This document shows positions 1 through 64,000 of a stretch of DNA of 64,000 nucleotides, piece by piece (the first letter of the stretch is position 1; each line of letters begins with the position of its first letter). The stretch covers positions 62,001-126,000 of the forward strand of contig JAFZUX010000009.1 of NCBI GenBank assembly GCA_017618115.1. Direction: 5' to 3'. Origin of the DNA: Bacteroidales bacterium. Lineage in GTDB: Bacteria > Bacteroidota > Bacteroidia > Bacteroidales > UBA932. The notes beneath the pieces were generated by a model. That model had not been told where the DNA came from. It saw only the letters and a list, made by a program, of their open reading frames with translations, and searched no databases. The translations under genes were made by a program, and so were the position numbers.

Positions 1-431
1 ATGAGGCTAAGAAGAGAGTAGGCGTTACGGGTAAGGTTATCGGTCTGGCTAACAGCCCAAGATCTACCAACCGTATTAAAGAGCTGGGCTTCTGCGATGT
101 AGTAGAGAGCGTAGCAGGTATGACTCCTATCCAGGTTAACGAACTGGTTGCACGCCTTACAGACGGTAAGATGGCAGACGTTACTATCAACTGTGTAAAT
201 GTGCCTGACTGTGAGATGACTGCAGTGCTCTGCACAAGAGACGGCGGTACCGTTTACTTCTTCTCAATGGCTACAAGCTTTACAAAGGCCGCTCTTGGAG
301 CTGAGGGTATAGGTGCAGACGTGAACATGATAATCGGTAACGGTTACACTAAGGGTCACGCTGAGATTACTCTCCAGGAACTCCGTGAGTGTGAGAAACT
401 TAGAAAAATATTTGAAGAACTTTACGCATAA
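1..431 (+). CDS. kdd: L-erythro-3,5-diaminohexanoate dehydrogenase, C-terminal part (partial)
   Basis: The reading frame is open from base 3 and the true start lies left of the window, so about 142 residues of an enzyme usually near 340 are visible. Kdd oxidises and deaminates 3,5-diaminohexanoate to 5-amino-3-oxohexanoate with NAD(P)+ in lysine fermentation. The visible part has the family-typical tail (IIGNGYTKGHAEITL, then FEELYA at the end). The call rests on this tail and on the context: kamA starts 4 bases after its stop and the rest of the lysine pathway follows on the same strand. The stop is TAA at 429-431. No nucleotide-binding fold can be checked because it lies outside the window. 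Confidence 0.88.
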   Translation, partial: EAKKRVGVTGKVIGLANSPRSTNRIKELGFCDVVESVAGMTPIQVNELVARLTDGKMADVTINCVNVPDCEMTAVLCTRDGGTVYFFSMATSFTKAALGAEGIGADVNMIIGNGYTKGHAEITLQELRECEKLRKIFEELYA

Positions 432-435
432 TATT

Positions 436-1734
436 ATGGCAGTTTCCAGAAGAAAACAGCTGTTTCCGGAAGTTACAGACCAACAGTGGAATGACTGGAA
501 GTGGCAGGTACGCAACAGGATAGAGACTCTTGAGAAGCTTAAGAAATACATCAAGCTTTCCAAAGAGGAGGAGGAAGGTATCCGTAAGTCTCTGAAGACC
601 ATAAGGATGGCTATCACTCCATACTATCTGAGCCTTATAGATCCTAATAATCCGGAAGATCCGGTACGCAAGCAGTGTATCCCTACAATTCAGGAGACTC
701 ACCGTGCCGAGGCAGATTTGCTGGATCCTCTTCACGAGGATACGGACTCTCCGGTTCCGGGGCTTACTCACCGTTATCCGGACAGAGTGCTCCTTCTTAT
801 AACTGACATGTGCTCAATGTATTGCCGTCATTGCACCAGAAGAAGATTTGCAGGTCAGAAGGATGCTGCAACCTCTATGGACAATGTGGAGAAGGCAATT
901 GAGTACATAAAGAACACTCCTCAGGTAAGAGACGTTCTCCTCTCAGGAGGTGACGCTCTTATGGTTCCTGATGAGAGACTGGAGTACATCATTCAGAAAC
1001 TCCGCAAGATTAAGCATGTGGAGATTATCAGAATCGGTTCCAGAACTCCGGTTGTATGTCCTCAGAGAATTACTCCTGAGCTTTGCAACATGCTCAAGAA
1101 GTATCACCCAATCTGGCTGAATACTCACTTCAATCATCCTCAGGAGGTTACACCTGAGTCTGCTGCAGCTTGCGCTCGATTGGCAGATGCAGGCGTTCCG
1201 CTCGGAAACCAGTCCGTGCTTTTAAGAGGCATCAACGATTGCGTGAACATTCAGAAGAAGTTGGTTCACGAGCTTGTAAAGATGAGAGTCAGACCATATT
1301 ACATCTATCAGTGTGACTTATCTATGGGTCTGGAGCACTTCCGTACTCCTGTATCCAAGGGTATTGAAATCATTGAGGGTCTGAGAGGTCACACCAGCGG
1401 ATATGCAGTTCCTACCTTCGTAGTGGATGCACCGGGCGGTGGCGGAAAGACTCCTGTTATGCCTAACTACGTTATCTCACAGGCTCCCGGTAAGGTGGTT
1501 CTCAGAAACTATGAGGGAGTTATCACAACTTACACAGAGCCTGAGGATTACAAGTTTGACAAGTGCAACTGCAAGTTCTGCAAGGAGAACAAGGAGTGCG
1601 AGGGTGTGGTATCACTTCTGGCAGGTAAGGCTATGACAATTCAGCCTGCTCACCTGGCAAGAGAGGACCGCGCAAAGAAGTACAAAGCTTCACTTGCTAA
1701 GAAGGCAGCAGCAAAGAAACCGGACAAGAAGTAA
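436..1734 (+). CDS. kamA: L-lysine 2,3-aminomutase
   Basis: Radical SAM, PLP-dependent enzyme converting L-lysine to L-beta-lysine, the first step of lysine fermentation. The cluster-binding CxxxCxxC is at Cys126/130/133 (CSMYCRHC) and the PLP lysine is Lys338 in PGGGGKTPV, each one residue off the Clostridium subterminale numbering. A C-terminal cysteine group (CNCKFC, about residue 377) matches the family's zinc site, and a Lys/Ala-rich tail ends the protein. I chose ATG 436, which starts at MAVSRRKQLF directly after kdd; an in-frame codon at 385 would overlap kdd by 47 bases. The resulting 432 residues fit the family (about 416). Co-transcribed with kdd and kamB. Confidence 0.96.
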   Translation: MAVSRRKQLFPEVTDQQWNDWKWQVRNRIETLEKLKKYIKLSKEEEEGIRKSLKTIRMAITPYYLSLIDPNNPEDPVRKQCIPTIQETHRAEADLLDPLHEDTDSPVPGLTHRYPDRVLLLITDMCSMYCRHCTRRRFAGQKDAATSMDNVEKAIEYIKNTPQVRDVLLSGGDALMVPDERLEYIIQKLRKIKHVEIIRIGSRTPVVCPQRITPELCNMLKKYHPIWLNTHFNHPQEVTPESAAACARLADAGVPLGNQSVLLRGINDCVNIQKKLVHELVKMRVRPYYIYQCDLSMGLEHFRTPVSKGIEIIEGLRGHTSGYAVPTFVVDAPGGGGKTPVMPNYVISQAPGKVVLRNYEGVITTYTEPEDYKFDKCNCKFCKENKECEGVVSLLAGKAMTIQPAHLAREDRAKKYKASLAKKAAAKKPDKK

Positions 1735-1748
1735 GTATTTGATTGGCA

Positions 1749-2768
1749 ATGTCTTTCATAAGTGAGATACAAAAGTTCAAGTCTCTCTCAATAGTAGGAC
1801 TTGAGAAGAACACGGGAAAGACAGTGTGCCTCAATTATATCCTGGAAAGGTTACCGTCAACGGGTTACAGCGTGGCGGTAACCTCTATCGGGATAGACGG
1901 AGAGAGTAAAGATCAGGTTACGGGGACGCAAAAGCCTGAGATTGTGCTGAAAGAGGGTACAATCTTCTCCACATCGGAGGTCTTCTACGCAAGAAGAAGA
2001 TTGCTCTCGGAACTGTTGGAGATTACCCCGGAAAGAAGTTCTCTGGGTAGGATTGTAACTGCCAGAGTACTAAGGAGAGGGAAGGTGCTGCTGAGCGGCC
2101 CTTCATCCGCCCAGGCCCTTAAAAGATGGGTGAAAGGGGTGGAGAAGTTCTCTCCGAATCTCACGATAGTGGACGGAGCGTTGTCTCGTTTAAGCAGTGC
2201 TTCTCCCGTTGTGAGCGAGAGTTTGATTCTGACTACAGGTGCGGCCTATTCTGTTGATATGGCCACACTTGTAAGAAGAACAAAGTTCATTGTAGAACTG
2301 GTGGGATTGGATAAGGCGGAGGAGGAGATTTGCTCCGCATTTGATGATAAGGAGAGTGGCGTTTGGGGCTTGGACGTTGATGGAAAACTTATTGATTTCC
2401 ACTTGGAATCATCTCTTACCATAGACAGTTCCAAGGAGGATATTACTGGAAAGAGCAAAGCCGTTTATGTTGCGGGAGCACTGACGGACAGGTTTTTAAA
2501 GATGATTTCAGACTGCCCTAGAGTGAAGGAGATAACGCTTGTGGTGAGAGATTTTACAAAGATCTTCGTTACGGAGGAGGCGTACCGGAGTTTTCTTAAG
2601 AGGGGCGGTTGTATTAAAGTCCTCCAAAAGAGCCGTTTGATTGCGGTTTGCGTTAATCCGGTCTCCCCAAGGGGAATTGTTTTAGACTCGGATTTATTGT
2701 GCGAGAAAATGTATGAGGCAGTTAAAGTGCCTGTATATGATATAGTTAAAAACAGAGAGACTATTTAA
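1749..2768 (+). CDS. kamB: Lysine 5,6-aminomutase reactivase subunit KamB-like protein
   Basis: About 340 residues with a P-loop near the N terminus (GLEKNTGKT, residues 17-25 approximately), so it should bind a nucleotide. Proteins in this position in lysine clusters, between kamA and the MutS-like kamC, are named KamB and are thought to help reactivate the adenosylcobalamin enzyme KamDE; that role comes from annotation of the family and context rather than from any motif here. I use ATG 1749; a TTG at 1743 in the same frame is the other option. The stop is one base before the kamC start, so the two are very likely translationally coupled and work as a pair. Confidence 0.8.
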   Translation: MSFISEIQKFKSLSIVGLEKNTGKTVCLNYILERLPSTGYSVAVTSIGIDGESKDQVTGTQKPEIVLKEGTIFSTSEVFYARRRLLSELLEITPERSSLGRIVTARVLRRGKVLLSGPSSAQALKRWVKGVEKFSPNLTIVDGALSRLSSASPVVSESLILTTGAAYSVDMATLVRRTKFIVELVGLDKAEEEICSAFDDKESGVWGLDVDGKLIDFHLESSLTIDSSKEDITGKSKAVYVAGALTDRFLKMISDCPRVKEITLVVRDFTKIFVTEEAYRSFLKRGGCIKVLQKSRLIAVCVNPVSPRGIVLDSDLLCEKMYEAVKVPVYDIVKNRETI

Positions 2769-2769
2769 A

Positions 2770-4170
2770 ATGTTGTTTAGGGATTATTTGGAAATACCGT
2801 GCGGACTGAGGTTCATGTTTGATAGTTTGCAGTTGCTTTCTTCCTGCGGCCGCAACCGTCTGCTGGATACTCTTCTAATGGTATCCAAAGATGAAGTAGA
2901 GGGGGCAATTTCTTTGCTTAAAGGAAGTTATGAAAAGTTATACGGTGACGTAACTCCTCAGGTTTCATCTGAACTTGCAGCCCTTAAACACCGTCTTATG
3001 TGTCTTAGAGAGATAGAGGGAACCCTGCAGAGATTGGAGAAGGATGTGGTTCTGGATGATATTGACCTCTTTGAAATCAAGTACGCATCTTTGCTTGCAG
3101 GATATGTTAGGGCGGGCGTAGAAAACCTTGGTCTTAAGGGAGTTAATATACCGGATCTTACGGATGCCGTAAAGATTTTGGATCCGGACGGAATGAAGAT
3201 AGAGAGCTTCTATGTTTATGACTCTTACTCCAAGGAACTGGGAAGAATAAGGGCGGAGATCAGGCCTCTTCAAGGGCCGGATATGGCCGGCAAACAGTCT
3301 GATAGACTTTTAGAACTGCTTGAGAAAGAGCGTCTTTTGGAAAGAGACATAAGAGAGGAACTCTCAAAGAAACTTAAAAAGCGCTCTTCTGAGATCCGTG
3401 CGGCTATAAACGCTATGGGAGATTTGGATATTCTCCTTGCCAAATGCCTGCAGGTTAAGACAATGGGGCTCTGTTTTCCAACCGTTTCTACGGACGGAAA
3501 GACGGAGTACAAAGGGATGTTCCACCCTCATATCGTTGAGATATACCGCTCGCTTGCAGAGAGATACTCTTCTAAGGCAAAGGAGTTTACCCCGATAGAT
3601 ATCTCCTTTGGCAGAGAGAGCGTCACCATAATAGGGGCCAATATGGGGGGAAAGAGCGTGGTTTTGAAGATGTGCGCTCTCAACCAGCTGCTCTTCCAGT
3701 TTGGTTTTGGAGTGGCCGCAAAAGAGTGTAAAATAGACATTAAGGAGGATGTAAAGGTTTGCATTGGGGATGAGCAGAGTGAGACGGAGGGGCTCTCCTC
3801 TTTTGCGGGTGAAGTCAGGGCCATCGAGAGAGTATTGGAAAGCGTAAGAAGCGGAAAGTGCATACTGGCCTTGATTGACGAGCCGGCAAGAACGACCAAT
3901 CCGATTGAGGGTACGGCGCTTGTGGCGGCACTGCTTAACATCCTGAGAGGAAAGAACTTATCCTCAGTCATGACCACCCACTACAATGTGCCGGGAGAGT
4001 TCTTCCGCCGCCTGAGGGTGAGAGGTCTTAAAGAGGGGAAGATGGATTACACCCTGGTGCCTACTTCAGAGGGGGAGATTCCTCATGAGGCCATTAATGT
4101 GGCTCGCAGCCTGGGTGTTGATCCTCAATGGCTTAGCGAGGCGGAGAAGATATTGGGAGAAGATAATTAA
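2770..4170 (+). CDS. kamC: Lysine 5,6-aminomutase reactivase ATPase KamC-like (MutS-related)
   Basis: 466 residues with the C-terminal half of a MutS-type ABC ATPase: Walker A GANMGGKS near residue 295, a signature-like stretch (EGLSSFAGE), Walker B ending in LIDEPART, and a switch histidine in TTHYN. The N-terminal mismatch-recognition domains of true MutS are missing and a helical, coiled-coil-rich region (about residues 60-220) takes their place, so DNA repair is unlikely. In lysine fermentation clusters this gene, KamC, is believed to act with KamB to exchange damaged cobalamin in KamDE; this is family knowledge plus inference. It is flanked by kamB (1-base gap) and kamD (36-base gap). 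Confidence 0.85.
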   Translation: MLFRDYLEIPCGLRFMFDSLQLLSSCGRNRLLDTLLMVSKDEVEGAISLLKGSYEKLYGDVTPQVSSELAALKHRLMCLREIEGTLQRLEKDVVLDDIDLFEIKYASLLAGYVRAGVENLGLKGVNIPDLTDAVKILDPDGMKIESFYVYDSYSKELGRIRAEIRPLQGPDMAGKQSDRLLELLEKERLLERDIREELSKKLKKRSSEIRAAINAMGDLDILLAKCLQVKTMGLCFPTVSTDGKTEYKGMFHPHIVEIYRSLAERYSSKAKEFTPIDISFGRESVTIIGANMGGKSVVLKMCALNQLLFQFGFGVAAKECKIDIKEDVKVCIGDEQSETEGLSSFAGEVRAIERVLESVRSGKCILALIDEPARTTNPIEGTALVAALLNILRGKNLSSVMTTHYNVPGEFFRRLRVRGLKEGKMDYTLVPTSEGEIPHEAINVARSLGVDPQWLSEAEKILGEDN

Positions 4171-4206
4171 AAGAAATATTAAGTACTTCACAAAAAAGTA
4201 TAAACG

Positions 4207-5766
4207 ATGCAGAGTAAATTAGGTTTAGATTTTAAAAAGGTTGAACAGGCAAAGTCCCTTGCAGAGAAGGTGGCTGTTGAGGTTCAGCAGTTTGTGGAGC
4301 GCTATACTACCGTGGCAACGGAGAGGACCATTGCGCGTGCGTTGGGTATTGACGGAGTTGACGAGAGCAACGTTCCGCTGCCTAGCGTGCTGGTAGATTC
4401 GCTCAAAGAGAAGGGGGTGCTTGGGCAAGGTGTTATGTTCTACATAGCCAACGCTATGATTAACACCGGATTGCAGCCTCAGCAGATAGCCGAGAAGATT
4501 GCTTTTGAAGGCTATGACATCACAAAGGATGCAAAAGTTACAGACACCGTTAAGTTGCAACAGGTTCTGCAGCCGGTTATTGACGCTACAATTAACCGCA
4601 TAAGGGAGAGGAGGTTACGCAGAGAGCAGTACATTAAAGAGTACGGAGAGGATACGGCACGCCCTTACATCTACGTTATTGTGGCAACCGGAAACATCTA
4701 CGAGGATGTGGTTCAGGCTCAGGCTGCAGCACGCCAAGGTGCTGATATCATTGCAGTTATACGTACTACCGGTCAGTCTCTGCTGGACTATGTTCCTTAC
4801 GGTGCTACAACAGAGGGATTCGGAGGAACCTTTGCAACCCAGGAGAACTTCCGCATAATGCGTAAGGCATTGGACGAGGTGGGTGAGGAATTGCATCACT
4901 ACATCCGTCTATGCAACTACTGCTCAGGACTTTGTATGCCGGAGATTGCCATTATGGGTGCTCTTGAGGGATTGGACGTTATGCTTAACGACGCCCTCTA
5001 CGGTATCCTCTTCAGAGATATCAACATGCAGAGAACCCTCATTGACCAGTACTTCTCCAGAATCATAAACGGCTTTGCAGGCGTTATCATCAATACCGGT
5101 GAGGATAACTATCTTACAACGGCGGATGCTATTGAGGCGGCCCATACGGTATTGGCGTCAGACCTTATAAACGAGCAGCTTGCACTCTTTGCAGGACTGC
5201 CTGAGGAGCAGATGGGACTGGGCCACGCATTTGAGATGGATCCTATGCACAAGAACGGATTCCTTATGGAACTTGCTCAGGCTCAGATGACAAGAGAGAT
5301 ATTCCCTAAGGCTCCGCTGAAGTATATGCCGCCTACAAAGTTTATGACGGGTAACATCTTCAGAGGTCATATTCAGGATGCTCTCTTCAATATTGTGGGA
5401 ATCTGGACACATCAGGGAATTCAACTTTTGGGTATGCCGACCGAGGCTATCCATACACCGTTTATGAGTGACCGTTTTCTCTCAATTGAGAATGCAAGAT
5501 ATATCTTCAACAATATGCACGATATTGGAGAGGAGGTAGAATTCAAAGAGAACGGTATAATTCGTAACCGTGCTAAAGAGGTGTTGGACAATGCAATAGC
5601 ACTGCTTACCGAGATGACTACGGAGGGTCTTTTCAACACTTTGGAGCAGGGTAAGTTCGGAGACGTTAAGCGTCCTAAGAACGGAGGTAAAGGATTGGAC
5701 GGCGTTACCGAGAAGGGAGCCAACTATTTCAATCCATTTGTTGAACTAATGAAAGGGAGGAAGTAA
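4207..5766 (+). CDS. kamD: Lysine 5,6-aminomutase alpha subunit
   Basis: 519 residues, the length expected for the large TIM-barrel subunit of the adenosylcobalamin- and PLP-dependent D-lysine/L-beta-lysine 5,6-aminomutase. With KamE it moves the terminal amino group of L-beta-lysine to give 3,5-diaminohexanoate. Sequence such as PYIYVIVATGNIYEDVVQAQAAARQGADIIAVIR (read in short pieces: VIVATGN, QGADIIAVIRTTGQS) and the GHAFEMDP loop near residue 340 are characteristic of the family. It is two bases upstream of kamE and shares its stop region with the kamE ribosome-binding site (GGGAGGAAG just before 5769), one of the few strong Shine-Dalgarno-like stretches in the window. Confidence 0.95.
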   Translation: MQSKLGLDFKKVEQAKSLAEKVAVEVQQFVERYTTVATERTIARALGIDGVDESNVPLPSVLVDSLKEKGVLGQGVMFYIANAMINTGLQPQQIAEKIAFEGYDITKDAKVTDTVKLQQVLQPVIDATINRIRERRLRREQYIKEYGEDTARPYIYVIVATGNIYEDVVQAQAAARQGADIIAVIRTTGQSLLDYVPYGATTEGFGGTFATQENFRIMRKALDEVGEELHHYIRLCNYCSGLCMPEIAIMGALEGLDVMLNDALYGILFRDINMQRTLIDQYFSRIINGFAGVIINTGEDNYLTTADAIEAAHTVLASDLINEQLALFAGLPEEQMGLGHAFEMDPMHKNGFLMELAQAQMTREIFPKAPLKYMPPTKFMTGNIFRGHIQDALFNIVGIWTHQGIQLLGMPTEAIHTPFMSDRFLSIENARYIFNNMHDIGEEVEFKENGIIRNRAKEVLDNAIALLTEMTTEGLFNTLEQGKFGDVKRPKNGGKGLDGVTEKGANYFNPFVELMKGRK

Positions 5767-5768
5767 AG

Positions 5769-6557
5769 ATGAGTGAAGGTCTGTATTCAATGGAGGCCAA
5801 GAACTATGACAAGACGCTTGACCTTAAGAAAGTAAAGCCTTACGGAGATACCATGAATGACGGAAAGGTGCAACTGAGTTTCACCCTTCCGGTTCCGGCA
5901 GGTCCGGAGGCAATAGAGGCTGCTAAGCAGCTCATTAAGAAGATGGGATTTGAGAATCCTCTGGTGGTCTTCTCTCAGGAACTGACACCGGGCTTCACAT
6001 TCTTTAACTGTTATGGAAGTCTCACTCACACAGTTAATTACGCAGATATCTACGTTCCAAAGGTTGATTCTAAAGTGATGAGTATGGAGGCTACGGACGA
6101 GTTCATCTCCCAGAAGATAGGGCGTCCGCTGGTAGTTGTTGGAGCAAGTACCGGAACGGATGCGCATACTGTCGGTATAGACGCTATTATGAATATGAAG
6201 GGATATGCGGGTCACTACGGATTGGAGAGATACAAGATGATTGAGGCGCACAATTTGGGAAGCCAGGTGCCTAACGAGGAGTTCCTTGCAAGAGCTATTG
6301 AACTCAAGGCGGATGCGCTTCTGGTATCTCAGACCGTTACGCAGAAAGACGTTCATATTCAGAACCTTACAAACCTTATTGAATTGATGGATGCGGAAGG
6401 ATTGAGAGACAAGATGATAGTGGTTTGCGGAGGCGCCAGAATATCCCACGAACTTGCAAAAGAGTTGGGTTATGATGCCGGATTCGGCACCAACACTTAT
6501 GCGGATGACGTGGCCTCTTTCATTTGTGAGGAATATGTAAAAAGACACAATAAATAA
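5769..6557 (+). CDS. kamE: Lysine 5,6-aminomutase beta subunit (cobalamin- and PLP-binding)
   Basis: 262 residues. The base-off cobalamin motif DxHxxG is present as DAHTVG, with the cobalt-ligating His133, and Lys144 sits where the PLP Schiff-base lysine (Lys144 of the beta subunit in characterised enzymes) should be. A Rossmann-like B12-binding domain follows to the C terminus (VVCGGARISHELAKELGYDAGFG). Together with KamD it forms the 5,6-aminomutase. A 253-codon open frame on the opposite strand covers nearly the whole gene but looks like a shadow. The gap to atoA is 25 bases with a weak purine-rich site. Confidence 0.96.
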   Translation: MSEGLYSMEAKNYDKTLDLKKVKPYGDTMNDGKVQLSFTLPVPAGPEAIEAAKQLIKKMGFENPLVVFSQELTPGFTFFNCYGSLTHTVNYADIYVPKVDSKVMSMEATDEFISQKIGRPLVVVGASTGTDAHTVGIDAIMNMKGYAGHYGLERYKMIEAHNLGSQVPNEEFLARAIELKADALLVSQTVTQKDVHIQNLTNLIELMDAEGLRDKMIVVCGGARISHELAKELGYDAGFGTNTYADDVASFICEEYVKRHNK

Positions 6558-6582
6558 CTAAAACATTTTAAAATATAGGATT

Positions 6583-7248
6583 ATGGATAAACAACAAATC
6601 AGAGAGTTTATTGCAAAACGTGCCGCTTTGGAGATTAAAGACGGTGACGTTGTAAATCTTGGAATTGGACTTCCTACTCTTATTCCTAACTATCTACCTG
6701 AGGGTGTTACTGTTACAATCCAGTCAGAGAACGGTTGCCTTGGTATGGAGGCAGATCCTGCACTGAGCGGCGGTAAGAGAGATACCCATTGGATTGATGC
6801 CGGCGGCGGATACATCTCATACGAGAAGGGTGCCGCTTCATTTGATTCCGCAACAAGTTTTGGTATGGTCAGAGGCGGTCATATCAACGTTACTTTCCTT
6901 GGCGCTTTGGAGGTAGACGAGAAGGGTGACCTGGCTAACTGGATTATCCCTGGAAAGAAGGCTCCGGGAATGGGTGGCGCAATGGACCTTTTGGTTGGCG
7001 CTAACAAGGTGATTCTCACCATGGAGCACACCGCAAAGGGCAACCCTAAGATTCTTAAGAAATGCCATCTTCCGTTAACCGCTGCAGGTCAGGTAAATAT
7101 GATCATCACTGAGATGGGTGTTATGAACATTACTCCTGAGGGAATAGTTCTGAGCGAGATCAACCCTGAGTTTACGGTTGAGCAGGTTCAGGCTGCAACG
7201 GAGGCTACTCTTATCATTGCCAAAGACTTAAAGAAGATTGAACTTTAG
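6583..7248 (+). CDS. atoA: CoA-transferase beta subunit (butyryl-CoA:acetoacetate type)
   Basis: 221 residues of the type I CoA-transferase small subunit. The catalytic glutamate is Glu49 in the QSENGCLG motif, and the glycine-rich GLGIGLPTLIP-like start (VNLGIGLPTLIP) is typical. In the lysine route the enzyme moves CoA from butyryl-CoA to acetoacetate. The alpha subunit gene (atoD) is not next to it and is expected upstream of kdd, outside the window, as in related clusters. Strictly the sequence shows a 3-oxoacid CoA-transferase family beta chain; the butyryl/acetoacetate specificity comes from its place between kamE and the acyl-CoA dehydrogenase. Confidence 0.9.
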   Translation: MDKQQIREFIAKRAALEIKDGDVVNLGIGLPTLIPNYLPEGVTVTIQSENGCLGMEADPALSGGKRDTHWIDAGGGYISYEKGAASFDSATSFGMVRGGHINVTFLGALEVDEKGDLANWIIPGKKAPGMGGAMDLLVGANKVILTMEHTAKGNPKILKKCHLPLTAAGQVNMIITEMGVMNITPEGIVLSEINPEFTVEQVQAATEATLIIAKDLKKIEL

Positions 7249-7259
7249 AATTTATTAAT

Positions 7260-8402
7260 ATGGATTTTGAACTTACTAAATCTCAGAAACTGTTTCAGCA
7301 GATGATTAGGGAGTTTGCCGAGAAAGAGGTAAAACCTATTGCTGCTGAGGTGGATGAGGAGGAAAAATTTCCTACCGAGAATGTCAAGAAACTTGGCGCT
7401 CTCGGAGTTTTGGGTATTCCAACTCCAAAGAAATACGGCGGAGCAGGTGGAGACCACGTAATGTATACCGTTGCAGTTGAGGAACTTTCAAGAGTTTGTG
7501 CAACTACCGGTGTTATTGTTTCCGCTCACACTTCCCTCTGTGAGGATGCTATCCTTGATAACGGAACCGAGGAGCAGAAGATGAAGTACCTTCCTAAACT
7601 TGCCAGCGGCGAGTGGATTGGTGCATTCGGTCTTACAGAGCCTAACGCAGGAACTGACGCTTCCGCTCAGCAGACTATGGCTGTTGAGGACGGTGATGAT
7701 TACATCCTTAACGGAACTAAGATCTTCATCACCAACGCAGGTGAGGCTGATGTTTATGTAATTGCCACAATGACAGATAAATCCAAGGGGAATAAGGGTA
7801 TTACAACCTTCATAGTTGAGGCTACTACTCCTGGTTTCTCAATTGGTAAGAAGGAGCACAAGATGGGTATCCGCGGAAGTGCTACCTGCGAGCTTATCTT
7901 TGAAAACTGCAGAGTTCCAAAGGCTAACATGCTCGGTGCACTTGGCGGAGGATTCGCAGTTGCAATGAAGACCTTGGACGGTGGCCGTATTGGTATTGCC
8001 GCTCAGGCTCTTGGTATTGCTCAGGGTGCTATGGATGAGACAGTTAAGTACTGCAAAGAGAGAAAGCAGTTTGGCAAGTCTCTCTCTCAGTTCCAGAACA
8101 CTCAGTTCCAACTTGCAGATCTTCAGACAAAGATTGAGGCCGCTCGTCTTTTGGTAAGAAGCGCTGCCTGGAAGAAAGATCACGGAATGCCGTTCTCCGC
8201 AGATGCCGCAATGGCAAAACTCTTTGCTGCAGAGACAGCTATGGAGATGACTACCAAGGCTGTACAGTTCCACGGCGGTTACGGTTACACAAGGGAATAT
8301 CCAGTTGAAAGAATGATGAGAGACGCTAAGATCACAGAGATCTACGAGGGTACCTCAGAGGTTCAGAGAATGGTTATTGCCGGCAAATTGTTCAAGAAGT
8401 AA
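7260..8402 (+). CDS. bcd: Short-chain acyl-CoA dehydrogenase (probable butyryl-CoA dehydrogenase)
   Basis: 380 residues, the normal length for the soluble FAD acyl-CoA dehydrogenase family. Motifs in order: FGLTEPNAGTDA (FAD/substrate region, about residue 122), the middle beta domain with IFITNAGEAD, QFHGGYGYTREYPVER and the C-terminal IYEGTSEVQ holding the catalytic glutamate. In this pathway it reduces crotonyl-CoA to butyryl-CoA and passes or takes electrons through the adjacent EtfBA. Whether the complex bifurcates electrons to ferredoxin, as clostridial Bcd-Etf does, cannot be decided from these motifs alone. Starts 11 bases after atoA and is followed by etfB. Confidence 0.9.
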   Translation: MDFELTKSQKLFQQMIREFAEKEVKPIAAEVDEEEKFPTENVKKLGALGVLGIPTPKKYGGAGGDHVMYTVAVEELSRVCATTGVIVSAHTSLCEDAILDNGTEEQKMKYLPKLASGEWIGAFGLTEPNAGTDASAQQTMAVEDGDDYILNGTKIFITNAGEADVYVIATMTDKSKGNKGITTFIVEATTPGFSIGKKEHKMGIRGSATCELIFENCRVPKANMLGALGGGFAVAMKTLDGGRIGIAAQALGIAQGAMDETVKYCKERKQFGKSLSQFQNTQFQLADLQTKIEAARLLVRSAAWKKDHGMPFSADAAMAKLFAAETAMEMTTKAVQFHGGYGYTREYPVERMMRDAKITEIYEGTSEVQRMVIAGKLFKK

Positions 8403-8414
8403 AAAGTATTGATT

Positions 8415-9197
8415 ATGAATATAGTAGTTTGTGTAAAACAGGTACCGGACACTACGGTTGTTAAGATAGATCCGGTAAAACACACTCTTATAAGAGATGG
8501 CGTTCCTTCCATTATGAATCCGGACGATAAGGGCGGTCTTGAGCTTGCTCTTCAACTGAAGGAGAAATGCGGAGCTAACGTAACTGTAATCACTATGGGT
8601 CCTCCTCAGGCAGACCTCGTTTTAAGAGAGGCCTTCGCGATGGGAGCAGACAGGGCTATCCTTCTTACCAGTAGGGCATTTGCAGGTGCAGACACTCTTG
8701 CAACTTCAAACGCTCTTGCAGGCGCATTGAGGGCTATCCCATACGACCTTATCATCACCGGCCGCCAGGCAATTGACGGAGATACCGCACAGGTAGGTCC
8801 GGAAATGGCTGAGCATCTTGCACTTCCACAGGTTTCTTACGTTGTGGATTGCGAGTACAAAGGTGGCAACAACTTCAGAGTTAAGAAGGAGACCGAGGAT
8901 GGTTATGAGATTCTGGACGTTGAGGGTCCTGCAGTATTTACCGTTCTTGCTTCCGGTTATAAGGCCAGATATATGAGCGTTGGCGGCATAGTTGACGCAT
9001 TTGACCGCGAGGTAGAAATATGGACGGAGGCTAACCTGGATCTGGATCCTGGAAAACTTGGTCTAAAGGGCTCACCTACAAAGGTTATGAAGGCATTCAC
9101 AAAGGCTACTAAGGCTGCCGGTCAGGTTTATGAAGTTGATGCTGAGCAGGCTGTGGATGTTATCATTAGCAAGATGAAAGAGAAATTTATTATTTAA
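8415..9197 (+). CDS. etfB: Electron transfer flavoprotein beta subunit
   Basis: 260 residues starting MNIVVCVKQVPDT, the classic EtfB N terminus. The adenine-nucleotide domain has the family motif TGRQAIDGDTAQVGP around residue 115. The start is ATG 8415; a TTG two codons upstream is in frame but has no support. EtfB pairs with EtfA from the next gene to carry electrons to or from the acyl-CoA dehydrogenase just upstream. In bifurcating Etfs this subunit carries an extra FAD and binds NADH; the sequence is compatible but I cannot prove it by eye. Confidence 0.93.
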   Translation: MNIVVCVKQVPDTTVVKIDPVKHTLIRDGVPSIMNPDDKGGLELALQLKEKCGANVTVITMGPPQADLVLREAFAMGADRAILLTSRAFAGADTLATSNALAGALRAIPYDLIITGRQAIDGDTAQVGPEMAEHLALPQVSYVVDCEYKGGNNFRVKKETEDGYEILDVEGPAVFTVLASGYKARYMSVGGIVDAFDREVEIWTEANLDLDPGKLGLKGSPTKVMKAFTKATKAAGQVYEVDAEQAVDVIISKMKEKFII

Positions 9198-9216
9198 TTG
9201 CCTAATACTGAAAGAG

Positions 9217-10224
9217 ATGAATAAAGCAGATTATAAAGACGTTTACGTATTCGTAGAGCAGAGGGATGGTAAAATCCAGTCTGTTGCTCTTGAGCTTTTG
9301 GGAAAGGCAAGAGTTCTTGCAGACGCTCTGAATGAGAAAGTTGTAGCTTTCTATCCGGGATACAAGAATACAGAAAATGCTAAAGAGCTTATAGCTTGGG
9401 GAGCAGATAAGGTTGTAGTTATGGATGCCCCTGAATTGGAGCACTATCTCACCGAGCAGTACTCACAGGCTATGAGTCAGGCTATTGACAAATACAAACC
9501 AAGCATTGTGCTTTTGGGTGCCACTACAATTGGCCGTGATTTGGGACCAAGATTGGCTTCAAGACTGGCTACCGGACTTACCGCAGACTGTACCGGTTTG
9601 GATATCTCAGAGGAGAGAGAACTCCTTATGACCCGTCCTGCATTCGGCGGTAACCTTATGGCAACCATTATGTGTACAGAGCATCGTCCTCAGATGTCTA
9701 CCGTTCGCCCGGGCGTTATGCAGAAGGGTACTAAGGACGAGAGCAGAGTAGGTGAAATTGAGAACTTTGCACCTGTATTTGATGCCTCCAAGTTCAAGGT
9801 AAAGCTCGTTGAGAGCGTTAAGGAGAACAAGGGTAAGGTTGATATTACAGAGGCCAAGATTCTGGTTTCCGGAGGCCGTGGAGTTGGTAATCCTGAGGGA
9901 TTTGCAAAACTTCAGGCACTTGCTGATGTAATTGGCGCTCAGGTATCTTCATCACGTGCTATGGTTGATGCGGGAGTTATGCCTCACGAGGTTCAGGTAG
10001 GTCAGACAGGTAAGACCGTACGTCCGGCTCTCTACATGGCTTGCGGTATTTCCGGTGCTATTCAGCACCTTGCAGGTATGGAGGAGAGTGATTTCATCAT
10101 CGCGATAAATAAAGATAAGTTCGCTCCTATCTTTGGTGTTGCAGATGTTGGAATAGTAGGAGACGTGCACAAGATTGTACCTATGCTTACCGAAAAGCTC
10201 TCCAAAATGATCGTTAAGAAGTAA
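9217..10224 (+). CDS. etfA: Electron transfer flavoprotein alpha subunit
   Basis: 335 residues. The C-terminal FAD domain is clear: VSGGRGVGNPEGF, SSRAMVDAG, the QVGQTGKTVRP signature, the GISGAIQH motif and a closing NKDKFAPIFGVADVGIVGD. It partners EtfB, whose stop is 19 bases upstream. This is the last gene of the lysine fermentation operon; a strong hairpin with a T-run follows 28 bases downstream, and the next gene comes from the opposite strand. Confidence 0.95.
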   Translation: MNKADYKDVYVFVEQRDGKIQSVALELLGKARVLADALNEKVVAFYPGYKNTENAKELIAWGADKVVVMDAPELEHYLTEQYSQAMSQAIDKYKPSIVLLGATTIGRDLGPRLASRLATGLTADCTGLDISEERELLMTRPAFGGNLMATIMCTEHRPQMSTVRPGVMQKGTKDESRVGEIENFAPVFDASKFKVKLVESVKENKGKVDITEAKILVSGGRGVGNPEGFAKLQALADVIGAQVSSSRAMVDAGVMPHEVQVGQTGKTVRPALYMACGISGAIQHLAGMEESDFIIAINKDKFAPIFGVADVGIVGDVHKIVPMLTEKLSKMIVKK

Positions 10225-10251
10225 TTGATACTCAGTTACTTTTTAATAAAG

Positions 10252-10286
10252 AAAAGGGGATAAGCAAAACTGCTCATCCCCTTTTT
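10252..10286 (+). terminator. Rho-independent terminator, works for both strands
   Basis: An inverted repeat with arms of about 15 bases (AAAAGGGGATAAGCA and TGCTCATCCCCTTTT, one A/C mismatch) around a four-base loop, followed by T-rich sequence. Because A-rich sequence also flanks the left side, it can end both the etfA transcript (+) and the convergent hydrogenase transcript (-), whose last gene stops at 10307. Confidence 0.88.
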
Positions 10287-10306
10287 CTATTACATGCCGC
10301 CCCCAA

Positions 10307-10783
10307 TTAGTCTTGTGAGAACTCTTTTATAATCTTCTTGATATCAGCGGGGTTGAGGTGGCCGTAGACCTTTTCTCCAACCATTGCAACCGGAGCAAGG
10401 CCGCAGGCTCCTACGCATCTGAGGCAATCCAGAGAGAAGCGTCCGTCTTCCGTGGTCTCTCCCACATCAATACCTAAAGTTCTCTTGAACTCTTCCAGAA
10501 TCTTTTCAGAACCCCTTACGTAGCAGGCAGTTCCAAGGCAGACAGAAACAGGGTGCTTGCCTTTTGGAACCATAGTGAAGAAGGCGTAGAAGGTAACTAC
10601 ACCGTAAACACGGCTTACAGGAATATTGAGTTTCTCTGCAATTATTGCCTGCACCTCCATAGGAAGGTATCCTACGGTATGCTGAGATTCGTGAAGTATA
10701 TTGATAAGCTCACCCGGCTTGTTTCCGAATTTGTCACAGATAGCCCTTATCTTTTCAACTACTGAATTACATAATTTTTCCAT
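10307..10783 (-). CDS. hydC: Electron-bifurcating [FeFe] hydrogenase, NuoE-like subunit HydC
   Basis: 158 residues of the thioredoxin-like [2Fe-2S] family (NuoE/HydC). The four cluster cysteines are visible as CLGTAC and, about 36 residues later, CVGAC. The N-terminal helical part contains the usual HESQHTVGYLP. The start at 10783 gives MEKLCNSVV and follows the hydA stop by 16 bases; the longer open frame to 10858 overlaps hydA and adds residues foreign to the family. HydC carries electrons between NADH-linked HydB and the catalytic HydA in trimeric confurcating hydrogenases. Confidence 0.93.
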   Translation of the reverse strand: MEKLCNSVVEKIRAICDKFGNKPGELINILHESQHTVGYLPMEVQAIIAEKLNIPVSRVYGVVTFYAFFTMVPKGKHPVSVCLGTACYVRGSEKILEEFKRTLGIDVGETTEDGRFSLDCLRCVGACGLAPVAMVGEKVYGHLNPADIKKIIKEFSQD

Positions 10784-10799
10784 CTCTTTGTGTATTAGG

Positions 10800-12563
10800 C
10801 TAGTACTTAATTGTTTTGTCTGAATAATGAGTGTGCAGAAGTGCATGTGCCTTTTCACTTAGAGGCTTGCCAAAGTACTTCTCGTACAACTCTATTATGC
10901 TCTTGTTCTCATGGCTCTTTCTCAGAGGCATATTTCTATCTTCCTCGTAGATAGCCTTTTGGCGCGCCTTAATGACTTCAAAGTCTCCGTGATGGAGTGG
11001 CTGTCCGCCGCCTCCAATACAGCCGCCAGGGCAGGCCATAATCTCAATTACATGGTATTTGGACTTACCGGCTCTTATCTCCTCCATAAGTTTGCGGGCG
11101 TTTCCGAGTCCGTAAGCTATGGCAACATTGAGAGCAAATCCGTCAAAGTCTATAGTGGCCGTTCTGAGGCTGTCCATGCCTCTAACTTCTTCAAAATCAA
11201 TCTTTGGCAGAGTCTTGCCGGTATAGAGTTCGTATGCGGTTCTGAGTGCAGCTTCCAGTACGCCTCCGGTAGAACCGAATATTGCAGCAGCTCCGGTGCT
11301 CTCTCCCAGCGGATTGTCAAACTCCATGTGAGGCAGAGTTTCAAAGTTGATGTTGGCTCTGCGGATTAAAGTTGCAAGTTCTCTGGTAGTAATTGAGTAG
11401 TCTACATCCGGATTTCCGTTGGTTGAGAACTCAGGTCTCTGGCACTCGAATTTCTTTGCAAGACAAGGCATTACGGAAACAACAACCAGTTTCTCTCTTG
11501 GAATGTTCATTTTCTCCGACCAGTAGTTCTTTGCAATTGCACCGAACATCTGCTGAGGTGAACGGGCGGTAGACGGATAGTTCAAAAGATCCGGGAAGTT
11601 GTGCTCGTAGAAATTAACCCAGGCAGGGCAGCAGGATGTCATAAGAGGGATAGGTATGCTCTTGTCTCCCTTGAGGAATTTGGTTAGTCTCTCCAGAAGT
11701 TCGCTGCCCTCCTCCATAATGGTGGCGTCTGCAGAGAAGTCTGTATCAAAGACATAGTCAAATCCCAAATCCTTAAGTGCGGCAACCAGTTTGCCGGTAA
11801 CAATACTGCCGGGAGCATTGCCGAACTCCTCTCCCAGAGCAACTCTTACTGCAGGAGCGGTCTGAACAATAACAGTCTTCTCCGGATTCTCCAGATCATC
11901 TATAAGTTGGTCTGTATAAGTTCTTTCCGTAAGAGCACCAACAGGGCATACGGCAACGCACTGGCCGCAGTAAGTACAGTCTGTATCCTTCAGATTCTTA
12001 TTGAATGAAGGAGCTATTGTGGTGTTGAATCCTCTTCCCACTGCTCCGAGTGCTCCAACTGTCTGATATACATTGCACATGGTCTCGCATCTGCGGCAGT
12101 AGATGCACTTGTCCATATTCCTTACTATGGAGGCGGTCATTTCCTTTTTCCTCAGAGAGAGTTCTCCTGCATAAGGAGTCTCGTTAATGGAAAGGTGCTG
12201 AGTAACAGCCTGAAGCTCGCATTTGCCGCTCTTAGGGCAGGTAAGACACTCGTTAGGGTGATCGCTGAGCATAAGTTCTATAACGGTCTTGCGAGCCCTT
12301 ATAACTCTTATTGAGCTGGTTTTCACCTCCATACCCTCTGTGCAGGCGGTGCTGCAGGCAGGGGCGAGGTTTCTTCTCCCCTTAACTTCAACAACGCATA
12401 CGCGGCAGGATGCCGGATGGTTGTCTGCGCAGGTTCCCTTGAGGTTCATGTGGCACAGAGTAGGGATTACAATTCCTATGCTCTTGGCTGCGTCAAGTAT
12501 TGTAGTACCCTCAGGGACAACAACTTTATGATTATCTATTATCAGTGATATATTCTGTTTCAT
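10800..12563 (-). CDS. hydA: [FeFe] hydrogenase catalytic subunit HydA (group A3 type)
   Basis: 587 residues. N-terminal [2Fe-2S] plant-type ferredoxin domain (CHMNLKGTC, CRVC), the His-containing [4Fe-4S] domain (HPNECLTC), two bacterial-type [4Fe-4S] sites (CIYCRRCETMC, CTYCGQCVAVC), then the H-cluster domain with L1 TSCCPAW (about residue 308), L2 MPCLAKK (about 363) and L3 ACPGGCIGGGG (about 508), and a C-terminal small-subunit-like tail. This modular layout, between hydB and hydC, marks the trimeric NADH/ferredoxin-dependent type that evolves H2 from NADH plus reduced ferredoxin, or runs in reverse. Maturation needs HydE, HydF and HydG; only hydG is in the window. Confidence 0.96.
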   Translation of the reverse strand: MKQNISLIIDNHKVVVPEGTTILDAAKSIGIVIPTLCHMNLKGTCADNHPASCRVCVVEVKGRRNLAPACSTACTEGMEVKTSSIRVIRARKTVIELMLSDHPNECLTCPKSGKCELQAVTQHLSINETPYAGELSLRKKEMTASIVRNMDKCIYCRRCETMCNVYQTVGALGAVGRGFNTTIAPSFNKNLKDTDCTYCGQCVAVCPVGALTERTYTDQLIDDLENPEKTVIVQTAPAVRVALGEEFGNAPGSIVTGKLVAALKDLGFDYVFDTDFSADATIMEEGSELLERLTKFLKGDKSIPIPLMTSCCPAWVNFYEHNFPDLLNYPSTARSPQQMFGAIAKNYWSEKMNIPREKLVVVSVMPCLAKKFECQRPEFSTNGNPDVDYSITTRELATLIRRANINFETLPHMEFDNPLGESTGAAAIFGSTGGVLEAALRTAYELYTGKTLPKIDFEEVRGMDSLRTATIDFDGFALNVAIAYGLGNARKLMEEIRAGKSKYHVIEIMACPGGCIGGGGQPLHHGDFEVIKARQKAIYEEDRNMPLRKSHENKSIIELYEKYFGKPLSEKAHALLHTHYSDKTIKY

Positions 12564-12575
12564 AATTAGGCGGTT

Positions 12576-14483
12576 TTAGATTACTGAAACTGCTTTGAAC
12601 TTACATCTGGACATGCACATACCGCACTTGATGCACTTTGAGAAGATAATTGCGTGAGGTTTTCTTGCAACACCCTCTATAGCTCCTGCAGGACAGCCGA
12701 TTGCGCAGGCGTGGCAGCCTATGCACTTCTCCGGATTTATCATATAGGTAAGCAATGCCTTACACTGTTTTGCGCGGCACTTTTTGTCTTTTACGTGCTC
12801 TACATATTCATCCCAGAAGTTGCTCAAGGTTGAGAGAACAGGGTTAGGGGAAGTTTGTCCCAAGCCGCAAAGTGCTGTGTCTTTGATTACTCCGGCAAGA
12901 GTCTTAAGTTTTTCCAAATCCTGCATGGTGCCGTCTCCGGCAATAATCTTATCCAGAATTTCCAACATTCTCTTGTTGCCGATTCTGCAAGGAGTACATT
13001 TTCCGCAAGACTCTCCAACTATAAAGTCCAGATAGAAACGGGCTACCGAAACCATACAGTTGTCTTCATCCATTACAATCATACCTCCGGAACCCATCAT
13101 ACTGCCTGCGGCTGTAAGTGTGTCAAAATCAATAGGGGTATCCAGATGTTTTTCCGTAAGGCAGCCTCCTGAAGGACCTCCGGTTTGAACGGCCTTAAAC
13201 TGCTTGCCGCCCTTGATGCCACCTCCGATATCAAAGATAACCTCTCTAAGTGTTGTTCCCATAGGCACTTCTATAAGACCAACGTTGTTAATTTTTCCTG
13301 CAAGGGCAAAGACTTTTGTACCCTTTGATCTGTCACTTCCTATTGAGGCAAACCAGTCCGCTCCCTTGTTGATTATAATAGGGACATTGGCAAATGTTTC
13401 AACGTTGTTTACGTTGGTAGGCTTGCCGTTATAACCGCTTTCTGCAGGGAACGGCGGCTTTAGGGTAGGTTCTCCTCTTCTTCCTTCCATTGAGTGAATT
13501 AGGGCGGTTTCCTCTCCGCATACGAAGGCTCCCGCACCGTATCTTATGTTAATATCAAACGAGAAGGATGTTCCAAGTATTTTCTTTCCCAAAAGTCCGA
13601 GTTCTCTTGCCTGCTTAATGGCAATCTTAAGTCTCTCAACTGCAAGAGGATACTCAGCTCTGATGTAAACCAGACCGTGAGATGCTCCAATTGCATATCC
13701 GCATATTGCCATAGCCTCAACAATGGAGTTAGGGTCACCCTCCATAATGGAGCGGTCCATAAATGCTCCCGGGTCTCCCTCATCTGCGTTGCAGACTACA
13801 TATTTCTCCTTTGACTGATTCTTTGCAGCAATCTCCCACTTCAATCCGGTTGGGAATCCTCCGCCGCCTCTTCCTCTGAGGCCGGACTTTTTGATTTCAT
13901 CAACTACGGCTTTAGGAGAGCGATTGAGAATACACTCTGCAAGAGCAAAGTATCCGTCTCTGCCTATATACTCCAAAATGTCCTCAGGATCAATGAGTCC
14001 GCAGTTTCTCAAAGCAATTCTCACCTGCTTGCGGTAGAAGTCCATGTGCTTTGAGTCGGATACGGTCATCTTGCGTTTTGGATCTACATACAAAAGCCTG
14101 TTAACTCTCTTTCCTCCAACGATATGCTCTATAAAGATCTCTTCTGCATCTTCCGGCTTTACCTTGGTGTAGAAAGTGTTGTCAGGTATAATTTTCACGA
14201 TAGGACCCTTTTCACAGAAGCCGAAGCAACCGGTGGTGATTACTTCCACCTTTCCCTCTAAGTTGTTGTCTGCTATCAGTTTCTTGAAATTTTCGGAGAT
14301 AAGATGGCTTTGAGAAGCCTTACATCCCGTACCTCCGCAGGTCAGAATCTGTATTTTTGGTGTTCCCTTCTTCAGACCGCAGCAAACGGAAGAATCCTGA
14401 TGGTCTCCCTGCTCCCTCGGTTTGAGATGAACACTCGCTTTTTCACGGATTTTTTTCAAATCCTCAATAGACGATATTTTCAT
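12576..14483 (-). CDS. hydB: Electron-bifurcating [FeFe] hydrogenase, NuoF-like subunit HydB
   Basis: 635 residues, first gene of hydBAC. Domains: N-terminal thioredoxin-like [2Fe-2S] domain (CGGTGC, then CFGFC, about residues 49-110), NuoF core with FMN loop RGRGGGGFPTG and NADH-site NADEGDPGAF, a SLBB domain, the [4Fe-4S] motif CGKCTPCRIG, and two C-terminal ferredoxin clusters (CIGCHACAIGC and CIKCGMCMSRC). It binds FMN and NADH and is the site proposed for electron bifurcation. The gap to hydA is 12 bases. A possible promoter lies about 37 bases upstream of its start. Confidence 0.96.
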   Translation of the reverse strand: MKISSIEDLKKIREKASVHLKPREQGDHQDSSVCCGLKKGTPKIQILTCGGTGCKASQSHLISENFKKLIADNNLEGKVEVITTGCFGFCEKGPIVKIIPDNTFYTKVKPEDAEEIFIEHIVGGKRVNRLLYVDPKRKMTVSDSKHMDFYRKQVRIALRNCGLIDPEDILEYIGRDGYFALAECILNRSPKAVVDEIKKSGLRGRGGGGFPTGLKWEIAAKNQSKEKYVVCNADEGDPGAFMDRSIMEGDPNSIVEAMAICGYAIGASHGLVYIRAEYPLAVERLKIAIKQARELGLLGKKILGTSFSFDINIRYGAGAFVCGEETALIHSMEGRRGEPTLKPPFPAESGYNGKPTNVNNVETFANVPIIINKGADWFASIGSDRSKGTKVFALAGKINNVGLIEVPMGTTLREVIFDIGGGIKGGKQFKAVQTGGPSGGCLTEKHLDTPIDFDTLTAAGSMMGSGGMIVMDEDNCMVSVARFYLDFIVGESCGKCTPCRIGNKRMLEILDKIIAGDGTMQDLEKLKTLAGVIKDTALCGLGQTSPNPVLSTLSNFWDEYVEHVKDKKCRAKQCKALLTYMINPEKCIGCHACAIGCPAGAIEGVARKPHAIIFSKCIKCGMCMSRCKFKAVSVI

Positions 14484-14519
14484 AAAAAACTACGCTGTTT
14501 TCAATCATTTTTCAATGCG

Positions 14520-14527
14520 TAAAGGTA
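14520..14527 (-). promoter_or_regulatory. Possible -7 box for hydBAC
   Basis: On the - strand this reads TACCTTTA, one mismatch from the Bacteroidota -7 consensus TAnnTTTG, and would give a leader of about 30 bases. No TTTG was found at the expected -33 position, so support is weak. Confidence 0.35.
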
Positions 14528-14710
14528 ATATATTTTTCTTTTATTTCTTAATGAAAATTACTGAAAAACTGAAAAATCTCAAGGATAAGAATTTAAAATC
14601 CTTTTAATCTGAAACGGTATGCAGATAGGGTAAATAGGGGCTTATGCTAAATTTTTGTTACAAAGCGTTAATATTGAGAGGCTGAGGGCCTAATAGCCGT
14701 TCAAACTTGA

Positions 14711-14718
14711 TACTTTTG
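14711..14718 (+). promoter_or_regulatory. -7 box of the small acidic lipoprotein gene
   Basis: TACTTTTG matches the Bacteroidota -7 consensus TAnnTTTG exactly. Transcription would start near 14725, about 38 bases before the ATG at 14764, and the leader is A-rich, as is common for strongly translated genes in this phylum. A -33 TTTG at the right spacing is not evident. Confidence 0.6.
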
Positions 14719-14763
14719 CACTGCGAAAAAAGCAAAATATTAACAAACAATAAAAATTAGATT

Positions 14764-14979
14764 ATGAAAAAAGTATTATTTATCGCCGTTGCAGCTCTCG
14801 CATTCGTAGCTTGCAAGAACAATACTCCTGCTCAGGAGGTTGAGGCTGAGGTTGTTGACTCTACAGTTGTAGAGGTTGCTCCAGTTGACGTAGTTGACTC
14901 TGCTGCTGTTGCAGTTGAGAACGCTGCTACTGAGGTAGTTGAGGAAGTTAAAGAGGAAGTTAAAGAGGCTGTAAAGTAA
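14764..14979 (+). CDS. Small acidic Val/Glu-rich lipoprotein, function unknown
   Basis: 71 residues. A signal peptide (MKKVLFIAVAALAF) ends in a lipobox VAC, so Cys17 should be lipid-modified, leaving a mature protein of about 55 residues. The mature part has no aromatic residues and is built from Val, Ala, Glu and Asp, with a C-terminal EVKEEVKEAVK stretch whose DNA is a short tandem repeat (GAGGAAGTTAAA twice, near 14941-14964). It stands alone between divergent hydB and convergent DUF1573, with its own promoter and a strong terminator, which suggests high expression. I do not recognise the family; a structural envelope lipoprotein is one guess. Confidence 0.85.
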   Translation: MKKVLFIAVAALAFVACKNNTPAQEVEAEVVDSTVVEVAPVDVVDSAAVAVENAATEVVEEVKEEVKEAVK

Positions 14980-15001
14980 TTAACTGACTTACTGAAAATT
15001 A

Positions 15002-15033
15002 AGGGGACGGTTTTAAACCGCCCCCTTTTTTTA
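15002..15033 (+). terminator. Rho-independent terminator after the small lipoprotein gene
   Basis: GGGGACGGTTT pairs with AAACCGCCCC, with one bulged base, followed directly by eight T residues. It ends the small lipoprotein transcript and may also stop the convergent exopolysaccharide operon, whose last gene ends at 15056. Confidence 0.88.
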
Positions 15034-15055
15034 TTCTTCTGTAGAACCTGTAAAA

Positions 15056-15580
15056 TTACTGGAAATCAGTGTAATAACCCAATCCGGTTTCAGATCCTAT
15101 ACCGTCTACAAAGTCTTTGACCTTAGGCCTGTTCTTTTCAAAGAGTTCCTCATAATCCCAGTGGTTGTTGCCGTCAGGAACTATATTTACGTCAAACTTC
15201 ATAATAGCCAATCCGTCCGGTGCCATATTGCCCCAAAAACGGACTGTATGGTTCACGCTTCCCTTGTTTTTGTTGCTGTCGTATACAACTATGACATACA
15301 TGTGTTTGCCGGGAGGAACGATTGTTTTTCCGGTAAAATCTGTAGTGATACAACCGCAGGAGGGCTGAACCTCGTTTACAATGAGAGGAACATCCCCGGT
15401 ATTCTCCACACGCAGAGCTATTCTCAGTTTCTGACCCTGGAGAATAGGGTAGTAGTGGCGGATGGAATCTCTAATTTGCACCGTTGTATAACCAACCTCG
15501 TTTTTACAGGATGTTGTAAAGAGAGAAAGGAGTGTTGCAGCGGCAATGAGTGATATATATAACGCTTTGTATATCTTCAT
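15056..15580 (-). CDS. DUF1573 lipoprotein, last gene of the exopolysaccharide-type operon
   Basis: 174 residues. Signal peptide with lipobox TSC (Cys25 approximately), then an Ig-like DUF1573 domain with the usual LRVENTGDVPLIVNEVQPSCGC core and PPGKHMYVIVVYD strand. DUF1573 proteins are common in Bacteroidota as exported, often surface-linked modules of unknown role. Here the gene starts one base after the stop of the DUF4838 lipoprotein, so it is almost certainly made with the polysaccharide machinery. The C-terminal 40 residues are acidic and aromatic and not part of the recognised domain. Confidence 0.8.
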   Translation of the reverse strand: MKIYKALYISLIAAATLLSLFTTSCKNEVGYTTVQIRDSIRHYYPILQGQKLRIALRVENTGDVPLIVNEVQPSCGCITTDFTGKTIVPPGKHMYVIVVYDSNKNKGSVNHTVRFWGNMAPDGLAIMKFDVNIVPDGNNHWDYEELFEKNRPKVKDFVDGIGSETGLGYYTDFQ

Positions 15581-15581
15581 T

Positions 15582-17810
15582 TTACTGGACTTTTCTAATT
15601 ATAATCTCATCCATAGTGAGAAATCTGGTTTTCTCTGAAGGATTGAAATGGAGTTCAATATCCTGCGCCCCCTTAAAATCTACTTTGCTTCTGAATACTA
15701 TAAGCTGGCCCTCATCAAAGAACTCGGAGAGCTGTTCCTGGTAAACTGTATTTTTAAGTTCTCCGTCTACAAAGATTTCTACAGACTTAGGAGGAGACAT
15801 CTTATGTCTTTCAAAATTGAGGAATCCCATTGCTATCTCATTGGCTTCCTGTACCTTCTCTGCAGGGATTTTTATTACAAGTTTCTCCTGGAAATAGAGA
15901 ATCCAGCCCCAGTGATAATTTTGTGAAACACCCAGAACTCCGTCTGTAAGTTTATCCTCTTCCGTCTCCCAACCGTGACTGTATAACTTAAGCGGAACTC
16001 CCAAAAGCATATTCTGACTCCAAACTCCCTTATTAACCCAAACGTCACATTCTCTCTGATAATCACCAAGATATACACCGGCCTCATTTACTCTGTCCAT
16101 GTGGTCCATTCTGGCGTTATCATTATTTGTAAGGTAATAGAGTTCGTTCTCCGAGGTAACGTCTTTAAGATTGCTTAACGCTTTTAAAAAGAGCGGATCT
16201 GCAGAGTATGAACCGTCTTCATTTTTCTTTGCAAAACTATATTTACCGTTAACACCTCCAAGACGGCAGAGCTCCATATATGTATATGAGTATATCTGTC
16301 TCAGTTTCTTGTAAATAGCAGCTTCACGAGGAGTCATTTCTATGTGTTCTGTCTCATTCTTAACGGAGAATTTGTAGAATTCAACAAAGTTATCCGGTCT
16401 TAAGTATGTTCTGGAAATCTCATCCATACCTCCGTACAAAGGAAGAGGCAGATGGCTGCTTTCCATGTGACGCTCAGCAGATTCCAGTGCTGCGTATGAC
16501 ATTTGGGCCAGGTGAGGAACTGCATCATACATATAATCATGCAGCAACCGGAGAGGATCAAGGTTGGGATTTATCATAAGCTGTGAAAGTACAAAGCAGT
16601 ACGACTCCTGCATAGATGCATAGAAGTATCCGCTTCCGTTAAGAAAGACACCTTTAACTCCTCTCTCTGCATACTGTTGGAGTCTGTCTTTCATAACCAT
16701 AAGGATAGGGAACGGGCTTAGATAATCGTCATAGTTGCAGATGTAATCCCATACATATATTTTGTTTGTAATACTCTTCCACTGCTCAATTTTGTTGAAG
16801 AAGTTTTGTGCAGCAGGACTCTCACTGTTCTGGTATGCTCTGGTGTAATCCATTGCTGCAAGCATAACTCCCACGTTAGCAGGCAGTTTGTGATCCGGAA
16901 TCTGAGCTGTTGTGGCATAACCTACCGTAAAGAAGGTGTGATTTGGAAAATCTGCCGCCAACCTCTCTATAAATCTTATAACCGTTGGAGTTGCATTGGT
17001 AGATGTATTTCCGGCGCTCTGACATTTTCTGCACGTACATACAAAACCGTTGTCATTAGGAGCAATCATAAACCTCTCCGGATGAATGACTCCGTCACCG
17101 TATTTGTCTTTTATATACTTGACTGTGAGTTCATAGAGTTTTTCTGAAGAGAAACAGAACTGACTCTGTTTGGTAATACCGTTTACCTGTGCAAAGAGCT
17201 CCTGATCCATATTGGCAGAGCCGTAATTCTTTTCTCCGTTACCGCCCAATACCTTGTTCATCTGGTGTCCCCAGAGTCCCCAGTCATTCTCAATATTATT
17301 GAGAGCCAATAAAATGGTAATATCCGGGTTCTGATTGGAAGGAGAATATACATCTCTGTACTCAAACGGGAAGGTTGCAGTTGTGTCTCCCTTAGGGAAT
17401 ATGCACGGAGGAAGATCCTTTACCTCTATTGCCTCATCATTTATTCCCTCTCTCTTCATAAACTGATAGATGAGCCAGATAGTTGTCTTCTCATCTCTTG
17501 CGATCATTCTGCAACTTTTTGGACGCTGCTCAACCTTGTAATCGTAACCAAAATCTCCGGTCTTTACAATTACTTCATAGCAGTCATCTGTCTTCACATT
17601 CGTAAGAAGATTACTTTTACACCTGCTCTGAAGATGTCTGCTAAGGTGAGAAGCCATCTTTACAGATAGCTGATCCTTAGGGTCTTCCGCGTGTATATAA
17701 TATATCTTCTCCGCCTTCTTGGCATTTTGATTGCCGTGACAGGAGACGAGAATAAGCAGGCAGCAAAACAGTCTTATCAGAAGTTTAGAAATAGATGACA
17801 AATTGAACAT
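15582..17810 (-). CDS. DUF4838-type lipoprotein, glycoside-hydrolase-like
   Basis: 742 residues. Signal peptide with lipobox VSC (Cys24) predicts an outer-membrane or periplasm-facing lipoprotein. The N-terminal 25-150 region resembles the alpha/beta domain that precedes catalytic barrels of alpha-glucuronidase-like enzymes; the middle carries the DUF4838 hallmark PNDNGFVCTCRKC and a likely TIM barrel; the last about 150 residues look like a beta-sandwich (VEIFVDGEL, FRSKVDFKGAQDIELHF). A carbohydrate-acting role is likely but the substrate is unknown. Its start lies 26 bases inside the end of the TPR/barrel gene, so the two are coupled. By position it could play the part PgaB plays in PNAG export. 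Confidence 0.75.
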   Translation of the reverse strand: MFNLSSISKLLIRLFCCLLILVSCHGNQNAKKAEKIYYIHAEDPKDQLSVKMASHLSRHLQSRCKSNLLTNVKTDDCYEVIVKTGDFGYDYKVEQRPKSCRMIARDEKTTIWLIYQFMKREGINDEAIEVKDLPPCIFPKGDTTATFPFEYRDVYSPSNQNPDITILLALNNIENDWGLWGHQMNKVLGGNGEKNYGSANMDQELFAQVNGITKQSQFCFSSEKLYELTVKYIKDKYGDGVIHPERFMIAPNDNGFVCTCRKCQSAGNTSTNATPTVIRFIERLAADFPNHTFFTVGYATTAQIPDHKLPANVGVMLAAMDYTRAYQNSESPAAQNFFNKIEQWKSITNKIYVWDYICNYDDYLSPFPILMVMKDRLQQYAERGVKGVFLNGSGYFYASMQESYCFVLSQLMINPNLDPLRLLHDYMYDAVPHLAQMSYAALESAERHMESSHLPLPLYGGMDEISRTYLRPDNFVEFYKFSVKNETEHIEMTPREAAIYKKLRQIYSYTYMELCRLGGVNGKYSFAKKNEDGSYSADPLFLKALSNLKDVTSENELYYLTNNDNARMDHMDRVNEAGVYLGDYQRECDVWVNKGVWSQNMLLGVPLKLYSHGWETEEDKLTDGVLGVSQNYHWGWILYFQEKLVIKIPAEKVQEANEIAMGFLNFERHKMSPPKSVEIFVDGELKNTVYQEQLSEFFDEGQLIVFRSKVDFKGAQDIELHFNPSEKTRFLTMDEIIIRKVQ

Positions 17811-20640
17811 GGCACATCAGTAAATTCTTGTAGTAAACATCTTCCTTATTGTAATATAACGTATTCCACGATGCGGAAACATTCACGGATAATCCGGGAA
17901 CAATCAGCCAGTTGGCACCCAGAGATACAAACGAGTTGAGGTGGTTGTAAATACCTGGAGCGTAGTAGAGGTCACTGAAGGTAAGTTCAGGTGCACTGCC
18001 CGCTCCGCACTGAGCCTCAATAAATGTCTTGCCGTCTTCATATATATAGTAACGGCCTCTGAGTAAGCCGGATCCGAATAACTTGCTGTGGAACGAACCT
18101 CCCGTAAGTTTTGTACCTGCCATAAAATGACCGCTTTGCCAGGTTGCAGCAAGGTTTACTCCGTACATCTGGGAGGTATCTGCCATACTGCGGAAGAGAG
18201 CACCTCCTCCAAAATCCCAGTTATCTGTTGCATGGTAGGTAAGGTCTACGTTAGCTGCAAACTTAGGGAAGTATTTGGTTCCGTATGAGAGGATTGCGTT
18301 ACCCGTCCAGCGGCTTCCCAGCTCTCTGGTGTAATCCACATCAAAACGGTATCCTCTTCCGCCGCTCTCCGGTTTGTTATCTTCGCTGGCCTCAAATCCG
18401 GCTCTTCCGGTGTAGTAAACCTTAACTCCCAGAGTGTTCTGTTTCCAGGATCTTGAATAACCGGCCTCTGCAATACCGTTCTTTACGTCACTGTCTGAGA
18501 ATCTCAGCCAATCATATCCTACCTCTATAGTGTTCTTATACCGCTTGTTAAGAAGGGTATTCATACGAGCAAGATATTCTTTCTCCTCCAATAGAGCAGG
18601 TCTGTATGCGCTCTGGAAAACGAATGCAGAATCCCAAATCTTCTGTTTTTCATAGATAATACCGCGGTCATATCTGAGTGAAGCGTTGGTAGGATTCTGT
18701 CTGAGTGCAGAGTCCAAAACTATGGCCGCTCTCTCGTAATCTCTCTGCTTCATAAGCTTAAGAGCCAGACGCTCAGATACATCTGCGTATGCACCCTTCA
18801 AAAGTGTATCTCCCGGATGATCCTTAAGAAGCGGTCTTAAAATTGAGAGTGCAGCGTTGTCTTCTCCTGCAAGAGAGAGTCTTGTGGCCTCTTTCTGCTG
18901 GAAGTATACGTCATTAGGATAAACGCTGTAAGCCTTTGCCATATAGAGTTCCGGAGTAGGGGAAGCTTGTATTGCATACCTTAAAGCCCAGTAATTATCC
19001 GGATCCAAAGAGAGCAGATTGTCACAGACGCGAAGTGCTTTAGGGGATGAGCCTTCCTGCATCAGAGATTTGATGTAAGGAATTGCTCTCTCCTCGTAAG
19101 CGGCTGTAAGAGCCTTTCTTGCGGTAGTATCTTTAGTTTTTAGGAACTCCCTGTAGATAAGGTCTAAAGACTCATCCAAACGCCCCTCCTTTGCAAGGAG
19201 GTTTGCGTAGTCTGAAGTAACAACCCACTCCGGCTCATAACGGAGTTTCTCCTTAAGAATTTCACGGGCCTTCTCAAACTCGTTCTTATTTATGTAACAG
19301 GTTGCAAGTCTGCGTACTGTGTTGGCCATCATCTCATCATCCACACAGTAGGAGTGAATCTTTTCCAGAATAGGAATTGCCTTGCCCCAGGCCTCTTCAT
19401 TCATATAATCTGCAGCCTCGCTCATTCTTGCCCTGTTGGCTGCAATGTTTATATCATACTCCTTAGGGTACTTAGCCTCAGCCATTTCCAAAGTCTTGGC
19501 CGCCATATCGGGGTGGTTGCTTCTCAGATAAACTTCATACTCCATCAGCCAGAGGTTAGGAGCATCTTTCCTTCTCTTTCTTGCCTCACTTATGTAATGG
19601 ATGCAGTCATCATAGTAATTCCTTCTGAATGACTCGCTTAAGAGGTAATCCAAAGCCTCGGAATTGTGAGATCTGTTGTATGCCCTAGTATAAAGATTGT
19701 AGGAATCTGCATCCTTTCTTATATAAGCGGAGGCCTCAACTATTCTGTCATAGAGAGCCTGAAGTTCCGGTGAAGGATTGATTCTCAACTGATCAGCAAG
19801 AAATGAGATGGCTCCCATATTGTTACCGATAACCATAAGCAGGTCTGTAAGTTTTTTGTTCAGATCTACGTTACCGGGGTTGTAGTTGATTGCACCAAAG
19901 AGTGCGTCTACGGCTTCTACAAATTGACCTCTCTCTATCAATATGTTGGCGTATGCAAGCTGGTAATCCGTCTCTCTGGGATTAATTTTCACCATATCTT
20001 TAAGTGTACTCTCCTCCTCGTCATAATCGTTATTGTTTTTTGCCTGAATATAAGCGCTCTCCAAAAGTTCATAGTGGCCGGCAACGAGTTGGGCGTCATT
20101 AGGGTAAATCTCCCTCAGTCTTTTAAGCAGAATGTTGGCTTCTTCGTAGTTTCCCAGTTTTTTGTAGAGGTCTATTTTTCTTACCCACAATCCTTTCCAG
20201 TAAGGGTTAACCTCCAAGAGCTCGTTAATGTAACAGATTGCACTTGAGTAGTTTCCGGTAGCCTCCTCCACATTAACAAGCATCTGCTTGGCATCTACGT
20301 GGTTATAATTGATGGAGACGCACTTAACAAGGTGGAATCTGGCTTTGTCCGGATTCTTTGCGTTCCACCAGAAGATACCTGCAAGATAGTGGAGGTTAGG
20401 ATCATGCGGCCACTTCTCCAGTGCATCGTCCAATACTTCCTTTCCTCTGTTCCATCTGTGCTGGGCAAAGAGTTGCTCAATCTGGTCTGCATACTGGCCA
20501 GGTGTCTTGAATTTAAACAGAGTCTCCTTTTGCCTCTCTGTGTTGTTTTGTTGTGCATAACAGTTTGATAGGGAGAATGTTGCCGCTCCCAGAACCACTA
20601 ACACAACCGTAACGGTATATCTTTTTAAGTAACTCATCAT
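17785..20640 (-). CDS. TPR protein with C-terminal YaiO-type outer-membrane barrel
   Basis: 951 residues. N-terminal signal peptide (cleavage near CYAQQ), then roughly 650 residues of tetratricopeptide-type helical repeats (for example HYLAGIFWWNAKNPDKARFH, NLLAKEGRLDESLDLIYREF), then from about residue 735 a beta barrel with alternating aromatic strands typical of the YaiO family (TIEVGYDWLRFSD, YFPKFAANVDLTYHATDNWDFGGG) ending in Phe. A TPR scaffold joined to an outer-membrane barrel is the design of PgaA and BcsC polysaccharide exporters. It lies four bases after the glycosyltransferase gene. The exporter role is inference from design and context. Confidence 0.82.
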   Translation of the reverse strand: MMSYLKRYTVTVVLVVLGAATFSLSNCYAQQNNTERQKETLFKFKTPGQYADQIEQLFAQHRWNRGKEVLDDALEKWPHDPNLHYLAGIFWWNAKNPDKARFHLVKCVSINYNHVDAKQMLVNVEEATGNYSSAICYINELLEVNPYWKGLWVRKIDLYKKLGNYEEANILLKRLREIYPNDAQLVAGHYELLESAYIQAKNNNDYDEEESTLKDMVKINPRETDYQLAYANILIERGQFVEAVDALFGAINYNPGNVDLNKKLTDLLMVIGNNMGAISFLADQLRINPSPELQALYDRIVEASAYIRKDADSYNLYTRAYNRSHNSEALDYLLSESFRRNYYDDCIHYISEARKRRKDAPNLWLMEYEVYLRSNHPDMAAKTLEMAEAKYPKEYDINIAANRARMSEAADYMNEEAWGKAIPILEKIHSYCVDDEMMANTVRRLATCYINKNEFEKAREILKEKLRYEPEWVVTSDYANLLAKEGRLDESLDLIYREFLKTKDTTARKALTAAYEERAIPYIKSLMQEGSSPKALRVCDNLLSLDPDNYWALRYAIQASPTPELYMAKAYSVYPNDVYFQQKEATRLSLAGEDNAALSILRPLLKDHPGDTLLKGAYADVSERLALKLMKQRDYERAAIVLDSALRQNPTNASLRYDRGIIYEKQKIWDSAFVFQSAYRPALLEEKEYLARMNTLLNKRYKNTIEVGYDWLRFSDSDVKNGIAEAGYSRSWKQNTLGVKVYYTGRAGFEASEDNKPESGGRGYRFDVDYTRELGSRWTGNAILSYGTKYFPKFAANVDLTYHATDNWDFGGGALFRSMADTSQMYGVNLAATWQSGHFMAGTKLTGGSFHSKLFGSGLLRGRYYIYEDGKTFIEAQCGAGSAPELTFSDLYYAPGIYNHLNSFVSLGANWLIVPGLSVNVSASWNTLYYNKEDVYYKNLLMCHVQFVIYF

Positions 20641-20643
20641 CTG

Positions 20644-22071
20644 CTATTGTGAAGTCTTTACACCCTTTCTTGTCATTGCTCCCCAAACCATCTTCTTACC
20701 TGTTATGTGTTTGAGATATCCTCTCAAAGCAAAATAGACGATAATAGGGTGATATATAAACGGTTCCAGAGTTGAAGCCAAAATAAACCAGAGGTAATTT
20801 GATTTCTTTTCAAAGGAACCCTTAAACTTCATATCAAAGTTGATTACCAACATTGTGAGCACCTGTGCAAAGGCAAACAACGTGAAGAAAATCAGGAACA
20901 TAGTCTCCCAGTTAAGGCTTCCGCTCAACATAAGGTAGAGAATGAAGAGATAACCGGACAACTCTATAACAGGTGCGGAGAGCTCGAATATCATCACATA
21001 CGGAAGAGAAATCATACCGTAGGTATGATACCTCCTCTTAAAGAGCATATCTCTGTGAATGGTAAAGAACTGGAACAAACCACGTCCCCATCTCATTCTC
21101 TGACGGGCCAGGACCTTAAGGGTTGGAGGTCCCTCCGTCCAGCAGCATATATCCGGAATCTGAACAATTCTGTACGGCTCACCGCTATCGCACATATATC
21201 GTATCATTCTGGCAATCATATCCATATCCTCCGCAAAGGAGTCTCCGTCATATCCTCCCGCCTTAATAGCAACGTCTGTATCAAACAGACCGAAACCTCC
21301 GGATACGTTAATCATACCGTTGATTGCCGCAAATGCAGATTTACCAATAAGATAGGATCTTGCATACTCCAAATCCTGGAAGAGAGGAATTAGGGAGTGA
21401 GGCGGAAGCACCTTCTCCATCTGACCCTCTTTAACTATGCAACCATTCAACATACGCATGGATGCACTCACGGCAATCACTCTTGTCTGAGACTGCATCA
21501 AAGGCCAGATACAGCGGTAAAGGGCGAATTTCTCAATAACGCAGTCCACATCCGTACAAATAAAGTATTTGTTGGATACCACATTGATACCTGCGTTTGA
21601 AGCATCCGCCTTTGTACCACCGTTCTCTTTATCAACCACTTTCAGCTTTTTGAAGAGAGGGTTGTCACTCTTGGTGGCATAGACGCATCTGAACGGTTTG
21701 GTCTTAATCTTCTCAATGTATGCGTATGGAACCTTTACAAGGTCAAAGTGCTCAATAAGCAGTTCCAGGGTTTTGTCCTTTGAACCGTCGTTCACAATAA
21801 CCACCTCAAAATCAGGGTAGTCCAAATTAAGTAGAGACTGAACGTTTGTAATGATAGTCTTCTCCTCGTTATATGCAGGTGCAACTATGGAGATACCGGG
21901 AGTGTAAGGAGAGTCTCTCAGAATCTCTATGGTATATTCCGGATCGTGGAAGATTTTACGCTTCTTATGTCTTTTAAATGAGAACCGTATCATTATGAGA
22001 TAACTCAAGATGATACCGCCCGAATAGAACAGTATGAAGTAATCAAAGAATGTTGATATGGCGTTATGCAT
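20644..22071 (-). CDS. Processive family 2 glycosyltransferase, membrane-bound polysaccharide synthase
   Basis: 475 residues. One membrane helix at the N terminus (about residues 5-28), a cytoplasmic GT2 domain with the full processive set: VNDGSKD (first Asp), TDVDC (DxD), AEDMD (acceptor-site Asp) and QRMRW (QxxRW), then three membrane helices towards the C terminus. This is the layout of PgaC, hyaluronan and cellulose synthases, which polymerise and move the chain across the inner membrane. The sugar cannot be read from sequence. There is no PilZ domain. Overlaps the HEAT protein gene by 8 bases and precedes the TPR/barrel gene by 3. Confidence 0.88.
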   Translation of the reverse strand: MHNAISTFFDYFILFYSGGIILSYLIMIRFSFKRHKKRKIFHDPEYTIEILRDSPYTPGISIVAPAYNEEKTIITNVQSLLNLDYPDFEVVIVNDGSKDKTLELLIEHFDLVKVPYAYIEKIKTKPFRCVYATKSDNPLFKKLKVVDKENGGTKADASNAGINVVSNKYFICTDVDCVIEKFALYRCIWPLMQSQTRVIAVSASMRMLNGCIVKEGQMEKVLPPHSLIPLFQDLEYARSYLIGKSAFAAINGMINVSGGFGLFDTDVAIKAGGYDGDSFAEDMDMIARMIRYMCDSGEPYRIVQIPDICCWTEGPPTLKVLARQRMRWGRGLFQFFTIHRDMLFKRRYHTYGMISLPYVMIFELSAPVIELSGYLFILYLMLSGSLNWETMFLIFFTLFAFAQVLTMLVINFDMKFKGSFEKKSNYLWFILASTLEPFIYHPIIVYFALRGYLKHITGKKMVWGAMTRKGVKTSQ

Positions 22072-23263
22072 ATTTTCTACTGTCTATATATTCACACTCT
22101 ACGTGGTCAAAGAATCTGATGTCATCCTCTTTAGCCTCTTTTTTAAGTAACTCATACGCAGCCTTTCCTGCAGCTCCGTAATCGTACAGATTTCTTAGCA
22201 ACCTAACTTTGGTGGCAGCTCTGGTAGTCTCCTTAAAGTCCTTTACTAAGAAATCTATCACCTCAGGGTTGCCGGATTTGATATTTCCCAAAGCCTCTGC
22301 AATGACCCCTCTCTCCGCCGCAGCTGCATAGTTATAACGGCGCAGCAGTTCAGGCTCCGCCTTTTTGTATCTTAGTTCTCCCAAGCACTTGATTATGGCC
22401 AGAGAGAATATCTCATCCTTGCTATCTTTAAGCAAATCCAAAAGTTCCGGGCAGTCCTTCTTGCTCTGAAGGAGTCTGATTTCGTTCACTGCAAAGAGTC
22501 TAAGCTTCTCATTTATAGGATAAAGGTTACACCAACGCACAAGGTTCGGAATAGATAGATTGTTCTTCAGTCTGTAGACGAACACATTATGCAGTTTAAC
22601 CATAAGCTCTTCAGAGACATAACCTTTGGTATCCTCAGTAAAGATTTTGAAAGGGTAGGAGGTACCGTAACGGGCCACGTGAAGACGGGAACTCATTCTA
22701 AGTTTCTCATCTCTTGCGTATAGGTATCTTGATGCCACCGCCTCTTTAAGGTCCGTGTTATCATCCGTAATGTTTTTAAGAGCGGCAAGACGCTTCTTAA
22801 GAACTCTGGATTGCATCTGTTTCTCAAAGTAGGTAGGCATTCTCAAGGCTATGGTGAGGTTTCTCCAGTTACTTCTGTTAAAATTCTCATCATCCTCAAT
22901 CTTATGGTAGAGATCTCTAAGAATAGGAACGAACAGAGAGGTCTTCTTAACGTTCATCTTATAGTTTACAGGAAGTTCAATTGCCTGGGCTATCTCGTTA
23001 GGATCCATCTTGTTAGGGGAGAGTGCAACCTTCTCCATCTTATCCTCATAGAGTTCCGTATAGTGTTTCTGCTTACGGTTGTGGCGTGCCTCCTTAACCG
23101 CCCTTATATAGTTTTTTAGCAGTGAAATAAGAATGTAAATTACTGCTATATTGAGGAATAGAGAACACATACGTACTACAGGCGGATAATCTATCCACGT
23201 GTAGTATATACCCATGATGTAATACTTAATGTATTCTAGTGCCGTCAAACTGTAATACTCCAT
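22064..23263 (-). CDS. Membrane-anchored HEAT-repeat protein, first gene of the exopolysaccharide-type operon
   Basis: 399 residues. A single transmembrane helix near residues 30-50 (LFLNIAVIYILISLL), a basic juxtamembrane segment, and a mostly helical body; from about residue 230 there are HEAT-like repeats (LAIIKCLGELRYKKAEPELLRRY, GVIAEALGNIKSGN). HEAT arrays are protein-binding scaffolds. Because its stop overlaps the start of the polysaccharide synthase by 8 bases, the protein probably binds or regulates that synthase, in the way PgaD or a PilZ partner does elsewhere. That role is inference; I do not know a characterised relative. Confidence 0.78.
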   Translation of the reverse strand: MEYYSLTALEYIKYYIMGIYYTWIDYPPVVRMCSLFLNIAVIYILISLLKNYIRAVKEARHNRKQKHYTELYEDKMEKVALSPNKMDPNEIAQAIELPVNYKMNVKKTSLFVPILRDLYHKIEDDENFNRSNWRNLTIALRMPTYFEKQMQSRVLKKRLAALKNITDDNTDLKEAVASRYLYARDEKLRMSSRLHVARYGTSYPFKIFTEDTKGYVSEELMVKLHNVFVYRLKNNLSIPNLVRWCNLYPINEKLRLFAVNEIRLLQSKKDCPELLDLLKDSKDEIFSLAIIKCLGELRYKKAEPELLRRYNYAAAAERGVIAEALGNIKSGNPEVIDFLVKDFKETTRAATKVRLLRNLYDYGAAGKAAYELLKKEAKEDDIRFFDHVECEYIDSRKYA

Positions 23264-23287
23264 TCCTACTGGCCTATAATAAGCAAG

Positions 23288-23319
23288 CCAAGATAATAAA
23301 AACGGCGCGAAAATACAAA
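23288..23319 (-). promoter_or_regulatory. Promoter of the exopolysaccharide-type operon
   Basis: On the - strand a TTTG (23316-23319) lies exactly 20 bases upstream of TATCTTGG (23288-23295), which differs from TAnnTTTG at one position. The leader would be about 17 bases before the ATG at 23263. The 133-base gap to the preceding co-directional gene supports an independent promoter here. Confidence 0.5.
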
Positions 23320-23396
23320 TCTTTACCTTATATAAAAAGGGAAGAAGTACTTTTATTTCAATTTGTTACCGATTTGTTTCAGGTTTTGAAACCCTC

Positions 23397-24689
23397 TTAT
23401 TTCCCAAACAGGGCGGAAACCCTCTCTACAACCTCTGCAGAGCTGCTTTCCGGTGACATTACCAAATCCGGCTTTGTACTTACAAATTTGAACTCTCTCT
23501 TAAAACGCTGCTCGCCTCCTCCCGTTAAATTGAGCATTATTGTCTGCTCGGGTGAGACCTGGTTCTCTTTTAGAGCCTTAATCAGACTCACGATGGTTAC
23601 ACCTGCAGCAGGGTGGATATCTATTCCCTCCAGCTCTTCAAACATATCGCACGCCTCCGTAAGTTCTCCGTTGGTTGCCTTCTGGAACTCTCCGTTGGTT
23701 GCAACCAGAGCGTCAAAGAGACCTCCCGGAACGGAATAAGGCGGTTTGCGGTTGGAAAGAACGCTGGCCTTAATCATAAGCGCCCTTCTTCTGCCATCCT
23801 CCTCATCAAATTGAGGGAGTGCACGGCTGCGCATCATCCAGGCGTCATACATAGGGGTGAAAGGTACGTTCTGTGAAGGGATGAGTTTCATAATCTTATC
23901 TCCGAACCTTCCGTCTGCCTTAAGACGCAGGTTGGATTCGTAGGCCGCAATAGTTCCGGTTCCGCTTCCCACAGCCTGGAAATAGGCGTCCGGAATCTCT
24001 CCAATTACCTGTGCAGCAGAGAGTACCGTGGTTGCCATTCCGTCTCTTCTGGCCACGTTCTTTGCACCGCCCTCCTCCATAAAGAGTTCAGATGCGTTCA
24101 GTTTTGCGGCAAGGGCAATGGCGTCAAAGTAGTCGCTTCCCTTTGGAGGGCAGATAACTTTTACGCAATCGTTTAGAGGCTCCTTAAACCAGAGAGCACC
24201 CATATTATCCTCAGGGATAGCAATTACCAGAGGAATGTTGTTATCCGAGCAGACCTGTGCAAAAGCACGGGCGGTGTTGCCCGCAGATGCCACCACCAGA
24301 ATCCTGTTGTTTTTCTCCGGCAGACGTCCGCATACGGAGTAGGCCTCGGTCTCCTTGAAAGAGCAGGTTCTCATCTTGGCTCCAATCTCCGGCCACCAAC
24401 CGCTGAAGGTGATATAGAGATTCTTCAGATTGAGTTTCTCCGCCAACTTTTTGCTCTTATAAGTAATTGGAGCACAGGAGTTTTTAAGCATCCTGCCTAT
24501 AGGCATCCAATCTGCAAACTTATATATTCCGTAGGAGTCGTCCTTAAACTCAATCTGCTTTTTCTCATAAATGGCTCTGATGAGGGAATTTCTGGAATCC
24601 TCAGGATCTGCCATAAGCCAACCGGTATCTTCAAACTCTCTGCCGCTCAGGCAGTTCTGTAATTTGTACGCTGTGGGTTTAATTTCCAT
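23397..24689 (-). CDS. Probable cysteate synthase (threonine-synthase-like PLP enzyme)
   Basis: 430 residues of the fold-type II PLP family. The PLP lysine should be the one in TCSFKETEA, where threonine synthases have SFKDRG, and the phosphate-binding and cofactor loops (ASAGNTARAF, GSGTGT) are intact. The N-terminal FEDTGWLM...LIRAIYEKKQ and the SGWWPEIGAKMRTCSFKE region match my memory of cysteate synthase, which makes L-cysteate from O-phosphoserine and sulfite and feeds sulfonolipid synthesis in several Bacteroidota. A divergent threonine synthase is the alternative. I use ATG 24689, 4 bases after the upstream stop; a longer frame to 24731 would overlap that gene. Confidence 0.68.
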   Translation of the reverse strand: MEIKPTAYKLQNCLSGREFEDTGWLMADPEDSRNSLIRAIYEKKQIEFKDDSYGIYKFADWMPIGRMLKNSCAPITYKSKKLAEKLNLKNLYITFSGWWPEIGAKMRTCSFKETEAYSVCGRLPEKNNRILVVASAGNTARAFAQVCSDNNIPLVIAIPEDNMGALWFKEPLNDCVKVICPPKGSDYFDAIALAAKLNASELFMEEGGAKNVARRDGMATTVLSAAQVIGEIPDAYFQAVGSGTGTIAAYESNLRLKADGRFGDKIMKLIPSQNVPFTPMYDAWMMRSRALPQFDEEDGRRRALMIKASVLSNRKPPYSVPGGLFDALVATNGEFQKATNGELTEACDMFEELEGIDIHPAAGVTIVSLIKALKENQVSPEQTIMLNLTGGGEQRFKREFKFVSTKPDLVMSPESSSAEVVERVSALFGK

Positions 24690-24693
24690 ATCA

Positions 24694-26583
24694 TTAATTA
24701 CTTTTAATATTTTCACATACAACCTCTGCAAAATCTTTTACAGGGATAGGGGATTTCTCTCTGAAACTCCTGTAACAGAGAGGACAGGCGGTAACAATGC
24801 TTTGCGGATTTTCAGCCGTAAGGTTGTTGATTGAACTCTCCGCAATCTTTCCGCGGTCTTTGTTATCTAAAGTGAGGGAGCCCAAACTTCCGCCGCAGCA
24901 GATACTCTCGTCTCTCTCCTTTTCCGCCTTCTTTAGTTCCCCGATAGATCTCAGCACATTACGCGGCTCCTCATATACTCCGCACCCTCTGCCCAGTTCG
25001 CACGGATCGTGATAAACCATTGAACTGCTGCCTTTTGAAACCTTCAGCTCTCCTTTCTCTATAAGCTCGTTCAGATACTGTGTATAGTGGAGGACTCTTA
25101 TACCCTTAAGGTCATAATCATCCTTGAATACCTTGTAACATATAGGGCAGGAGAGCAGCAGAATCTTGCATCCGCTCTCCATTATCATCTTCTTATTCTT
25201 GGAAATCAGCTCTTTGGCAGCCTCGGTACGTCCGGCCAAAAGCATAGGACGGCCGCAGCAGATACCGCCCTCCCTGTCTGCAAAGATGAACTTCTTTCCG
25301 GCACTCTCCAAAACTGAAGTAACGCTCTTTATAATTTTTGGAGTAAGGTGAGACATACACCCTGCAAAGTACATAATCTCAGCACTTTCTTCACTGTTCT
25401 CCTTAAGGCGGAAGTTATCCATAGGGGTGAAGTCAAATGAGAGTTTATGGTTGAGGGTCTCCCTCTGGGCGCGTCTTATATCGGGAGAATTTACTCCCAC
25501 AGGGCAGAGCGCATAGCACTTGCCGCACATCAGGCACTTATCTGCTATCTCATTGATTTTCTTTTCATTGTGCCTTCTTAAAAATCTTATGAAATATACG
25601 GATGAGTACTTTAGATTCTTCTTTTGAGTGTTCATTGGGCAGGCATCCAGACAGAGTCCGCAACTTGAGCAGGCGTAAATCTCCGCCTCTGCAAAACCTT
25701 TTCTCGGTTTGCGTACTTTTAATCCGGCATTGCGCATTACAATGAGCAGCGGCTCCGTGAGAATGTGCATATAGCGGCTGAACGGCATTGCCAAGAAGAA
25801 GAGTCCCAGGCAGATAGAGTAGAGCCACCAGGTTGGAAGGAAGTTGAGTTCGTTTCCAAAGAAGTTCCTAAAGAGCATGTTGAGCGGTTTTGTAAGGAAG
25901 CTTCCGCCGCTGAGGTCTGCTGTAAATCCCTCAGCCAGAAGACGTAATGGGAATATAGCCCAGAGGCAGTAGAGTGCCACGCGGTCTGCAAGGGAAGGTT
26001 TGGTGGTGTGCCTCATTCCCAGTGCAATAGAGCGCACTCTCTTGTACATTGCCAGTGCAATACCGCTTAGTACATAGAGGAGGAAGAAATCCATCAGGAA
26101 GAAGAAGAGACTGCCTCTTAGTGTCTCGTGCTCAGGAGACATCCAGATAAAGAAGCGGTAGAAGATAGGGTAGTAGAGGGCTCCGTCCGCAACGGAATCC
26201 AAATGGCGCGGTGCAAAGAGAGCAACCTCAATGTGGCCTAGAACTATAAGCATAAACCAACCGAACGCTATTGCGGAGTGCATATAGCCAAGCAGCGGTT
26301 TACGTTTCCATATCTTGGTGTGTAACAGGCAGTCACAGAAGATATCCTTTATGTTTTTAAGGGCCGTCTTAGGTGTGAAGAGGGAGATGAAAAGCCTCTT
26401 GCGATCCTCTGCGGTAAGATGGTAGAGTATTCTTATGAGACCTATCAGAAGATAGACCATAATGAAACTGATACCTATTACAAACGGCAGTACAAAGTGG
26501 TTGTAACTGTTAGGATATCTGTCAATTATACCCTCAGGGGTAATCTGACTGTAAGTATATAGTGTCTGAAGAAGTGCCGTCAT
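24694..26583 (-). CDS. Membrane Hdr-like subunit: cytochrome-b-like domain fused to HdrD-like Fe-S domain
   Basis: 629 residues. The N-terminal 290 residues hold about six hydrophobic helices with histidines placed as in HdrE/NarI-type cytochrome b (GYMHSAIAFGWF, RYMHIL). Then come two [4Fe-4S] sites (CSSCGLCLDAC, CLMCGKCYALC) and two complete CCG domains (FAGC...ICCGRP...CPIC and DPCELG...ICCGGS...CPLC), the non-cubane cluster fold of HdrD. Such fusions exchange electrons between a soluble module and membrane quinone. It overlaps the preceding HdrC-like gene by four bases (ATGA). Partner identity and direction of electron flow are not visible in sequence. Confidence 0.82.
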   Translation of the reverse strand: MTALLQTLYTYSQITPEGIIDRYPNSYNHFVLPFVIGISFIMVYLLIGLIRILYHLTAEDRKRLFISLFTPKTALKNIKDIFCDCLLHTKIWKRKPLLGYMHSAIAFGWFMLIVLGHIEVALFAPRHLDSVADGALYYPIFYRFFIWMSPEHETLRGSLFFFLMDFFLLYVLSGIALAMYKRVRSIALGMRHTTKPSLADRVALYCLWAIFPLRLLAEGFTADLSGGSFLTKPLNMLFRNFFGNELNFLPTWWLYSICLGLFFLAMPFSRYMHILTEPLLIVMRNAGLKVRKPRKGFAEAEIYACSSCGLCLDACPMNTQKKNLKYSSVYFIRFLRRHNEKKINEIADKCLMCGKCYALCPVGVNSPDIRRAQRETLNHKLSFDFTPMDNFRLKENSEESAEIMYFAGCMSHLTPKIIKSVTSVLESAGKKFIFADREGGICCGRPMLLAGRTEAAKELISKNKKMIMESGCKILLLSCPICYKVFKDDYDLKGIRVLHYTQYLNELIEKGELKVSKGSSSMVYHDPCELGRGCGVYEEPRNVLRSIGELKKAEKERDESICCGGSLGSLTLDNKDRGKIAESSINNLTAENPQSIVTACPLCYRSFREKSPIPVKDFAEVVCENIKSN

Positions 26584-26909
26584 CTTACCTGGTAGATTTT
26601 GTTGATTGATAAAATAAGATGGCGGGTGTTAATTCCGCGTGGGCACACCATTGTGCATTTGCCGCAGAACATGCAGTGAGAGAGCAGTTTAAGAGCTTTC
26701 TCCTTATCTCCGTTCTGAAGGCCTAAAAGGGCGCTTCTTAGTGAGGTCTCCTCAAAAATGCCTGCACTGCAGGAGGCGGTGCAACTTCCGCAGGCCATAC
26801 ATTTAAGAGCATCCGGCTCAATCTCAACAAGTTTTGAGAATGAGGCCTTGTCTCTTAAATCCAGATTGATTCTGGAACTTGGACTCAACTTAAAGCCGAA
26901 TTCAACCAT
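26580..26909 (-). CDS. Small HdrC-like protein with two [4Fe-4S] clusters
   Basis: 109 residues, nearly all of it the HdrC ferredoxin core: CMACGSCTASC followed by CMFCGKCTMVC about 42 residues later, each with the proline or glycine pattern of cluster ligands. It lacks the longer C-terminal extension of the second HdrC-like protein of this locus (28991-29686). It probably wires the FAD protein encoded just upstream to the membrane HdrDE-like subunit encoded just downstream, with which it shares an ATGA overlap. Confidence 0.82.
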   Translation of the reverse strand: MVEFGFKLSPSSRINLDLRDKASFSKLVEIEPDALKCMACGSCTASCSAGIFEETSLRSALLGLQNGDKEKALKLLSHCMFCGKCTMVCPRGINTRHLILSINKIYQVR

Positions 26910-26916
26910 TGCCCGC

Positions 26917-27918
26917 TTACTTCTTTGTTAAATAATTGTCTATCTCCATTGCCGCACTTCTGGCCTCGTGGAGGGTATCCGGAAGAGTCTTTGGACCAGT
27001 TGCCGCACCGGCAAAGAAGAGGCCCTCCAGGTTGCTCTTCTGAAGAGAGAGCATAGTGTCTTTTGTGGAGAAGAATCCATCCTCTTCTACGGAGAGATTC
27101 AGCTGATGTCCAACCATATAGCCGGATTCTGAAGGTCTCATTCCGGCCATCAGAACAAGCGTATCCAGAGTAACTTTTATAGGTTTGGAGGAGAGGGTAT
27201 CTTCCGCTTTTACAAGTAGTCTTCCCTCTGAAGTTTCCGCAACTTCGGATACTCTTCCTCTTATGAATCTTATACCCATCTTCTGAGCCTTAAGGTAGAG
27301 ATCCTCATAATGTCTTCCGAACATTCTCAAATCCATATAGAAACAGAAGACGTCTGCCTCCTCAAATGTTTCCTTAATGTGGCAGGCCTGCTTTACCGCG
27401 GTTGCGCAGCAAACCTTGGAACAGGCTGGGTTGCAGGCTTTTTCATCTCTTGAACCTACGCAGTGAACAAAGCCCACGGCCTTTGGTTTCTTAATGGAGA
27501 ATTTGCCTTTGAAGAACTGTTCCAAATCTGCATTGGTAATTACTCCCTCATAAATTCCGTAGCCGTACTCCTCCTTCTTCTCCGCCTTAAAGAGGTCAAA
27601 ACCGGTAGCCAGAAGCAGGGCGTCCGCCAACACTGTTATACCGTTGGAGAGTATTACGTTGTATGATTTATCCAGAATATTTACGCTCTGTACCTGCGTG
27701 TCTGTGAAGCACTTAACTCCCTCTGTCTTCTTAATCAAAGATTTGAGAAGATCCTCTGCCTTTAATCCATCGGGAAAAAGAGTGTCCCATTTTGCCAGAT
27801 GGCCGCCAAGCTCTTTCTCCTTCTCTACAAGAATAACGTTGTATCCCATCTTTACCAGAATGGAAGAGGCTTCCAATCCTGCAGGGCCGCCGCCAATGAT
27901 AAGTATGTTGTTCTTCAT
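26917..27918 (-). CDS. HdrA/QmoA-like FAD-binding Fe-S oxidoreductase
   Basis: 333 residues. N-terminal FAD dinucleotide fold (IIGGGPAGLEAS), the HdrA-family cluster region HCVGSRDEKACNPACSKVCCATAVKQA around residues 155-180 (quoted here as CVGSRD and CSKVCC), and a closing FAD motif GLFFAGAATGPKTLPD. It is about half the size of methanogen HdrA: the N-terminal ferredoxin domain and C-terminal double ferredoxin are both absent, which makes it closer to QmoA. It should hold FAD and one [4Fe-4S] cluster and sit at the centre of the Hdr-like complex. Lies between the HdrB-like and small HdrC-like genes. Confidence 0.82.
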   Translation of the reverse strand: MKNNILIIGGGPAGLEASSILVKMGYNVILVEKEKELGGHLAKWDTLFPDGLKAEDLLKSLIKKTEGVKCFTDTQVQSVNILDKSYNVILSNGITVLADALLLATGFDLFKAEKKEEYGYGIYEGVITNADLEQFFKGKFSIKKPKAVGFVHCVGSRDEKACNPACSKVCCATAVKQACHIKETFEEADVFCFYMDLRMFGRHYEDLYLKAQKMGIRFIRGRVSEVAETSEGRLLVKAEDTLSSKPIKVTLDTLVLMAGMRPSESGYMVGHQLNLSVEEDGFFSTKDTMLSLQKSNLEGLFFAGAATGPKTLPDTLHEARSAAMEIDNYLTKK

Positions 27919-27922
27919 AAGA

Positions 27923-28987
27923 CTATTTTAAACAATGTGGTTTTTCCGGTTCCCCGATATTCTTTCCGTTTTTGCCAAGGTACTTTTTGGCTGGGTCATA
28001 CGGTATTCCCATTTTATCCAGAAGTGGCTCAACACCAACCTGATGCGTCTGCAGTCCCAAGTCCCACGGGTCATATCCCATAACCAGTCCGGCCACCTCT
28101 TCGTAGGTGAAGACTGGTATTCCGTGGCCGTTCTCTCCGTAGGTCTTTCCTTCAGTCTCTGCAATCACATACTGCCATCTGTCCAAAAAGTAAGGGCAGC
28201 CCGGGCAGTTGGTGATTATCATATCCGGCTTAAAAGGTTCCATGCTCTCAAACTTCTTGTGAGTGTTTGATAATGAATAACCTCTGTTGCTTTGAATCAT
28301 ATACTGACGGAAGCCGAATCCGCAGCAGTGCCTTCTCTCAGGGTAGTCTATAATCTGACCTCCCCAGGCCTCAACCATACCTACCAGAACGTAAGGGTAT
28401 TCGGCACCTCCCACTCCCTTGGAAGGGAACATCTTGGAGTAGTGGCAGCCAATGTGCTCCACAACTCTGAGCGGCTCTCCGGTCTTGACATTCACCAGTT
28501 TATACTTGGATTTGGCTGCAATCTGATTGCGGTATTTGAAAATAAGATCGCTGGCGTGAACCAAAAACTTTGGTTTTGCAAACTCCAAATGGCAACTCTT
28601 CCAGAGATTGTCCGCTATTTTCTCCTGAAGCTCAGGGTATTCCCTCCAGGTCTCCATAGTTTCACAGTAGAGGCCGAATGAGGTGATGCAGGAGCAGACG
28701 TAGTTCTCGTAACCATATTTTTTCATCAGAGCAAACTGACGTGCAATTATTGTCATTGCAGTCTCCTGCGGAATGGCATCTGAGTGGTAGGCTATTCCTC
28801 CGCAGGTTGTATGATGCTCTGTTTCAAATATATCCTTGCCCAGTTTATTGCGGGTGATATCCAGGAAGGTAACCTCGGATGCAGGGAAGAAACTCTGCCT
28901 TATGCAACTTCTAACATAGAAGTAGTGGTCTTCCGGAATCTCCTTCTGGTAATCTGCCCATATTTTCTGTTTGCCTTCGTAAATCAT
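27923..28987 (-). CDS. HdrB-like CCG-domain protein
   Basis: 354 residues with the two-CCG-domain design of HdrB. The C-terminal domain is complete (GCHYSK, HCCGFGF, NCPGC). In the N-terminal domain the expected CysCys is Thr61-Cys62 (TTCGG), with other ligands at Cys28 and CSC about 35 residues later, so one cluster lacks a usual ligand. HdrB-type proteins carry non-cubane [4Fe-4S] clusters that handle disulfides or relay electrons. It starts 3 bases after the HdrC-like gene. The physiological substrate is unknown; no CoM/CoB is expected in this organism. Confidence 0.8.
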   Translation of the reverse strand: MIYEGKQKIWADYQKEIPEDHYFYVRSCIRQSFFPASEVTFLDITRNKLGKDIFETEHHTTCGGIAYHSDAIPQETAMTIIARQFALMKKYGYENYVCSCITSFGLYCETMETWREYPELQEKIADNLWKSCHLEFAKPKFLVHASDLIFKYRNQIAAKSKYKLVNVKTGEPLRVVEHIGCHYSKMFPSKGVGGAEYPYVLVGMVEAWGGQIIDYPERRHCCGFGFRQYMIQSNRGYSLSNTHKKFESMEPFKPDMIITNCPGCPYFLDRWQYVIAETEGKTYGENGHGIPVFTYEEVAGLVMGYDPWDLGLQTHQVGVEPLLDKMGIPYDPAKKYLGKNGKNIGEPEKPHCLK

Positions 28988-28990
28988 CTC

Positions 28991-29686
28991 TTAATGGTTA
29001 AAGTGTTTGTTGGAAGATTCCGTGTAGAGTTTCTTTGCATACTCTTCCTCTGTAAGTCCCAGTTCCTCAGCCTTTTTAAGTCCTGCAGCACGTACATTCT
29101 CCAACATCTGAGTGGCACCGGTTATATCATAAATCTTCTTAAGTTCATCCAAATCTTTCTGAGGAATCTTTCTCATTGCGCCGGCTCCCTCTCCGTCAAG
29201 ATTACCTCCAAGTCTCTCAAATATGTCATCCAAATGCTCCTCTTCCCATTTCCAAACTACTCCCGCCTCCTGATGCTCCTTGTATTTGAAGGTTCTAGGA
29301 TAGACGCAATAACCGTAGTTTAATATGTTGCTGTTTAGGTCTTTGCAGAGCAGATACATCTGCCTTCCTTTCTCAGATTCCATAAAGAAACCGGTCTGAA
29401 TTGAGAGGCTTCTGAGGGCCATAATGATAAGACCGGCGGCATTCTTTCTTGGGCATCTTGTAACGCAGCTCAGACACTCTCCGCAATACCAGATGGTATC
29501 ACTCTTGAGCAGTTCTTCTATCTGCGCATCATCCTGATGCTGAACAATATCCACAATTCTACGCGGGTCATAGCGGTAGAACTCCGCCGCCGGGCAGATT
29601 GCAGTGCAGGTACCACAGTTTATACAGGCGTTCAATCCCTCCTTAATCCTGTAATCCTGCATTAATCTATCATATAACTTTCCCAT
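28991..29686 (-). CDS. HdrC-like ferredoxin-type subunit
   Basis: 231 residues. Two [4Fe-4S] motifs, CINCGTCTAIC and CGECLSCVTRC, in the first 85 residues, followed by a long charged helical C-terminal region (about residues 120-231) without cysteine motifs. I chose ATG 29686 (MGKLYDRL); a TTG two codons upstream is also in frame. It is the first of the five Hdr-like genes and begins 7 bases after the antiporter stop. Its likely partner is the HdrB-like protein next to it. Confidence 0.82.
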   Translation of the reverse strand: MGKLYDRLMQDYRIKEGLNACINCGTCTAICPAAEFYRYDPRRIVDIVQHQDDAQIEELLKSDTIWYCGECLSCVTRCPRKNAAGLIIMALRSLSIQTGFFMESEKGRQMYLLCKDLNSNILNYGYCVYPRTFKYKEHQEAGVVWKWEEEHLDDIFERLGGNLDGEGAGAMRKIPQKDLDELKKIYDITGATQMLENVRAAGLKKAEELGLTEEEYAKKLYTESSNKHFNH

Positions 29687-29692
29687 ACTCAA

Positions 29693-30670
29693 TTAACCAA
29701 CTGTTATTGTGCTGTATACGTAGAGGACATAGAGGGCCAAAAGGAGTATTCCCTCCGCACGGCTTATCCTTCTTCTGGTGGCGGAGAAGAGTACCAGCAC
29801 CAGGGTAGATACCAGCAGAAATATAAAGTGTGAATGGTTTATTCCCGATAGTTGAAGAGGGGAGATTACCGAGCATCCGCCCAATATGAGGAAGGTGTTG
29901 AAGACATTGGAACCCACAACGTTACCCAATGCAAGGCCTCCCTTTTTCTTTACCGCTGCAATCACGCTGGTTGCAAGTTCAGGAATGCTGGTTCCAACGG
30001 CAACAATGGTGGAAGCTATTACAAGATCACTCACTCCCAATCTCTTTGCAATATCTGTTGCGCTGTCTACCAGTAAGTTACCTCCATAAATAAGGGCAGC
30101 CAGACCTCCAAAGAACATAAGCAGAGATAGCCAGATATTCTTCTTTACAACCTCTTTCTTTTCCTGTTCGGATTCTTCTTTTCTCTTAGCTGTAAAGAAA
30201 TTATAGCCAAGGAAAATGCAGAAGAGTATAAGCATTACCAATCCCTCTCCTCTTGAGATTACGTTCTGACTCATATCATCATCAACAAGCAATTGGTTTA
30301 TCTGGTTGTCAAAGCAGATGATTATCAGAACCAAAGAGGAGATTGTCAAAAACTGAAGATCTTTTCCCAGGTTGTCTCTTGTAATCTTAAGGGGAACCAA
30401 TGCGCAGCTTAACCCCAATATTAACAGAATGTTGCAAATATTTGAACCGACTATGTTTCCAACTGTGATTCCAACACTTCCCTTAATTGTACCAAGAAAG
30501 GAGACAACCGCCTCCGGTGCGGAGGTGCCTATTGCCACTATGGTCATACCTATCACAACATCTGAAATACCAAAGCGTGAGGCAATTCTGGAAGCTCCGT
30601 CTACAAGATAGTTTGCTCCTGCCAATATCAGTGCCAGGCCGGCTATGAGAAGAAGAACGGTTACTGTCAT
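29693..30670 (-). CDS. CaCA-family Ca2+ (or K+)/Na+ antiporter, YrbG-like
   Basis: 325 residues, about ten membrane helices in two homologous halves. The alpha-repeats carry the ion-binding motifs GTSAPE (first half) and GTSIPE (second half), each followed by GNIVGSN or GNVVGSN. A hydrophilic cytoplasmic loop (TAKRKEESEQEKKE, near residue 165) joins the halves. Members exchange Na+ for Ca2+ across the inner membrane. It is squeezed between carB (5-base gap) and the Hdr-like genes (7-base gap), so it is likely co-transcribed, though no functional link is obvious. Confidence 0.9.
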   Translation of the reverse strand: MTVTVLLLIAGLALILAGANYLVDGASRIASRFGISDVVIGMTIVAIGTSAPEAVVSFLGTIKGSVGITVGNIVGSNICNILLILGLSCALVPLKITRDNLGKDLQFLTISSLVLIIICFDNQINQLLVDDDMSQNVISRGEGLVMLILFCIFLGYNFFTAKRKEESEQEKKEVVKKNIWLSLLMFFGGLAALIYGGNLLVDSATDIAKRLGVSDLVIASTIVAVGTSIPELATSVIAAVKKKGGLALGNVVGSNVFNTFLILGGCSVISPLQLSGINHSHFIFLLVSTLVLVLFSATRRRISRAEGILLLALYVLYVYSTITVG

Positions 30671-30675
30671 ATCAA

Positions 30676-33600
30676 TTAATATTCATCCCAACTCTTAATC
30701 TGAATCTCATCCATATCCATTGTGCAGAAGGCGTTTATGAAGGCACTGGCAAGGCGGGTGTTGGTAAGAAGCTGAATGTTGAAGTCCACTGCGGCTCTTC
30801 TTACTTTGTATCCGTTGTCCAACTCCGTCTTGGTGAGGTTCTTAGGAATGTTCACCACCATATCTACACCCTTCTTCTGTATAAGGTCTATTGCCTGAGG
30901 AGATTTCTTCTCACTTGGCCAGAAGACCTCTGTTGTTGGTATCTTGTTGTCTTTCAAATATCTGTATGTTCCGCCGGTTGCGTAGAGGCGGTAGCCTTTG
31001 CGGCTGAGGTTCTGGCAAGCCTCAAGCATCTCCGCCTTCTGTTTTCCGTCTCCGGTGGAGAGGAGGATTCCCTTTGCAGGAACGGAGTAACCAACTGAGA
31101 GCATGGATTTTAGTACCGCCTCGGAGGTGTCGTCTCCAATGCAGCCCACCTCTCCGGTGGAGGCCATATCCACTCCGAGTACAGGGTCTGCCTTCAAAAG
31201 TCTTGAGAATGAGAACTGTGAAGCCTTAATTCCCACATAGTCCAAATCAAACGCGCTCTTATCCGGAGTCTTGAACTTTTCTCCAATCATTATCTTGGTG
31301 GCCAGTTCTATGAGGTTGATCTTAAGAACTTTGGATACGAACGGGAAGCTTCTGGAGGCTCTGAGGTTACACTCAATAACTAAAATATCGTTGTCCTTTG
31401 CCATGAACTGGATGTTGAAAGGACCGCTTATCTTAAGCTCCTGGGCAATCTTGCGTGATATCTTCTTAAGTCTTCTAACAGTCTCAACGTATAGTTTTTG
31501 CGGAGGGAACTGAATGGTTGCGTCTCCGGAGTGGACTCCCGCAAACTCTATATGCTCGCTTATTGCGTATGCCACAATCTCTCCCTCTTTTGCAACAGCG
31601 TCAAACTCAATCTCTTTGGCGTGCTGAATGAACTCGCTCACAACCACCGGATGCTTCTTGGAAACCTCTGCAGCCAGCTGAAGGAACTGCTTGAGTTCGT
31701 GGTTGTTGGAGCAGACGTTCATAGCCGCTCCGCTGAGTACGTAACTTGGACGTACAAGTACCGGGAAGCCAACCTTATCTACAAACTTATGAATATCATC
31801 CAGAGTGGTAAGCTCGCTCCAGCGAGGCTGGTTGATTCCCAAACGGTCCAGCATTGCGGAGAACTTGTGACGGTCTTCTGCATTGTCTATGGATTTAGCG
31901 CTGGTGCCAAGCAGTCTTACGTTGGCATCGTTTAGCCTCATTGCCAGGTTGTTAGGAATCTGACCTCCCACGCTTACTACCACTCCTTCAGCAGATTCCA
32001 ACTCATAGATATCCATAACCCTCTCGTATGTGAGTTCGTCAAAGTATAGGCGGTCACACATATCGTAGTCCGTAGAAACTGTCTCAGGGTTATAGTTTAT
32101 CATAACTCCTCTCCATCCGCACTTTCTTATTGTGTTTAAGCAGTTTACGCTGCACCAGTCAAACTCCACTGAACTTCCTATACGGTATGCTCCGCTTCCA
32201 AGAACTATAATGGACTTGCCGTCCTTCTCATAGTTGATATCATTAGCGGTACCGTTGTAGGTGAGGTAGAGGTAGTTGGTCTTTGCAGGGAACTCAGCCG
32301 CCAGGGTGTCTATCTGTTTTACAACAGGGGTAACTCCCAGTGATTTACGGTATTGGCGTACAATCTCAGCATATCTGTCAGGATCATTCTTATCCTTAAG
32401 AACCAGGCGTCCAATCTGGAAGTCTGAGAAGCCGCTTCCCTTGGCCTCCTGCATCAGAGACTTGTCTATCTGCCTGAGGTCCTTATACTTGGCCAGTTTC
32501 TTTCCGGTAAGGTGGATATTGTAGAGTTTCTGGAGGAACCACTTGTCTATCTTTGTGGCCTCGTGTACCTTGTCTACGGAGTACCCCGCTTCAAACGCCT
32601 TGGCTATTACAAAGATACGGCTGTCTGTAGGCTGCTCCAATTCCTTCTCTATGTCGTCCACTCTCATCTCCTTATTGCCCACAAATCCGTGCGCTCCTCT
32701 TCCTATCATTCTCAGCCCCTTCTGAATAGCCTCTTCAAAGCTTCTTCCTATGGCCATAACCTCTCCCACTGACTTCATGCTGCTGCCAATCAAACGGCTC
32801 ACTCCGTGGAACTTACTTAGATCCCAGCGAGGAATCTTACAAACTATGTAATCCAACGCCGGCTCAAAGAAAGCAGGGGTGGTCTTGGTTACGGAGTTCT
32901 TAAGATCATACAATCCGTATCCCAATCCCAGTTTTGCCGCAACGAATGCCAACGGATAACCTGTTGCTTTTGAGGCCAAAGCAGAAGAACGGGAGAGACG
33001 GGCATTCACCTCAATTACTCTGTAATCCTCACTCTGAGGGTCAAAGGCGTACTGAACGTTACACTCTCCTACAATTCCAATATGTCTTACAATCTTTATT
33101 GCAATCTCTCTCAAAAGGAAGTACTCGTGGTTTGTAAGTGTCTGAGACGGAGCAACTACAATGCTCTCTCCGGTATGGATTCCCAGAGGGTCAAAGTTCT
33201 CCATGTTGCAGACTGTGATGCAGTTGTCAAAGCGGTCTCTTACCACCTCGTACTCTATCTCCTTCCAGCCCTTAAGGGATTTCTCCACCAGAACCTGAGG
33301 AGAGAAGGTGAATGCTTTGGCTGTCAGCTTTTTAAGCTCGGAGTCATTGTTGCAGAATCCGCTGCCCAATCCTCCCAGTGCATAGGCCGCTCTCACAATT
33401 ACAGGGTAGCCCAACTGACGGGCTGCCTTAAGTGCGTCCTCTATATTCTCAACTGCGTGGCTCTTAATGGTCTTAACCTCAATTTCATCCAGCTTCTTTA
33501 CAAAGAGTTCACGGTCTTCCGTATCCATAATTGCCTGGATAGGGGTTCCAAGTACCTGAACGTCATACTTTTTGAGGACTCCGCTGCGGAAGAGTTCAAC

Positions 33601-33888
33601 TCCGCAGTTTAGGGCTGTCTGCCCTCCGAATGAGAGAAGTATTCCCTGAGGTTTCTCCTTCTTAATGACCTTCTCCACAAAGTAAGGGGTAACGGGGAGA
33701 AAGTAAATCTTGTCTGCAATACCCTCCGATGTCTGTACGGTAGCAATGTTAGGGTTTATGAGCACTGTCTTTATGTGCTCCTCTTTCATTGCTTTAAGTG
33801 CCTGAGAACCCGAGTAATCGAACTCTCCGGCCTCTCCGATTTTAAGGGCACCGGAACCCAATATGAGTACTTTCTTTATGGATTTCAT
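30676..33888 (-). CDS. carB: Carbamoyl-phosphate synthase large subunit
   Basis: 1070 residues, full length for CarB. Two homologous ATP-grasp halves are visible: first half with VLGSGALKIGEAGEFDYSGSQA-type start (GEAGEFDYSG) and RAAYALGGLGSG, second half with VLGSGAYRIGSSVEFDW and RPSYVLSGAAM, followed by an MGS-like allosteric domain (LYATGGTYRYLKD) at the C terminus. It makes carbamoyl phosphate for pyrimidine and arginine synthesis using ammonia delivered by CarA. The ATG follows the carA TAG directly, with no gap. Confidence 0.97.
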   Translation of the reverse strand: MKSIKKVLILGSGALKIGEAGEFDYSGSQALKAMKEEHIKTVLINPNIATVQTSEGIADKIYFLPVTPYFVEKVIKKEKPQGILLSFGGQTALNCGVELFRSGVLKKYDVQVLGTPIQAIMDTEDRELFVKKLDEIEVKTIKSHAVENIEDALKAARQLGYPVIVRAAYALGGLGSGFCNNDSELKKLTAKAFTFSPQVLVEKSLKGWKEIEYEVVRDRFDNCITVCNMENFDPLGIHTGESIVVAPSQTLTNHEYFLLREIAIKIVRHIGIVGECNVQYAFDPQSEDYRVIEVNARLSRSSALASKATGYPLAFVAAKLGLGYGLYDLKNSVTKTTPAFFEPALDYIVCKIPRWDLSKFHGVSRLIGSSMKSVGEVMAIGRSFEEAIQKGLRMIGRGAHGFVGNKEMRVDDIEKELEQPTDSRIFVIAKAFEAGYSVDKVHEATKIDKWFLQKLYNIHLTGKKLAKYKDLRQIDKSLMQEAKGSGFSDFQIGRLVLKDKNDPDRYAEIVRQYRKSLGVTPVVKQIDTLAAEFPAKTNYLYLTYNGTANDINYEKDGKSIIVLGSGAYRIGSSVEFDWCSVNCLNTIRKCGWRGVMINYNPETVSTDYDMCDRLYFDELTYERVMDIYELESAEGVVVSVGGQIPNNLAMRLNDANVRLLGTSAKSIDNAEDRHKFSAMLDRLGINQPRWSELTTLDDIHKFVDKVGFPVLVRPSYVLSGAAMNVCSNNHELKQFLQLAAEVSKKHPVVVSEFIQHAKEIEFDAVAKEGEIVAYAISEHIEFAGVHSGDATIQFPPQKLYVETVRRLKKISRKIAQELKISGPFNIQFMAKDNDILVIECNLRASRSFPFVSKVLKINLIELATKIMIGEKFKTPDKSAFDLDYVGIKASQFSFSRLLKADPVLGVDMASTGEVGCIGDDTSEAVLKSMLSVGYSVPAKGILLSTGDGKQKAEMLEACQNLSRKGYRLYATGGTYRYLKDNKIPTTEVFWPSEKKSPQAIDLIQKKGVDMVVNIPKNLTKTELDNGYKVRRAAVDFNIQLLTNTRLASAFINAFCTMDMDEIQIKSWDEY

Positions 33889-34962
33889 CTAAAGAAGATT
33901 TATAAAGTCGTCAAATAAAAATTCTGTATCTGTAGGACCGCTGGTAGCCTCCGGGTGGAACTGGGCGGAGAAGAACGGTTTCTTCTTGTGGCGTATTCCC
34001 TCGTTGGTGTTGTCATTCATATTTACAAAGAGCGGTTCCCAATCTTTTGACAGGGTGCTGTCATCCACTGCAAATCCGTGATTCTGAGAGGTTACAAAGC
34101 AACGGTTGGTACCAACCATTCTAACCGGCTGGTTATGGCTGCGGTGGCCGTATTTGAGTTTGTAGGTGTTGGCTCCTGCGGCACGTGCCATAAGCTGGTT
34201 ACCCATGCAGATGCCGAATATAGGTTTGTTGCCCTTCATTGCAACCTTCAGATGCTCAACCGCTTTGGTGCAGAGTTCCGGGTTTCCCGGGCCGTTGGAG
34301 ATGAAGAGACCGTCCCACTCCAGGGTATTGAAGTCATAATCCCACGGTACCCTTACAACCTCCACGTTTCTCTTAATCAGGCACCTTAATATGTTGTTCT
34401 TCACTCCGCAGTCCACCAGCACAACCCTCTTCTTTCCTTTTCCGTAAACCTTTGTCTTCTTGCAAGATACAATATCTACCTGATTCTCCTTGTTAGGATC
34501 TGCAATAGGGGCGTACTTTCTGCTTTCCACCGGAACTATCCTTCCCAGCATGGCTCCCTTCTCCCTTAAAACCTTTGTAAGTTCTCTGGTATCCACGCCG
34601 TAAATTCCCGGAATCTTCTCTTTTTTAAGCCACTCGTCCAAACTCATTGCAGAATTCCAGTGGCTGAAATTCTCGGAATAGTAGGATATCACCAGCGCCC
34701 TTACGTGTATCTTGTCAGACTCAAACACCTTTGAGACTCCATTCTCAACCACATCTTTAGGCACACCGTAGTTTCCTATGATAGGGTAGGTTATGCAAAG
34801 AATCTGACCTGAGTAGGAGGGGTCCGTAAGGCTCTCCGGGTAGCCCACCATTGCAGTATTGAAGACTACCTCTCCATCTGCACTCTTCTGATATCCAAAA
34901 GAATAGCCCTGAAATTCAAGGCCATTCTCCAAAACAAGTTTTATTTTACTTTCAGATTGCAT
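33889..34962 (-). CDS. carA: Carbamoyl-phosphate synthase small subunit (glutaminase)
   Basis: 357 residues. N-terminal CarA domain (FNTAMVGYPESLTDPSY), then a class I glutamine amidotransferase domain with nucleophile Cys in GICMGNQL and the His/Glu pair in QFHPEAT. It releases ammonia from glutamine for CarB. ATG 34962 (MQSESKIKL) is preferred; a TTG at 34986 would add eight Lys-rich residues. No attenuator or PyrR-type hairpin is visible in the 25 bases upstream; transcription probably comes from the dipeptidase promoter. Confidence 0.96.
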   Translation of the reverse strand: MQSESKIKLVLENGLEFQGYSFGYQKSADGEVVFNTAMVGYPESLTDPSYSGQILCITYPIIGNYGVPKDVVENGVSKVFESDKIHVRALVISYYSENFSHWNSAMSLDEWLKKEKIPGIYGVDTRELTKVLREKGAMLGRIVPVESRKYAPIADPNKENQVDIVSCKKTKVYGKGKKRVVLVDCGVKNNILRCLIKRNVEVVRVPWDYDFNTLEWDGLFISNGPGNPELCTKAVEHLKVAMKGNKPIFGICMGNQLMARAAGANTYKLKYGHRSHNQPVRMVGTNRCFVTSQNHGFAVDDSTLSKDWEPLFVNMNDNTNEGIRHKKKPFFSAQFHPEATSGPTDTEFLFDDFINLL

Positions 34963-34987
34963 CTTTTTATTCGATTTCGGGCGCAAT

Positions 34988-36583
34988 TTACAAACTTCTT
35001 GCGAATAATCCCCAGAATTCTTCCTTTAACATCTCCCAAGTTTTCTGTTCTGCAAAACTAACCCTCTTGCAGTAATTGTTAAGAAGTAGTACCGCCTCAT
35101 CTTTCTTTCCCTCCTTAATCAACTTAACGGCCTTATCCTCAAGGTATTTGGTATCCTGCAGTATCATCTGGTCATACTCTGAGAGCCACTCCTTAATCTT
35201 TCCCTGGGTTCTGTCCCACCCAATTGTGGCCAGACGGTTGGTCTCCCTAAAGCGCCATACGGCCGCATCACGGCGGTAGCGCTTCTGCCCGCACACCCCA
35301 AATCCATCCGGAAGTTCAGTCTGCCCTGCATAGATAGGGACCCTTGGGCTCTGTGCCGGGTTATCAAAGGCAAACCAGGCAACCGCTCCAACCTCATCCG
35401 GAAGCCATCCTCTAACCTGAATTATATGTGAATAGGAGCACTGAATAACTGCAATAGTCCTAATCCTAGGGGCGCTCTCCGGTTTCAACTTGTTCAAAAG
35501 AGTCCTTACGTTGTTAGGCATAAAGGTGCTGATAGGGGCTATGCTGTCAACTACCGTACTATCCTTACCCTCAGCGGTTTTCACTCTCTTTTTCACTCCA
35601 ATCTTAAGGTTCTTCACCTGATCCAGTTCCGTTCCGTCATAAGTCTCTCTGTAGAACTCAAACATCCTCTCTATTGTTATCTTCTCATCCGGCTTAACTG
35701 AGAACGGCATCTCCGGATCATTCATACTCAGCCCCAGACTCGGTGCCATCCTGCTCAGCACGTAAAACTCTCTTACCGAGTAGTTTTTAGGGTAGGTGGT
35801 AACCATAGGCCAGAACTTGAACTCTCCCTTTCCGTCCCACAGACCCAACTCTTTGCATCTCTCCCTTAAGTCTGAGCCGTACATAAAGTAATCCGGGTTG
35901 TTAAAATCTATCACTCCAATCTTAGGAACGTTTGCAGATATGGAGGCGTGGTCATCCGGCAGTCTCTGTGCAGCCCACAGCGCTCCGGGCTTCTTTCCGC
36001 TCTTTCCGCTGCCGTAAATTTCAAAGAGCCATGCCTCTTTCTTATCTATAATGGTGAGTGATTCTCCCCAGTCTCCGTAGCCGTATTCCTCTGCCAATGA
36101 GCCCATTAACTTAATGGCATCTCTTGCGGTAGAGCATCTTTGCAGAGCAATCCTCTCCAGTTCCTCAATCTGGAACAGCCCCTCCTTGTTAAGAAGTTCT
36201 CTCTTTCCCTCCGTAGTTGTCTCACCCATAGCAAGTTGCTTCTCGTTCATACAAGGGTATGCCACATTCAGATAGCGCAGCGTCTCCTCCGTTGGTGCCG
36301 GTATTGCTCCCTTAACCACGGTGTTACGCATATCAAAAGGCTCCTCGGTGTGCAACTTACCCCACACTATCTCATCCAGCGCTTCCGCTGCAAACCTTTT
36401 GCGGGGCTCCATAGTGAGCCAGGTTCTGTAGTTGGAGTCACAGGTATGGGCGGTCATAAGCGAGCCGTCACTGCTGGCTCCCTTTGCTACAAAAATTGAG
36501 GTGCAACTCTCTGAACTCTGGGAAAATAAAGATGTGCTTAAAAAGCATAAAACCATTAAAGGAAATAAACGGACTCTTTTCAT
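34988..36583 (-). CDS. C69-family dipeptidase (exported)
   Basis: 531 residues. A signal peptide ends near residue 21 and is followed by the N-terminal-nucleophile Cys27 in ESCTSIFVAKGAS, the C69 family hallmark; family members are processed so that this Cys becomes N-terminal. Other family motifs: GYGDWGESLTIIDKKEAWLFEI (pieces GDWGES, AWLFEI) and the C-terminal QMILQDTKYLEDKAVKL. These enzymes cut dipeptides, fitting a peptide-fermenting cell. Located upstream of carAB, with its own well-formed promoter. Confidence 0.92.
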   Translation of the reverse strand: MKRVRLFPLMVLCFLSTSLFSQSSESCTSIFVAKGASSDGSLMTAHTCDSNYRTWLTMEPRKRFAAEALDEIVWGKLHTEEPFDMRNTVVKGAIPAPTEETLRYLNVAYPCMNEKQLAMGETTTEGKRELLNKEGLFQIEELERIALQRCSTARDAIKLMGSLAEEYGYGDWGESLTIIDKKEAWLFEIYGSGKSGKKPGALWAAQRLPDDHASISANVPKIGVIDFNNPDYFMYGSDLRERCKELGLWDGKGEFKFWPMVTTYPKNYSVREFYVLSRMAPSLGLSMNDPEMPFSVKPDEKITIERMFEFYRETYDGTELDQVKNLKIGVKKRVKTAEGKDSTVVDSIAPISTFMPNNVRTLLNKLKPESAPRIRTIAVIQCSYSHIIQVRGWLPDEVGAVAWFAFDNPAQSPRVPIYAGQTELPDGFGVCGQKRYRRDAAVWRFRETNRLATIGWDRTQGKIKEWLSEYDQMILQDTKYLEDKAVKLIKEGKKDEAVLLLNNYCKRVSFAEQKTWEMLKEEFWGLFARSL

Positions 36584-36607
36584 ATTTAACAGATCTCTTT
36601 AATTGCA

Positions 36608-36638
36608 TAAAGTTAGTACATATCTTCTAAATTACAAA
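36608..36638 (-). promoter_or_regulatory. Promoter upstream of the dipeptidase-carAB-Hdr gene string
   Basis: On the - strand TTTG (36635-36638) is followed after exactly 19 bases by TAACTTTA (36608-36615), one mismatch from TAnnTTTG. The -33 element overlaps the end of the lysO C-terminal gene. A leader of about 17 bases precedes the ATG at 36583. No other gap of more than 25 bases exists until 23397, so this may drive ten genes. Confidence 0.6.
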
Positions 36639-37255
36639 GATAGAAGCAGTGTGAGAAGGAATGGGACTGTGAGGTTGATGACCACGCCGCAGTAGAGGAC
36701 GGCAGGGAAGATTTCATTGCCGTCACATTTGAGGATGATTGGGAGGGTCGTGTCCGTTACGGTTATTCCACCGGAAGATGTAACTGCGTATTTACCAAAG
36801 AGTTTGCTTATTGGTTTTGCCATAAGGATGGTAAATAGTTCCCTCATAAGGTTGGTAAGGAGTGCAGTAGAACCGAGTGTTGCACCCCAGGCCTGAGTGA
36901 TAAGTATTGCTGAGAGGGAGTAGTAACCCATTGCAGTGTTGATTGTTACTGCATTCAGAAGGGTTAAGTGATAGCCTAAAGCTCTGATTATAAGGTATGC
37001 AACAAGAGTTCCCAGTATTGTTCCAAAGAAGGTAACAAGAGGGAGAAGCAATACCCTCTTTGGCAGTTTTTTGATGAGGGTTTTGATGTTATCTCCCACG
37101 CCTATGTTTACTCCTACAAGGAACATCATTGCATAAAGCACCCAGTTGGAGTAGTTTACGTAATCCAGGCTGTAGAAAGACTTAGGCAGCAGACCGGTTA
37201 AAACCAAACCCAACCCCAAAAGAAAACTCCCAAGTATGATTAAACTGTCTCTCAT
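36632..37255 (-). CDS. lysO: Lysine exporter LysO, C-terminal part as a separate protein
   Basis: 207 residues, about six membrane helices, corresponding to the C-terminal two thirds of Escherichia coli LysO (YbjE, 299 residues). Conserved pieces such as NTAMGYYSLSAILI and LLTNLMRELF are family typical. LysO exports L-lysine and its toxic analogue thialysine. The N-terminal part is encoded by the preceding gene, with which it overlaps by four bases (ATGA); the two lengths add up to 293. The split is regular in Bacteroidota as far as I recall, not a frameshift. Confidence 0.85.
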   Translation of the reverse strand: MRDSLIILGSFLLGLGLVLTGLLPKSFYSLDYVNYSNWVLYAMMFLVGVNIGVGDNIKTLIKKLPKRVLLLPLVTFFGTILGTLVAYLIIRALGYHLTLLNAVTINTAMGYYSLSAILITQAWGATLGSTALLTNLMRELFTILMAKPISKLFGKYAVTSSGGITVTDTTLPIILKCDGNEIFPAVLYCGVVINLTVPFLLTLLLSL

Positions 37256-37512
37256 AACCGCTTAGTAAATAACCAGGTGAGTAATATTGAGCCCGCAGTG
37301 GCAAAGAAAAAGAGTATGAGAGAGACAACCCCTACGGAGGAGAAGGCTGTTTTCAGATCCGGATTAAGAGCAACCCTTATCCCCATAATAAAGAGCAGGA
37401 TACAGACGCTGAGCATAAGGAGGAAAGAGAGAGTTTTCTTAATGCTCTCTTTGCCTCTTAGGAATCTTCCAAGAAAGATACCCAGAATCATCAGACCTAT
37501 TGTTATTATCAT
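37252..37512 (-). CDS. Lysine exporter LysO, N-terminal part as a separate protein
   Basis: 86 residues with three membrane helices and a short basic loop (FLRGKESIKKT), matching the N-terminal DUF340 segment of LysO. Its TGA overlaps the ATG of the C-terminal part, so the two should be made together and assemble in the inner membrane. It starts only 5 bases after the stop of an unrelated exported protein (37518-38033), which suggests one transcript for the three. Confidence 0.82.
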   Translation of the reverse strand: MIITIGLMILGIFLGRFLRGKESIKKTLSFLLMLSVCILLFIMGIRVALNPDLKTAFSSVGVVSLILFFFATAGSILLTWLFTKRL

Positions 37513-37517
37513 ACGGG

Positions 37518-38033
37518 TTACTCTTTTTTCTTAGTATCAATGTAATAAAGGAGTCTGGACTTATTATATGTGTATGTCTCATCTAATGATATCTTAAGAT
37601 AATCTTCTACAGTCTTCTTCCTTAGACAGACCAGATGATCTGATAATGATAGTTTTTTTGTGTTATTCAAGAAGATAGTGAAAGACTCTTTTGATTTTAA
37701 GAATTTAACAACGTAAGGGAAAGTATAATTATCTGTAATAAAGCCTTCAAAATTCATTCCCTCAGAAATGAAATCGAATAAAGAGAAGTCTCCAACTCTT
37801 GTGAAAAAGGCTCTTCTGATAACACTCTCAGGTCCATTATTATTTAAAGGATCTCTTGATACGAATATGACAATGTCTTCAGAATCCGTATTGGATATAT
37901 TAACTTTCAAGAAACTGTTCTTAAACGCAATAAAAGAAGATGTATCTATCTTTGTTTCAACAGGATCCTGTCCGTATAAGATAGAATTTAGCGTAACGCT
38001 AAGAAGTAGTGCTATTAACAGTCCTCTTTTCAT
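37518..38033 (-). CDS. Exported protein of unknown function, paralogue of 39251-40156
   Basis: 171 residues with a cleavable signal peptide (cleavage near LYGQ). I do not recognise the family. The mature part is clearly homologous to the C-terminal half of the lipoprotein at 39251-40156: shared order of motifs SKDPLNNNG-like (here SRDPLNNNGPES), FFTRVGDFSLF, FITDNYTFPYVVKFL, ESFTIFL and SRLLYYID at the end. Base composition is more AT-rich than neighbouring metabolic genes. Preceded by a promoter in a repeated segment, and followed after 5 bases by lysO. Confidence 0.72.
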   Translation of the reverse strand: MKRGLLIALLLSVTLNSILYGQDPVETKIDTSSFIAFKNSFLKVNISNTDSEDIVIFVSRDPLNNNGPESVIRRAFFTRVGDFSLFDFISEGMNFEGFITDNYTFPYVVKFLKSKESFTIFLNNTKKLSLSDHLVCLRKKTVEDYLKISLDETYTYNKSRLLYYIDTKKKE

Positions 38034-38048
38034 AAGTTATCTCTTCCC

Positions 38049-38085
38049 TCAAAGGTAATGTTTTTATTAAAAAGAGAGGCAACTC
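38049..38085 (-). repeat. Repeat copy C with promoter for 37518-38033
   Basis: This 37-base segment matches repeat copy B at 40356-40393 with only a few changes (both contain AATGTTTTTATT). On the - strand it carries TACCTTTG (38050-38057), a perfect Bacteroidota -7 box, about 17 bases before the ATG at 38033. From 38086 to 38146 I see no gene. Confidence 0.65.
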
Positions 38086-38146
38086 CTCAACTGCATGAAG
38101 AACGGGGGAGGGCACAATTTTCGGTACCGTTACACTGCTGATAGGA

Positions 38147-38650
38147 TTAATTACCCAACAATATGGAATAATCTTTTAGATTGATAACCCGAAATTTATT
38201 ATTAGAGCTGTAATAACCAAATACTTCAATAGAATCCCCGTCAAATAATGTTGTTTTATATTGTTTCTTAAAACTATCCAAATTAAACTCTAAATGACTT
38301 TTTTTACTAAAACGATCTTCTAAAACAATCTTTTCGTTTTTTTTGAAATAAACATAAATGTCCTCCGAATCGATGAAAGCAAGTTGATTATATGTATCCT
38401 CACTGCTTTCTCTGCCGATAATATCATTTAAACCAGAAAGTGGTATTACTGAATTAAAAAGATACATAGTATCGTATTCAATGTTTAAAACATCAGATAA
38501 GTTAATTATACATGTATCACTTTTACTGAATAGATGATTATTGTTTATAAAGGCATCTATTTTATCTGGAATTGATTTATGACATGAAGAAATCAAGCAA
38601 AGACATAAAAGCGATAATATACTCTTACCGAGACAATTTATTAAGACCAT
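38147..38650 (-). CDS. Small lipoprotein of unknown function
   Basis: 167 residues. Signal peptide MVLINCLGKSILSLLCLCLI ends in lipobox SSC, so lipidation is expected. The mature protein has alternating charged and beta-strand-like stretches (DTCIINLSDVLNIEYDTMYLF, EDIYVYFKKNEKIVLED) like many small, strain-variable Bacteroidota lipoproteins; it could be an immunity-type protein, but nothing proves this. ATG 38650 is used; a GTG two codons upstream is in frame. Starts 31 bases after the stop of 38681-39172 and is probably co-transcribed with it. AT-rich. Confidence 0.7.
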   Translation of the reverse strand: MVLINCLGKSILSLLCLCLISSCHKSIPDKIDAFINNNHLFSKSDTCIINLSDVLNIEYDTMYLFNSVIPLSGLNDIIGRESSEDTYNQLAFIDSEDIYVYFKKNEKIVLEDRFSKKSHLEFNLDSFKKQYKTTLFDGDSIEVFGYYSSNNKFRVINLKDYSILLGN

Positions 38651-38680
38651 TTTCACCTTTTTAAGAAATATTAAAGAAGT

Positions 38681-39172
38681 CTATTCATTTTTGATGATTA
38701 ATATTGAATTCTGCTTCTCAAAAAGATCTATTCTTATTAATTGGTTGTTTTTGTATCTCCTTCTGAGATCCCAAAAATCATCTTGTTTTATTACGAAATT
38801 GGTGTATTTAGTTTTTGGTGCAGTTATTTGTTGTTGCATTGTTGGAATAATTAAAACGATCTTTTTCTGACTATAGTCTAAGAACAATTCTGTTTCACCG
38901 TTAATGATATAATCTGTCTCTGGATTTGCCAAACTATCTCGGTAAGGTGATATTACGATTTCTTCGTGATTGCCAGCTATTAATCCCCATGCCCTAAATT
39001 TAATATAAAGAACTTCTTTCTGAGTTCCTTCAACTATTTCAAGCTTAATAGTTTGTGTTACTGGTTCTCCCCACCCGGTACATATATAGTTGACTATTAA
39101 AATTAAACCCAATGTTATGCTTAATAGCGTTAAAAAGCTGATTACACATATTATGATAGTCTTTTTTGTCAT
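38681..39172 (-). CDS. Membrane-anchored protein of unknown function
   Basis: 163 residues. One N-terminal membrane helix (residues 5-30, IIICVISFLTLLSITLGLIL) without a clear cleavage site, then a soluble domain rich in beta strands (EVLYIKFRAWGLIAGNHEEIVIS, GETELFLDYSQKKIVLII). The FRAWG...GNHEEIVIS pattern is something I associate with a recurring family of uncharacterised Bacteroidota proteins, but I cannot name it. Its promoter lies in repeat copy A, about 48 bases upstream. AT-rich relative to the flanking genes. Confidence 0.7.
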   Translation of the reverse strand: MTKKTIIICVISFLTLLSITLGLILIVNYICTGWGEPVTQTIKLEIVEGTQKEVLYIKFRAWGLIAGNHEEIVISPYRDSLANPETDYIINGETELFLDYSQKKIVLIIPTMQQQITAPKTKYTNFVIKQDDFWDLRRRYKNNQLIRIDLFEKQNSILIIKNE

Positions 39173-39180
39173 AGCCTAAT

Positions 39181-39230
39181 TGTCCCCATCCCATTTTTAA
39201 ACAGTTAATAAGCTAACGCCAAAGTTAATG
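39181..39230 (-). repeat. Repeat copy A with promoter for 38681-39172
   Basis: About 50 bases that match copy B (40317-40367) with one single-base gap and about four substitutions; both begin TGTCCCCATC on the + strand and share CAGTTAATAAG. On the - strand the segment carries TAACTTTG (39220-39227), a perfect -7 box, giving a leader of roughly 40 bases before the ATG at 39172. Confidence 0.7.
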
Positions 39231-39250
39231 ATTTGTTTAAATATGCTTTG

Positions 39251-40156
39251 TTATTCTGCTTCATTATCTATATAATAGAGGAGCATTGGCTTATTGTGGA
39301 TAAATGAATCTTCCAATGTCCTTTCTAAATATTCTTCTAGATCAAATTTACTCAAACAAAAAATGTGATTTGATAGTGAAGATTGCTTATCTGGGTTAAT
39401 CAGAAGAATTGAAAATGATTCCTCTGGACGCAAGATTTTCACAACGAAGGGATATGTATATTCATCTGTGATATAACCATAAAATGCAATATCCTCATAC
39501 ATCCGTTGGTATAGGGCAAAGTCTCCTACACTTGTGAAAAATACTCTGTCAATAAGGTTTTCTTGTCCGTTATTTTTTAAAGGAATTTTTGAAACACATA
39601 ACACTAAATCTTTTGTGTCTGTGTTTGTAATATTCTCTAGAAACAGCGTGCTAAGACCCATAGATAATGATAATGTGTCTACACTAACAGAGACCTTATG
39701 TCCTATGGATATAATTCTTGAATCTTTTTCTTTTTCATTTATACCGACGAGTGAAAGACTACAAAGATTCTTAGCGGTATAAATTTTCCAGTGACATTTC
39801 TTTGTATATTCAATGAAATCATTCTCTTCATCTCCTAGAGAAAGGCCTATAACATGCAGGGGAGATGCGGTCGGTAGATTATTATCATTAAGAGACAAGT
39901 CATAGTAATGACCTACCTTGATTGCTAAAGACTCTTGGTCAAAAGGATAGTTGGTTTTGGAACTCATTATACAGAAAGTTGAATCTCTTCTTTTTGCATA
40001 AATCAGATAAACGCCTTTCTTCTTCTTGATTTTATTTACTTTAAATTGGTTTTTGTTCTCATTCTTATTAGAATATCTGATACTAGTGTTCAAAAGGGTA
40101 GAACATGAGGAAAGTAATACGGTAACTAACAATGATAATAACAATTTTAATCTCAT
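39251..40156 (-). CDS. Lipoprotein of unknown function, two-part, paralogue of 37518-38033
   Basis: 301 residues. Signal peptide with lipobox SSC (Cys18). The N-terminal part (about residues 20-150) is basic and has a small beta-rich domain (KGVYLIYAKRRDSTFCIM, KVGHYYDLSL). The C-terminal part from about residue 160 is homologous to the whole mature protein at 37518-38033 (SKIPLKNNG, FFTSVGDFALY, ITDEYTYPFVVKIL, PMLLYYID). It therefore looks like a fusion or the fuller form of which 37518-38033 keeps one domain. Function unknown. A 333-base gap lies upstream. Confidence 0.72.
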   Translation of the reverse strand: MRLKLLLSLLVTVLLSSCSTLLNTSIRYSNKNENKNQFKVNKIKKKKGVYLIYAKRRDSTFCIMSSKTNYPFDQESLAIKVGHYYDLSLNDNNLPTASPLHVIGLSLGDEENDFIEYTKKCHWKIYTAKNLCSLSLVGINEKEKDSRIISIGHKVSVSVDTLSLSMGLSTLFLENITNTDTKDLVLCVSKIPLKNNGQENLIDRVFFTSVGDFALYQRMYEDIAFYGYITDEYTYPFVVKILRPEESFSILLINPDKQSSLSNHIFCLSKFDLEEYLERTLEDSFIHNKPMLLYYIDNEAE

Positions 40157-40316
40157 AGGGATTGGGCTATCTATGACTTATTTTTTGTATAACTTTTCTT
40201 TTTCTTCTTTTTTCAACATAGAACTCTACTGTATCTGACTGTTCTATTGATTTAACTGTCTTCCCCCAACGATAATAATTACTTTTTATGGGGTGTTGTT
40301 CACTAGCTCTCTCATG

Positions 40317-40393
40317 TGTCCCCATCCCCATTTTTAAGCAGTTAATAAGTTTACGTCAAAGTTAATGTTTTTATTGAAAAGAAAGGGCTACTC
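40317..40393 (-). repeat. Repeat copy B with promoter reading towards 39251-40156
   Basis: The left 50 bases match copy A and the right 37 bases match copy C, so this is the fullest version of the cassette. On the - strand it carries TAACTTTG (40357-40364), a perfect -7 box. The leader to the ATG at 40156 would be about 190 bases, unusually long, so another start site closer to the gene is possible. Confidence 0.65.
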
Positions 40394-40397
40394 GGAT

Positions 40398-40429
40398 TTT
40401 GATTTATCGGGGAATTTTTGTTAATTTTA
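40398..40429 (+). promoter_or_regulatory. Candidate promoter of the histidine degradation operon
   Basis: TTTG (40398-40401) is followed after exactly 20 bases by TAATTTTA (40422-40429), one mismatch from TAnnTTTG. Transcription would begin near 40436, about 54 bases before ftcD. AT-rich surroundings make chance matches easy, so this is moderate support only. Confidence 0.42.
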
Positions 40430-40489
40430 AAACTTTGAAATTGAATTGAGAATTTTTGATAAAGGTTAGAATATAATTGTTGAATTTAT

Positions 40490-42223
40490 ATGAAAAGAAT
40501 AATTGAATGTGTGCCCAACTTCAGTGAGGGGCGTAATAGAGAGGTTATTGATAAAATAGTGGAGGCTATTGCTTCCGTAAAGGTTGATGTGGAGGGAGTT
40601 ACAGAGAGCGTTAAGGTGCTTGACGTAGATCCGGGAGAGGCTACAAACCGTACAGTGGTAACTTTTGTGGGAAGCGTTGAGGCGGTTCTGGAGGCTGCAT
40701 TCCAGGGAGTTAAGAAGGCGGGAGAACTTATAGACATGCGCTGTCATAAGGGTGCTCACCCAAGAAGCGGAGCTACTGATGTGCTGCCGTTGATTCCTAT
40801 TTCCGGTATAACGCTTAGTGAGTGTGCAGAACTTGCCAGAGGACTGGCTAAGAGGATCTTTGAGGAACTTCAGATTCCTTGCTACTGCTATGAGGCTGCT
40901 GCATTCAAGCCGGAGAGAAAGAACCTGGCAGTGTGCAGGAGCGGTGAGTATGAGGCACTTGTGGAGAAAGTATGTGATCCGGAGAGAAAGCCGGACTTTG
41001 GCCCGGGCAAGTATACGGACGTGGTTGCAAAGAGCGGAGCCATTAATGTGGGAGCCCGTAACTTCCTGGTAGCCGTGAACTTCAATTTAAATACTACCTC
41101 AACCAGAAGAGCTATGGCTGTGGCGTTTGACGTTAGAGAGAAGGGACGTAAGATGAGAGAGGGCGGTTCTTTAACCGGCAAAGTGCTTAAAGATGAGAAC
41201 GGTAACGATTTATGGCAGCCTGGAACCCTTAAGGGCTGCAAGGCAATAGGCTGGTATATAGATGAGTATGGTATTGCTCAGGTATCTATGAACATAACGG
41301 ATATTGAGGCAACATCATTGCATGAGGCATACGAAGAGGTATGCCGTGCGGCATCTTTGAGGGGGCTTAAAGTTACGGGAACAGAGATAGTTGGACTGGT
41401 TCCTAAGAGAGTTCTTATGGATGCCGGAAGGTTCTATCTTGCACGCCAGCAGCGTTCATTGGGAATAAGCGAAGATGAGATAATGAAGATTGCGGTTAAA
41501 TCTATGAGTCTGGATGACTTAAAGCCGTTTGTAGTAAGAGAGAAGGTGATTGAGTATCTTATGGAGGATCCTAAGGAGATGGCAGTTAAAGAGCGTCTTA
41601 TAAGGATGACCTGCAAGGACTTTGCAGTGGAGACTGCATCTGAGTCTCCTGCTCCGGGAGGCGGTTCAATCTCCGCATATATGGGTGCGCTGGGGGCAGC
41701 ATTGGGAACAATGGTTGCCAATCTCTCTTCTCATAAGAGAGGATGGGATGAGAGGTGGAAAGAGTTCTCAGATTGGGCAGAGAAGGGGCAGGCTATTATG
41801 AATGAGCTGCTTGCACTGGTAGATGAAGATACGGCCGCGTTCAACAAGATAATGGATGTATTCTCAATGCCTAAGGGAACGGAGGAGGAGAAGGCTGCAA
41901 GGGCTGCCGCTATGGAGGCTGCAACTCTCTATGCTACAGAGGTTCCGCTCAGAACATTAAAGACCTCCTTTAAGGTATTTGAGGTGGCAAATGCTATGGC
42001 TTCTATGGGAAATCCTAACTCTGTATCAGATGCCGGTGTTGCTGCTATTGCGGCAAGAGGAGCCGTATTCGGAGCTCGTCTGAACGTACACATTAATGCA
42101 GAGGGGCTTAAAGACAGAGCTAAGGCTGAGCAGCTTATGAAGGAGGCGGATGAGGTTATGGCCTGTGCAGTTGTGGAGGAGAAGAAGGTACTGGAGATTG
42201 TAGAAAACAAAATAAAGGGTTGA
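40490..42223 (+). CDS. ftcD: Bifunctional glutamate formimidoyltransferase / formimidoyl-THF cyclodeaminase
   Basis: 577 residues in the order of animal FTCD. N-terminal formiminotransferase (residues 1 to about 330: IECVPNFSEGR, MRCHKGAHPRSGATDVLPLIP, NVGARNFLVAVNFN), then a linker and the C-terminal cyclodeaminase (about 375-577: ESPAPGGGSISAYMGALGAAL and NSVSDAGVAAIAARGA). It moves the formimino group of N-formimidoylglutamate to tetrahydrofolate and releases ammonia, giving glutamate and methenyl-THF, the last steps of histidine breakdown. No hutG or hutF is present, which agrees with this folate route. The next gene, hutU, starts 4 bases after its stop. Confidence 0.95.
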   Translation: MKRIIECVPNFSEGRNREVIDKIVEAIASVKVDVEGVTESVKVLDVDPGEATNRTVVTFVGSVEAVLEAAFQGVKKAGELIDMRCHKGAHPRSGATDVLPLIPISGITLSECAELARGLAKRIFEELQIPCYCYEAAAFKPERKNLAVCRSGEYEALVEKVCDPERKPDFGPGKYTDVVAKSGAINVGARNFLVAVNFNLNTTSTRRAMAVAFDVREKGRKMREGGSLTGKVLKDENGNDLWQPGTLKGCKAIGWYIDEYGIAQVSMNITDIEATSLHEAYEEVCRAASLRGLKVTGTEIVGLVPKRVLMDAGRFYLARQQRSLGISEDEIMKIAVKSMSLDDLKPFVVREKVIEYLMEDPKEMAVKERLIRMTCKDFAVETASESPAPGGGSISAYMGALGAALGTMVANLSSHKRGWDERWKEFSDWAEKGQAIMNELLALVDEDTAAFNKIMDVFSMPKGTEEEKAARAAAMEAATLYATEVPLRTLKTSFKVFEVANAMASMGNPNSVSDAGVAAIAARGAVFGARLNVHINAEGLKDRAKAEQLMKEADEVMACAVVEEKKVLEIVENKIKG

Positions 42224-42227
42224 TTCT

Positions 42228-44243
42228 ATGACATTTAAAGAGGAAATACTTGCAGGGTTGGGAGATACTCTGCCTAGTGTAAAACCATACGATAAGAGCA
42301 TTAATCACGCTCCCAAGAGAAAGGATATCCTAACGGAAAAGGAGAAGAAACTGGCGCTGCGTAACGCACTGCGTTATTTCCCTGCAAAGTTTCACAAGGA
42401 GCTGGCGGCTGAATTTCTGGAGGAACTGCGCCTCTACGGAAGAATCTATATGTACCGCTATAGGCCTGATTACAAGATATATGCACGCCCTATAGATGAA
42501 TATCCGTGCAAGAGCGTATATGCCGCAGCCATAATGGCTATGATACAGAACAACCTGGACGAGAGGGTGGCACAGCATCCGCATGAACTCATAATATACG
42601 GAGGCAACGGAGCCATCTTCCAGAATTGGGCTCAGTACCGCCTTGTAATGCAGTATCTTGCAACAATGACGGATGAGCAGACGCTCTCTATGTATTCCGG
42701 TCATCCAATGGGTCTTTTCCCTTCACATAAAGATGCTCCGAGAGTTGTGGTAACCAACGGAATGGTTATACCAAACTACTCCAAGCCGGATCATTGGGAG
42801 AAATTTAACGCACTGGGAGTGAGCCAGTACGGACAGATGACAGCAGGCTCCTATATGTACATAGGACCTCAGGGAATAGTTCACGGAACAACAATAACCG
42901 TAATGAACGCTGCCCGTTTGCAGCTTAAAAAGAGAGGCATTGCCGGAACCCGTGAGAATATGGCGGGAATGCTCTTTGTTACAGCCGGTTTGGGAGGAAT
43001 GAGCGGTGCTCAGCCAAAGGCCGGAAACATTGCCGGAGTGGTAAGCGTAACTGCGGAGATAAATCCTCTGGCTGCAGAGAAGAGACACTCACAGGGCTGG
43101 GTGGATGAGTTGCATTACTCTCTGGATGAACTTATTGAAAGAGTAAAGAAGGCGGTAGGAAATAAGGAAACCGTCTCACTTGCATACGTAGGCAATGTGG
43201 TGGATTTGTGGGAAAGACTTGCAGACGAGGGTGTTAAGGTGGATATAGGCTCAGACCAGACCTCACTTCACAACCCGTGGTCCGGCGGCTATTATCCAGT
43301 AGGCTACTCGCTTGAAGAGTCCAAGAAGATGATGGCGGAGGAGCCGGAGAGATTTAAAGAGGCGGTTCAGGCCTCACTCAGAAGGCAGATTGCTGCAATT
43401 AACCGCCTGGCGGAGAGGGGAATGTACTTCTTTGACTACGGTAACGCATTCCTGTTGGAATCTTCACGTGCAGGCGCGGATGTTATGAACGCAGAGGGCG
43501 GATTCCGCTATCCTTCATACGTTCAGGATATTATGGGACCTATGTACTTTGATTACGGGTTCGGTCCTTTCCGCTGGGTTTGCATGAGCCAGGACCCTGC
43601 AGATTTGGCAATGAGTGACTCTCTGGCTGTAAGGGAGTTACAGAAGGAGGCGGCCGTATCTACAGACGATATTAAGATGCAGATGTTTGACAACATACAC
43701 TGGATAGAGGAGGCCGGAAGAAACAATCTTGTGGTTGGCTCCCAGGCCAGAATCCTCTATGCGGATTGCATTGGAAGAGTGAACATTGCACTGGCTTTTA
43801 ATGAGGCAATAAGAAAGGGAGAGATAAAGGCTCCTATTGTTCTTGGAAGAGATCATCACGATGTCTCAGGTACAGACTCTCCGTTCCGTGAAACCTCCAA
43901 TATCTATGACGGTTCACAGTTTACCGCAGATATGGCGGTGCAGAACGTAATAGGTGACGGCTTCCGCGGAGCAACCTGGGTATCAATCCATAACGGCGGA
44001 GGAGTAGGCTGGGGAGAGGTTATAAACGGCGGATTCGGAATGGTAATAGACGGTAGCGAGGCTGCCGATCGCCACATTAAAGAGATGCTGCACTGGGATG
44101 TAAACAACGGAATTGCACGCCGCTCGTGGGCCAGAAACTCCGGTGCTGAAGATGCAATAAGAAGGGAGATGGAGCGCACTCCTTCTTTAAAGGTTACAAT
44201 GCCTAATCACGTAGATGACAATATAATAGAGGATTTATTCTGA
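42228..44243 (+). CDS. hutU: Urocanate hydratase
   Basis: 671 residues, the longer form of urocanase known from Bacteroidota (Pseudomonas-type enzymes are about 555). Family landmarks: YGGNGAIFQNWAQYRLVMQYL, YSGHPMGLFPSH, the NAD-site TAGLGGMSGAQPKAGNIAG (in short, GLGGMSGAQ), IGSDQTSLHNPW, and RDHHDVSGTDSPFRET near the C terminus. It binds NAD+ tightly and hydrates urocanate to imidazolonepropionate. Second gene of ftcD-hutU-hutH-hutI with 4- and 6-base gaps to its neighbours. Confidence 0.96.
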   Translation: MTFKEEILAGLGDTLPSVKPYDKSINHAPKRKDILTEKEKKLALRNALRYFPAKFHKELAAEFLEELRLYGRIYMYRYRPDYKIYARPIDEYPCKSVYAAAIMAMIQNNLDERVAQHPHELIIYGGNGAIFQNWAQYRLVMQYLATMTDEQTLSMYSGHPMGLFPSHKDAPRVVVTNGMVIPNYSKPDHWEKFNALGVSQYGQMTAGSYMYIGPQGIVHGTTITVMNAARLQLKKRGIAGTRENMAGMLFVTAGLGGMSGAQPKAGNIAGVVSVTAEINPLAAEKRHSQGWVDELHYSLDELIERVKKAVGNKETVSLAYVGNVVDLWERLADEGVKVDIGSDQTSLHNPWSGGYYPVGYSLEESKKMMAEEPERFKEAVQASLRRQIAAINRLAERGMYFFDYGNAFLLESSRAGADVMNAEGGFRYPSYVQDIMGPMYFDYGFGPFRWVCMSQDPADLAMSDSLAVRELQKEAAVSTDDIKMQMFDNIHWIEEAGRNNLVVGSQARILYADCIGRVNIALAFNEAIRKGEIKAPIVLGRDHHDVSGTDSPFRETSNIYDGSQFTADMAVQNVIGDGFRGATWVSIHNGGGVGWGEVINGGFGMVIDGSEAADRHIKEMLHWDVNNGIARRSWARNSGAEDAIRREMERTPSLKVTMPNHVDDNIIEDLF

Positions 44244-44249
44244 TTCTGT

Positions 44250-45737
44250 ATGGAACATAAAATATCTTTTGACCATCTCTCCCTGGAGAGAATAAAGGAA
44301 ATAATTGACAAGAAGATGACCCTTTCCCTCTCGGATGAGGCGGAAAAGGCAATAGTAAAGTGCCGTAAGTACCTGGACAGCAAGATGGAAGACATTGGAC
44401 GTCCGGTATACGGAGTAACCACCGGATTCGGCTCTTTATACAACGTTACAATACCGGAAGACCAACTCTCTCAGCTTCAGTACAATCTGGTGGTAAGCCA
44501 CGCCTGCGGAACAGGAGAGAGAGTTAGAAATGAGATTGTAAAACTTATGCTTCTGCTTAAGGTGCAGTGCCTCTCATACGGCCATTCAGGAGCGCAACTG
44601 GTTACGGTTCAAAGGCTTATAGATATGTTCAATAATGACATTCTGCCGGTTGTATACCAGCAGGGTTCATTGGGCGCATCGGGAGACTTGGCACCGCTGG
44701 CACACCTTTCACTTCCGCTGATTGGGTTGGGAGAGGTAGATTACAAAGGCGAGGTAAGAGAGAGTGCTTCCGTTTGGAAGGAGATGGGTTGGGAGCCTAT
44801 AAAGCTGCAATCCAAAGAGGGACTTGCACTTCTGAACGGTACTCAGTTTATGAGCGCCCACGCTGTATGGTCTCTGATTCAGTGCCACAGACTCTCCGAA
44901 TGGGCGGATAAGATTGGAGCAATCTCACTTGAGGCATACGACGGAAGAATAGAGGCCTTCTATCCACTTACACACCGTCTGCGCCGTCACCGCGGACAGA
45001 TGGACACTGCCGCAAGATTTATGGCGCTTCTTGAGGGCAGCAGTCTCATTAACAGGCAGAAAGAGCACGTTCAGGATCCATACTCATTCAGATGTATTCC
45101 TCAGGTTCACGGTGCTGTGAAGGATAATATCCGCTATGTTGAATCCGTTATTGAAAACGAGATAAACTCTGCAACTGATAACCCTAACGTCTTCCCGGAT
45201 GAGGATATGATTATCTCTGCAGGAAACTTCCACGGAGAGCCTATCGCCATCCCGATGGATACTCTTGCAATTGCTATGAGCGAACTTGCAAATATCTCAG
45301 AGAGAAGAGTTTTCCGCCTTATATCAGGGCAGAGAGGCTTGCCTAAATTCCTTGTGGCTGCCTCCGGTCTTAACAGCGGATTTATGATTCCTCAATATAC
45401 TGCGGCTTCCATAGTAAGCCAGAACAAAGGACTCTGCTGGCCGGCATCTGCAGACTCAATTCCATCTTCACAGGGGCAGGAGGATCACGTAAGTATGGGC
45501 TCCAACTCGGCCACCAAACTGGTTAGAGTTGTGGAGAATACGGAGAGAGTGCTTGCAATTGAACTCTTCAATGCTGCTCAGGCACTGGACTTCCGCCATC
45601 AGATTACAGGCTGCAAATCCTCAGAAAAGATTGAGGCAATCTTTTCTGCATATAGAAAGGAAGTGCCTTATATTGAGCAGGATACATATATGCATCCTCT
45701 GATTGAAAAATCAATAGAATTTATCAGAAAATTCTAA
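44250..45737 (+). CDS. hutH: Histidine ammonia-lyase
   Basis: 495 residues. The self-formed MIO electrophile comes from Ala143-Ser144-Gly145 in GSLGASGDLAPL, at the same place as in characterised HutH. YGVTTGFG (active-site Tyr), the VQDPYSFRCIPQVHGA helix and the TDNPNVF loop confirm the family and favour histidine over phenylalanine. It deaminates L-histidine to urocanate, the first step of the pathway, though its gene is third in the operon. Confidence 0.97.
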   Translation: MEHKISFDHLSLERIKEIIDKKMTLSLSDEAEKAIVKCRKYLDSKMEDIGRPVYGVTTGFGSLYNVTIPEDQLSQLQYNLVVSHACGTGERVRNEIVKLMLLLKVQCLSYGHSGAQLVTVQRLIDMFNNDILPVVYQQGSLGASGDLAPLAHLSLPLIGLGEVDYKGEVRESASVWKEMGWEPIKLQSKEGLALLNGTQFMSAHAVWSLIQCHRLSEWADKIGAISLEAYDGRIEAFYPLTHRLRRHRGQMDTAARFMALLEGSSLINRQKEHVQDPYSFRCIPQVHGAVKDNIRYVESVIENEINSATDNPNVFPDEDMIISAGNFHGEPIAIPMDTLAIAMSELANISERRVFRLISGQRGLPKFLVAASGLNSGFMIPQYTAASIVSQNKGLCWPASADSIPSSQGQEDHVSMGSNSATKLVRVVENTERVLAIELFNAAQALDFRHQITGCKSSEKIEAIFSAYRKEVPYIEQDTYMHPLIEKSIEFIRKF

Positions 45738-45745
45738 GTTGGAAT

Positions 45746-46975
45746 ATGGGCAAAAGATTATTCATAAACATTAAAGAGCTTTACGGCATTCTTCCTCTTG
45801 AGGTTACAAGACTTCAGGGTGAGATGATGGATAGAGTAGAGAGTTTGCCAAACGCCTATCTTTTGGTTGAAGAGGGGAAGATTGCAGCGTTCGGCAAGAT
45901 GGAGAATCTCTCTTTGGATGAGATGAAAGGCGTTGAGGTAGTGGACCTTACCGGAAAGAGGGTTATGCCCGCTTTCTGTGACAGCCACACTCACATTGTC
46001 TATGCAAAGAGCCGTGAGCAGGAGTTTATGGATAAGATTGCCGGGCTCTCCTACGAGGAGATTGCAAAAAGGGGAGGAGGTATTCTGAACTCTGCGGATG
46101 TGCTGCGTAACACATCTGAAGATGAACTTTATAGAATATCTTGTGAGCGTCTGGAGGAGATGATGGAGAAGGGAACCGGTGCAATGGAGATTAAGAGCGG
46201 TTACGGTCTTAATCTTGAGAGCGAGATGAAGATGCTGAGAGTGATAAAGAGAATGAAGGAGAGTTATCCCATTTTGATAAAATCTACATTCTTAGGGGCT
46301 CACGCGGTTGGAAGAGAGTATGTTGGAAGGCAGCAGGAGTATGTAGATATGGTATGCCGTGAGATGATTCCGGCAGTTGCTGCCGAATCTCTGGCGGATT
46401 ATGTGGATGTCTTTTGTGACAAGGGGTTCTTTGATGTTCCTCAGACCGCTCAAATACTCTCAGCGGCAGCAAAATACGGTATCCGTCCAAAGATTCATGC
46501 AAATGAGTTGGACGTATCCGGTGGAGTGCAGGTGGGGGTAGATTACGGTGCGGTCTCCGTAGATCATCTGGAGAGAACTACGGAGGTTGAGATGAAATAC
46601 CTTAAGGGAAGTTCTACAATGCCGGTTATGCTGCCGGGTGCTTCATTCTTTTTGGGTATGCCATACGGCAATGCCAAAGAGTTTATAAAGAGCGGGTTAG
46701 CAGTTGCTCTGGCATCAGATTACAACCCGGGTTCTTCTCCTAGCGGAGATATGAGGTTTGTGTGGGCGCTGGGATGCATAAAGATGCATCTTACTCCTAA
46801 CCAGGCGTTTAACGCCGTTACTATCAACGGGGCTTACGCAATGGGTGTTGCGGATAAGGTGGGGTCAATTACGGTTGGAAAGGAGGCAAAGTTGATTGTT
46901 ACAAAGGAGATTCCGTCATTGGGCTTCATCCCTTACTGCCACCACACCCCATTCATCGAGAGAGTGATAATTTAA
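45746..46975 (+). CDS. hutI: Imidazolonepropionase
   Basis: 409 residues, amidohydrolase superfamily. Metal-binding HTH in CDSHTHIVYA, family motifs RGGGILNSAD and MEIKSGYGL, a second metal His in KIHANELDVSGG, the SVDHLERT strand and the catalytic Asp loop ASDYNPGSSPS. It opens the imidazolone ring to N-formimidoylglutamate, the substrate of FtcD from the same operon. It starts 8 bases after hutH and is followed after 11 bases by an unrelated exported protein. Confidence 0.96.
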   Translation: MGKRLFINIKELYGILPLEVTRLQGEMMDRVESLPNAYLLVEEGKIAAFGKMENLSLDEMKGVEVVDLTGKRVMPAFCDSHTHIVYAKSREQEFMDKIAGLSYEEIAKRGGGILNSADVLRNTSEDELYRISCERLEEMMEKGTGAMEIKSGYGLNLESEMKMLRVIKRMKESYPILIKSTFLGAHAVGREYVGRQQEYVDMVCREMIPAVAAESLADYVDVFCDKGFFDVPQTAQILSAAAKYGIRPKIHANELDVSGGVQVGVDYGAVSVDHLERTTEVEMKYLKGSSTMPVMLPGASFFLGMPYGNAKEFIKSGLAVALASDYNPGSSPSGDMRFVWALGCIKMHLTPNQAFNAVTINGAYAMGVADKVGSITVGKEAKLIVTKEIPSLGFIPYCHHTPFIERVII

Positions 46976-46986
46976 AATAACATACT

Positions 46987-48987
46987 ATGAATAAACGTTT
47001 TAAAAGAATCCTTACATTTTCCATCCTGATGCTCTTTGCAACGGCAGCGGTTGCGCAGAACATCAAGTTCAATCCAAAGTTGGATGCCGTCTCCGATGAT
47101 GAGGTTAAGATGACGACCTATGCTCCTGATACCTCAGCTAAAGCGCTTTACATCTACAAGGGAATGTTCCGTTCCGTATATCTTACTCCGGCCGGTGATT
47201 TTGCCGTGGAGAAGACATACCGTTACAGAATCAAGATTCTTAAGGAATCCGCCAAGGGTTTGGCTACTTTTCAGATGGTTTACCGTACGGACGGTGATCT
47301 GAGTGAGAAGATTACGGATATTAAGGTGACAACCTTCAACTGGGAGAACGGTAAGGTTGTCAAGACCAAGATGAGCAAGGAGTTTATCTTTGACAAGAAG
47401 TATTCAGACAATATGAGAACTCTCTCATTTACAGCTCAGAATGTTAAGGTGGGTTCCGTTATTGAGGTGAGCTATGTGAGAAAAAATATGCACTTCTGGA
47501 ATATAGGAGAACTCAATTTCCAGGGAGAGTATCCTATTAACTGTATGGAGGCCAAGATTTCATATCCGGATATGCTTAAGTTCAACCTTTTGAGCAGAGG
47601 AATCAAGTACTACTCTATGGTCTCTACGGGTGAAACTAAGGCGGTTGTTCTTAGAGGCGGCGGAAACTTTGACTATGAGAACTCAGTAGAGGTTTACAAG
47701 GCGGTAAATGTTCCGGCTCTTAAGGCGGAGGGTAACATCTATTGTATAGATCAGTTCTACAGTGCTGTGGAATACGAACTTAGAACCATTAAATACCCTA
47801 ACTCCATTCCTAAAAACTATGGTGCTTCCTGGAAGGATGTGGACAACCAGTTCTATGACACCAAGGTATGTACTGAGATTACCTCTTCCTGCAAACTTAA
47901 GAGCGAGGTAGATCCTATAAAGAATTCAACGGAGTTGTCATTTGAGGAGAAAGTGGTGAAAATTAGAGAGTTGGTGGCATCCAAGGTTAAATGGAACAAA
48001 ATAGTCAATCTCCTGCCTGCACCAATCTCCTACACGCTGAAGGAGGCGTCCGGAAGTAATGCGGATATTAACGCATTGGTTGGTAACTGCCTCAACTATG
48101 CGGGATTTACCGTTCATCCGGTTCTGATTAAACTTAGAACCAGCGGAGAACTTGCAGATTTCCACGTCTCTTATGATGCCTTTGATACCTTTATTCTCAA
48201 GGTTATAGACAAAGACGGCAAGTCTTTATACCTGGATGCTTCAGATGACAACGGATACATAAACGTTCTGCCGGATAGATTCCTGGTAAGCAAGGCCAGA
48301 GAGATAGCAAAGGGATTTCCTTCCGCCTGGGTAGACCTTACAAATCCGAGCAAAAATACCTTTATGATTGAAGTAAACGGTAAACTGGATGAGGATGGTC
48401 TTCTTACCGGAACCATGACTATAAATGCCTATAACAGCGAGTCCAGGATGATTAAAACTATGCTTAATGCATTGGATAAGGATGACGAACTCTTTGAGCA
48501 GCTAGAGGGGGGAAATTCCTACACCGTCAATTCGGTTACTAAAGAACACAACAAGGAGTATTCCTCTTTCTGTAAGGCGGTTGTAGAGCTGGAGCAGCAG
48601 ATGCAGACCGCTTCCGGAGCTGAAGGAGAGATGATCTATCTGAAACCTATCATAGAGCATCTTCACAGAGACAGTTACTTTAAGTCTGAAACCAGAAGCG
48701 TGCCGGTAGATATAGACCGCCGCACCACCACTGTTTATCATATAAAACTGGAACTTCCGGAGGGTTGGGCTGTTGAACAAATGCCTAAGAGTGAGAAGTT
48801 TGGAATGCTTAAACTCAATTTAAACGCTACGGTAATTTATAAGGCGGAGGAGAGGGTTCTGGATGTTACCTATAAGACGGTTACCAACGAGATGTTTATA
48901 GACCCTACGGACTATCCGGATTACAGAAGATTCTGGCAGCAGTTGGTAAAGATTGAAAACGAGACAGTAGTACTTAAAAAGAAATGA
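46987..48987 (+). CDS. Exported DUF3857 protein with a cysteine-less transglutaminase-like domain
   Basis: 666 residues. Signal peptide cleaved near AVAQ. DUF3857 beta domain (about residues 40-250: YRYRIKILKESAKGLATF, VGSVIEVSYVRKNMHFWNIGELNF in short VGSVIEVSY), then a transglutaminase-like core where catalytic-Cys sequences normally read GDCKD; here the matching region is SGSNADINALVG with no Cys, followed by YLDASDDNGYINVLPDR. The fold is likely kept but the classic triad is not, so it may bind rather than cut or crosslink. It follows hutI after 11 bases and overlaps the next gene by four bases. Function unknown. Confidence 0.82.
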   Translation: MNKRFKRILTFSILMLFATAAVAQNIKFNPKLDAVSDDEVKMTTYAPDTSAKALYIYKGMFRSVYLTPAGDFAVEKTYRYRIKILKESAKGLATFQMVYRTDGDLSEKITDIKVTTFNWENGKVVKTKMSKEFIFDKKYSDNMRTLSFTAQNVKVGSVIEVSYVRKNMHFWNIGELNFQGEYPINCMEAKISYPDMLKFNLLSRGIKYYSMVSTGETKAVVLRGGGNFDYENSVEVYKAVNVPALKAEGNIYCIDQFYSAVEYELRTIKYPNSIPKNYGASWKDVDNQFYDTKVCTEITSSCKLKSEVDPIKNSTELSFEEKVVKIRELVASKVKWNKIVNLLPAPISYTLKEASGSNADINALVGNCLNYAGFTVHPVLIKLRTSGELADFHVSYDAFDTFILKVIDKDGKSLYLDASDDNGYINVLPDRFLVSKAREIAKGFPSAWVDLTNPSKNTFMIEVNGKLDEDGLLTGTMTINAYNSESRMIKTMLNALDKDDELFEQLEGGNSYTVNSVTKEHNKEYSSFCKAVVELEQQMQTASGAEGEMIYLKPIIEHLHRDSYFKSETRSVPVDIDRRTTTVYHIKLELPEGWAVEQMPKSEKFGMLKLNLNATVIYKAEERVLDVTYKTVTNEMFIDPTDYPDYRRFWQQLVKIENETVVLKKK

Positions 48988-50849
48988 AAAAGTTATTAGT
49001 TGCCGTTTTTCTGTTGCTGCCTCTTTTTTCATTTGCCCAGGAGGCAGCAGCGGAGATTTTGGATTATAAGCAAACCTTTGATTTAAAGAGTGTTGCAAAT
49101 GGTACATATACCGTATCCGCAAAGATTAAGGTTAACAAGGAGTCCGGGAATTATGAAGGAAGGGTTGTTATAGTTACCGACTCAGACAGATCTTTGAACT
49201 CTTTTTCCGCAACCCTTACCTCTCCAAGCGGAACACGTAAACTGAAAAAGAGTGATTTGGAATCACGCGCATTGGCAAGAGAGTTGGCAGATGACGTCTA
49301 TCTCTATTATTATCAGCCCAATGTTTCTTTCCCATATACGATAGAATACGAATATTCTCTCAATTTTAAACGTGGAGTAAGTACTTTCCCTACATTCGTT
49401 CCGGTAAATGATGAGGATGTAAAACTAGTTAAGGGTGAGTATGTTATAGATGTTCCTGCCGGATTTGGAATTCAGTACAGTTCTCCTTTGGAACCCAAAA
49501 TAGACAAGAGCGGAACAAGGGATGTTTATACCTGGAAGGTGGAGAATTATGATGGTTATAAGGATGAGAGCTATATGCCGAGGTTATTTACAATTGTGCC
49601 TTATGTCTATGCCTCTCCAATCAATTTTATGTACTCCAAGGTTGAAGGAACTCAGGGTAACTGGAAAGAGATAGGAAAGTGGCTCTATGACCTTCAGAAA
49701 GAGACCTGGGATTTATCCTCTGAAGATGTAGAGAGAGTCCGCTCTTTGGTAAAGGGCTGTTCTACTCAGTATGAGAAGATTAAAGCACTTTATGACTATC
49801 TGAGGATGAATACCAGATATGTAAGCATACAACTAGGAATAGGGGGCTATAAACCGTTTGAGTGTTCCAAGGTTATCAGAACCGGATTCGGAGACTGCAA
49901 GGCTCTTTCTAACTATATGAAGGCAATGCTCAAGGTAGTTGGCATAGAATCAGATTATTATATAGTTCATACAGATAAGCCCGATTTGGAGAAAAACTAT
50001 GCATCCGTGGGGCAGATGAATCATGCAATGCTTGCGGTACCTATTACGGATGAGGGAGTTATGAAGGGTGATACCATTTGGATGGAGTGTACAAACCCCA
50101 ATTATCCTCTGGGTTACAGACATGAAGACATAGCGGGCCATCAGGTGGTTTTGATTAAGGAAGATGGCGGTGTTCTGACCCGTTGCGGAGCCTATCCGGA
50201 TTCCCTCTCTCTTTTGAGAAATGACGTTAAGGTTATGGTAAGCTCTACGGGAGATGCTCAGGTAAACGTGCATCAGTCTGCATATCTGGACTTTTCAGAG
50301 TCTTTGATATCTCTCCCTCAGAAGGATCCTAAAGATCAGTCCCGCTTTTTTGCAAGAGAGATTATAGTCTCCAGCAATGAGCCTAAAATCATTAAGATGG
50401 AGAACAACTTCAACGATTATCCAAAATACGGAAGAGCCTTTGTTCCTTGTGCTAAGACGGATTTCTCCTTTGAGTGCCGCAACTATGCAGAGAGTAACGG
50501 AGAGCGTCTCTTTATTCCTCTAACTCCTTTAAAATATGGATTTTCTGTAGATAGGGGCGAGAGAAAGAATCCCGTTCATCTCAGCGGATCTGTATCTTAC
50601 ATAGACAGTATTGTTATTGTAGTTCCTCCTACATACGAGATAGAGTCACTTCCGAAGGCTGTAAATGCTGATTGCGGATGGGCGGAATTCTCCTCAACCA
50701 TAAAGGCTGATGGGAGTATGATTACTGTGATTCTTTCTTCAAAGACCCGCAAAGGAGATTACCCTAAGGAGAGTTACGCATCTTTCCGTACGGCAGCACG
50801 CAAGTATAACAATATGTGCAAGGCTAAGATAGTGCTGAAGAGAAAATAG
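48984..50849 (+). CDS. Exported DUF3857 / transglutaminase-like protein with intact Cys
   Basis: 621 residues. Signal peptide cleaved near SFAQ, DUF3857 domain (residues 30-240), then a transglutaminase-like domain with Cys305 in TGFGDCKALSNYM, a His in QMNHAMLAV, and the WMECTNP strand with LGYRHEDIAGHQVVLI. A C-terminal beta domain follows. Unlike its neighbour it keeps the Cys-His pair, so the two proteins may form an active/inactive pair in the periplasm or on the surface. Starts inside the ATGA overlap with the upstream gene and ends only 3 bases from the convergent ispG stop. Confidence 0.82.
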   Translation: MKKLLVAVFLLLPLFSFAQEAAAEILDYKQTFDLKSVANGTYTVSAKIKVNKESGNYEGRVVIVTDSDRSLNSFSATLTSPSGTRKLKKSDLESRALARELADDVYLYYYQPNVSFPYTIEYEYSLNFKRGVSTFPTFVPVNDEDVKLVKGEYVIDVPAGFGIQYSSPLEPKIDKSGTRDVYTWKVENYDGYKDESYMPRLFTIVPYVYASPINFMYSKVEGTQGNWKEIGKWLYDLQKETWDLSSEDVERVRSLVKGCSTQYEKIKALYDYLRMNTRYVSIQLGIGGYKPFECSKVIRTGFGDCKALSNYMKAMLKVVGIESDYYIVHTDKPDLEKNYASVGQMNHAMLAVPITDEGVMKGDTIWMECTNPNYPLGYRHEDIAGHQVVLIKEDGGVLTRCGAYPDSLSLLRNDVKVMVSSTGDAQVNVHQSAYLDFSESLISLPQKDPKDQSRFFAREIIVSSNEPKIIKMENNFNDYPKYGRAFVPCAKTDFSFECRNYAESNGERLFIPLTPLKYGFSVDRGERKNPVHLSGSVSYIDSIVIVVPPTYEIESLPKAVNADCGWAEFSSTIKADGSMITVILSSKTRKGDYPKESYASFRTAARKYNNMCKAKIVLKRK

Positions 50850-50852
50850 TCT

Positions 50853-52178
50853 CTATCTATCTGATTCAATTATCTTTAGAAGCTCATCAATTGCCTGGGA
50901 GTCCGGTACGGATTTAAGTACCGGTCTCTTACCCTTGTAGATGGTTACAAGTCCGCCGCCCTGGCCTACATAGCCGTAGTCTGCGTCCGCCATCTCTCCC
51001 GGGCCGTTTACTATGCAGCCCATTACTGCAATTCTAACTCCCTTAAGATGAGCGGTTTTCTCCTTAACCTTATTGAAGGTCTCCTCCAGGTTGTACTGAG
51101 TTCTGCCGCAGCCCGGGCAGGCAATATATTCCGGATGGTAGAAGACTCTTCTGGCGCCCTGCAGAACGTTTTCTCTAAGGCCCTTCATCTCCTCCTCGGA
51201 GAATGGAGAACCGGTAATGGTAAAGTCATCTATCTCCTTGGTCAGCAGCATGCAACCGAGACTAGCCGCCACCCTAATTATAAACGGATACCACTCCTTT
51301 TCATTGCACCTGAAGAGTGAGAATGGAACGGTAGGGGTTTTGCCCAATGGAGCAATAAACTTTTCCACCTCTTCACTTAGTCCGCTCTCAAAAAAGGAGG
51401 CAATCTCCTCTCCTGCAGGTATCTCATTTACAGGGTTTTCTGTGAGCGATACCCTTATAGTATCTCCAATCTTCTGCCTTAGCAGTGCTCCTATCCCGAT
51501 GGCGGATTTGATTCTGCCCTGGTCTTTGTTGCCAGCCTCCGTCACACCCAAATGAACCGGATAAACCGTGCCGGAGTTTTTCATAGCGGAGTAAAGGAGG
51601 GTGTAGGCCTGACTCATCACTATTGTGTTGCTGGCTTTGAGAGAAACTACAACCTTCTCAAAATCAACCTCTTTGCACATATTAAGCCACTGCATTGCAG
51701 CCTGCATCATCCCCTCCGGAGTGTTGCCGTATTTGTTTACAATCTCCTCTCCCAAAGAGCCGTGGTTGAGTCCTATTCTTACGGCTGTGCCGTATTTTTT
51801 GCACTGCTCAATAAACTTTGCAAACTGCCCCTGGGCGTCTTTGTGAACCTGAGCAAAGTTGCCCGGATTTATTCTCACCTTATCCGCCACGGAAGCGGCG
51901 GCAATAGCAACGTCAGAGTTAAAGTGAACGTCTGCAACCAGCGGAGTATCAACGCCTTGGCGGTGAAGTTCCGCCTTAATCTTATCCAACGCCTCAACCT
52001 CTTTCATTCCCTGGGTGGTGAGTCTTATAAGACGCGCTCCCTTCCGGGCCATCTGAAGGCACTGATTTACACTCGCCTCAACATCCTGAGTATGAGTGTT
52101 GCACATAGTCTGGACAGCAATAGGGGCAGAACCTCCTATTGTCAAATCCTTAATCTTTACCTGAAGTATCCTGGTCAT
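50853..52178 (-). CDS. ispG: (E)-4-hydroxy-3-methylbut-2-enyl-diphosphate synthase, compact form
   Basis: 441 residues. MEP isoprenoid pathway enzyme with a TIM barrel (VADVHFNSDVAI, VRINPGNF, HLGVTEAG) and a C-terminal [4Fe-4S] domain with CPGC and, later, GCIVNGPGE. E. coli IspG is about 372 residues and the three-domain type usual in Bacteroidota and plants exceeds 600. Here an extra stretch of only about 80 residues (ESGLSEEVEKFIAPLGK through the SEEEMKGLRENVLQGA region) lies between the two domains, an intermediate size. Last gene of the ligA-to-ispG string; two bases separate it from the upstream barrel gene. Confidence 0.95.
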   Translation of the reverse strand: MTRILQVKIKDLTIGGSAPIAVQTMCNTHTQDVEASVNQCLQMARKGARLIRLTTQGMKEVEALDKIKAELHRQGVDTPLVADVHFNSDVAIAAASVADKVRINPGNFAQVHKDAQGQFAKFIEQCKKYGTAVRIGLNHGSLGEEIVNKYGNTPEGMMQAAMQWLNMCKEVDFEKVVVSLKASNTIVMSQAYTLLYSAMKNSGTVYPVHLGVTEAGNKDQGRIKSAIGIGALLRQKIGDTIRVSLTENPVNEIPAGEEIASFFESGLSEEVEKFIAPLGKTPTVPFSLFRCNEKEWYPFIIRVAASLGCMLLTKEIDDFTITGSPFSEEEMKGLRENVLQGARRVFYHPEYIACPGCGRTQYNLEETFNKVKEKTAHLKGVRIAVMGCIVNGPGEMADADYGYVGQGGGLVTIYKGKRPVLKSVPDSQAIDELLKIIESDR

Positions 52179-52180
52179 TT

Positions 52181-52975
52181 TCAGTCTTTTCTAGATGGTT
52201 TGTTCTGAGGATTCTTGTATGAGGAACCGCCTATACGGTAGAAGAGTCCGGCAGAGAGTATTATTTGGGATGTATGAGTTGAGACCCACACGTCTTTGTA
52301 AAAGACCTTAGGGTCGTAAGTATTGCTGAGGTTGTATTTGTAGTTGGCCTCCAGGTGAATCTCAAAGGGACGGAAAACAAAGGCAATTCCGCCGCCGCCA
52401 ATAATTCCGTAACCGTATTTCTTGTAGGTGGATGAGATGCTCGGATTTAGCAGCTCCGAGAAGGAAGCACTCAGTTTATATGAGCCGTAAGCGCCCAAAT
52501 TAAAGAGAAGTCTCATATTCCAGAAGTCTATCCTGAACTGAGAGACAAAAGGCAGCGTAACGGTCTGAAAACGCTCTTTTCCCTCCTGAATAACCTTTCC
52601 CTTGTCATCTACTATGGTTGTGGTGTAACCCACCTCGTTAAACTGCAATCCGGTTTCAACTCCAAAGAGTGAGATGGCATTCCAAAGTGAGTGATAATAA
52701 GTGTAATAGATTCCAAAGTTCTTTGGAGTCATAAGAGACTTCTTGTCATAATCCACGCTGAAGTAGATGTTGTCTATTGCATATCCCCACTTTACTCCCA
52801 AAAGGTGTTCTCTGATTCTGGAACTGTCTTTTACCTGACCTATGGGTTGGGCATTCCTAAAGGAGTGCTCGTCAAACTCCTTCATAATATCCACGGTATC
52901 AACTATCTGTGACCATCCTTCAGAAACGCTGAAGAGTGAGAGCAGTGCAATTATTATGATTTTTCCCTTTTTCAT
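52181..52975 (-). CDS. Outer-membrane beta-barrel protein, PorT/OmpW-like in size
   Basis: 264 residues. Signal peptide cleaved near EGWSQ, then about eight predicted amphipathic strands with aromatic girdles (VKWGYAIDNIYFSVDY, FGVETGLQFNEVGY, NLGAYGSYKLSASF, YGYGIIGGGGIAFVF, FEIHLEANYKYNLS, HTSQIILSAGLFYRIGG). The last 12 residues are a polar basic tail, not a membrane strand. It resembles the small barrels (DUF3575/PorT-like) of Bacteroidota with no fixed function. Starts directly after the stop of the Ig-like lipoprotein gene. Confidence 0.8.
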   Translation of the reverse strand: MKKGKIIIIALLSLFSVSEGWSQIVDTVDIMKEFDEHSFRNAQPIGQVKDSSRIREHLLGVKWGYAIDNIYFSVDYDKKSLMTPKNFGIYYTYYHSLWNAISLFGVETGLQFNEVGYTTTIVDDKGKVIQEGKERFQTVTLPFVSQFRIDFWNMRLLFNLGAYGSYKLSASFSELLNPSISSTYKKYGYGIIGGGGIAFVFRPFEIHLEANYKYNLSNTYDPKVFYKDVWVSTHTSQIILSAGLFYRIGGSSYKNPQNKPSRKD

Positions 52976-54901
52976 CTATTCAAATAGTTTTTTAAGATCT
53001 ACCGTTTGGGTAACATCCATCTGTTGTCTTAACGTTATAAGTGTCTTACCGTCTGAGAGTTTAAGTAATCTGGCCTTCTCAGGAGGGATTCTCTTGAGTA
53101 CGTTGCCCACATCCAGTTTACCGTTGCCGTTCTTATCTTCCGTTATTCTGAAGGAGTAGTTGCCGGCATTCAGATATGGGAACTTATACTCTCCGTCCCT
53201 GGTAACTATATACTTAAGATAGGTTTTATCTCTCTTTTCATTAACCAGTTCCACAATAAATCTTCCTCCGTTTGTGTTGTTTATCTGAAGGGTAATGGAA
53301 CTCAGGTTGTCATCATTAGGGAGGGAGAAGTTACGGCGCAGGGAGTCATTGGTAAAGCCGTTCACATCCTGGAAAATTCCGGCAGGGATTCTTACAACAT
53401 AATCATTACCAACCTTGTACGGGTCATCTGCATAAATGACGTAACGGAGGATGTTGCTTGAATCTCTCACTGCGTGGAATTTAAAGTTGGAGACCACTTT
53501 TCTAGGAGTGGAGGTGGTAAAGAAGAGGGAGTCAAAATTTGCCTTAATCAGAGGAGTAGGGAAGGTAATCTCAATTCCCATATTTTCAACGTTTTTGGCA
53601 TCCAGAGTAAGGGTGAATTTGAGCAGATCCTCTCTCTCTTTAGGCTGCTTCTCCTCATCCTTTTCCTTATCCTTATCCTGATTTTTGAACGGGTTGTTTC
53701 TGGTGCTCTTATTTGTACCGGTCAGATTCTGAACGGATTTATCCGTGAGTCCGGTATTTGTCTCATCATTCTTTTTGCCGCCCTTTATCTTGCTCTTATC
53801 AAACGGTTTAACCAGTTTTATGCTTCTGCTCTCAGGAACAAGTTTTCCGGTGGAGTCTGTCTTTTGGTAGCAGAGACGCATAAAGAGGGTATCCGGAACG
53901 CTCTTTCTCTCGTTAATCCAGAATGAGAGGGAATCTCCCTCGGCATTGAACTGGCGGATAATCTTATCTGAGTAAACTCCCTTAATTAAGAAGGTGTCAA
54001 TCTGTGGGTTAGCCGCGTTGAACTTAAGGAAGCACTCTCTCTCGGAGACTCTTCCGGAGTTGGTGAGATACTGCCTGTCCGGCCTCTCTTTAAAGATGTA
54101 AATATCTGTCTGTGAAGGTCTGCTGAGGCAGGCAACGGTATCTTTCATATCCATCATCTTAGTCTGTAAAAGACCCTTCTTATCCGCGATGGTTGGGGTT
54201 ATCAAAGTATCACAGAAACCGCCGAACTCAACCCCCTTGTCATAGAGGTAGTTATTGTTCTTATCCTCTACTGCGTAAATTGTGTAAGGAACTCCCTTTA
54301 AGGCTCTTACGCAGAAGTATCCCCACTCGTCCGTCTTTGATATCGCATCCGGCAGATCCAAAACGACTGAGGAATCTTTTGGGTTTTGATAGAGTGTGAC
54401 AAGAACTCCCTTTTTAGGAAGCAGAGTCTGGTAATCCATTACCGTTCCGCTTATCAGCAGGGAATCTATGGTGTTTCCGGTGGAGAAGGTATAGACGTAG
54501 TTGTTGAAAGGATTGCCCTCGTTTACGTCAGATATTGACTCTCCAAAATAGATTGAGTAGGTCCTGTCTTTCTTTAAAGTGTCATTGAAGGTTAGCACAA
54601 CACTCTTCTTCTTAATCTTTGCCGTAGGCCTCTTAATCATTGGAGGTGAGACTACTATCTCTGTTGCCTGATTCTTGAGCTGAACATATTCGTTAAAGTT
54701 CAGATATATCTTTCCCTTCTGGGTAGGGAAGTTGCATCTTACGGAATCCGGCAGGGTTGAGACAATTACGGGCGGTATGGTATCTTTTGGACCGCCCTGC
54801 GGCCCTTTGGAGGTGTTGGCACAGCTCTGTGAGTAGGAGATGTAAAGGCCTGCTGCACAGAGAACTGTAACTGCTCTAAGTATGTTGGTTATCTTCTTCA
54901 T
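52976..54901 (-). CDS. Ig-like (SbsA-type) domain lipoprotein
   Basis: 641 residues. Signal sequence with lipobox QSC (Cys near residue 27) followed by a Gly/Pro-rich GPQGGPKDTIPPVI, the standard entry to an N-terminal bacterial Ig-like domain (residues 40-145: IYLNFNEYVQLKN, YSIYFGESISDVNEGNPF). A carboxypeptidase-regulatory-like fold follows (SGTVMDYQTLLPKKGVLVTLY), then a low-complexity charged spacer near residues 395-420 (KNQDKDKEKDEEKQPKERED) and a C-terminal beta region. Widespread in Bacteroidota next to cell-envelope genes; role unknown. The ATG at 54901 is preferred over a GTG at 54907 that overlaps rel. Confidence 0.82.
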   Translation of the reverse strand: MKKITNILRAVTVLCAAGLYISYSQSCANTSKGPQGGPKDTIPPVIVSTLPDSVRCNFPTQKGKIYLNFNEYVQLKNQATEIVVSPPMIKRPTAKIKKKSVVLTFNDTLKKDRTYSIYFGESISDVNEGNPFNNYVYTFSTGNTIDSLLISGTVMDYQTLLPKKGVLVTLYQNPKDSSVVLDLPDAISKTDEWGYFCVRALKGVPYTIYAVEDKNNNYLYDKGVEFGGFCDTLITPTIADKKGLLQTKMMDMKDTVACLSRPSQTDIYIFKERPDRQYLTNSGRVSERECFLKFNAANPQIDTFLIKGVYSDKIIRQFNAEGDSLSFWINERKSVPDTLFMRLCYQKTDSTGKLVPESRSIKLVKPFDKSKIKGGKKNDETNTGLTDKSVQNLTGTNKSTRNNPFKNQDKDKEKDEEKQPKEREDLLKFTLTLDAKNVENMGIEITFPTPLIKANFDSLFFTTSTPRKVVSNFKFHAVRDSSNILRYVIYADDPYKVGNDYVVRIPAGIFQDVNGFTNDSLRRNFSLPNDDNLSSITLQINNTNGGRFIVELVNEKRDKTYLKYIVTRDGEYKFPYLNAGNYSFRITEDKNGNGKLDVGNVLKRIPPEKARLLKLSDGKTLITLRQQMDVTQTVDLKKLFE

Positions 54902-54903
54902 AA

Positions 54904-57186
54904 TCACTCTTCATCTTTAAAGTCCACTCTCTTGGCGGATTCAATTCCCTTCATTGTACCAATGGTCTTTATAATCTCGTCCAGGTCATTGGTGTTGTGT
55001 ACGTAAAGGTCTATGTATCCGTAAAATACACCATCGTGAGTTTCAAAGAAAAGCTTACGGATATTTACGGAGAGCTGAAGGGTTATATACTTGGTAATCT
55101 CGTTTACAATGCCGAGGCGGTCTATTCCCTTGAGTTCTATTCTGGCAAGGAAGGAGAGGATGGTGTGCTTGGTCCACTTTGCGTTGATGATTTTTCCTCC
55201 CTCGCTGGAGGCCAGAGCCATTGCCACCGGGCAGACCTTCTTGTGAATTACAACCTCTCCGTTATCGTCCAAAAAGCCTATGATAGGGTCTCCCGGAATA
55301 GGGTTGCAGCAATCTGCGGTCTTGTATGTAAGTGTCTTATCCAGAGGATTTTCCTTAAGGAGGTAATCTTTGTGACGGTCTATCTTTTTCTCCTTGCCCT
55401 CATCATTTGAACTCTCTTCAACCTCCTCCTTCTCCTCCTTGTCGGATGAGAAGGTGAGCTTCCAATATTTTACAAGTTTGTTCTCCTTGTTCTTTTTGAG
55501 AATCTTCTCCAAATCCGTGAGGTCTATAAGTCCTGAGCCTATCTTTGAGTAGAGCTCGTCCTTGTTGCTCACCTTGAACTCGTCTATCAGTTTCTTCAGA
55601 ACCCTTATATGTAACTTAACGCCAAGGGAATCCAGAGCCTTCTCCAACTTCTCCTGTCCTCTCTTTATGGAGTCTTTTACCTCACCTTTAAGGGAGTCCA
55701 GAATTATGTTTCTGGCTTTGGCGGTCTTTACAAATTTAAGCCACTCACGCTGAGGTTTTTGGGAGTCTGCAGTAATAATCTCCACCATATCTCCGTTGCG
55801 GAGTTGGTAGGAGAGAGGTACCAGCTTCAGATTGACTTTGGCTGCAATTGCCTGATTTCCAATCTCTGAGTGGATATGGTATGCAAAGTCCAGAGCGGTG
55901 GCTCCCTTCTCCATACGCTTGGATTCTCCGGCAGGGGTGAATACGTATATCTCCTTGGAGAGCAGTCCGGTATGGAACTTATCCAGAAACTCCAGAGCGT
56001 TAACGTCCGGGCTTTCAAGCACTTCCCTTACCATATTGAGCCAATCGTCCATATCCCTCTCAGGGTTGGCAATCTTTCCACCCTTGTAGTTCCAGTGAGC
56101 CGCAACTCCCTTCTCCGCAATGGCGTTCATTCTCACGGTTCTTATCTGCACTTCTACCCAGCCTCCCTGAGGGTTCATAAGGGTACAGTGCAGAGCCTCG
56201 TATCCGTTTGATTTTGGCGTACTTACCCAATCGCGAATACGGTCGGTATTGGAGAGGTAATCCTCAGATATGAGGGAGTAGATATCCCAACACTGCTTTC
56301 TCTCAGAGCTGCCCTTCTTAGGGGTGAAGATGATTCTTACTGCAAAGAGATCATAGATTTCCTCAAAAGGAATTCCCTTTGTCTGCATCTTGTTCCAGAT
56401 GGAGTAAGGGGTCTTTATTCTCTTGGTAATGGTAAACTTATAGTGGGCCTCCTCCAGGAGTTTGGAGATTGGTTCAATAAAGTTGTCTATTATAACTCCC
56501 TTAGTCTGAGTGTATTCTGCAATCTTGGCGCAGATTTGGGCATACTGGTCCGGCTGACGGAATTTGAGCCAGATGTTCTCCATCTCACTCTTAATGCTGT
56601 ATAGTCCCAAACGGTGGGCCAGAGGGATGAAGATATACATGGTCTCTGAGAGAATCTTATCCTGTTTCCTTTCAGGCATAGATTCTATAGTGCGCAGATT
56701 ATGAAGGCGGTCCGCCAGTTTTATAAGAATGACTCTGACGTCGTCATTCAGCGTAAGAAGTATCCTCTTAAAGTTCTCCGCCTGAAGCGTAGTCTGCTCC
56801 TTTCCCCCCTCCATTTTGGTATCCATGGCAGACTTGATTTTTGTAAGACCGTCTACCAGAGAGGCAATCTTTGCCCCAAAGAGTCTCTCCACATCCTCCA
56901 CCGTATACTCGGTATCCTCTACCACATCATGGAGCAGCGCCGTCACGATAGACTTATAGCCTAGCCCGATCTCCTGCACTACAATCTTTGCAACTGCAAT
57001 AGGATGAATAATATACGGCTCACCGGAACGGCGGCGGACACCCTTATGGGCTTCGTTTGCAAATTCAAAGGCCTTTATAACCCCTTCGTACTCCTCCTGA
57101 GATGCGCACCTTTTGAGCGCAGCCAGGCGAAGAGATTCGAATTCCCTCTGAATCAGTTCGTTGTCTTCTTTTGTAAAATCACTCAT
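54904..57186 (-). CDS. rel: Bifunctional (p)ppGpp synthetase/hydrolase (Rel/SpoT family)
   Basis: 760 residues, full length. HD hydrolase domain intact (IHPIAVAKI, LLHDVVEDTEY, KLADRLHNLRT), synthetase domain with KSNGYEALH and VEVQIRT, TGS domain (YVFTPAGESKRMEKGATALDF), a charged low-complexity linker near residues 590-615, zinc-finger/CC region (TADCCNPIPGD) and a C-terminal ACT domain. It makes and degrades the starvation alarmone. An intact HD box suggests it is the bifunctional type. Lies 11 bases after hydG in a tight gene string. Confidence 0.95.
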   Translation of the reverse strand: MSDFTKEDNELIQREFESLRLAALKRCASQEEYEGVIKAFEFANEAHKGVRRRSGEPYIIHPIAVAKIVVQEIGLGYKSIVTALLHDVVEDTEYTVEDVERLFGAKIASLVDGLTKIKSAMDTKMEGGKEQTTLQAENFKRILLTLNDDVRVILIKLADRLHNLRTIESMPERKQDKILSETMYIFIPLAHRLGLYSIKSEMENIWLKFRQPDQYAQICAKIAEYTQTKGVIIDNFIEPISKLLEEAHYKFTITKRIKTPYSIWNKMQTKGIPFEEIYDLFAVRIIFTPKKGSSERKQCWDIYSLISEDYLSNTDRIRDWVSTPKSNGYEALHCTLMNPQGGWVEVQIRTVRMNAIAEKGVAAHWNYKGGKIANPERDMDDWLNMVREVLESPDVNALEFLDKFHTGLLSKEIYVFTPAGESKRMEKGATALDFAYHIHSEIGNQAIAAKVNLKLVPLSYQLRNGDMVEIITADSQKPQREWLKFVKTAKARNIILDSLKGEVKDSIKRGQEKLEKALDSLGVKLHIRVLKKLIDEFKVSNKDELYSKIGSGLIDLTDLEKILKKNKENKLVKYWKLTFSSDKEEKEEVEESSNDEGKEKKIDRHKDYLLKENPLDKTLTYKTADCCNPIPGDPIIGFLDDNGEVVIHKKVCPVAMALASSEGGKIINAKWTKHTILSFLARIELKGIDRLGIVNEITKYITLQLSVNIRKLFFETHDGVFYGYIDLYVHNTNDLDEIIKTIGTMKGIESAKRVDFKDEE

Positions 57187-57197
57187 CCTTTTAAGAT

Positions 57198-58628
57198 TTA
57201 AAGTCTTATATCTCTTTTACCCTCCATCACCTCTTTGAGTTTCAAAGATATCTTATCTTTCCATTGGCCCTCTTCCATTTTGGCCATTTCTCTCTCTATA
57301 AGTTTATATCCCTCATCTTTAGTCTCATCTGAGGCGTAATCTTCCAGGTATTCTGCAAGTGTAAGCAGGGCGTTAGGGGTGCAGAACTTCTTAATGAAGC
57401 CCGGAATAGCAAACTCCATAAAGTGCTCTCCGGTTCTTCCGGCCCTGTAGCAGGAGGTGCAGAAACTAGGTATAAAGTCTTCACTCATAAGCCATTTGAC
57501 AGCCTCATCCAACCCTCTGGTATCTCCAACTTTAAACTGCTCACGCTCCAGGTTCTGCTTTTTGTCGTTTGCAGCATATCCTCCAATCTCCAGTTTGGTG
57601 CCCGCATCTATCTGAGAGACACCAAAGTGGATAACATCTCTTCTAATATCCGGAGCCTCTCTTGCCGTCATTATCATTCCGGTGTAAGGAACGGCCAGAC
57701 GCAGAATGGCTACCAGTCTCTTAAACTCCTCGTCCTTAGTGCGGTACGGGAACTCCAGGTTCACATCCGTTGCCGGCTGAATTCTTGGGAAACTTATGGT
57801 GTGAGGTCCCACTCCAAACTTCTCCTTAAGATGGATGGCGTGGCTTACAAGTCCCATTACCTCAAATCTCCAGTCATAAAGTCCTATGAGTGCGCCAATT
57901 CCAAGGTCATCTATTCCCGCCTCAAAGGCTCTGTCCAGTCCGTCCAGACGCCACATATAGTTTCCCTTAACTGTATCCTTTGGGTGATATTGGGAGTAGG
58001 TGGCCTTATGGTATGTCTCCTGGAATATCTGATATGTTCCTATGCCCTCGTTTTTAATTGTCTTATAGCCTTTTACATCCAGCGGAGCGGCGTTTATGTT
58101 CACTCTTCTTATGGCTCCGTTCTTGGAATGGACACTATAAACGGTCTTTACGCAATCTGCAATAAACTCCGGAGTGTAGATAGGGGATTCTCCGAATACC
58201 AGTATGAGTCTCTTCTGTCCGCTGTCCTGCAGAGAGGTAACCTCCTGTATGAGTTCTTCCTTTGTAAGGGTCTTTCTTACAGTGTTATGCGAACTCTTCC
58301 TGAAGCCGCAGTAGGCGCAGTTGTTTATGCAGTAATTGCCTATGTAAAGCGGTGCAAAGAGTACTATTCTGTTTCCGTAAATCTCTCTTTTTAACTCTCT
58401 TGCAGCGTTATATAACTCCTCAAGACCCTCCTTGGACTTTATTGCCAGAAGTGCGGCCGTCTCCTCCAGGGTAAGGGGAGTCTTGGAGAGAGACTTTGCA
58501 AATATCTCCCTGTAGCGGACCTTATCCTCCACGCTGTTGGAAATGAGGCTGTTAATGCGGCCGTCATCTATGAAATCAACTGCTCCCTTGCTAAGAGACC
58601 AATCCATATTTATTCCCTTATTCATCAT
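57198..58628 (-). CDS. hydG: [FeFe] hydrogenase H-cluster maturase HydG (tyrosine lyase)
   Basis: 476 residues. Radical SAM motif CxxxCxxC as CINNCAYC (about residue 100), followed by GFRKSSHNTVRKTLT, the family-specific ETYHKATY and DLGIGALIGLYDWRFE, and a C-terminal auxiliary cluster motif CTSCYRAGRTGEHFM. HydG splits tyrosine to give the CO and CN ligands of the H-cluster. ThiH is related but lacks this pattern. Its client HydA is encoded 43 kb away in this window; hydE and hydF are not here. It overlaps the BrkB-like gene by 4 bases. Confidence 0.95.
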   Translation of the reverse strand: MMNKGINMDWSLSKGAVDFIDDGRINSLISNSVEDKVRYREIFAKSLSKTPLTLEETAALLAIKSKEGLEELYNAARELKREIYGNRIVLFAPLYIGNYCINNCAYCGFRKSSHNTVRKTLTKEELIQEVTSLQDSGQKRLILVFGESPIYTPEFIADCVKTVYSVHSKNGAIRRVNINAAPLDVKGYKTIKNEGIGTYQIFQETYHKATYSQYHPKDTVKGNYMWRLDGLDRAFEAGIDDLGIGALIGLYDWRFEVMGLVSHAIHLKEKFGVGPHTISFPRIQPATDVNLEFPYRTKDEEFKRLVAILRLAVPYTGMIMTAREAPDIRRDVIHFGVSQIDAGTKLEIGGYAANDKKQNLEREQFKVGDTRGLDEAVKWLMSEDFIPSFCTSCYRAGRTGEHFMEFAIPGFIKKFCTPNALLTLAEYLEDYASDETKDEGYKLIEREMAKMEEGQWKDKISLKLKEVMEGKRDIRL

Positions 58629-59659
58629 ACTTTTAATCTTAATCTTTCCTCCTTCTCTTTTTTCTTTCTGTTAATATGCTCCTTAAGGCTCTGGAAGGAG
58701 TGGGTCATCTCCGCCCCGATCAGTATCATCATCCAACTGAGGTTCAGCCAGATAAGGAAGAGAGGAAAGGCGGCAACAGCTCCGTAAATTCTGTTGAGCC
58801 TGGAGACCATAAGCTGGGTTCCCGTATAGAGAAACTGCAGCAAAACAAAGGCGAATGCGGCAACTATCGAGGCCCTGAAGGCGTGTCTCCACTCCACCTT
58901 GGTGTTTGGTATATACTTGTTCATCATTGTAAGGCATACAACGCAAATCAAGTAATACAAAAGCCATTGGACTGCACCTGCAATGTGCACTCCGCCAAGC
59001 ATTTTAACGCTGTATTGGCCTATGCTGTTTGTTGTAAAAACACCCAGAGAGAGGAAGAGCAGAATCAAAAACGGACTTACCAAAATAAACCCCGCACAAT
59101 AGGCAACTCTTTTGCCCATAGATCTTCTCTTGTTTATACGCCAAATAGCGTTAAAATGCCTCTCTATGTTGAAAATAAGCCATACTACAGACCAGAAGAA
59201 GACAAATGCACTCACCATTCCGAATGCGCTCTCCTTTCCGGTGCTTATTATGTTGGAGGCAAAACCCAATGCCTTTTCAATTATCTGCTCGTTACCCTCA
59301 AAGGTGCGGTAAATGACAGTTTCCAGGTAGTTTTCCAACCCCACGCCGTCCACTATGAAGAAGACTAGGGCAAGGAAGGGGATAATGGCAAAGGTGGTGA
59401 AGAAGGTAAGGGAGATGGAGTAGAGGCCGAGTTTATTGTCTCTGGAGTTATGGACAAGTTCCAACACTCTCAACAGTCCGCCGGCCACTAACCTTCTTGG
59501 GCCCTTAAGAGTCTCAAAATCAACAGTCCATAGATCATCCTTAAGAAACTTTATGCATATCTGATAAAGTTCCTTTACGGAGTCAATCCAACCGTTGACC
59601 TCGCTCTTAATGCCTCTGAAGAAGCCCCTTACACCGTGTTCGCCACTCTCTTTACTCAT
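58625..59659 (-). CDS. YihY/BrkB-family inner-membrane protein
   Basis: 344 residues with six membrane helices from about residue 85 on and a hydrophilic N terminus. Family features: the LGLYSISLTFFTTFAIIPFLALV start of the core, FFWSVVWLIFNIERHFNAIW and AVAAFPLFLIWLNLSWMMILIGAEM near the end (pieces AFPLFLIW, GAEMTHS). Often labelled ribonuclease BN or virulence factor BrkB, but the nuclease name is a historical error and the function is unsettled. Overlaps both neighbours, the flavodiiron protein gene by 8 bases and hydG by 4. Confidence 0.9.
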   Translation of the reverse strand: MSKESGEHGVRGFFRGIKSEVNGWIDSVKELYQICIKFLKDDLWTVDFETLKGPRRLVAGGLLRVLELVHNSRDNKLGLYSISLTFFTTFAIIPFLALVFFIVDGVGLENYLETVIYRTFEGNEQIIEKALGFASNIISTGKESAFGMVSAFVFFWSVVWLIFNIERHFNAIWRINKRRSMGKRVAYCAGFILVSPFLILLFLSLGVFTTNSIGQYSVKMLGGVHIAGAVQWLLYYLICVVCLTMMNKYIPNTKVEWRHAFRASIVAAFAFVLLQFLYTGTQLMVSRLNRIYGAVAAFPLFLIWLNLSWMMILIGAEMTHSFQSLKEHINRKKKEKEERLRLKV

Positions 59660-60848
59660 CCAACGCTTTTACAAAACTCTCTGCAAAGAGGTTGAGATTC
59701 TCCTCAATCTTCTCTGCTGTAGGCTCTCCAAATGCCTCAACTGTAGGGGATACCAGATTCAGTTTAGCCTCTTCCGCAAACTTTGCAAGTGCCTTGGCAC
59801 CGGCGCCGTTCCAGCCGCTGGTTCCGAATATTCCCATCACTTTACCCTTAGGAGCCATAATCTTTATCTCACTGCAGAGATGCTCCATCATTGGGTGCAT
59901 GAAGGTGTTATAGGCACAGGTTCCAAGTATGAACCCTTTGTATCTCATTATATCGCTGAGGATATAGGAGGCGTTACTCTTTGATACATCGTAAGTTCTG
60001 ACGTTCTTAATTCCCATCTGAGCCATCTTTGCTCCAATGCTGTCCGCCAGTTTTGCGGTGTTGCCGTACATTGAGGCATAGCATATTACAACGCCTCTCT
60101 CAGATTTGGATGCGGCCCAGTCTGCGTAGAGGGAGATTACCTTTTGAGGATTCTCCTTCCAAACAACTCCGTGAGAAGGTGCAATCATCTTTACCGGAGT
60201 ATCTGCCAACTTGGTTATCGCTCTGGTAACCATCTGGTTATACTTGGCAACTATGTTGGAGTAGTAACGTCTCATCTCCGGAAGGAATATTTCTTCCATG
60301 TTGTAATCTGAGTCAAATATGCCGCCGTCCAAAGTACCGTAACCTCCGAACGCGTCACAGGAGAAGAGGACCCCGTCCTTAACGTCCAGAGTTACCATAG
60401 TCTCAGGCCAGTGAACCCAAGGGATGAAGACAAACTTAAGAGTGCTCTCTCCAATCTCAACCTCCTGATTATCTGTCACTGCCATAAAGCAGTCCTGAGA
60501 GATTCCGTAGTATTTCTCCATAAGTTCAAAGGTCTTGGCATTTCCAATCACCTTAACCTCAGGATATTTGGCAATTACTGAGGAGATCATTCCGGAGTGG
60601 TCCGGCTCCATGTGGTTGACTACCAGGTAATCCAGTTTCTCTCCGCCCAAAACGGTCTCTATCTTTTTCAAGAACTCACCATCTGCTCCAAACTCCACGG
60701 TATCTATAAGAACGTTCTTTTTATCCTTGATAATGTAGGAGTTATATGATACTCCGTAAGGAATAGGCCAGTTGTTCTCAAATAGAGCCGTGCGTCTGTC
60801 ATTTACTCCTATGTAACTGATTCTGTCTGTTATTTTGCTTATTCTCAT
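59652..60848 (-). CDS. FprA-type flavodiiron protein (O2/NO reductase)
   Basis: 398 residues. Metallo-beta-lactamase-like domain with diiron ligands in the HxExD motif HMEPDH, plus WVHWPET, CDAFGGYG and SHGVVW, and a C-terminal flavodoxin domain (ASMYGNTAKLADSI, GTSGWNGAGAKAL) holding FMN. Class A flavodiiron proteins reduce O2 to water, or NO to N2O, and protect strict anaerobes. There is no fused rubredoxin or flavin reductase domain, so the electron donor is a separate protein. Upstream of brkB-like and hydG genes in one string. Confidence 0.94.
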   Translation of the reverse strand: MRISKITDRISYIGVNDRRTALFENNWPIPYGVSYNSYIIKDKKNVLIDTVEFGADGEFLKKIETVLGGEKLDYLVVNHMEPDHSGMISSVIAKYPEVKVIGNAKTFELMEKYYGISQDCFMAVTDNQEVEIGESTLKFVFIPWVHWPETMVTLDVKDGVLFSCDAFGGYGTLDGGIFDSDYNMEEIFLPEMRRYYSNIVAKYNQMVTRAITKLADTPVKMIAPSHGVVWKENPQKVISLYADWAASKSERGVVICYASMYGNTAKLADSIGAKMAQMGIKNVRTYDVSKSNASYILSDIMRYKGFILGTCAYNTFMHPMMEHLCSEIKIMAPKGKVMGIFGTSGWNGAGAKALAKFAEEAKLNLVSPTVEAFGEPTAEKIEENLNLFAESFVKALDE

Positions 60849-60871
60849 ATTATTACTAATTATTTTTATCT

Positions 60872-62944
60872 TTAAAACAATGTATACTCATCATTTTCTT
60901 TGGCGTCATTGCTCTCTCCCTTGAAGGTTTCTCCGTTAGGATTTGCTATCCTGTAAAACTCCTCCTCTGAGATTACCGGAATTCCCAACTTCTCCGCCTT
61001 CTGCAGTTTAGCGGCTCCCGCCTTGCTTCCGGCCAGAAGATAGGTGGTGTTGGCTGAAACGCTGCTTCCAACCTTTCCTCCGTGCGATACTATGTACTGC
61101 TTCATCAAATCTCTTGATATTGAGTAGTTTCCTGTAATCATTATTGTCATTCCCGACAGTGTATCGGAGACCTTTTCCACCTCTTTCTCTTCAAACTGAA
61201 GCCCGAATGAACGCAGAGCCTCAACCGTCTTTATGTTTGCCGGCTCTTTAAAGTACTCTACAATTGACTGGGCCAGAGCCTCTCCCACATCCTGAGTCTG
61301 AATAAGTTGCTCCACGGTAGCCTTTGAGAGTGCATCTACGGTTTTGTATTCCGCCGCCAGAGTTTTTGCGGATACCTCTCCTATATGCTTAATTCCCAGA
61401 GCGTAAAGCACTCTTCCAAAAGGCACTTTCTTGGACTCCTCCAGTGAGGTGCGGAAATTCTCCACGCTCTTGCCCTTCCATTTATCCAGACTTAGCAACT
61501 GAAGGTCATTCAGAGTGTAAAGGTCCTCAAGTTTCTTAATAAACTCACGTTCGCACAGCTGGTGTATTGCCACCTCTCCCACGTTGATATTCATTGCCTT
61601 ACGTGAGGCAAAGTGGAGGAATTTGCCCTCTATTTGCGGCGGGCAGCCCTCACTGTTAGGGCAGAAGAACTTTGCCTGCTGAGGGTCTCTTACAAGCGGT
61701 GTGGAGCAGGCCGGGCAGAGGGTCGGGAATACCACCTTCTCTGAAGCGGGCTCTCTCTTAGAGAGTTCCACACGGGTAATCTTTGGAATAATCTCACCGC
61801 CCTTTTCCACATAGACGTAATCTCCAATGCGTATATCCAGAATCTCCATCTGGTCTGCATTGTGGAGGGTGGCTCTCTTTACTACAGTTCCGCTTAATTG
61901 AACCGGCTCCAGATTGGCTACCGGTGTAACCGCACCGCTTCTTCCTACCTGATAATCAATGGAAAGTACCTTGCTAAGCGCCTCCTCGGGTTTGAACTTG
62001 TAGGCCACGGCCCACCTCGGTGTCTTGGAGGTAAAGCCCAAAAGTTTCTGAATGGCGTACTGGTCTACCTTAACCACCATTCCGTCCGTTGGAAAAGGAA
62101 GGCTCTTTCTCCTCTCGTCCCAACTCTCTATGTAACTTATAACCTCCTCAATATCATTGCACTGCTTGGAGTATTCGGATATGGGAAGCCCCCAGGAGGA
62201 GGCCTCTTTAAGAGAAAGGCTGTGAAGAGGAGTTTTATAATCTTCAGATGCAATCAGATGATAGAGAACGCATTGCAGTCCTCTTTCCGCCACCTGGCTG
62301 CTGGAGAGCATTTTAAGAGAGCCAGCCGCAGCGTTTCTAGGGTTGGCGAACGGCTGCTCCTCATTCAGTATCTTGTCATAGTTGAGGCGGTCAAAAGCCT
62401 CAAACGGCATATAGACCTCTCCTCTTATCTCAAATTCAGCGGGATAGCCACTGCCCTTGAGGGAAAGGGGTATGCTCTTGATTGTCTTTATGTTACGGGT
62501 GACATCATCTCCCTTCTCTCCGTCTCCTCTGGTGAGGGCTCTTACGAGTTTACCATCGCGATAAAGAAGATTTATGCCGCTTCCGTCAAATTTAAGTTCG
62601 CAGTTATAGGTGAAAGCTGTGGAAACGCTCTTTTTTACTCTTGCGTCAAACTCTCTGAGTTCCTGTATGTTGTAGGTGTTGGCAAGAGAGAGCATAGGGT
62701 GGAGGTGCTTCTCCTGTTTGAAAGGGGAGGAGTCCGTCTCCAAATCACTTCCCACGTGCTTTGTAGGGGAGTTCTCCAGAGCGTACTGAGGGTAGAGTTT
62801 CTCCAGGGAGGCGAGCTCTTTGAGCAGAAGGTCAAACTCGTAGTCTGAGATGGTGGGGGAATTCTCCACGTAATAGCTTCTGTTATGCCTCTCAATCTCC
62901 TTTGTAAGGGCATCTATCCTATTTTTTGCCTCTAAACTCTCCAT
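60872..62944 (-). CDS. ligA: NAD-dependent DNA ligase LigA
   Basis: 690 residues from ATG 62944 (MESLEAKNRI), close to the usual 670; a longer frame to 62974 adds ten residues without support. Adenylation domain with active-site Lys118 in ELKFDG, RGDGEKGDD, the OB fold (YVYVEKGGEIIPKI), a Cys4 zinc finger (CPACSTP...CPNSEGCP), helix-hairpin-helix region and a C-terminal BRCT domain (TIMITGNYSISRDLMKQYI in short TIMITGNYS). It seals nicks in replication and repair. First gene of the eight-gene - strand string; a perfect -7 box lies 18 bases upstream. Confidence 0.97.
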   Translation of the reverse strand: MESLEAKNRIDALTKEIERHNRSYYVENSPTISDYEFDLLLKELASLEKLYPQYALENSPTKHVGSDLETDSSPFKQEKHLHPMLSLANTYNIQELREFDARVKKSVSTAFTYNCELKFDGSGINLLYRDGKLVRALTRGDGEKGDDVTRNIKTIKSIPLSLKGSGYPAEFEIRGEVYMPFEAFDRLNYDKILNEEQPFANPRNAAAGSLKMLSSSQVAERGLQCVLYHLIASEDYKTPLHSLSLKEASSWGLPISEYSKQCNDIEEVISYIESWDERRKSLPFPTDGMVVKVDQYAIQKLLGFTSKTPRWAVAYKFKPEEALSKVLSIDYQVGRSGAVTPVANLEPVQLSGTVVKRATLHNADQMEILDIRIGDYVYVEKGGEIIPKITRVELSKREPASEKVVFPTLCPACSTPLVRDPQQAKFFCPNSEGCPPQIEGKFLHFASRKAMNINVGEVAIHQLCEREFIKKLEDLYTLNDLQLLSLDKWKGKSVENFRTSLEESKKVPFGRVLYALGIKHIGEVSAKTLAAEYKTVDALSKATVEQLIQTQDVGEALAQSIVEYFKEPANIKTVEALRSFGLQFEEKEVEKVSDTLSGMTIMITGNYSISRDLMKQYIVSHGGKVGSSVSANTTYLLAGSKAGAAKLQKAEKLGIPVISEEEFYRIANPNGETFKGESNDAKENDEYTLF

Positions 62945-62961
62945 AAGGAAAATACAAAGCC

Positions 62962-62969
62962 CAAATTTA
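62962..62969 (-). promoter_or_regulatory. -7 box of the ligA gene string
   Basis: On the - strand it reads TAAATTTG, a perfect match to TAnnTTTG, and would give a leader of about 10 bases before the ATG at 62944. No TTTG at -33 is evident. The site lies inside the -33 region of the divergent phosphofructokinase promoter. Confidence 0.5.
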
Positions 62970-62999
62970 ACCATTATTTTAATAAAAAGAGTACCTTTG
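62966..62999 (+). promoter_or_regulatory. Promoter of the phosphofructokinase gene
   Basis: TACCTTTG (62992-62999) is a perfect -7 box, with a TTTA about 22 bases upstream (62966-62969) near the -33 position. Transcription should start near 63006, about 18 bases before the ATG at 63024. Confidence 0.62.
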
Positions 63000-63023
63000 C
63001 CCCCGTTTTAGAGATATTGAATT

Positions 63024-64000
63024 ATGCAGAAATCTATCGTAATCCTTACAGGCGGCGGTCCTGCCCCGGGAATGAATACTGTTGTTGGCAGTATAACAAA
63101 GACATTTATTAGCAACGGATACAGAGTACTTGGACTTCACGGCGGATACAAAGGGCTTTTCTCCCCGGATCCAAACTATTGTGAATTAGACTTTTTCAAG
63201 GCTGACGACATATTCAACAGAGGTGGTTCCTTCCTGGTGATGAGCCGTTTCAAACCAACTCAGGAGGATTTTGATAAGAATTTCAACCTTAAGTTCTTCC
63301 AGGAGAACAACATTGAACTTCTGGTAACAATCGGAGGAGACGATACTGCCTCTACCGCAAACAGAATTGCAAAGTTCCTCAGAGAGAAGAACTTCCCAAT
63401 TGCAAATATTCACGTTCCAAAGACTATAGATAACGATCTTCCTCTTCCTCAGAATATTCCTACGTTCGGTTACAACTCCGCAAAGGGTGAGGGAACCAGA
63501 ATTGCAGCTTCAGTTTACGAGGATGCGAGAACCAACCACACCTGGTTTGTAATTTCAGCAATGGGACGCAGCGCAGGTCACCTTGCACTTGCTATCGGTT
63601 ACACCAACCACTTCCCAATGATTGTAATTCCGGAGATGTTCAACAAGAGCGATATCTCAGTTGAGAAGATTCTTAACATGGCAATCTCCTCAATCATAAA
63701 GAGAAAGATATTGGGTATAGAGTACGGAGCAATCATTATTTCCGAGGGCGTATTTGAGAGTTTCTCACCTGATGACCTCAAAGAGTTCGGAGTAAGTTTC
63801 TCATACGACGAGCACGGCCATCCTGAACTTGGTAAGATCTCCAAGGCTCAGATGTTCAACGATATGCTTGAGGTAAGACTCAAACAGCTGGGTATATCTG
63901 TAAAGACCCGTCCTGTTGAAATCGGATACGAAATCAGATGTATCACTCCTCACGCTTATGACCTGGTTTACTGCACGGAGCTGGGTATGGGAGTTTACAA
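63024..64000 (+). CDS. Phosphofructokinase, PPi-dependent type (partial, C terminus outside window)
   Basis: 325 codons are visible before the window ends. Family motifs: TGGGPAPGMNTVVG at the N terminus, GGDDT near residue 100, PKTIDND near residue 137, and MGRSAGHLAL. ATP-dependent enzymes normally have Gly in the GGDG position and PGTIDND; the Asp in GGDDT and the Lys in PKTIDND are the two marks of diphosphate-dependent phosphofructokinases, so the phosphate donor is probably PPi. It converts fructose 6-phosphate to fructose 1,6-bisphosphate, reversibly if PPi-dependent. Divergent from ligA, with a clear promoter. Confidence 0.92.
   Translation, partial: MQKSIVILTGGGPAPGMNTVVGSITKTFISNGYRVLGLHGGYKGLFSPDPNYCELDFFKADDIFNRGGSFLVMSRFKPTQEDFDKNFNLKFFQENNIELLVTIGGDDTASTANRIAKFLREKNFPIANIHVPKTIDNDLPLPQNIPTFGYNSAKGEGTRIAASVYEDARTNHTWFVISAMGRSAGHLALAIGYTNHFPMIVIPEMFNKSDISVEKILNMAISSIIKRKILGIEYGAIIISEGVFESFSPDDLKEFGVSFSYDEHGHPELGKISKAQMFNDMLEVRLKQLGISVKTRPVEIGYEIRCITPHAYDLVYCTELGMGVY

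Follow-up and report, generated by a model that had tools for sequence, protein, structure and literature searches.

Five adjacent genes in a 64,000-nucleotide stretch from a rumen-type gut bacterium of the Bacteroidales (the whole stretch that was analysed, hereafter the window) probably encode an exopolysaccharide system of the synthase-dependent kind that works without c-di-GMP, by the mechanism proposed below. The products of the first two genes, a HEAT-repeat protein and a processive family-2 glycosyltransferase (GT2), form a synthase arrangement that recurs across bacteria and archaea, and the operon is a Bacteroidia variant of it with its own periplasmic module. A first-pass annotation had read these genes as a machine built like Pga or Bcs from different parts; its observation of the five-gene block is confirmed, and its interpretation as a whole is partly supported.

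The five-gene block and its products

In transcription order, the block and its borders are as follows.

23264-23396, minus strand: 133 bases separating gene 1 from the PLP-enzyme gene before it, a probable promoter region
22064-23263, minus strand: gene 1, HEAT-repeat protein, 399 aa (open reading frame, HEAT_2)
20644-22071, minus strand: gene 2, processive GT2, 475 aa (open reading frame, Glycos_transf_2)
17785-20640, minus strand: gene 3, TPR-barrel exporter, 951 aa (open reading frame, TPR, YaiO)
15582-17810, minus strand: gene 4, DUF4838 lipoprotein, 742 aa (open reading frame, DUF4838)
15056-15580, minus strand: gene 5, DUF1573 lipoprotein, 174 aa (open reading frame, DUF1573)
15001-15027, minus strand: terminator-like hairpin of the intrinsic type, 12 pairs of which 7 are G-C, 29 bases past the end of gene 5

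The five open reading frames were all present in the order and on the strand first described, and their overlaps of 8 (22064-22071) and 26 bases (17785-17810) and gaps of 3 (20641-20643) and 1 (15581) were exact. One boundary had to be moved: position 23319, given as the outer end, holds no start codon in the frame of gene 1, which starts at the ATG at 23263. Pfam agreed with every claimed domain, each above its cut-off (HEAT_2 47 bits, Glycos_transf_2 71, YaiO 36.7 against a cut-off of 23.9, DUF4838 144, DUF1573 55). The block is flanked upstream by a PLP-enzyme-like gene (23397-24731) and on the other side by a hydrogenase-type gene (12576-14483), both named by eye from their translations. 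With a hairpin behind gene 5 and a gap of 133 bases before gene 1, the five genes therefore look like a closed unit. The core of the hairpin was also scored on the plus strand. A promoter scan found no sigma-70-type sites in the 5' gap and fewer in the whole region than in shuffled sequences, which is uninformative because the promoters of Bacteroidota differ from the sigma-70 type. No Rfam family reached its gathering score across positions 8000-30000, where riboswitches or other RNA control were sought.

The HEAT protein was predicted by hydropathy to have a single N-terminal transmembrane segment (residues ~29-50), as had been claimed, and since positive charges follow this segment the HEAT domain is predicted to be cytosolic. 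The GT2 has a transmembrane segment near residues 12-30 and further ones at its C-terminus, and carries the D, DxD, ED and QxxRW motifs of a processive membrane GT2 (D95, D174/D176, E281/D282, QxxRW at 324-328), together with a WxxxxR motif at 463-468. These motifs, already noted in the first pass, proved nearly invariant: D95, D174, D176, D282, Q324, R327 and W328 were identical in 25 of 25 HEAT-linked rows of the alignment, and E281, W463 and R468 were each kept in 24. Gene 3 encodes a probable signal peptide, about 18 TPRs modeled as 37 helices (residues 47-700) and a C-terminal barrel modeled with 14 strands (703-950) that ends in F; its model is thus that of an outer-membrane barrel with an alpha-helical repeat scaffold.

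The DUF4838 protein has its lipoprotein cysteine at position 24, followed by an N-terminal domain resembling GH67N and GH20b, a TIM-like domain and a C-terminal discoidin (F5/8) domain. Its model has a GH84/GH115/GH20-like fold, and the predicted overall fold is that of the hydrolase superfamily, with low whole-chain TM-scores to PDB chains (0.27-0.40 by query length). A 7-row profile of the family gave no matches to PDB sequences at E 0.1; a 24-row profile did match. The DUF1573 protein (lipoprotein Cys 25) is Ig-like, of the ASH/HYDIN type. An acidic run after the lipobox cysteine is a signal for surface export, and neither window lipoprotein has one, which weakly favours a predicted location on the periplasmic side.

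Gene order and the HEAT-synthase pair

We searched for GT2 relatives in 99 genomes of the family (5 at E < 1e-100, own included) and 295 of the order (36 at E 1e-40). In the order search 38 of the 40 non-own places at E 1e-40 were fetched (the other two being G013:C133 and G223:C50), and 48 GT2-bearing loci were read. The GT2 tree resolves three groups. Clade A (12 loci, branch support 100/100) has the order HEAT, GT2, long TPR-barrel gene, DUF4838, DUF1573. Clade B (28 loci, 94/90) combines HEAT and GT2, in most loci together with a YaiO-type gene that is shorter. Clade C (7 loci) has GT2, a YaiO-type gene, a polysaccharide deacetylase (by PF01522 in L119 and by profile in the remainder) and usually a protein of the 606-aa type, without HEAT. 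The locus of a named Bacteroides finegoldii strain (L193; NZ_OY725906, genes UHF62_RS03425 to RS03445) groups inside clade A in a 35-row tree and brings that clade to 13 loci.

Loss of the gene order among relatives had been named beforehand as the result that would count against the reading. The order was kept: 9 of the 13 clade A loci show all five genes (the window, L006, L082, L086, L089, L090, L157, L158 and L193), three are cut by contig ends (L008, L081 and L088, the last with a piece of DUF4838 after the exporter), and one, L087, is rearranged, with DUF4838 and DUF1573 upstream in the opposite direction. The window, L006 and L008 are near-copies of each other. Among 395 genomes of the phylum, operon-type DUF4838 was found at E 1e-90 in the window's own genome, G059, G391 and G744, of which G391 and G744 belong to another order and both have the full five-gene order. 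Because the order is kept in relatives whose DUF4838 protein is only 24-48% identical to that of the window, it reflects more than chance.

The HEAT gene lies directly upstream of GT2 in all 38 of the clade A and B loci with upstream sequence (12/12 and 26/26; two of the 28 clade B loci begin at contig ends and fall outside this count, and at L088, where the GT2 is split, the next gene upstream was consulted), and in none of the six clade C loci with upstream sequence. A protein search of named plasmid records returned 30 with a GT2 match, of which 1 was typed as conjugative and 4 as mobilizable. At 29% identity or above, 12 of 14 records were read (the other two being further Mesorhizobium ciceri records), and all 12 have HEAT directly upstream, ten by record annotation and two (Emticicia, Paenibacillus) by profile. 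They come from Bacteroides, Emticicia, Mesorhizobium, Erythrobacter, Devosia, Legionella adelaidensis, Deinococcus, Paenibacillus, Planococcus and three haloarchaea. At 27.2% identity or below, HEAT was not found in the four records read of 16 (by annotation, and in L203 also by profile). The HEAT proteins diverge in sequence: for three of 11 named partners (L198, L200 and L202) the HEAT profile gave only E 0.002-0.04 and their identity comes from the record names; ten of the 11 have a strongly hydrophobic N-terminal segment, the exception being an annotated Halosolutus protein. The HEAT-linked GT2s need one label change in the 35-row tree, on a weak branch (78/40; 80% of bootstrap trees).

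An entire GT2 subfamily, with members in haloarchaea and Gram-positives, thus has HEAT as its constant neighbour. Because neither of these two groups has an outer membrane of the Gram-negative type, HEAT is tied to the synthase rather than to the exporter. This corrects the earlier view of HEAT as a local swap for PgaD or PilZ control.

The absence of a c-di-GMP-binding domain, which the first-pass annotation had pointed out, was borne out by Pfam in all five proteins and extends to the genome, in which neither GGDEF nor PilZ was matched. This absence is strong evidence but not final because the genome is 89% complete. Among 14 control genomes GGDEF was matched in 8 and PilZ in 5; one control, Bacteroides ihuae, matched neither. 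As far as is known, Bacteroidales widely lack c-di-GMP enzymes. A c-di-GMP-binding co-component is counted among the parts of synthase-dependent systems in PMC7112194, and none was seen in the five proteins or in the 89%-complete genome.

A different input is suggested by neighbouring genes. Of the 28 clade B loci, 19 have a receiver-domain gene upstream of GT2 on the same strand and within five genes, its product being 118-165 aa long in 18 of these. Such a gene also lies upstream in 7 of the 12 named records; the three haloarchaea are all among these seven, and for Paenibacillus the record lacks a gene table. Clade A showed no same-strand receiver near GT2 at any of its 12 loci; upstream sequence is shorter than 1 kb at L008, L082, L088 and L158. 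The clade B receivers suggest how such systems are regulated, and that clade A lost this input; because the receiver is missing from the operon, control in clade A is likely transcriptional or exerted via another input. We propose that the membrane-tethered, cytosol-facing HEAT protein would be an obligate partner that holds or gates the GT2, as their constant linkage suggests, and that in related systems the nearby-encoded CheY-like receiver probably feeds in a signal. For this one step there is a rather unlikely alternative, in which HEAT is a pure assembly scaffold for GT2 stability or placement and neither gates it nor receives a signal. The persistence of HEAT in clade A, where no receiver gene was seen, agrees with a scaffold, while the upstream receivers of clade B and the named records suggest a signal read nearby.

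More broadly, we tentatively entertain, as a serious possibility, that the HEAT-GT2 pairs of bacteria and archaea make up a polysaccharide synthase class of their own, as yet without a name. In it a membrane-tethered HEAT solenoid, read by a lone CheY-type receiver, would occupy the position of the c-di-GMP modules (PilZ, PgaD) of the known synthases; outer-membrane bacteria would add a YaiO-type exporter, and the window's clade would have swapped the receiver for a periplasmic module of DUF4838 and DUF1573.

Comparison with known systems

Of the known systems, Pga (E. coli pgaABCD) is alike in having the GT2 nearest in sequence, a TPR-barrel exporter and a periplasmic lipoprotein of the hydrolase type. 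The window differs in having HEAT in place of PgaD, no deacetylase domain, a 14-strand barrel model, a lipoprotein of the DUF4838 fold family and an added DUF1573 protein, with no GGDEF or PilZ found in the genome. Alternatively, the operon could be a diverged Pga system whose product is a beta-1,6-GlcNAc polymer and in which HEAT is a diverged substitute for PgaD. Several observations point this way: PgaC_IcaA was the best NCBIfam model for all seven HEAT-linked GT2s scanned, E. coli PgaC ranked first for the GT2 profile (90 bits, followed by YaiP with 34 and BcsA with 21), the DUF4838 model is close to hexosaminidase-type folds, and a haloarchaeal HEAT-GT2 pair adjoins glmS and a sugar-nucleotide transferase gene. 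The PgaC_IcaA scores of 86-146 bits (110.6 for the window GT2, against a cut-off of 422.3) are nevertheless a fifth to about a third of that cut-off. Pfam gave no deacetylase domain in the five proteins, so that no PgaB-type protein with deacetylase is among them, and E. coli PgaD was unmatched by the five proteins or their profiles. The barrels of PgaA and BcsC have 16 strands against 14 in the model. In addition, only the clade A GT2s carry WTEGP and, close to the DxD motif, a T inserted in GGTKADA (8 of 8 rows vs 0 of 21 others), which at the level of sequence suggests a substrate or linkage, and hence a product, of their own. On balance we consider the divergent Pga system improbable.

DUF4838 had been proposed to replace PgaB. 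What stands is that a lipoprotein with a hydrolase-like predicted fold occupies PgaB's place; it resembles the hydrolase half only and has no deacetylase. A scaffold role is described for PgaA-PgaB (PMC9384988), and PgaB is assigned to GH153 (PMC5933820). The GH84, GH115, GH20 and GH67 hydrolases share with DUF4838 an N-terminal alpha/beta domain, a TIM-like barrel and, in some, a discoidin domain, at ~10% identity. In GH84 and GH20 the catalytic pair consists of two adjacent acids at the end of strand 4. In DUF4838 an invariant D253 follows the strand at 246-248 (DSSP), and the second acid is not evident, the window having N254. Because N254 apparently stands where GH84/GH20 have the second acid, substrate-assisted hydrolysis is doubtful and the protein could merely bind.

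The other candidates are more distant. Bcs cellulose systems likewise combine GT2, a TPR-barrel exporter and a periplasmic hydrolase in one operon; they differ in that no PilZ was found in the window's genome, the five proteins include neither a BcsA-type synthase with PilZ nor BcsB, and the GT2 profile gives only the 21 bits to BcsA. In E. coli the yaiO, yaiP and yaiS genes bring together the outer-membrane protein YaiO, a GT2 and a deacetylase, but that region has no HEAT and no annotated TPR fusion. NfrA/NfrB (the phage N4 receptor glycan) has a glycosyltransferase and an outer-membrane protein in one operon, but NfrB is annotated as c-di-GMP-activated and is missed by the GT2 profile, and the TPR part alone matches NfrA. 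We found no report of the HEAT-GT2 pair or the five-gene operon among the titles and abstract starts listed from the open-licence literature. In the available parts of three papers, the main text of PMC7112194 names no Bacteroid, HEAT or YaiO, the loci treated in PMC10434189 are others, and PMC12419801 uses HEAT repeat just for beta-catenin and names neither YaiO nor DUF4838.

The secretion line and its periplasmic module

The first-pass annotation had seen a complete envelope-spanning secretion line, of which the self-contained synthase-plus-exporter line holds and the HEAT/PgaD equivalence does not. In the proposed mechanism the GT2, to judge from its motifs, would polymerise a sugar nucleotide in the cytosol and extrude the chain via its own transmembrane helices. 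It is very unlikely that the GT2 instead makes a short lipid-linked or protein-linked glycan while the TPR-barrel protein does something unrelated. Such a product would fit a GT2 profile whose PDB matches are confined to the GT-A core of assorted enzymes; against it, QxxRW is invariant and the C-terminal WxxxxR nearly so, GT2 is directly followed by a TPR-barrel gene at all 12 clade A loci, and it has a YaiO-type gene within five genes in 20 of 28 clade B loci (some of the other eight being at contig ends) and in all seven clade C loci.

From the GT2, the chain would be carried over the periplasm by the TPR solenoid to the 14-stranded barrel, as the predicted fold of the exporter suggests. This step is weakened by an exporter profile that did not match E. 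coli YaiO at all; among the structural matches listed for the exporter model there was no PgaA or BcsC chain. DUF4838 would probably sit at the periplasmic side of the outer membrane, where its discoidin domain may bind the chain and its hydrolase-like fold may trim or edit it, in the manner of PgaB's hydrolase half. From its linkage, the small DUF1573 protein probably serves as an adaptor that anchors DUF4838 to the exporter's TPR or barrel part. It is equally improbable that the two lipoproteins scavenge glycans together and were captured next to a synthase with which they have nothing to do: other DUF4838 proteins are widespread (matches at E 1e-10 in 62 of 295 order genomes, mostly far from clade A GT2), but the operon type forms a separate group found only near clade A GT2 in the genomes searched, its gene overlaps the exporter gene by the 26 bases given above, and in L087 the two genes remain close to the synthase despite their inversion.

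The five-gene block is gained or lost as a unit. The PLP-enzyme-like gene is present in 20 of the 21 congeneric genomes searched, counting the window's own. Of 19 fetched congener regions of 4.5-16.7 kb each, tblastn recovered the five proteins only in L174, which is the locus of L006 again, with no match above 80 bits in the other 18. In two of these 18 (L175 and L176) the PLP gene and the hydrogenase gene keep their order 1030 and 1047 bases apart, without the operon. A small lipoprotein ORF in the gap between the PLP and hydrogenase genes is common to the window, L175 and L176. The family-level search likewise found no close GT2 in seven genomes of the same genus, one of which (G297) does carry a 1147-aa GT2, distant and of a different kind. 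Foreign origin was also considered from composition: GC3 was 0.43-0.50 in the five genes vs 0.46-0.55 in seven flanking genes, and because this comparison is not decisive we do not claim horizontal gain from it.

For Bacteroidales, which are not widely known to have c-di-GMP enzymes, a concrete operon is now in hand that would run a synthase-type exopolysaccharide line. It occurs in the human gut species Bacteroides finegoldii, in a named strain, and its conserved candidate regulator, the HEAT protein, is amenable to deletion. If HEAT-GT2 is a general synthase class, many genes now annotated as 'glycosyltransferase' and 'HEAT repeat domain-containing protein' would gain a shared, testable function.

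Window features outside the operon

Convergent with the five-gene operon, a small ORF terminates at the hairpin that both share, and this ORF is also present in the two congeners that have the same flanks without the operon (L175 and L176). Elsewhere in the window, GC content is 0.31 across 38001-40000, inside a longer low-GC stretch in which, by eye, the ORFs of 171 aa and 301 aa resemble duplicates of one another.

14764-14979, + strand: small, acidic, alanine/valine-rich lipoprotein-like ORF
37518-40156, - strand: low-GC stretch with small secreted or lipoprotein-like ORFs

Operon neighbours, replicon and broken frames in relatives

In two relatives the operon is adjoined by a gene for a DUF4842 protein, possibly an accessory secreted protein.

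L193:6114-7430: DUF4842 protein, Bacteroides finegoldii
L081:3044-4555: DUF4842 protein, genome G375

At a further locus of this type (L082), the start of a 695-aa protein encoded behind the operon resembles the DUF4842 proteins by eye. The B. finegoldii locus lies on the 112-kb 'plasmid 4' (NZ_OY725906), which may be a piece of the chromosome rather than a plasmid, since it bears dapB, signal peptidase and tRNA-dihydrouridine synthase genes. The GT2 reading frame is in two pieces at L088 (genome G182) and at the Devosia locus L204, reflecting either decay or sequencing error.

Related GT2 operons and their possible products

The GT2s without HEAT (clade C) belong to a second exopolysaccharide-type operon of Bacteroidales, so far without a name.

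L117-L120 and L159-L161: GT2, YaiO-type barrel, polysaccharide deacetylase (~1050 aa) and, mostly, a 606-aa-type protein

Among the HEAT-GT2 loci of clade B, a GH16-like protein is encoded behind the GT2 in L094 and L107, and a sulfatase/LTA-synthase-type membrane protein close to the GT2 in L084, L095, L101, L103, L105, L111 and L194; such neighbours hint at differing products or decorations. In Legionella adelaidensis (L205), YaiO-HEAT-GT2 is flanked by nucleotide-sugar dehydrogenase and epimerase genes, which could indicate the identity of the donor sugar for this branch.
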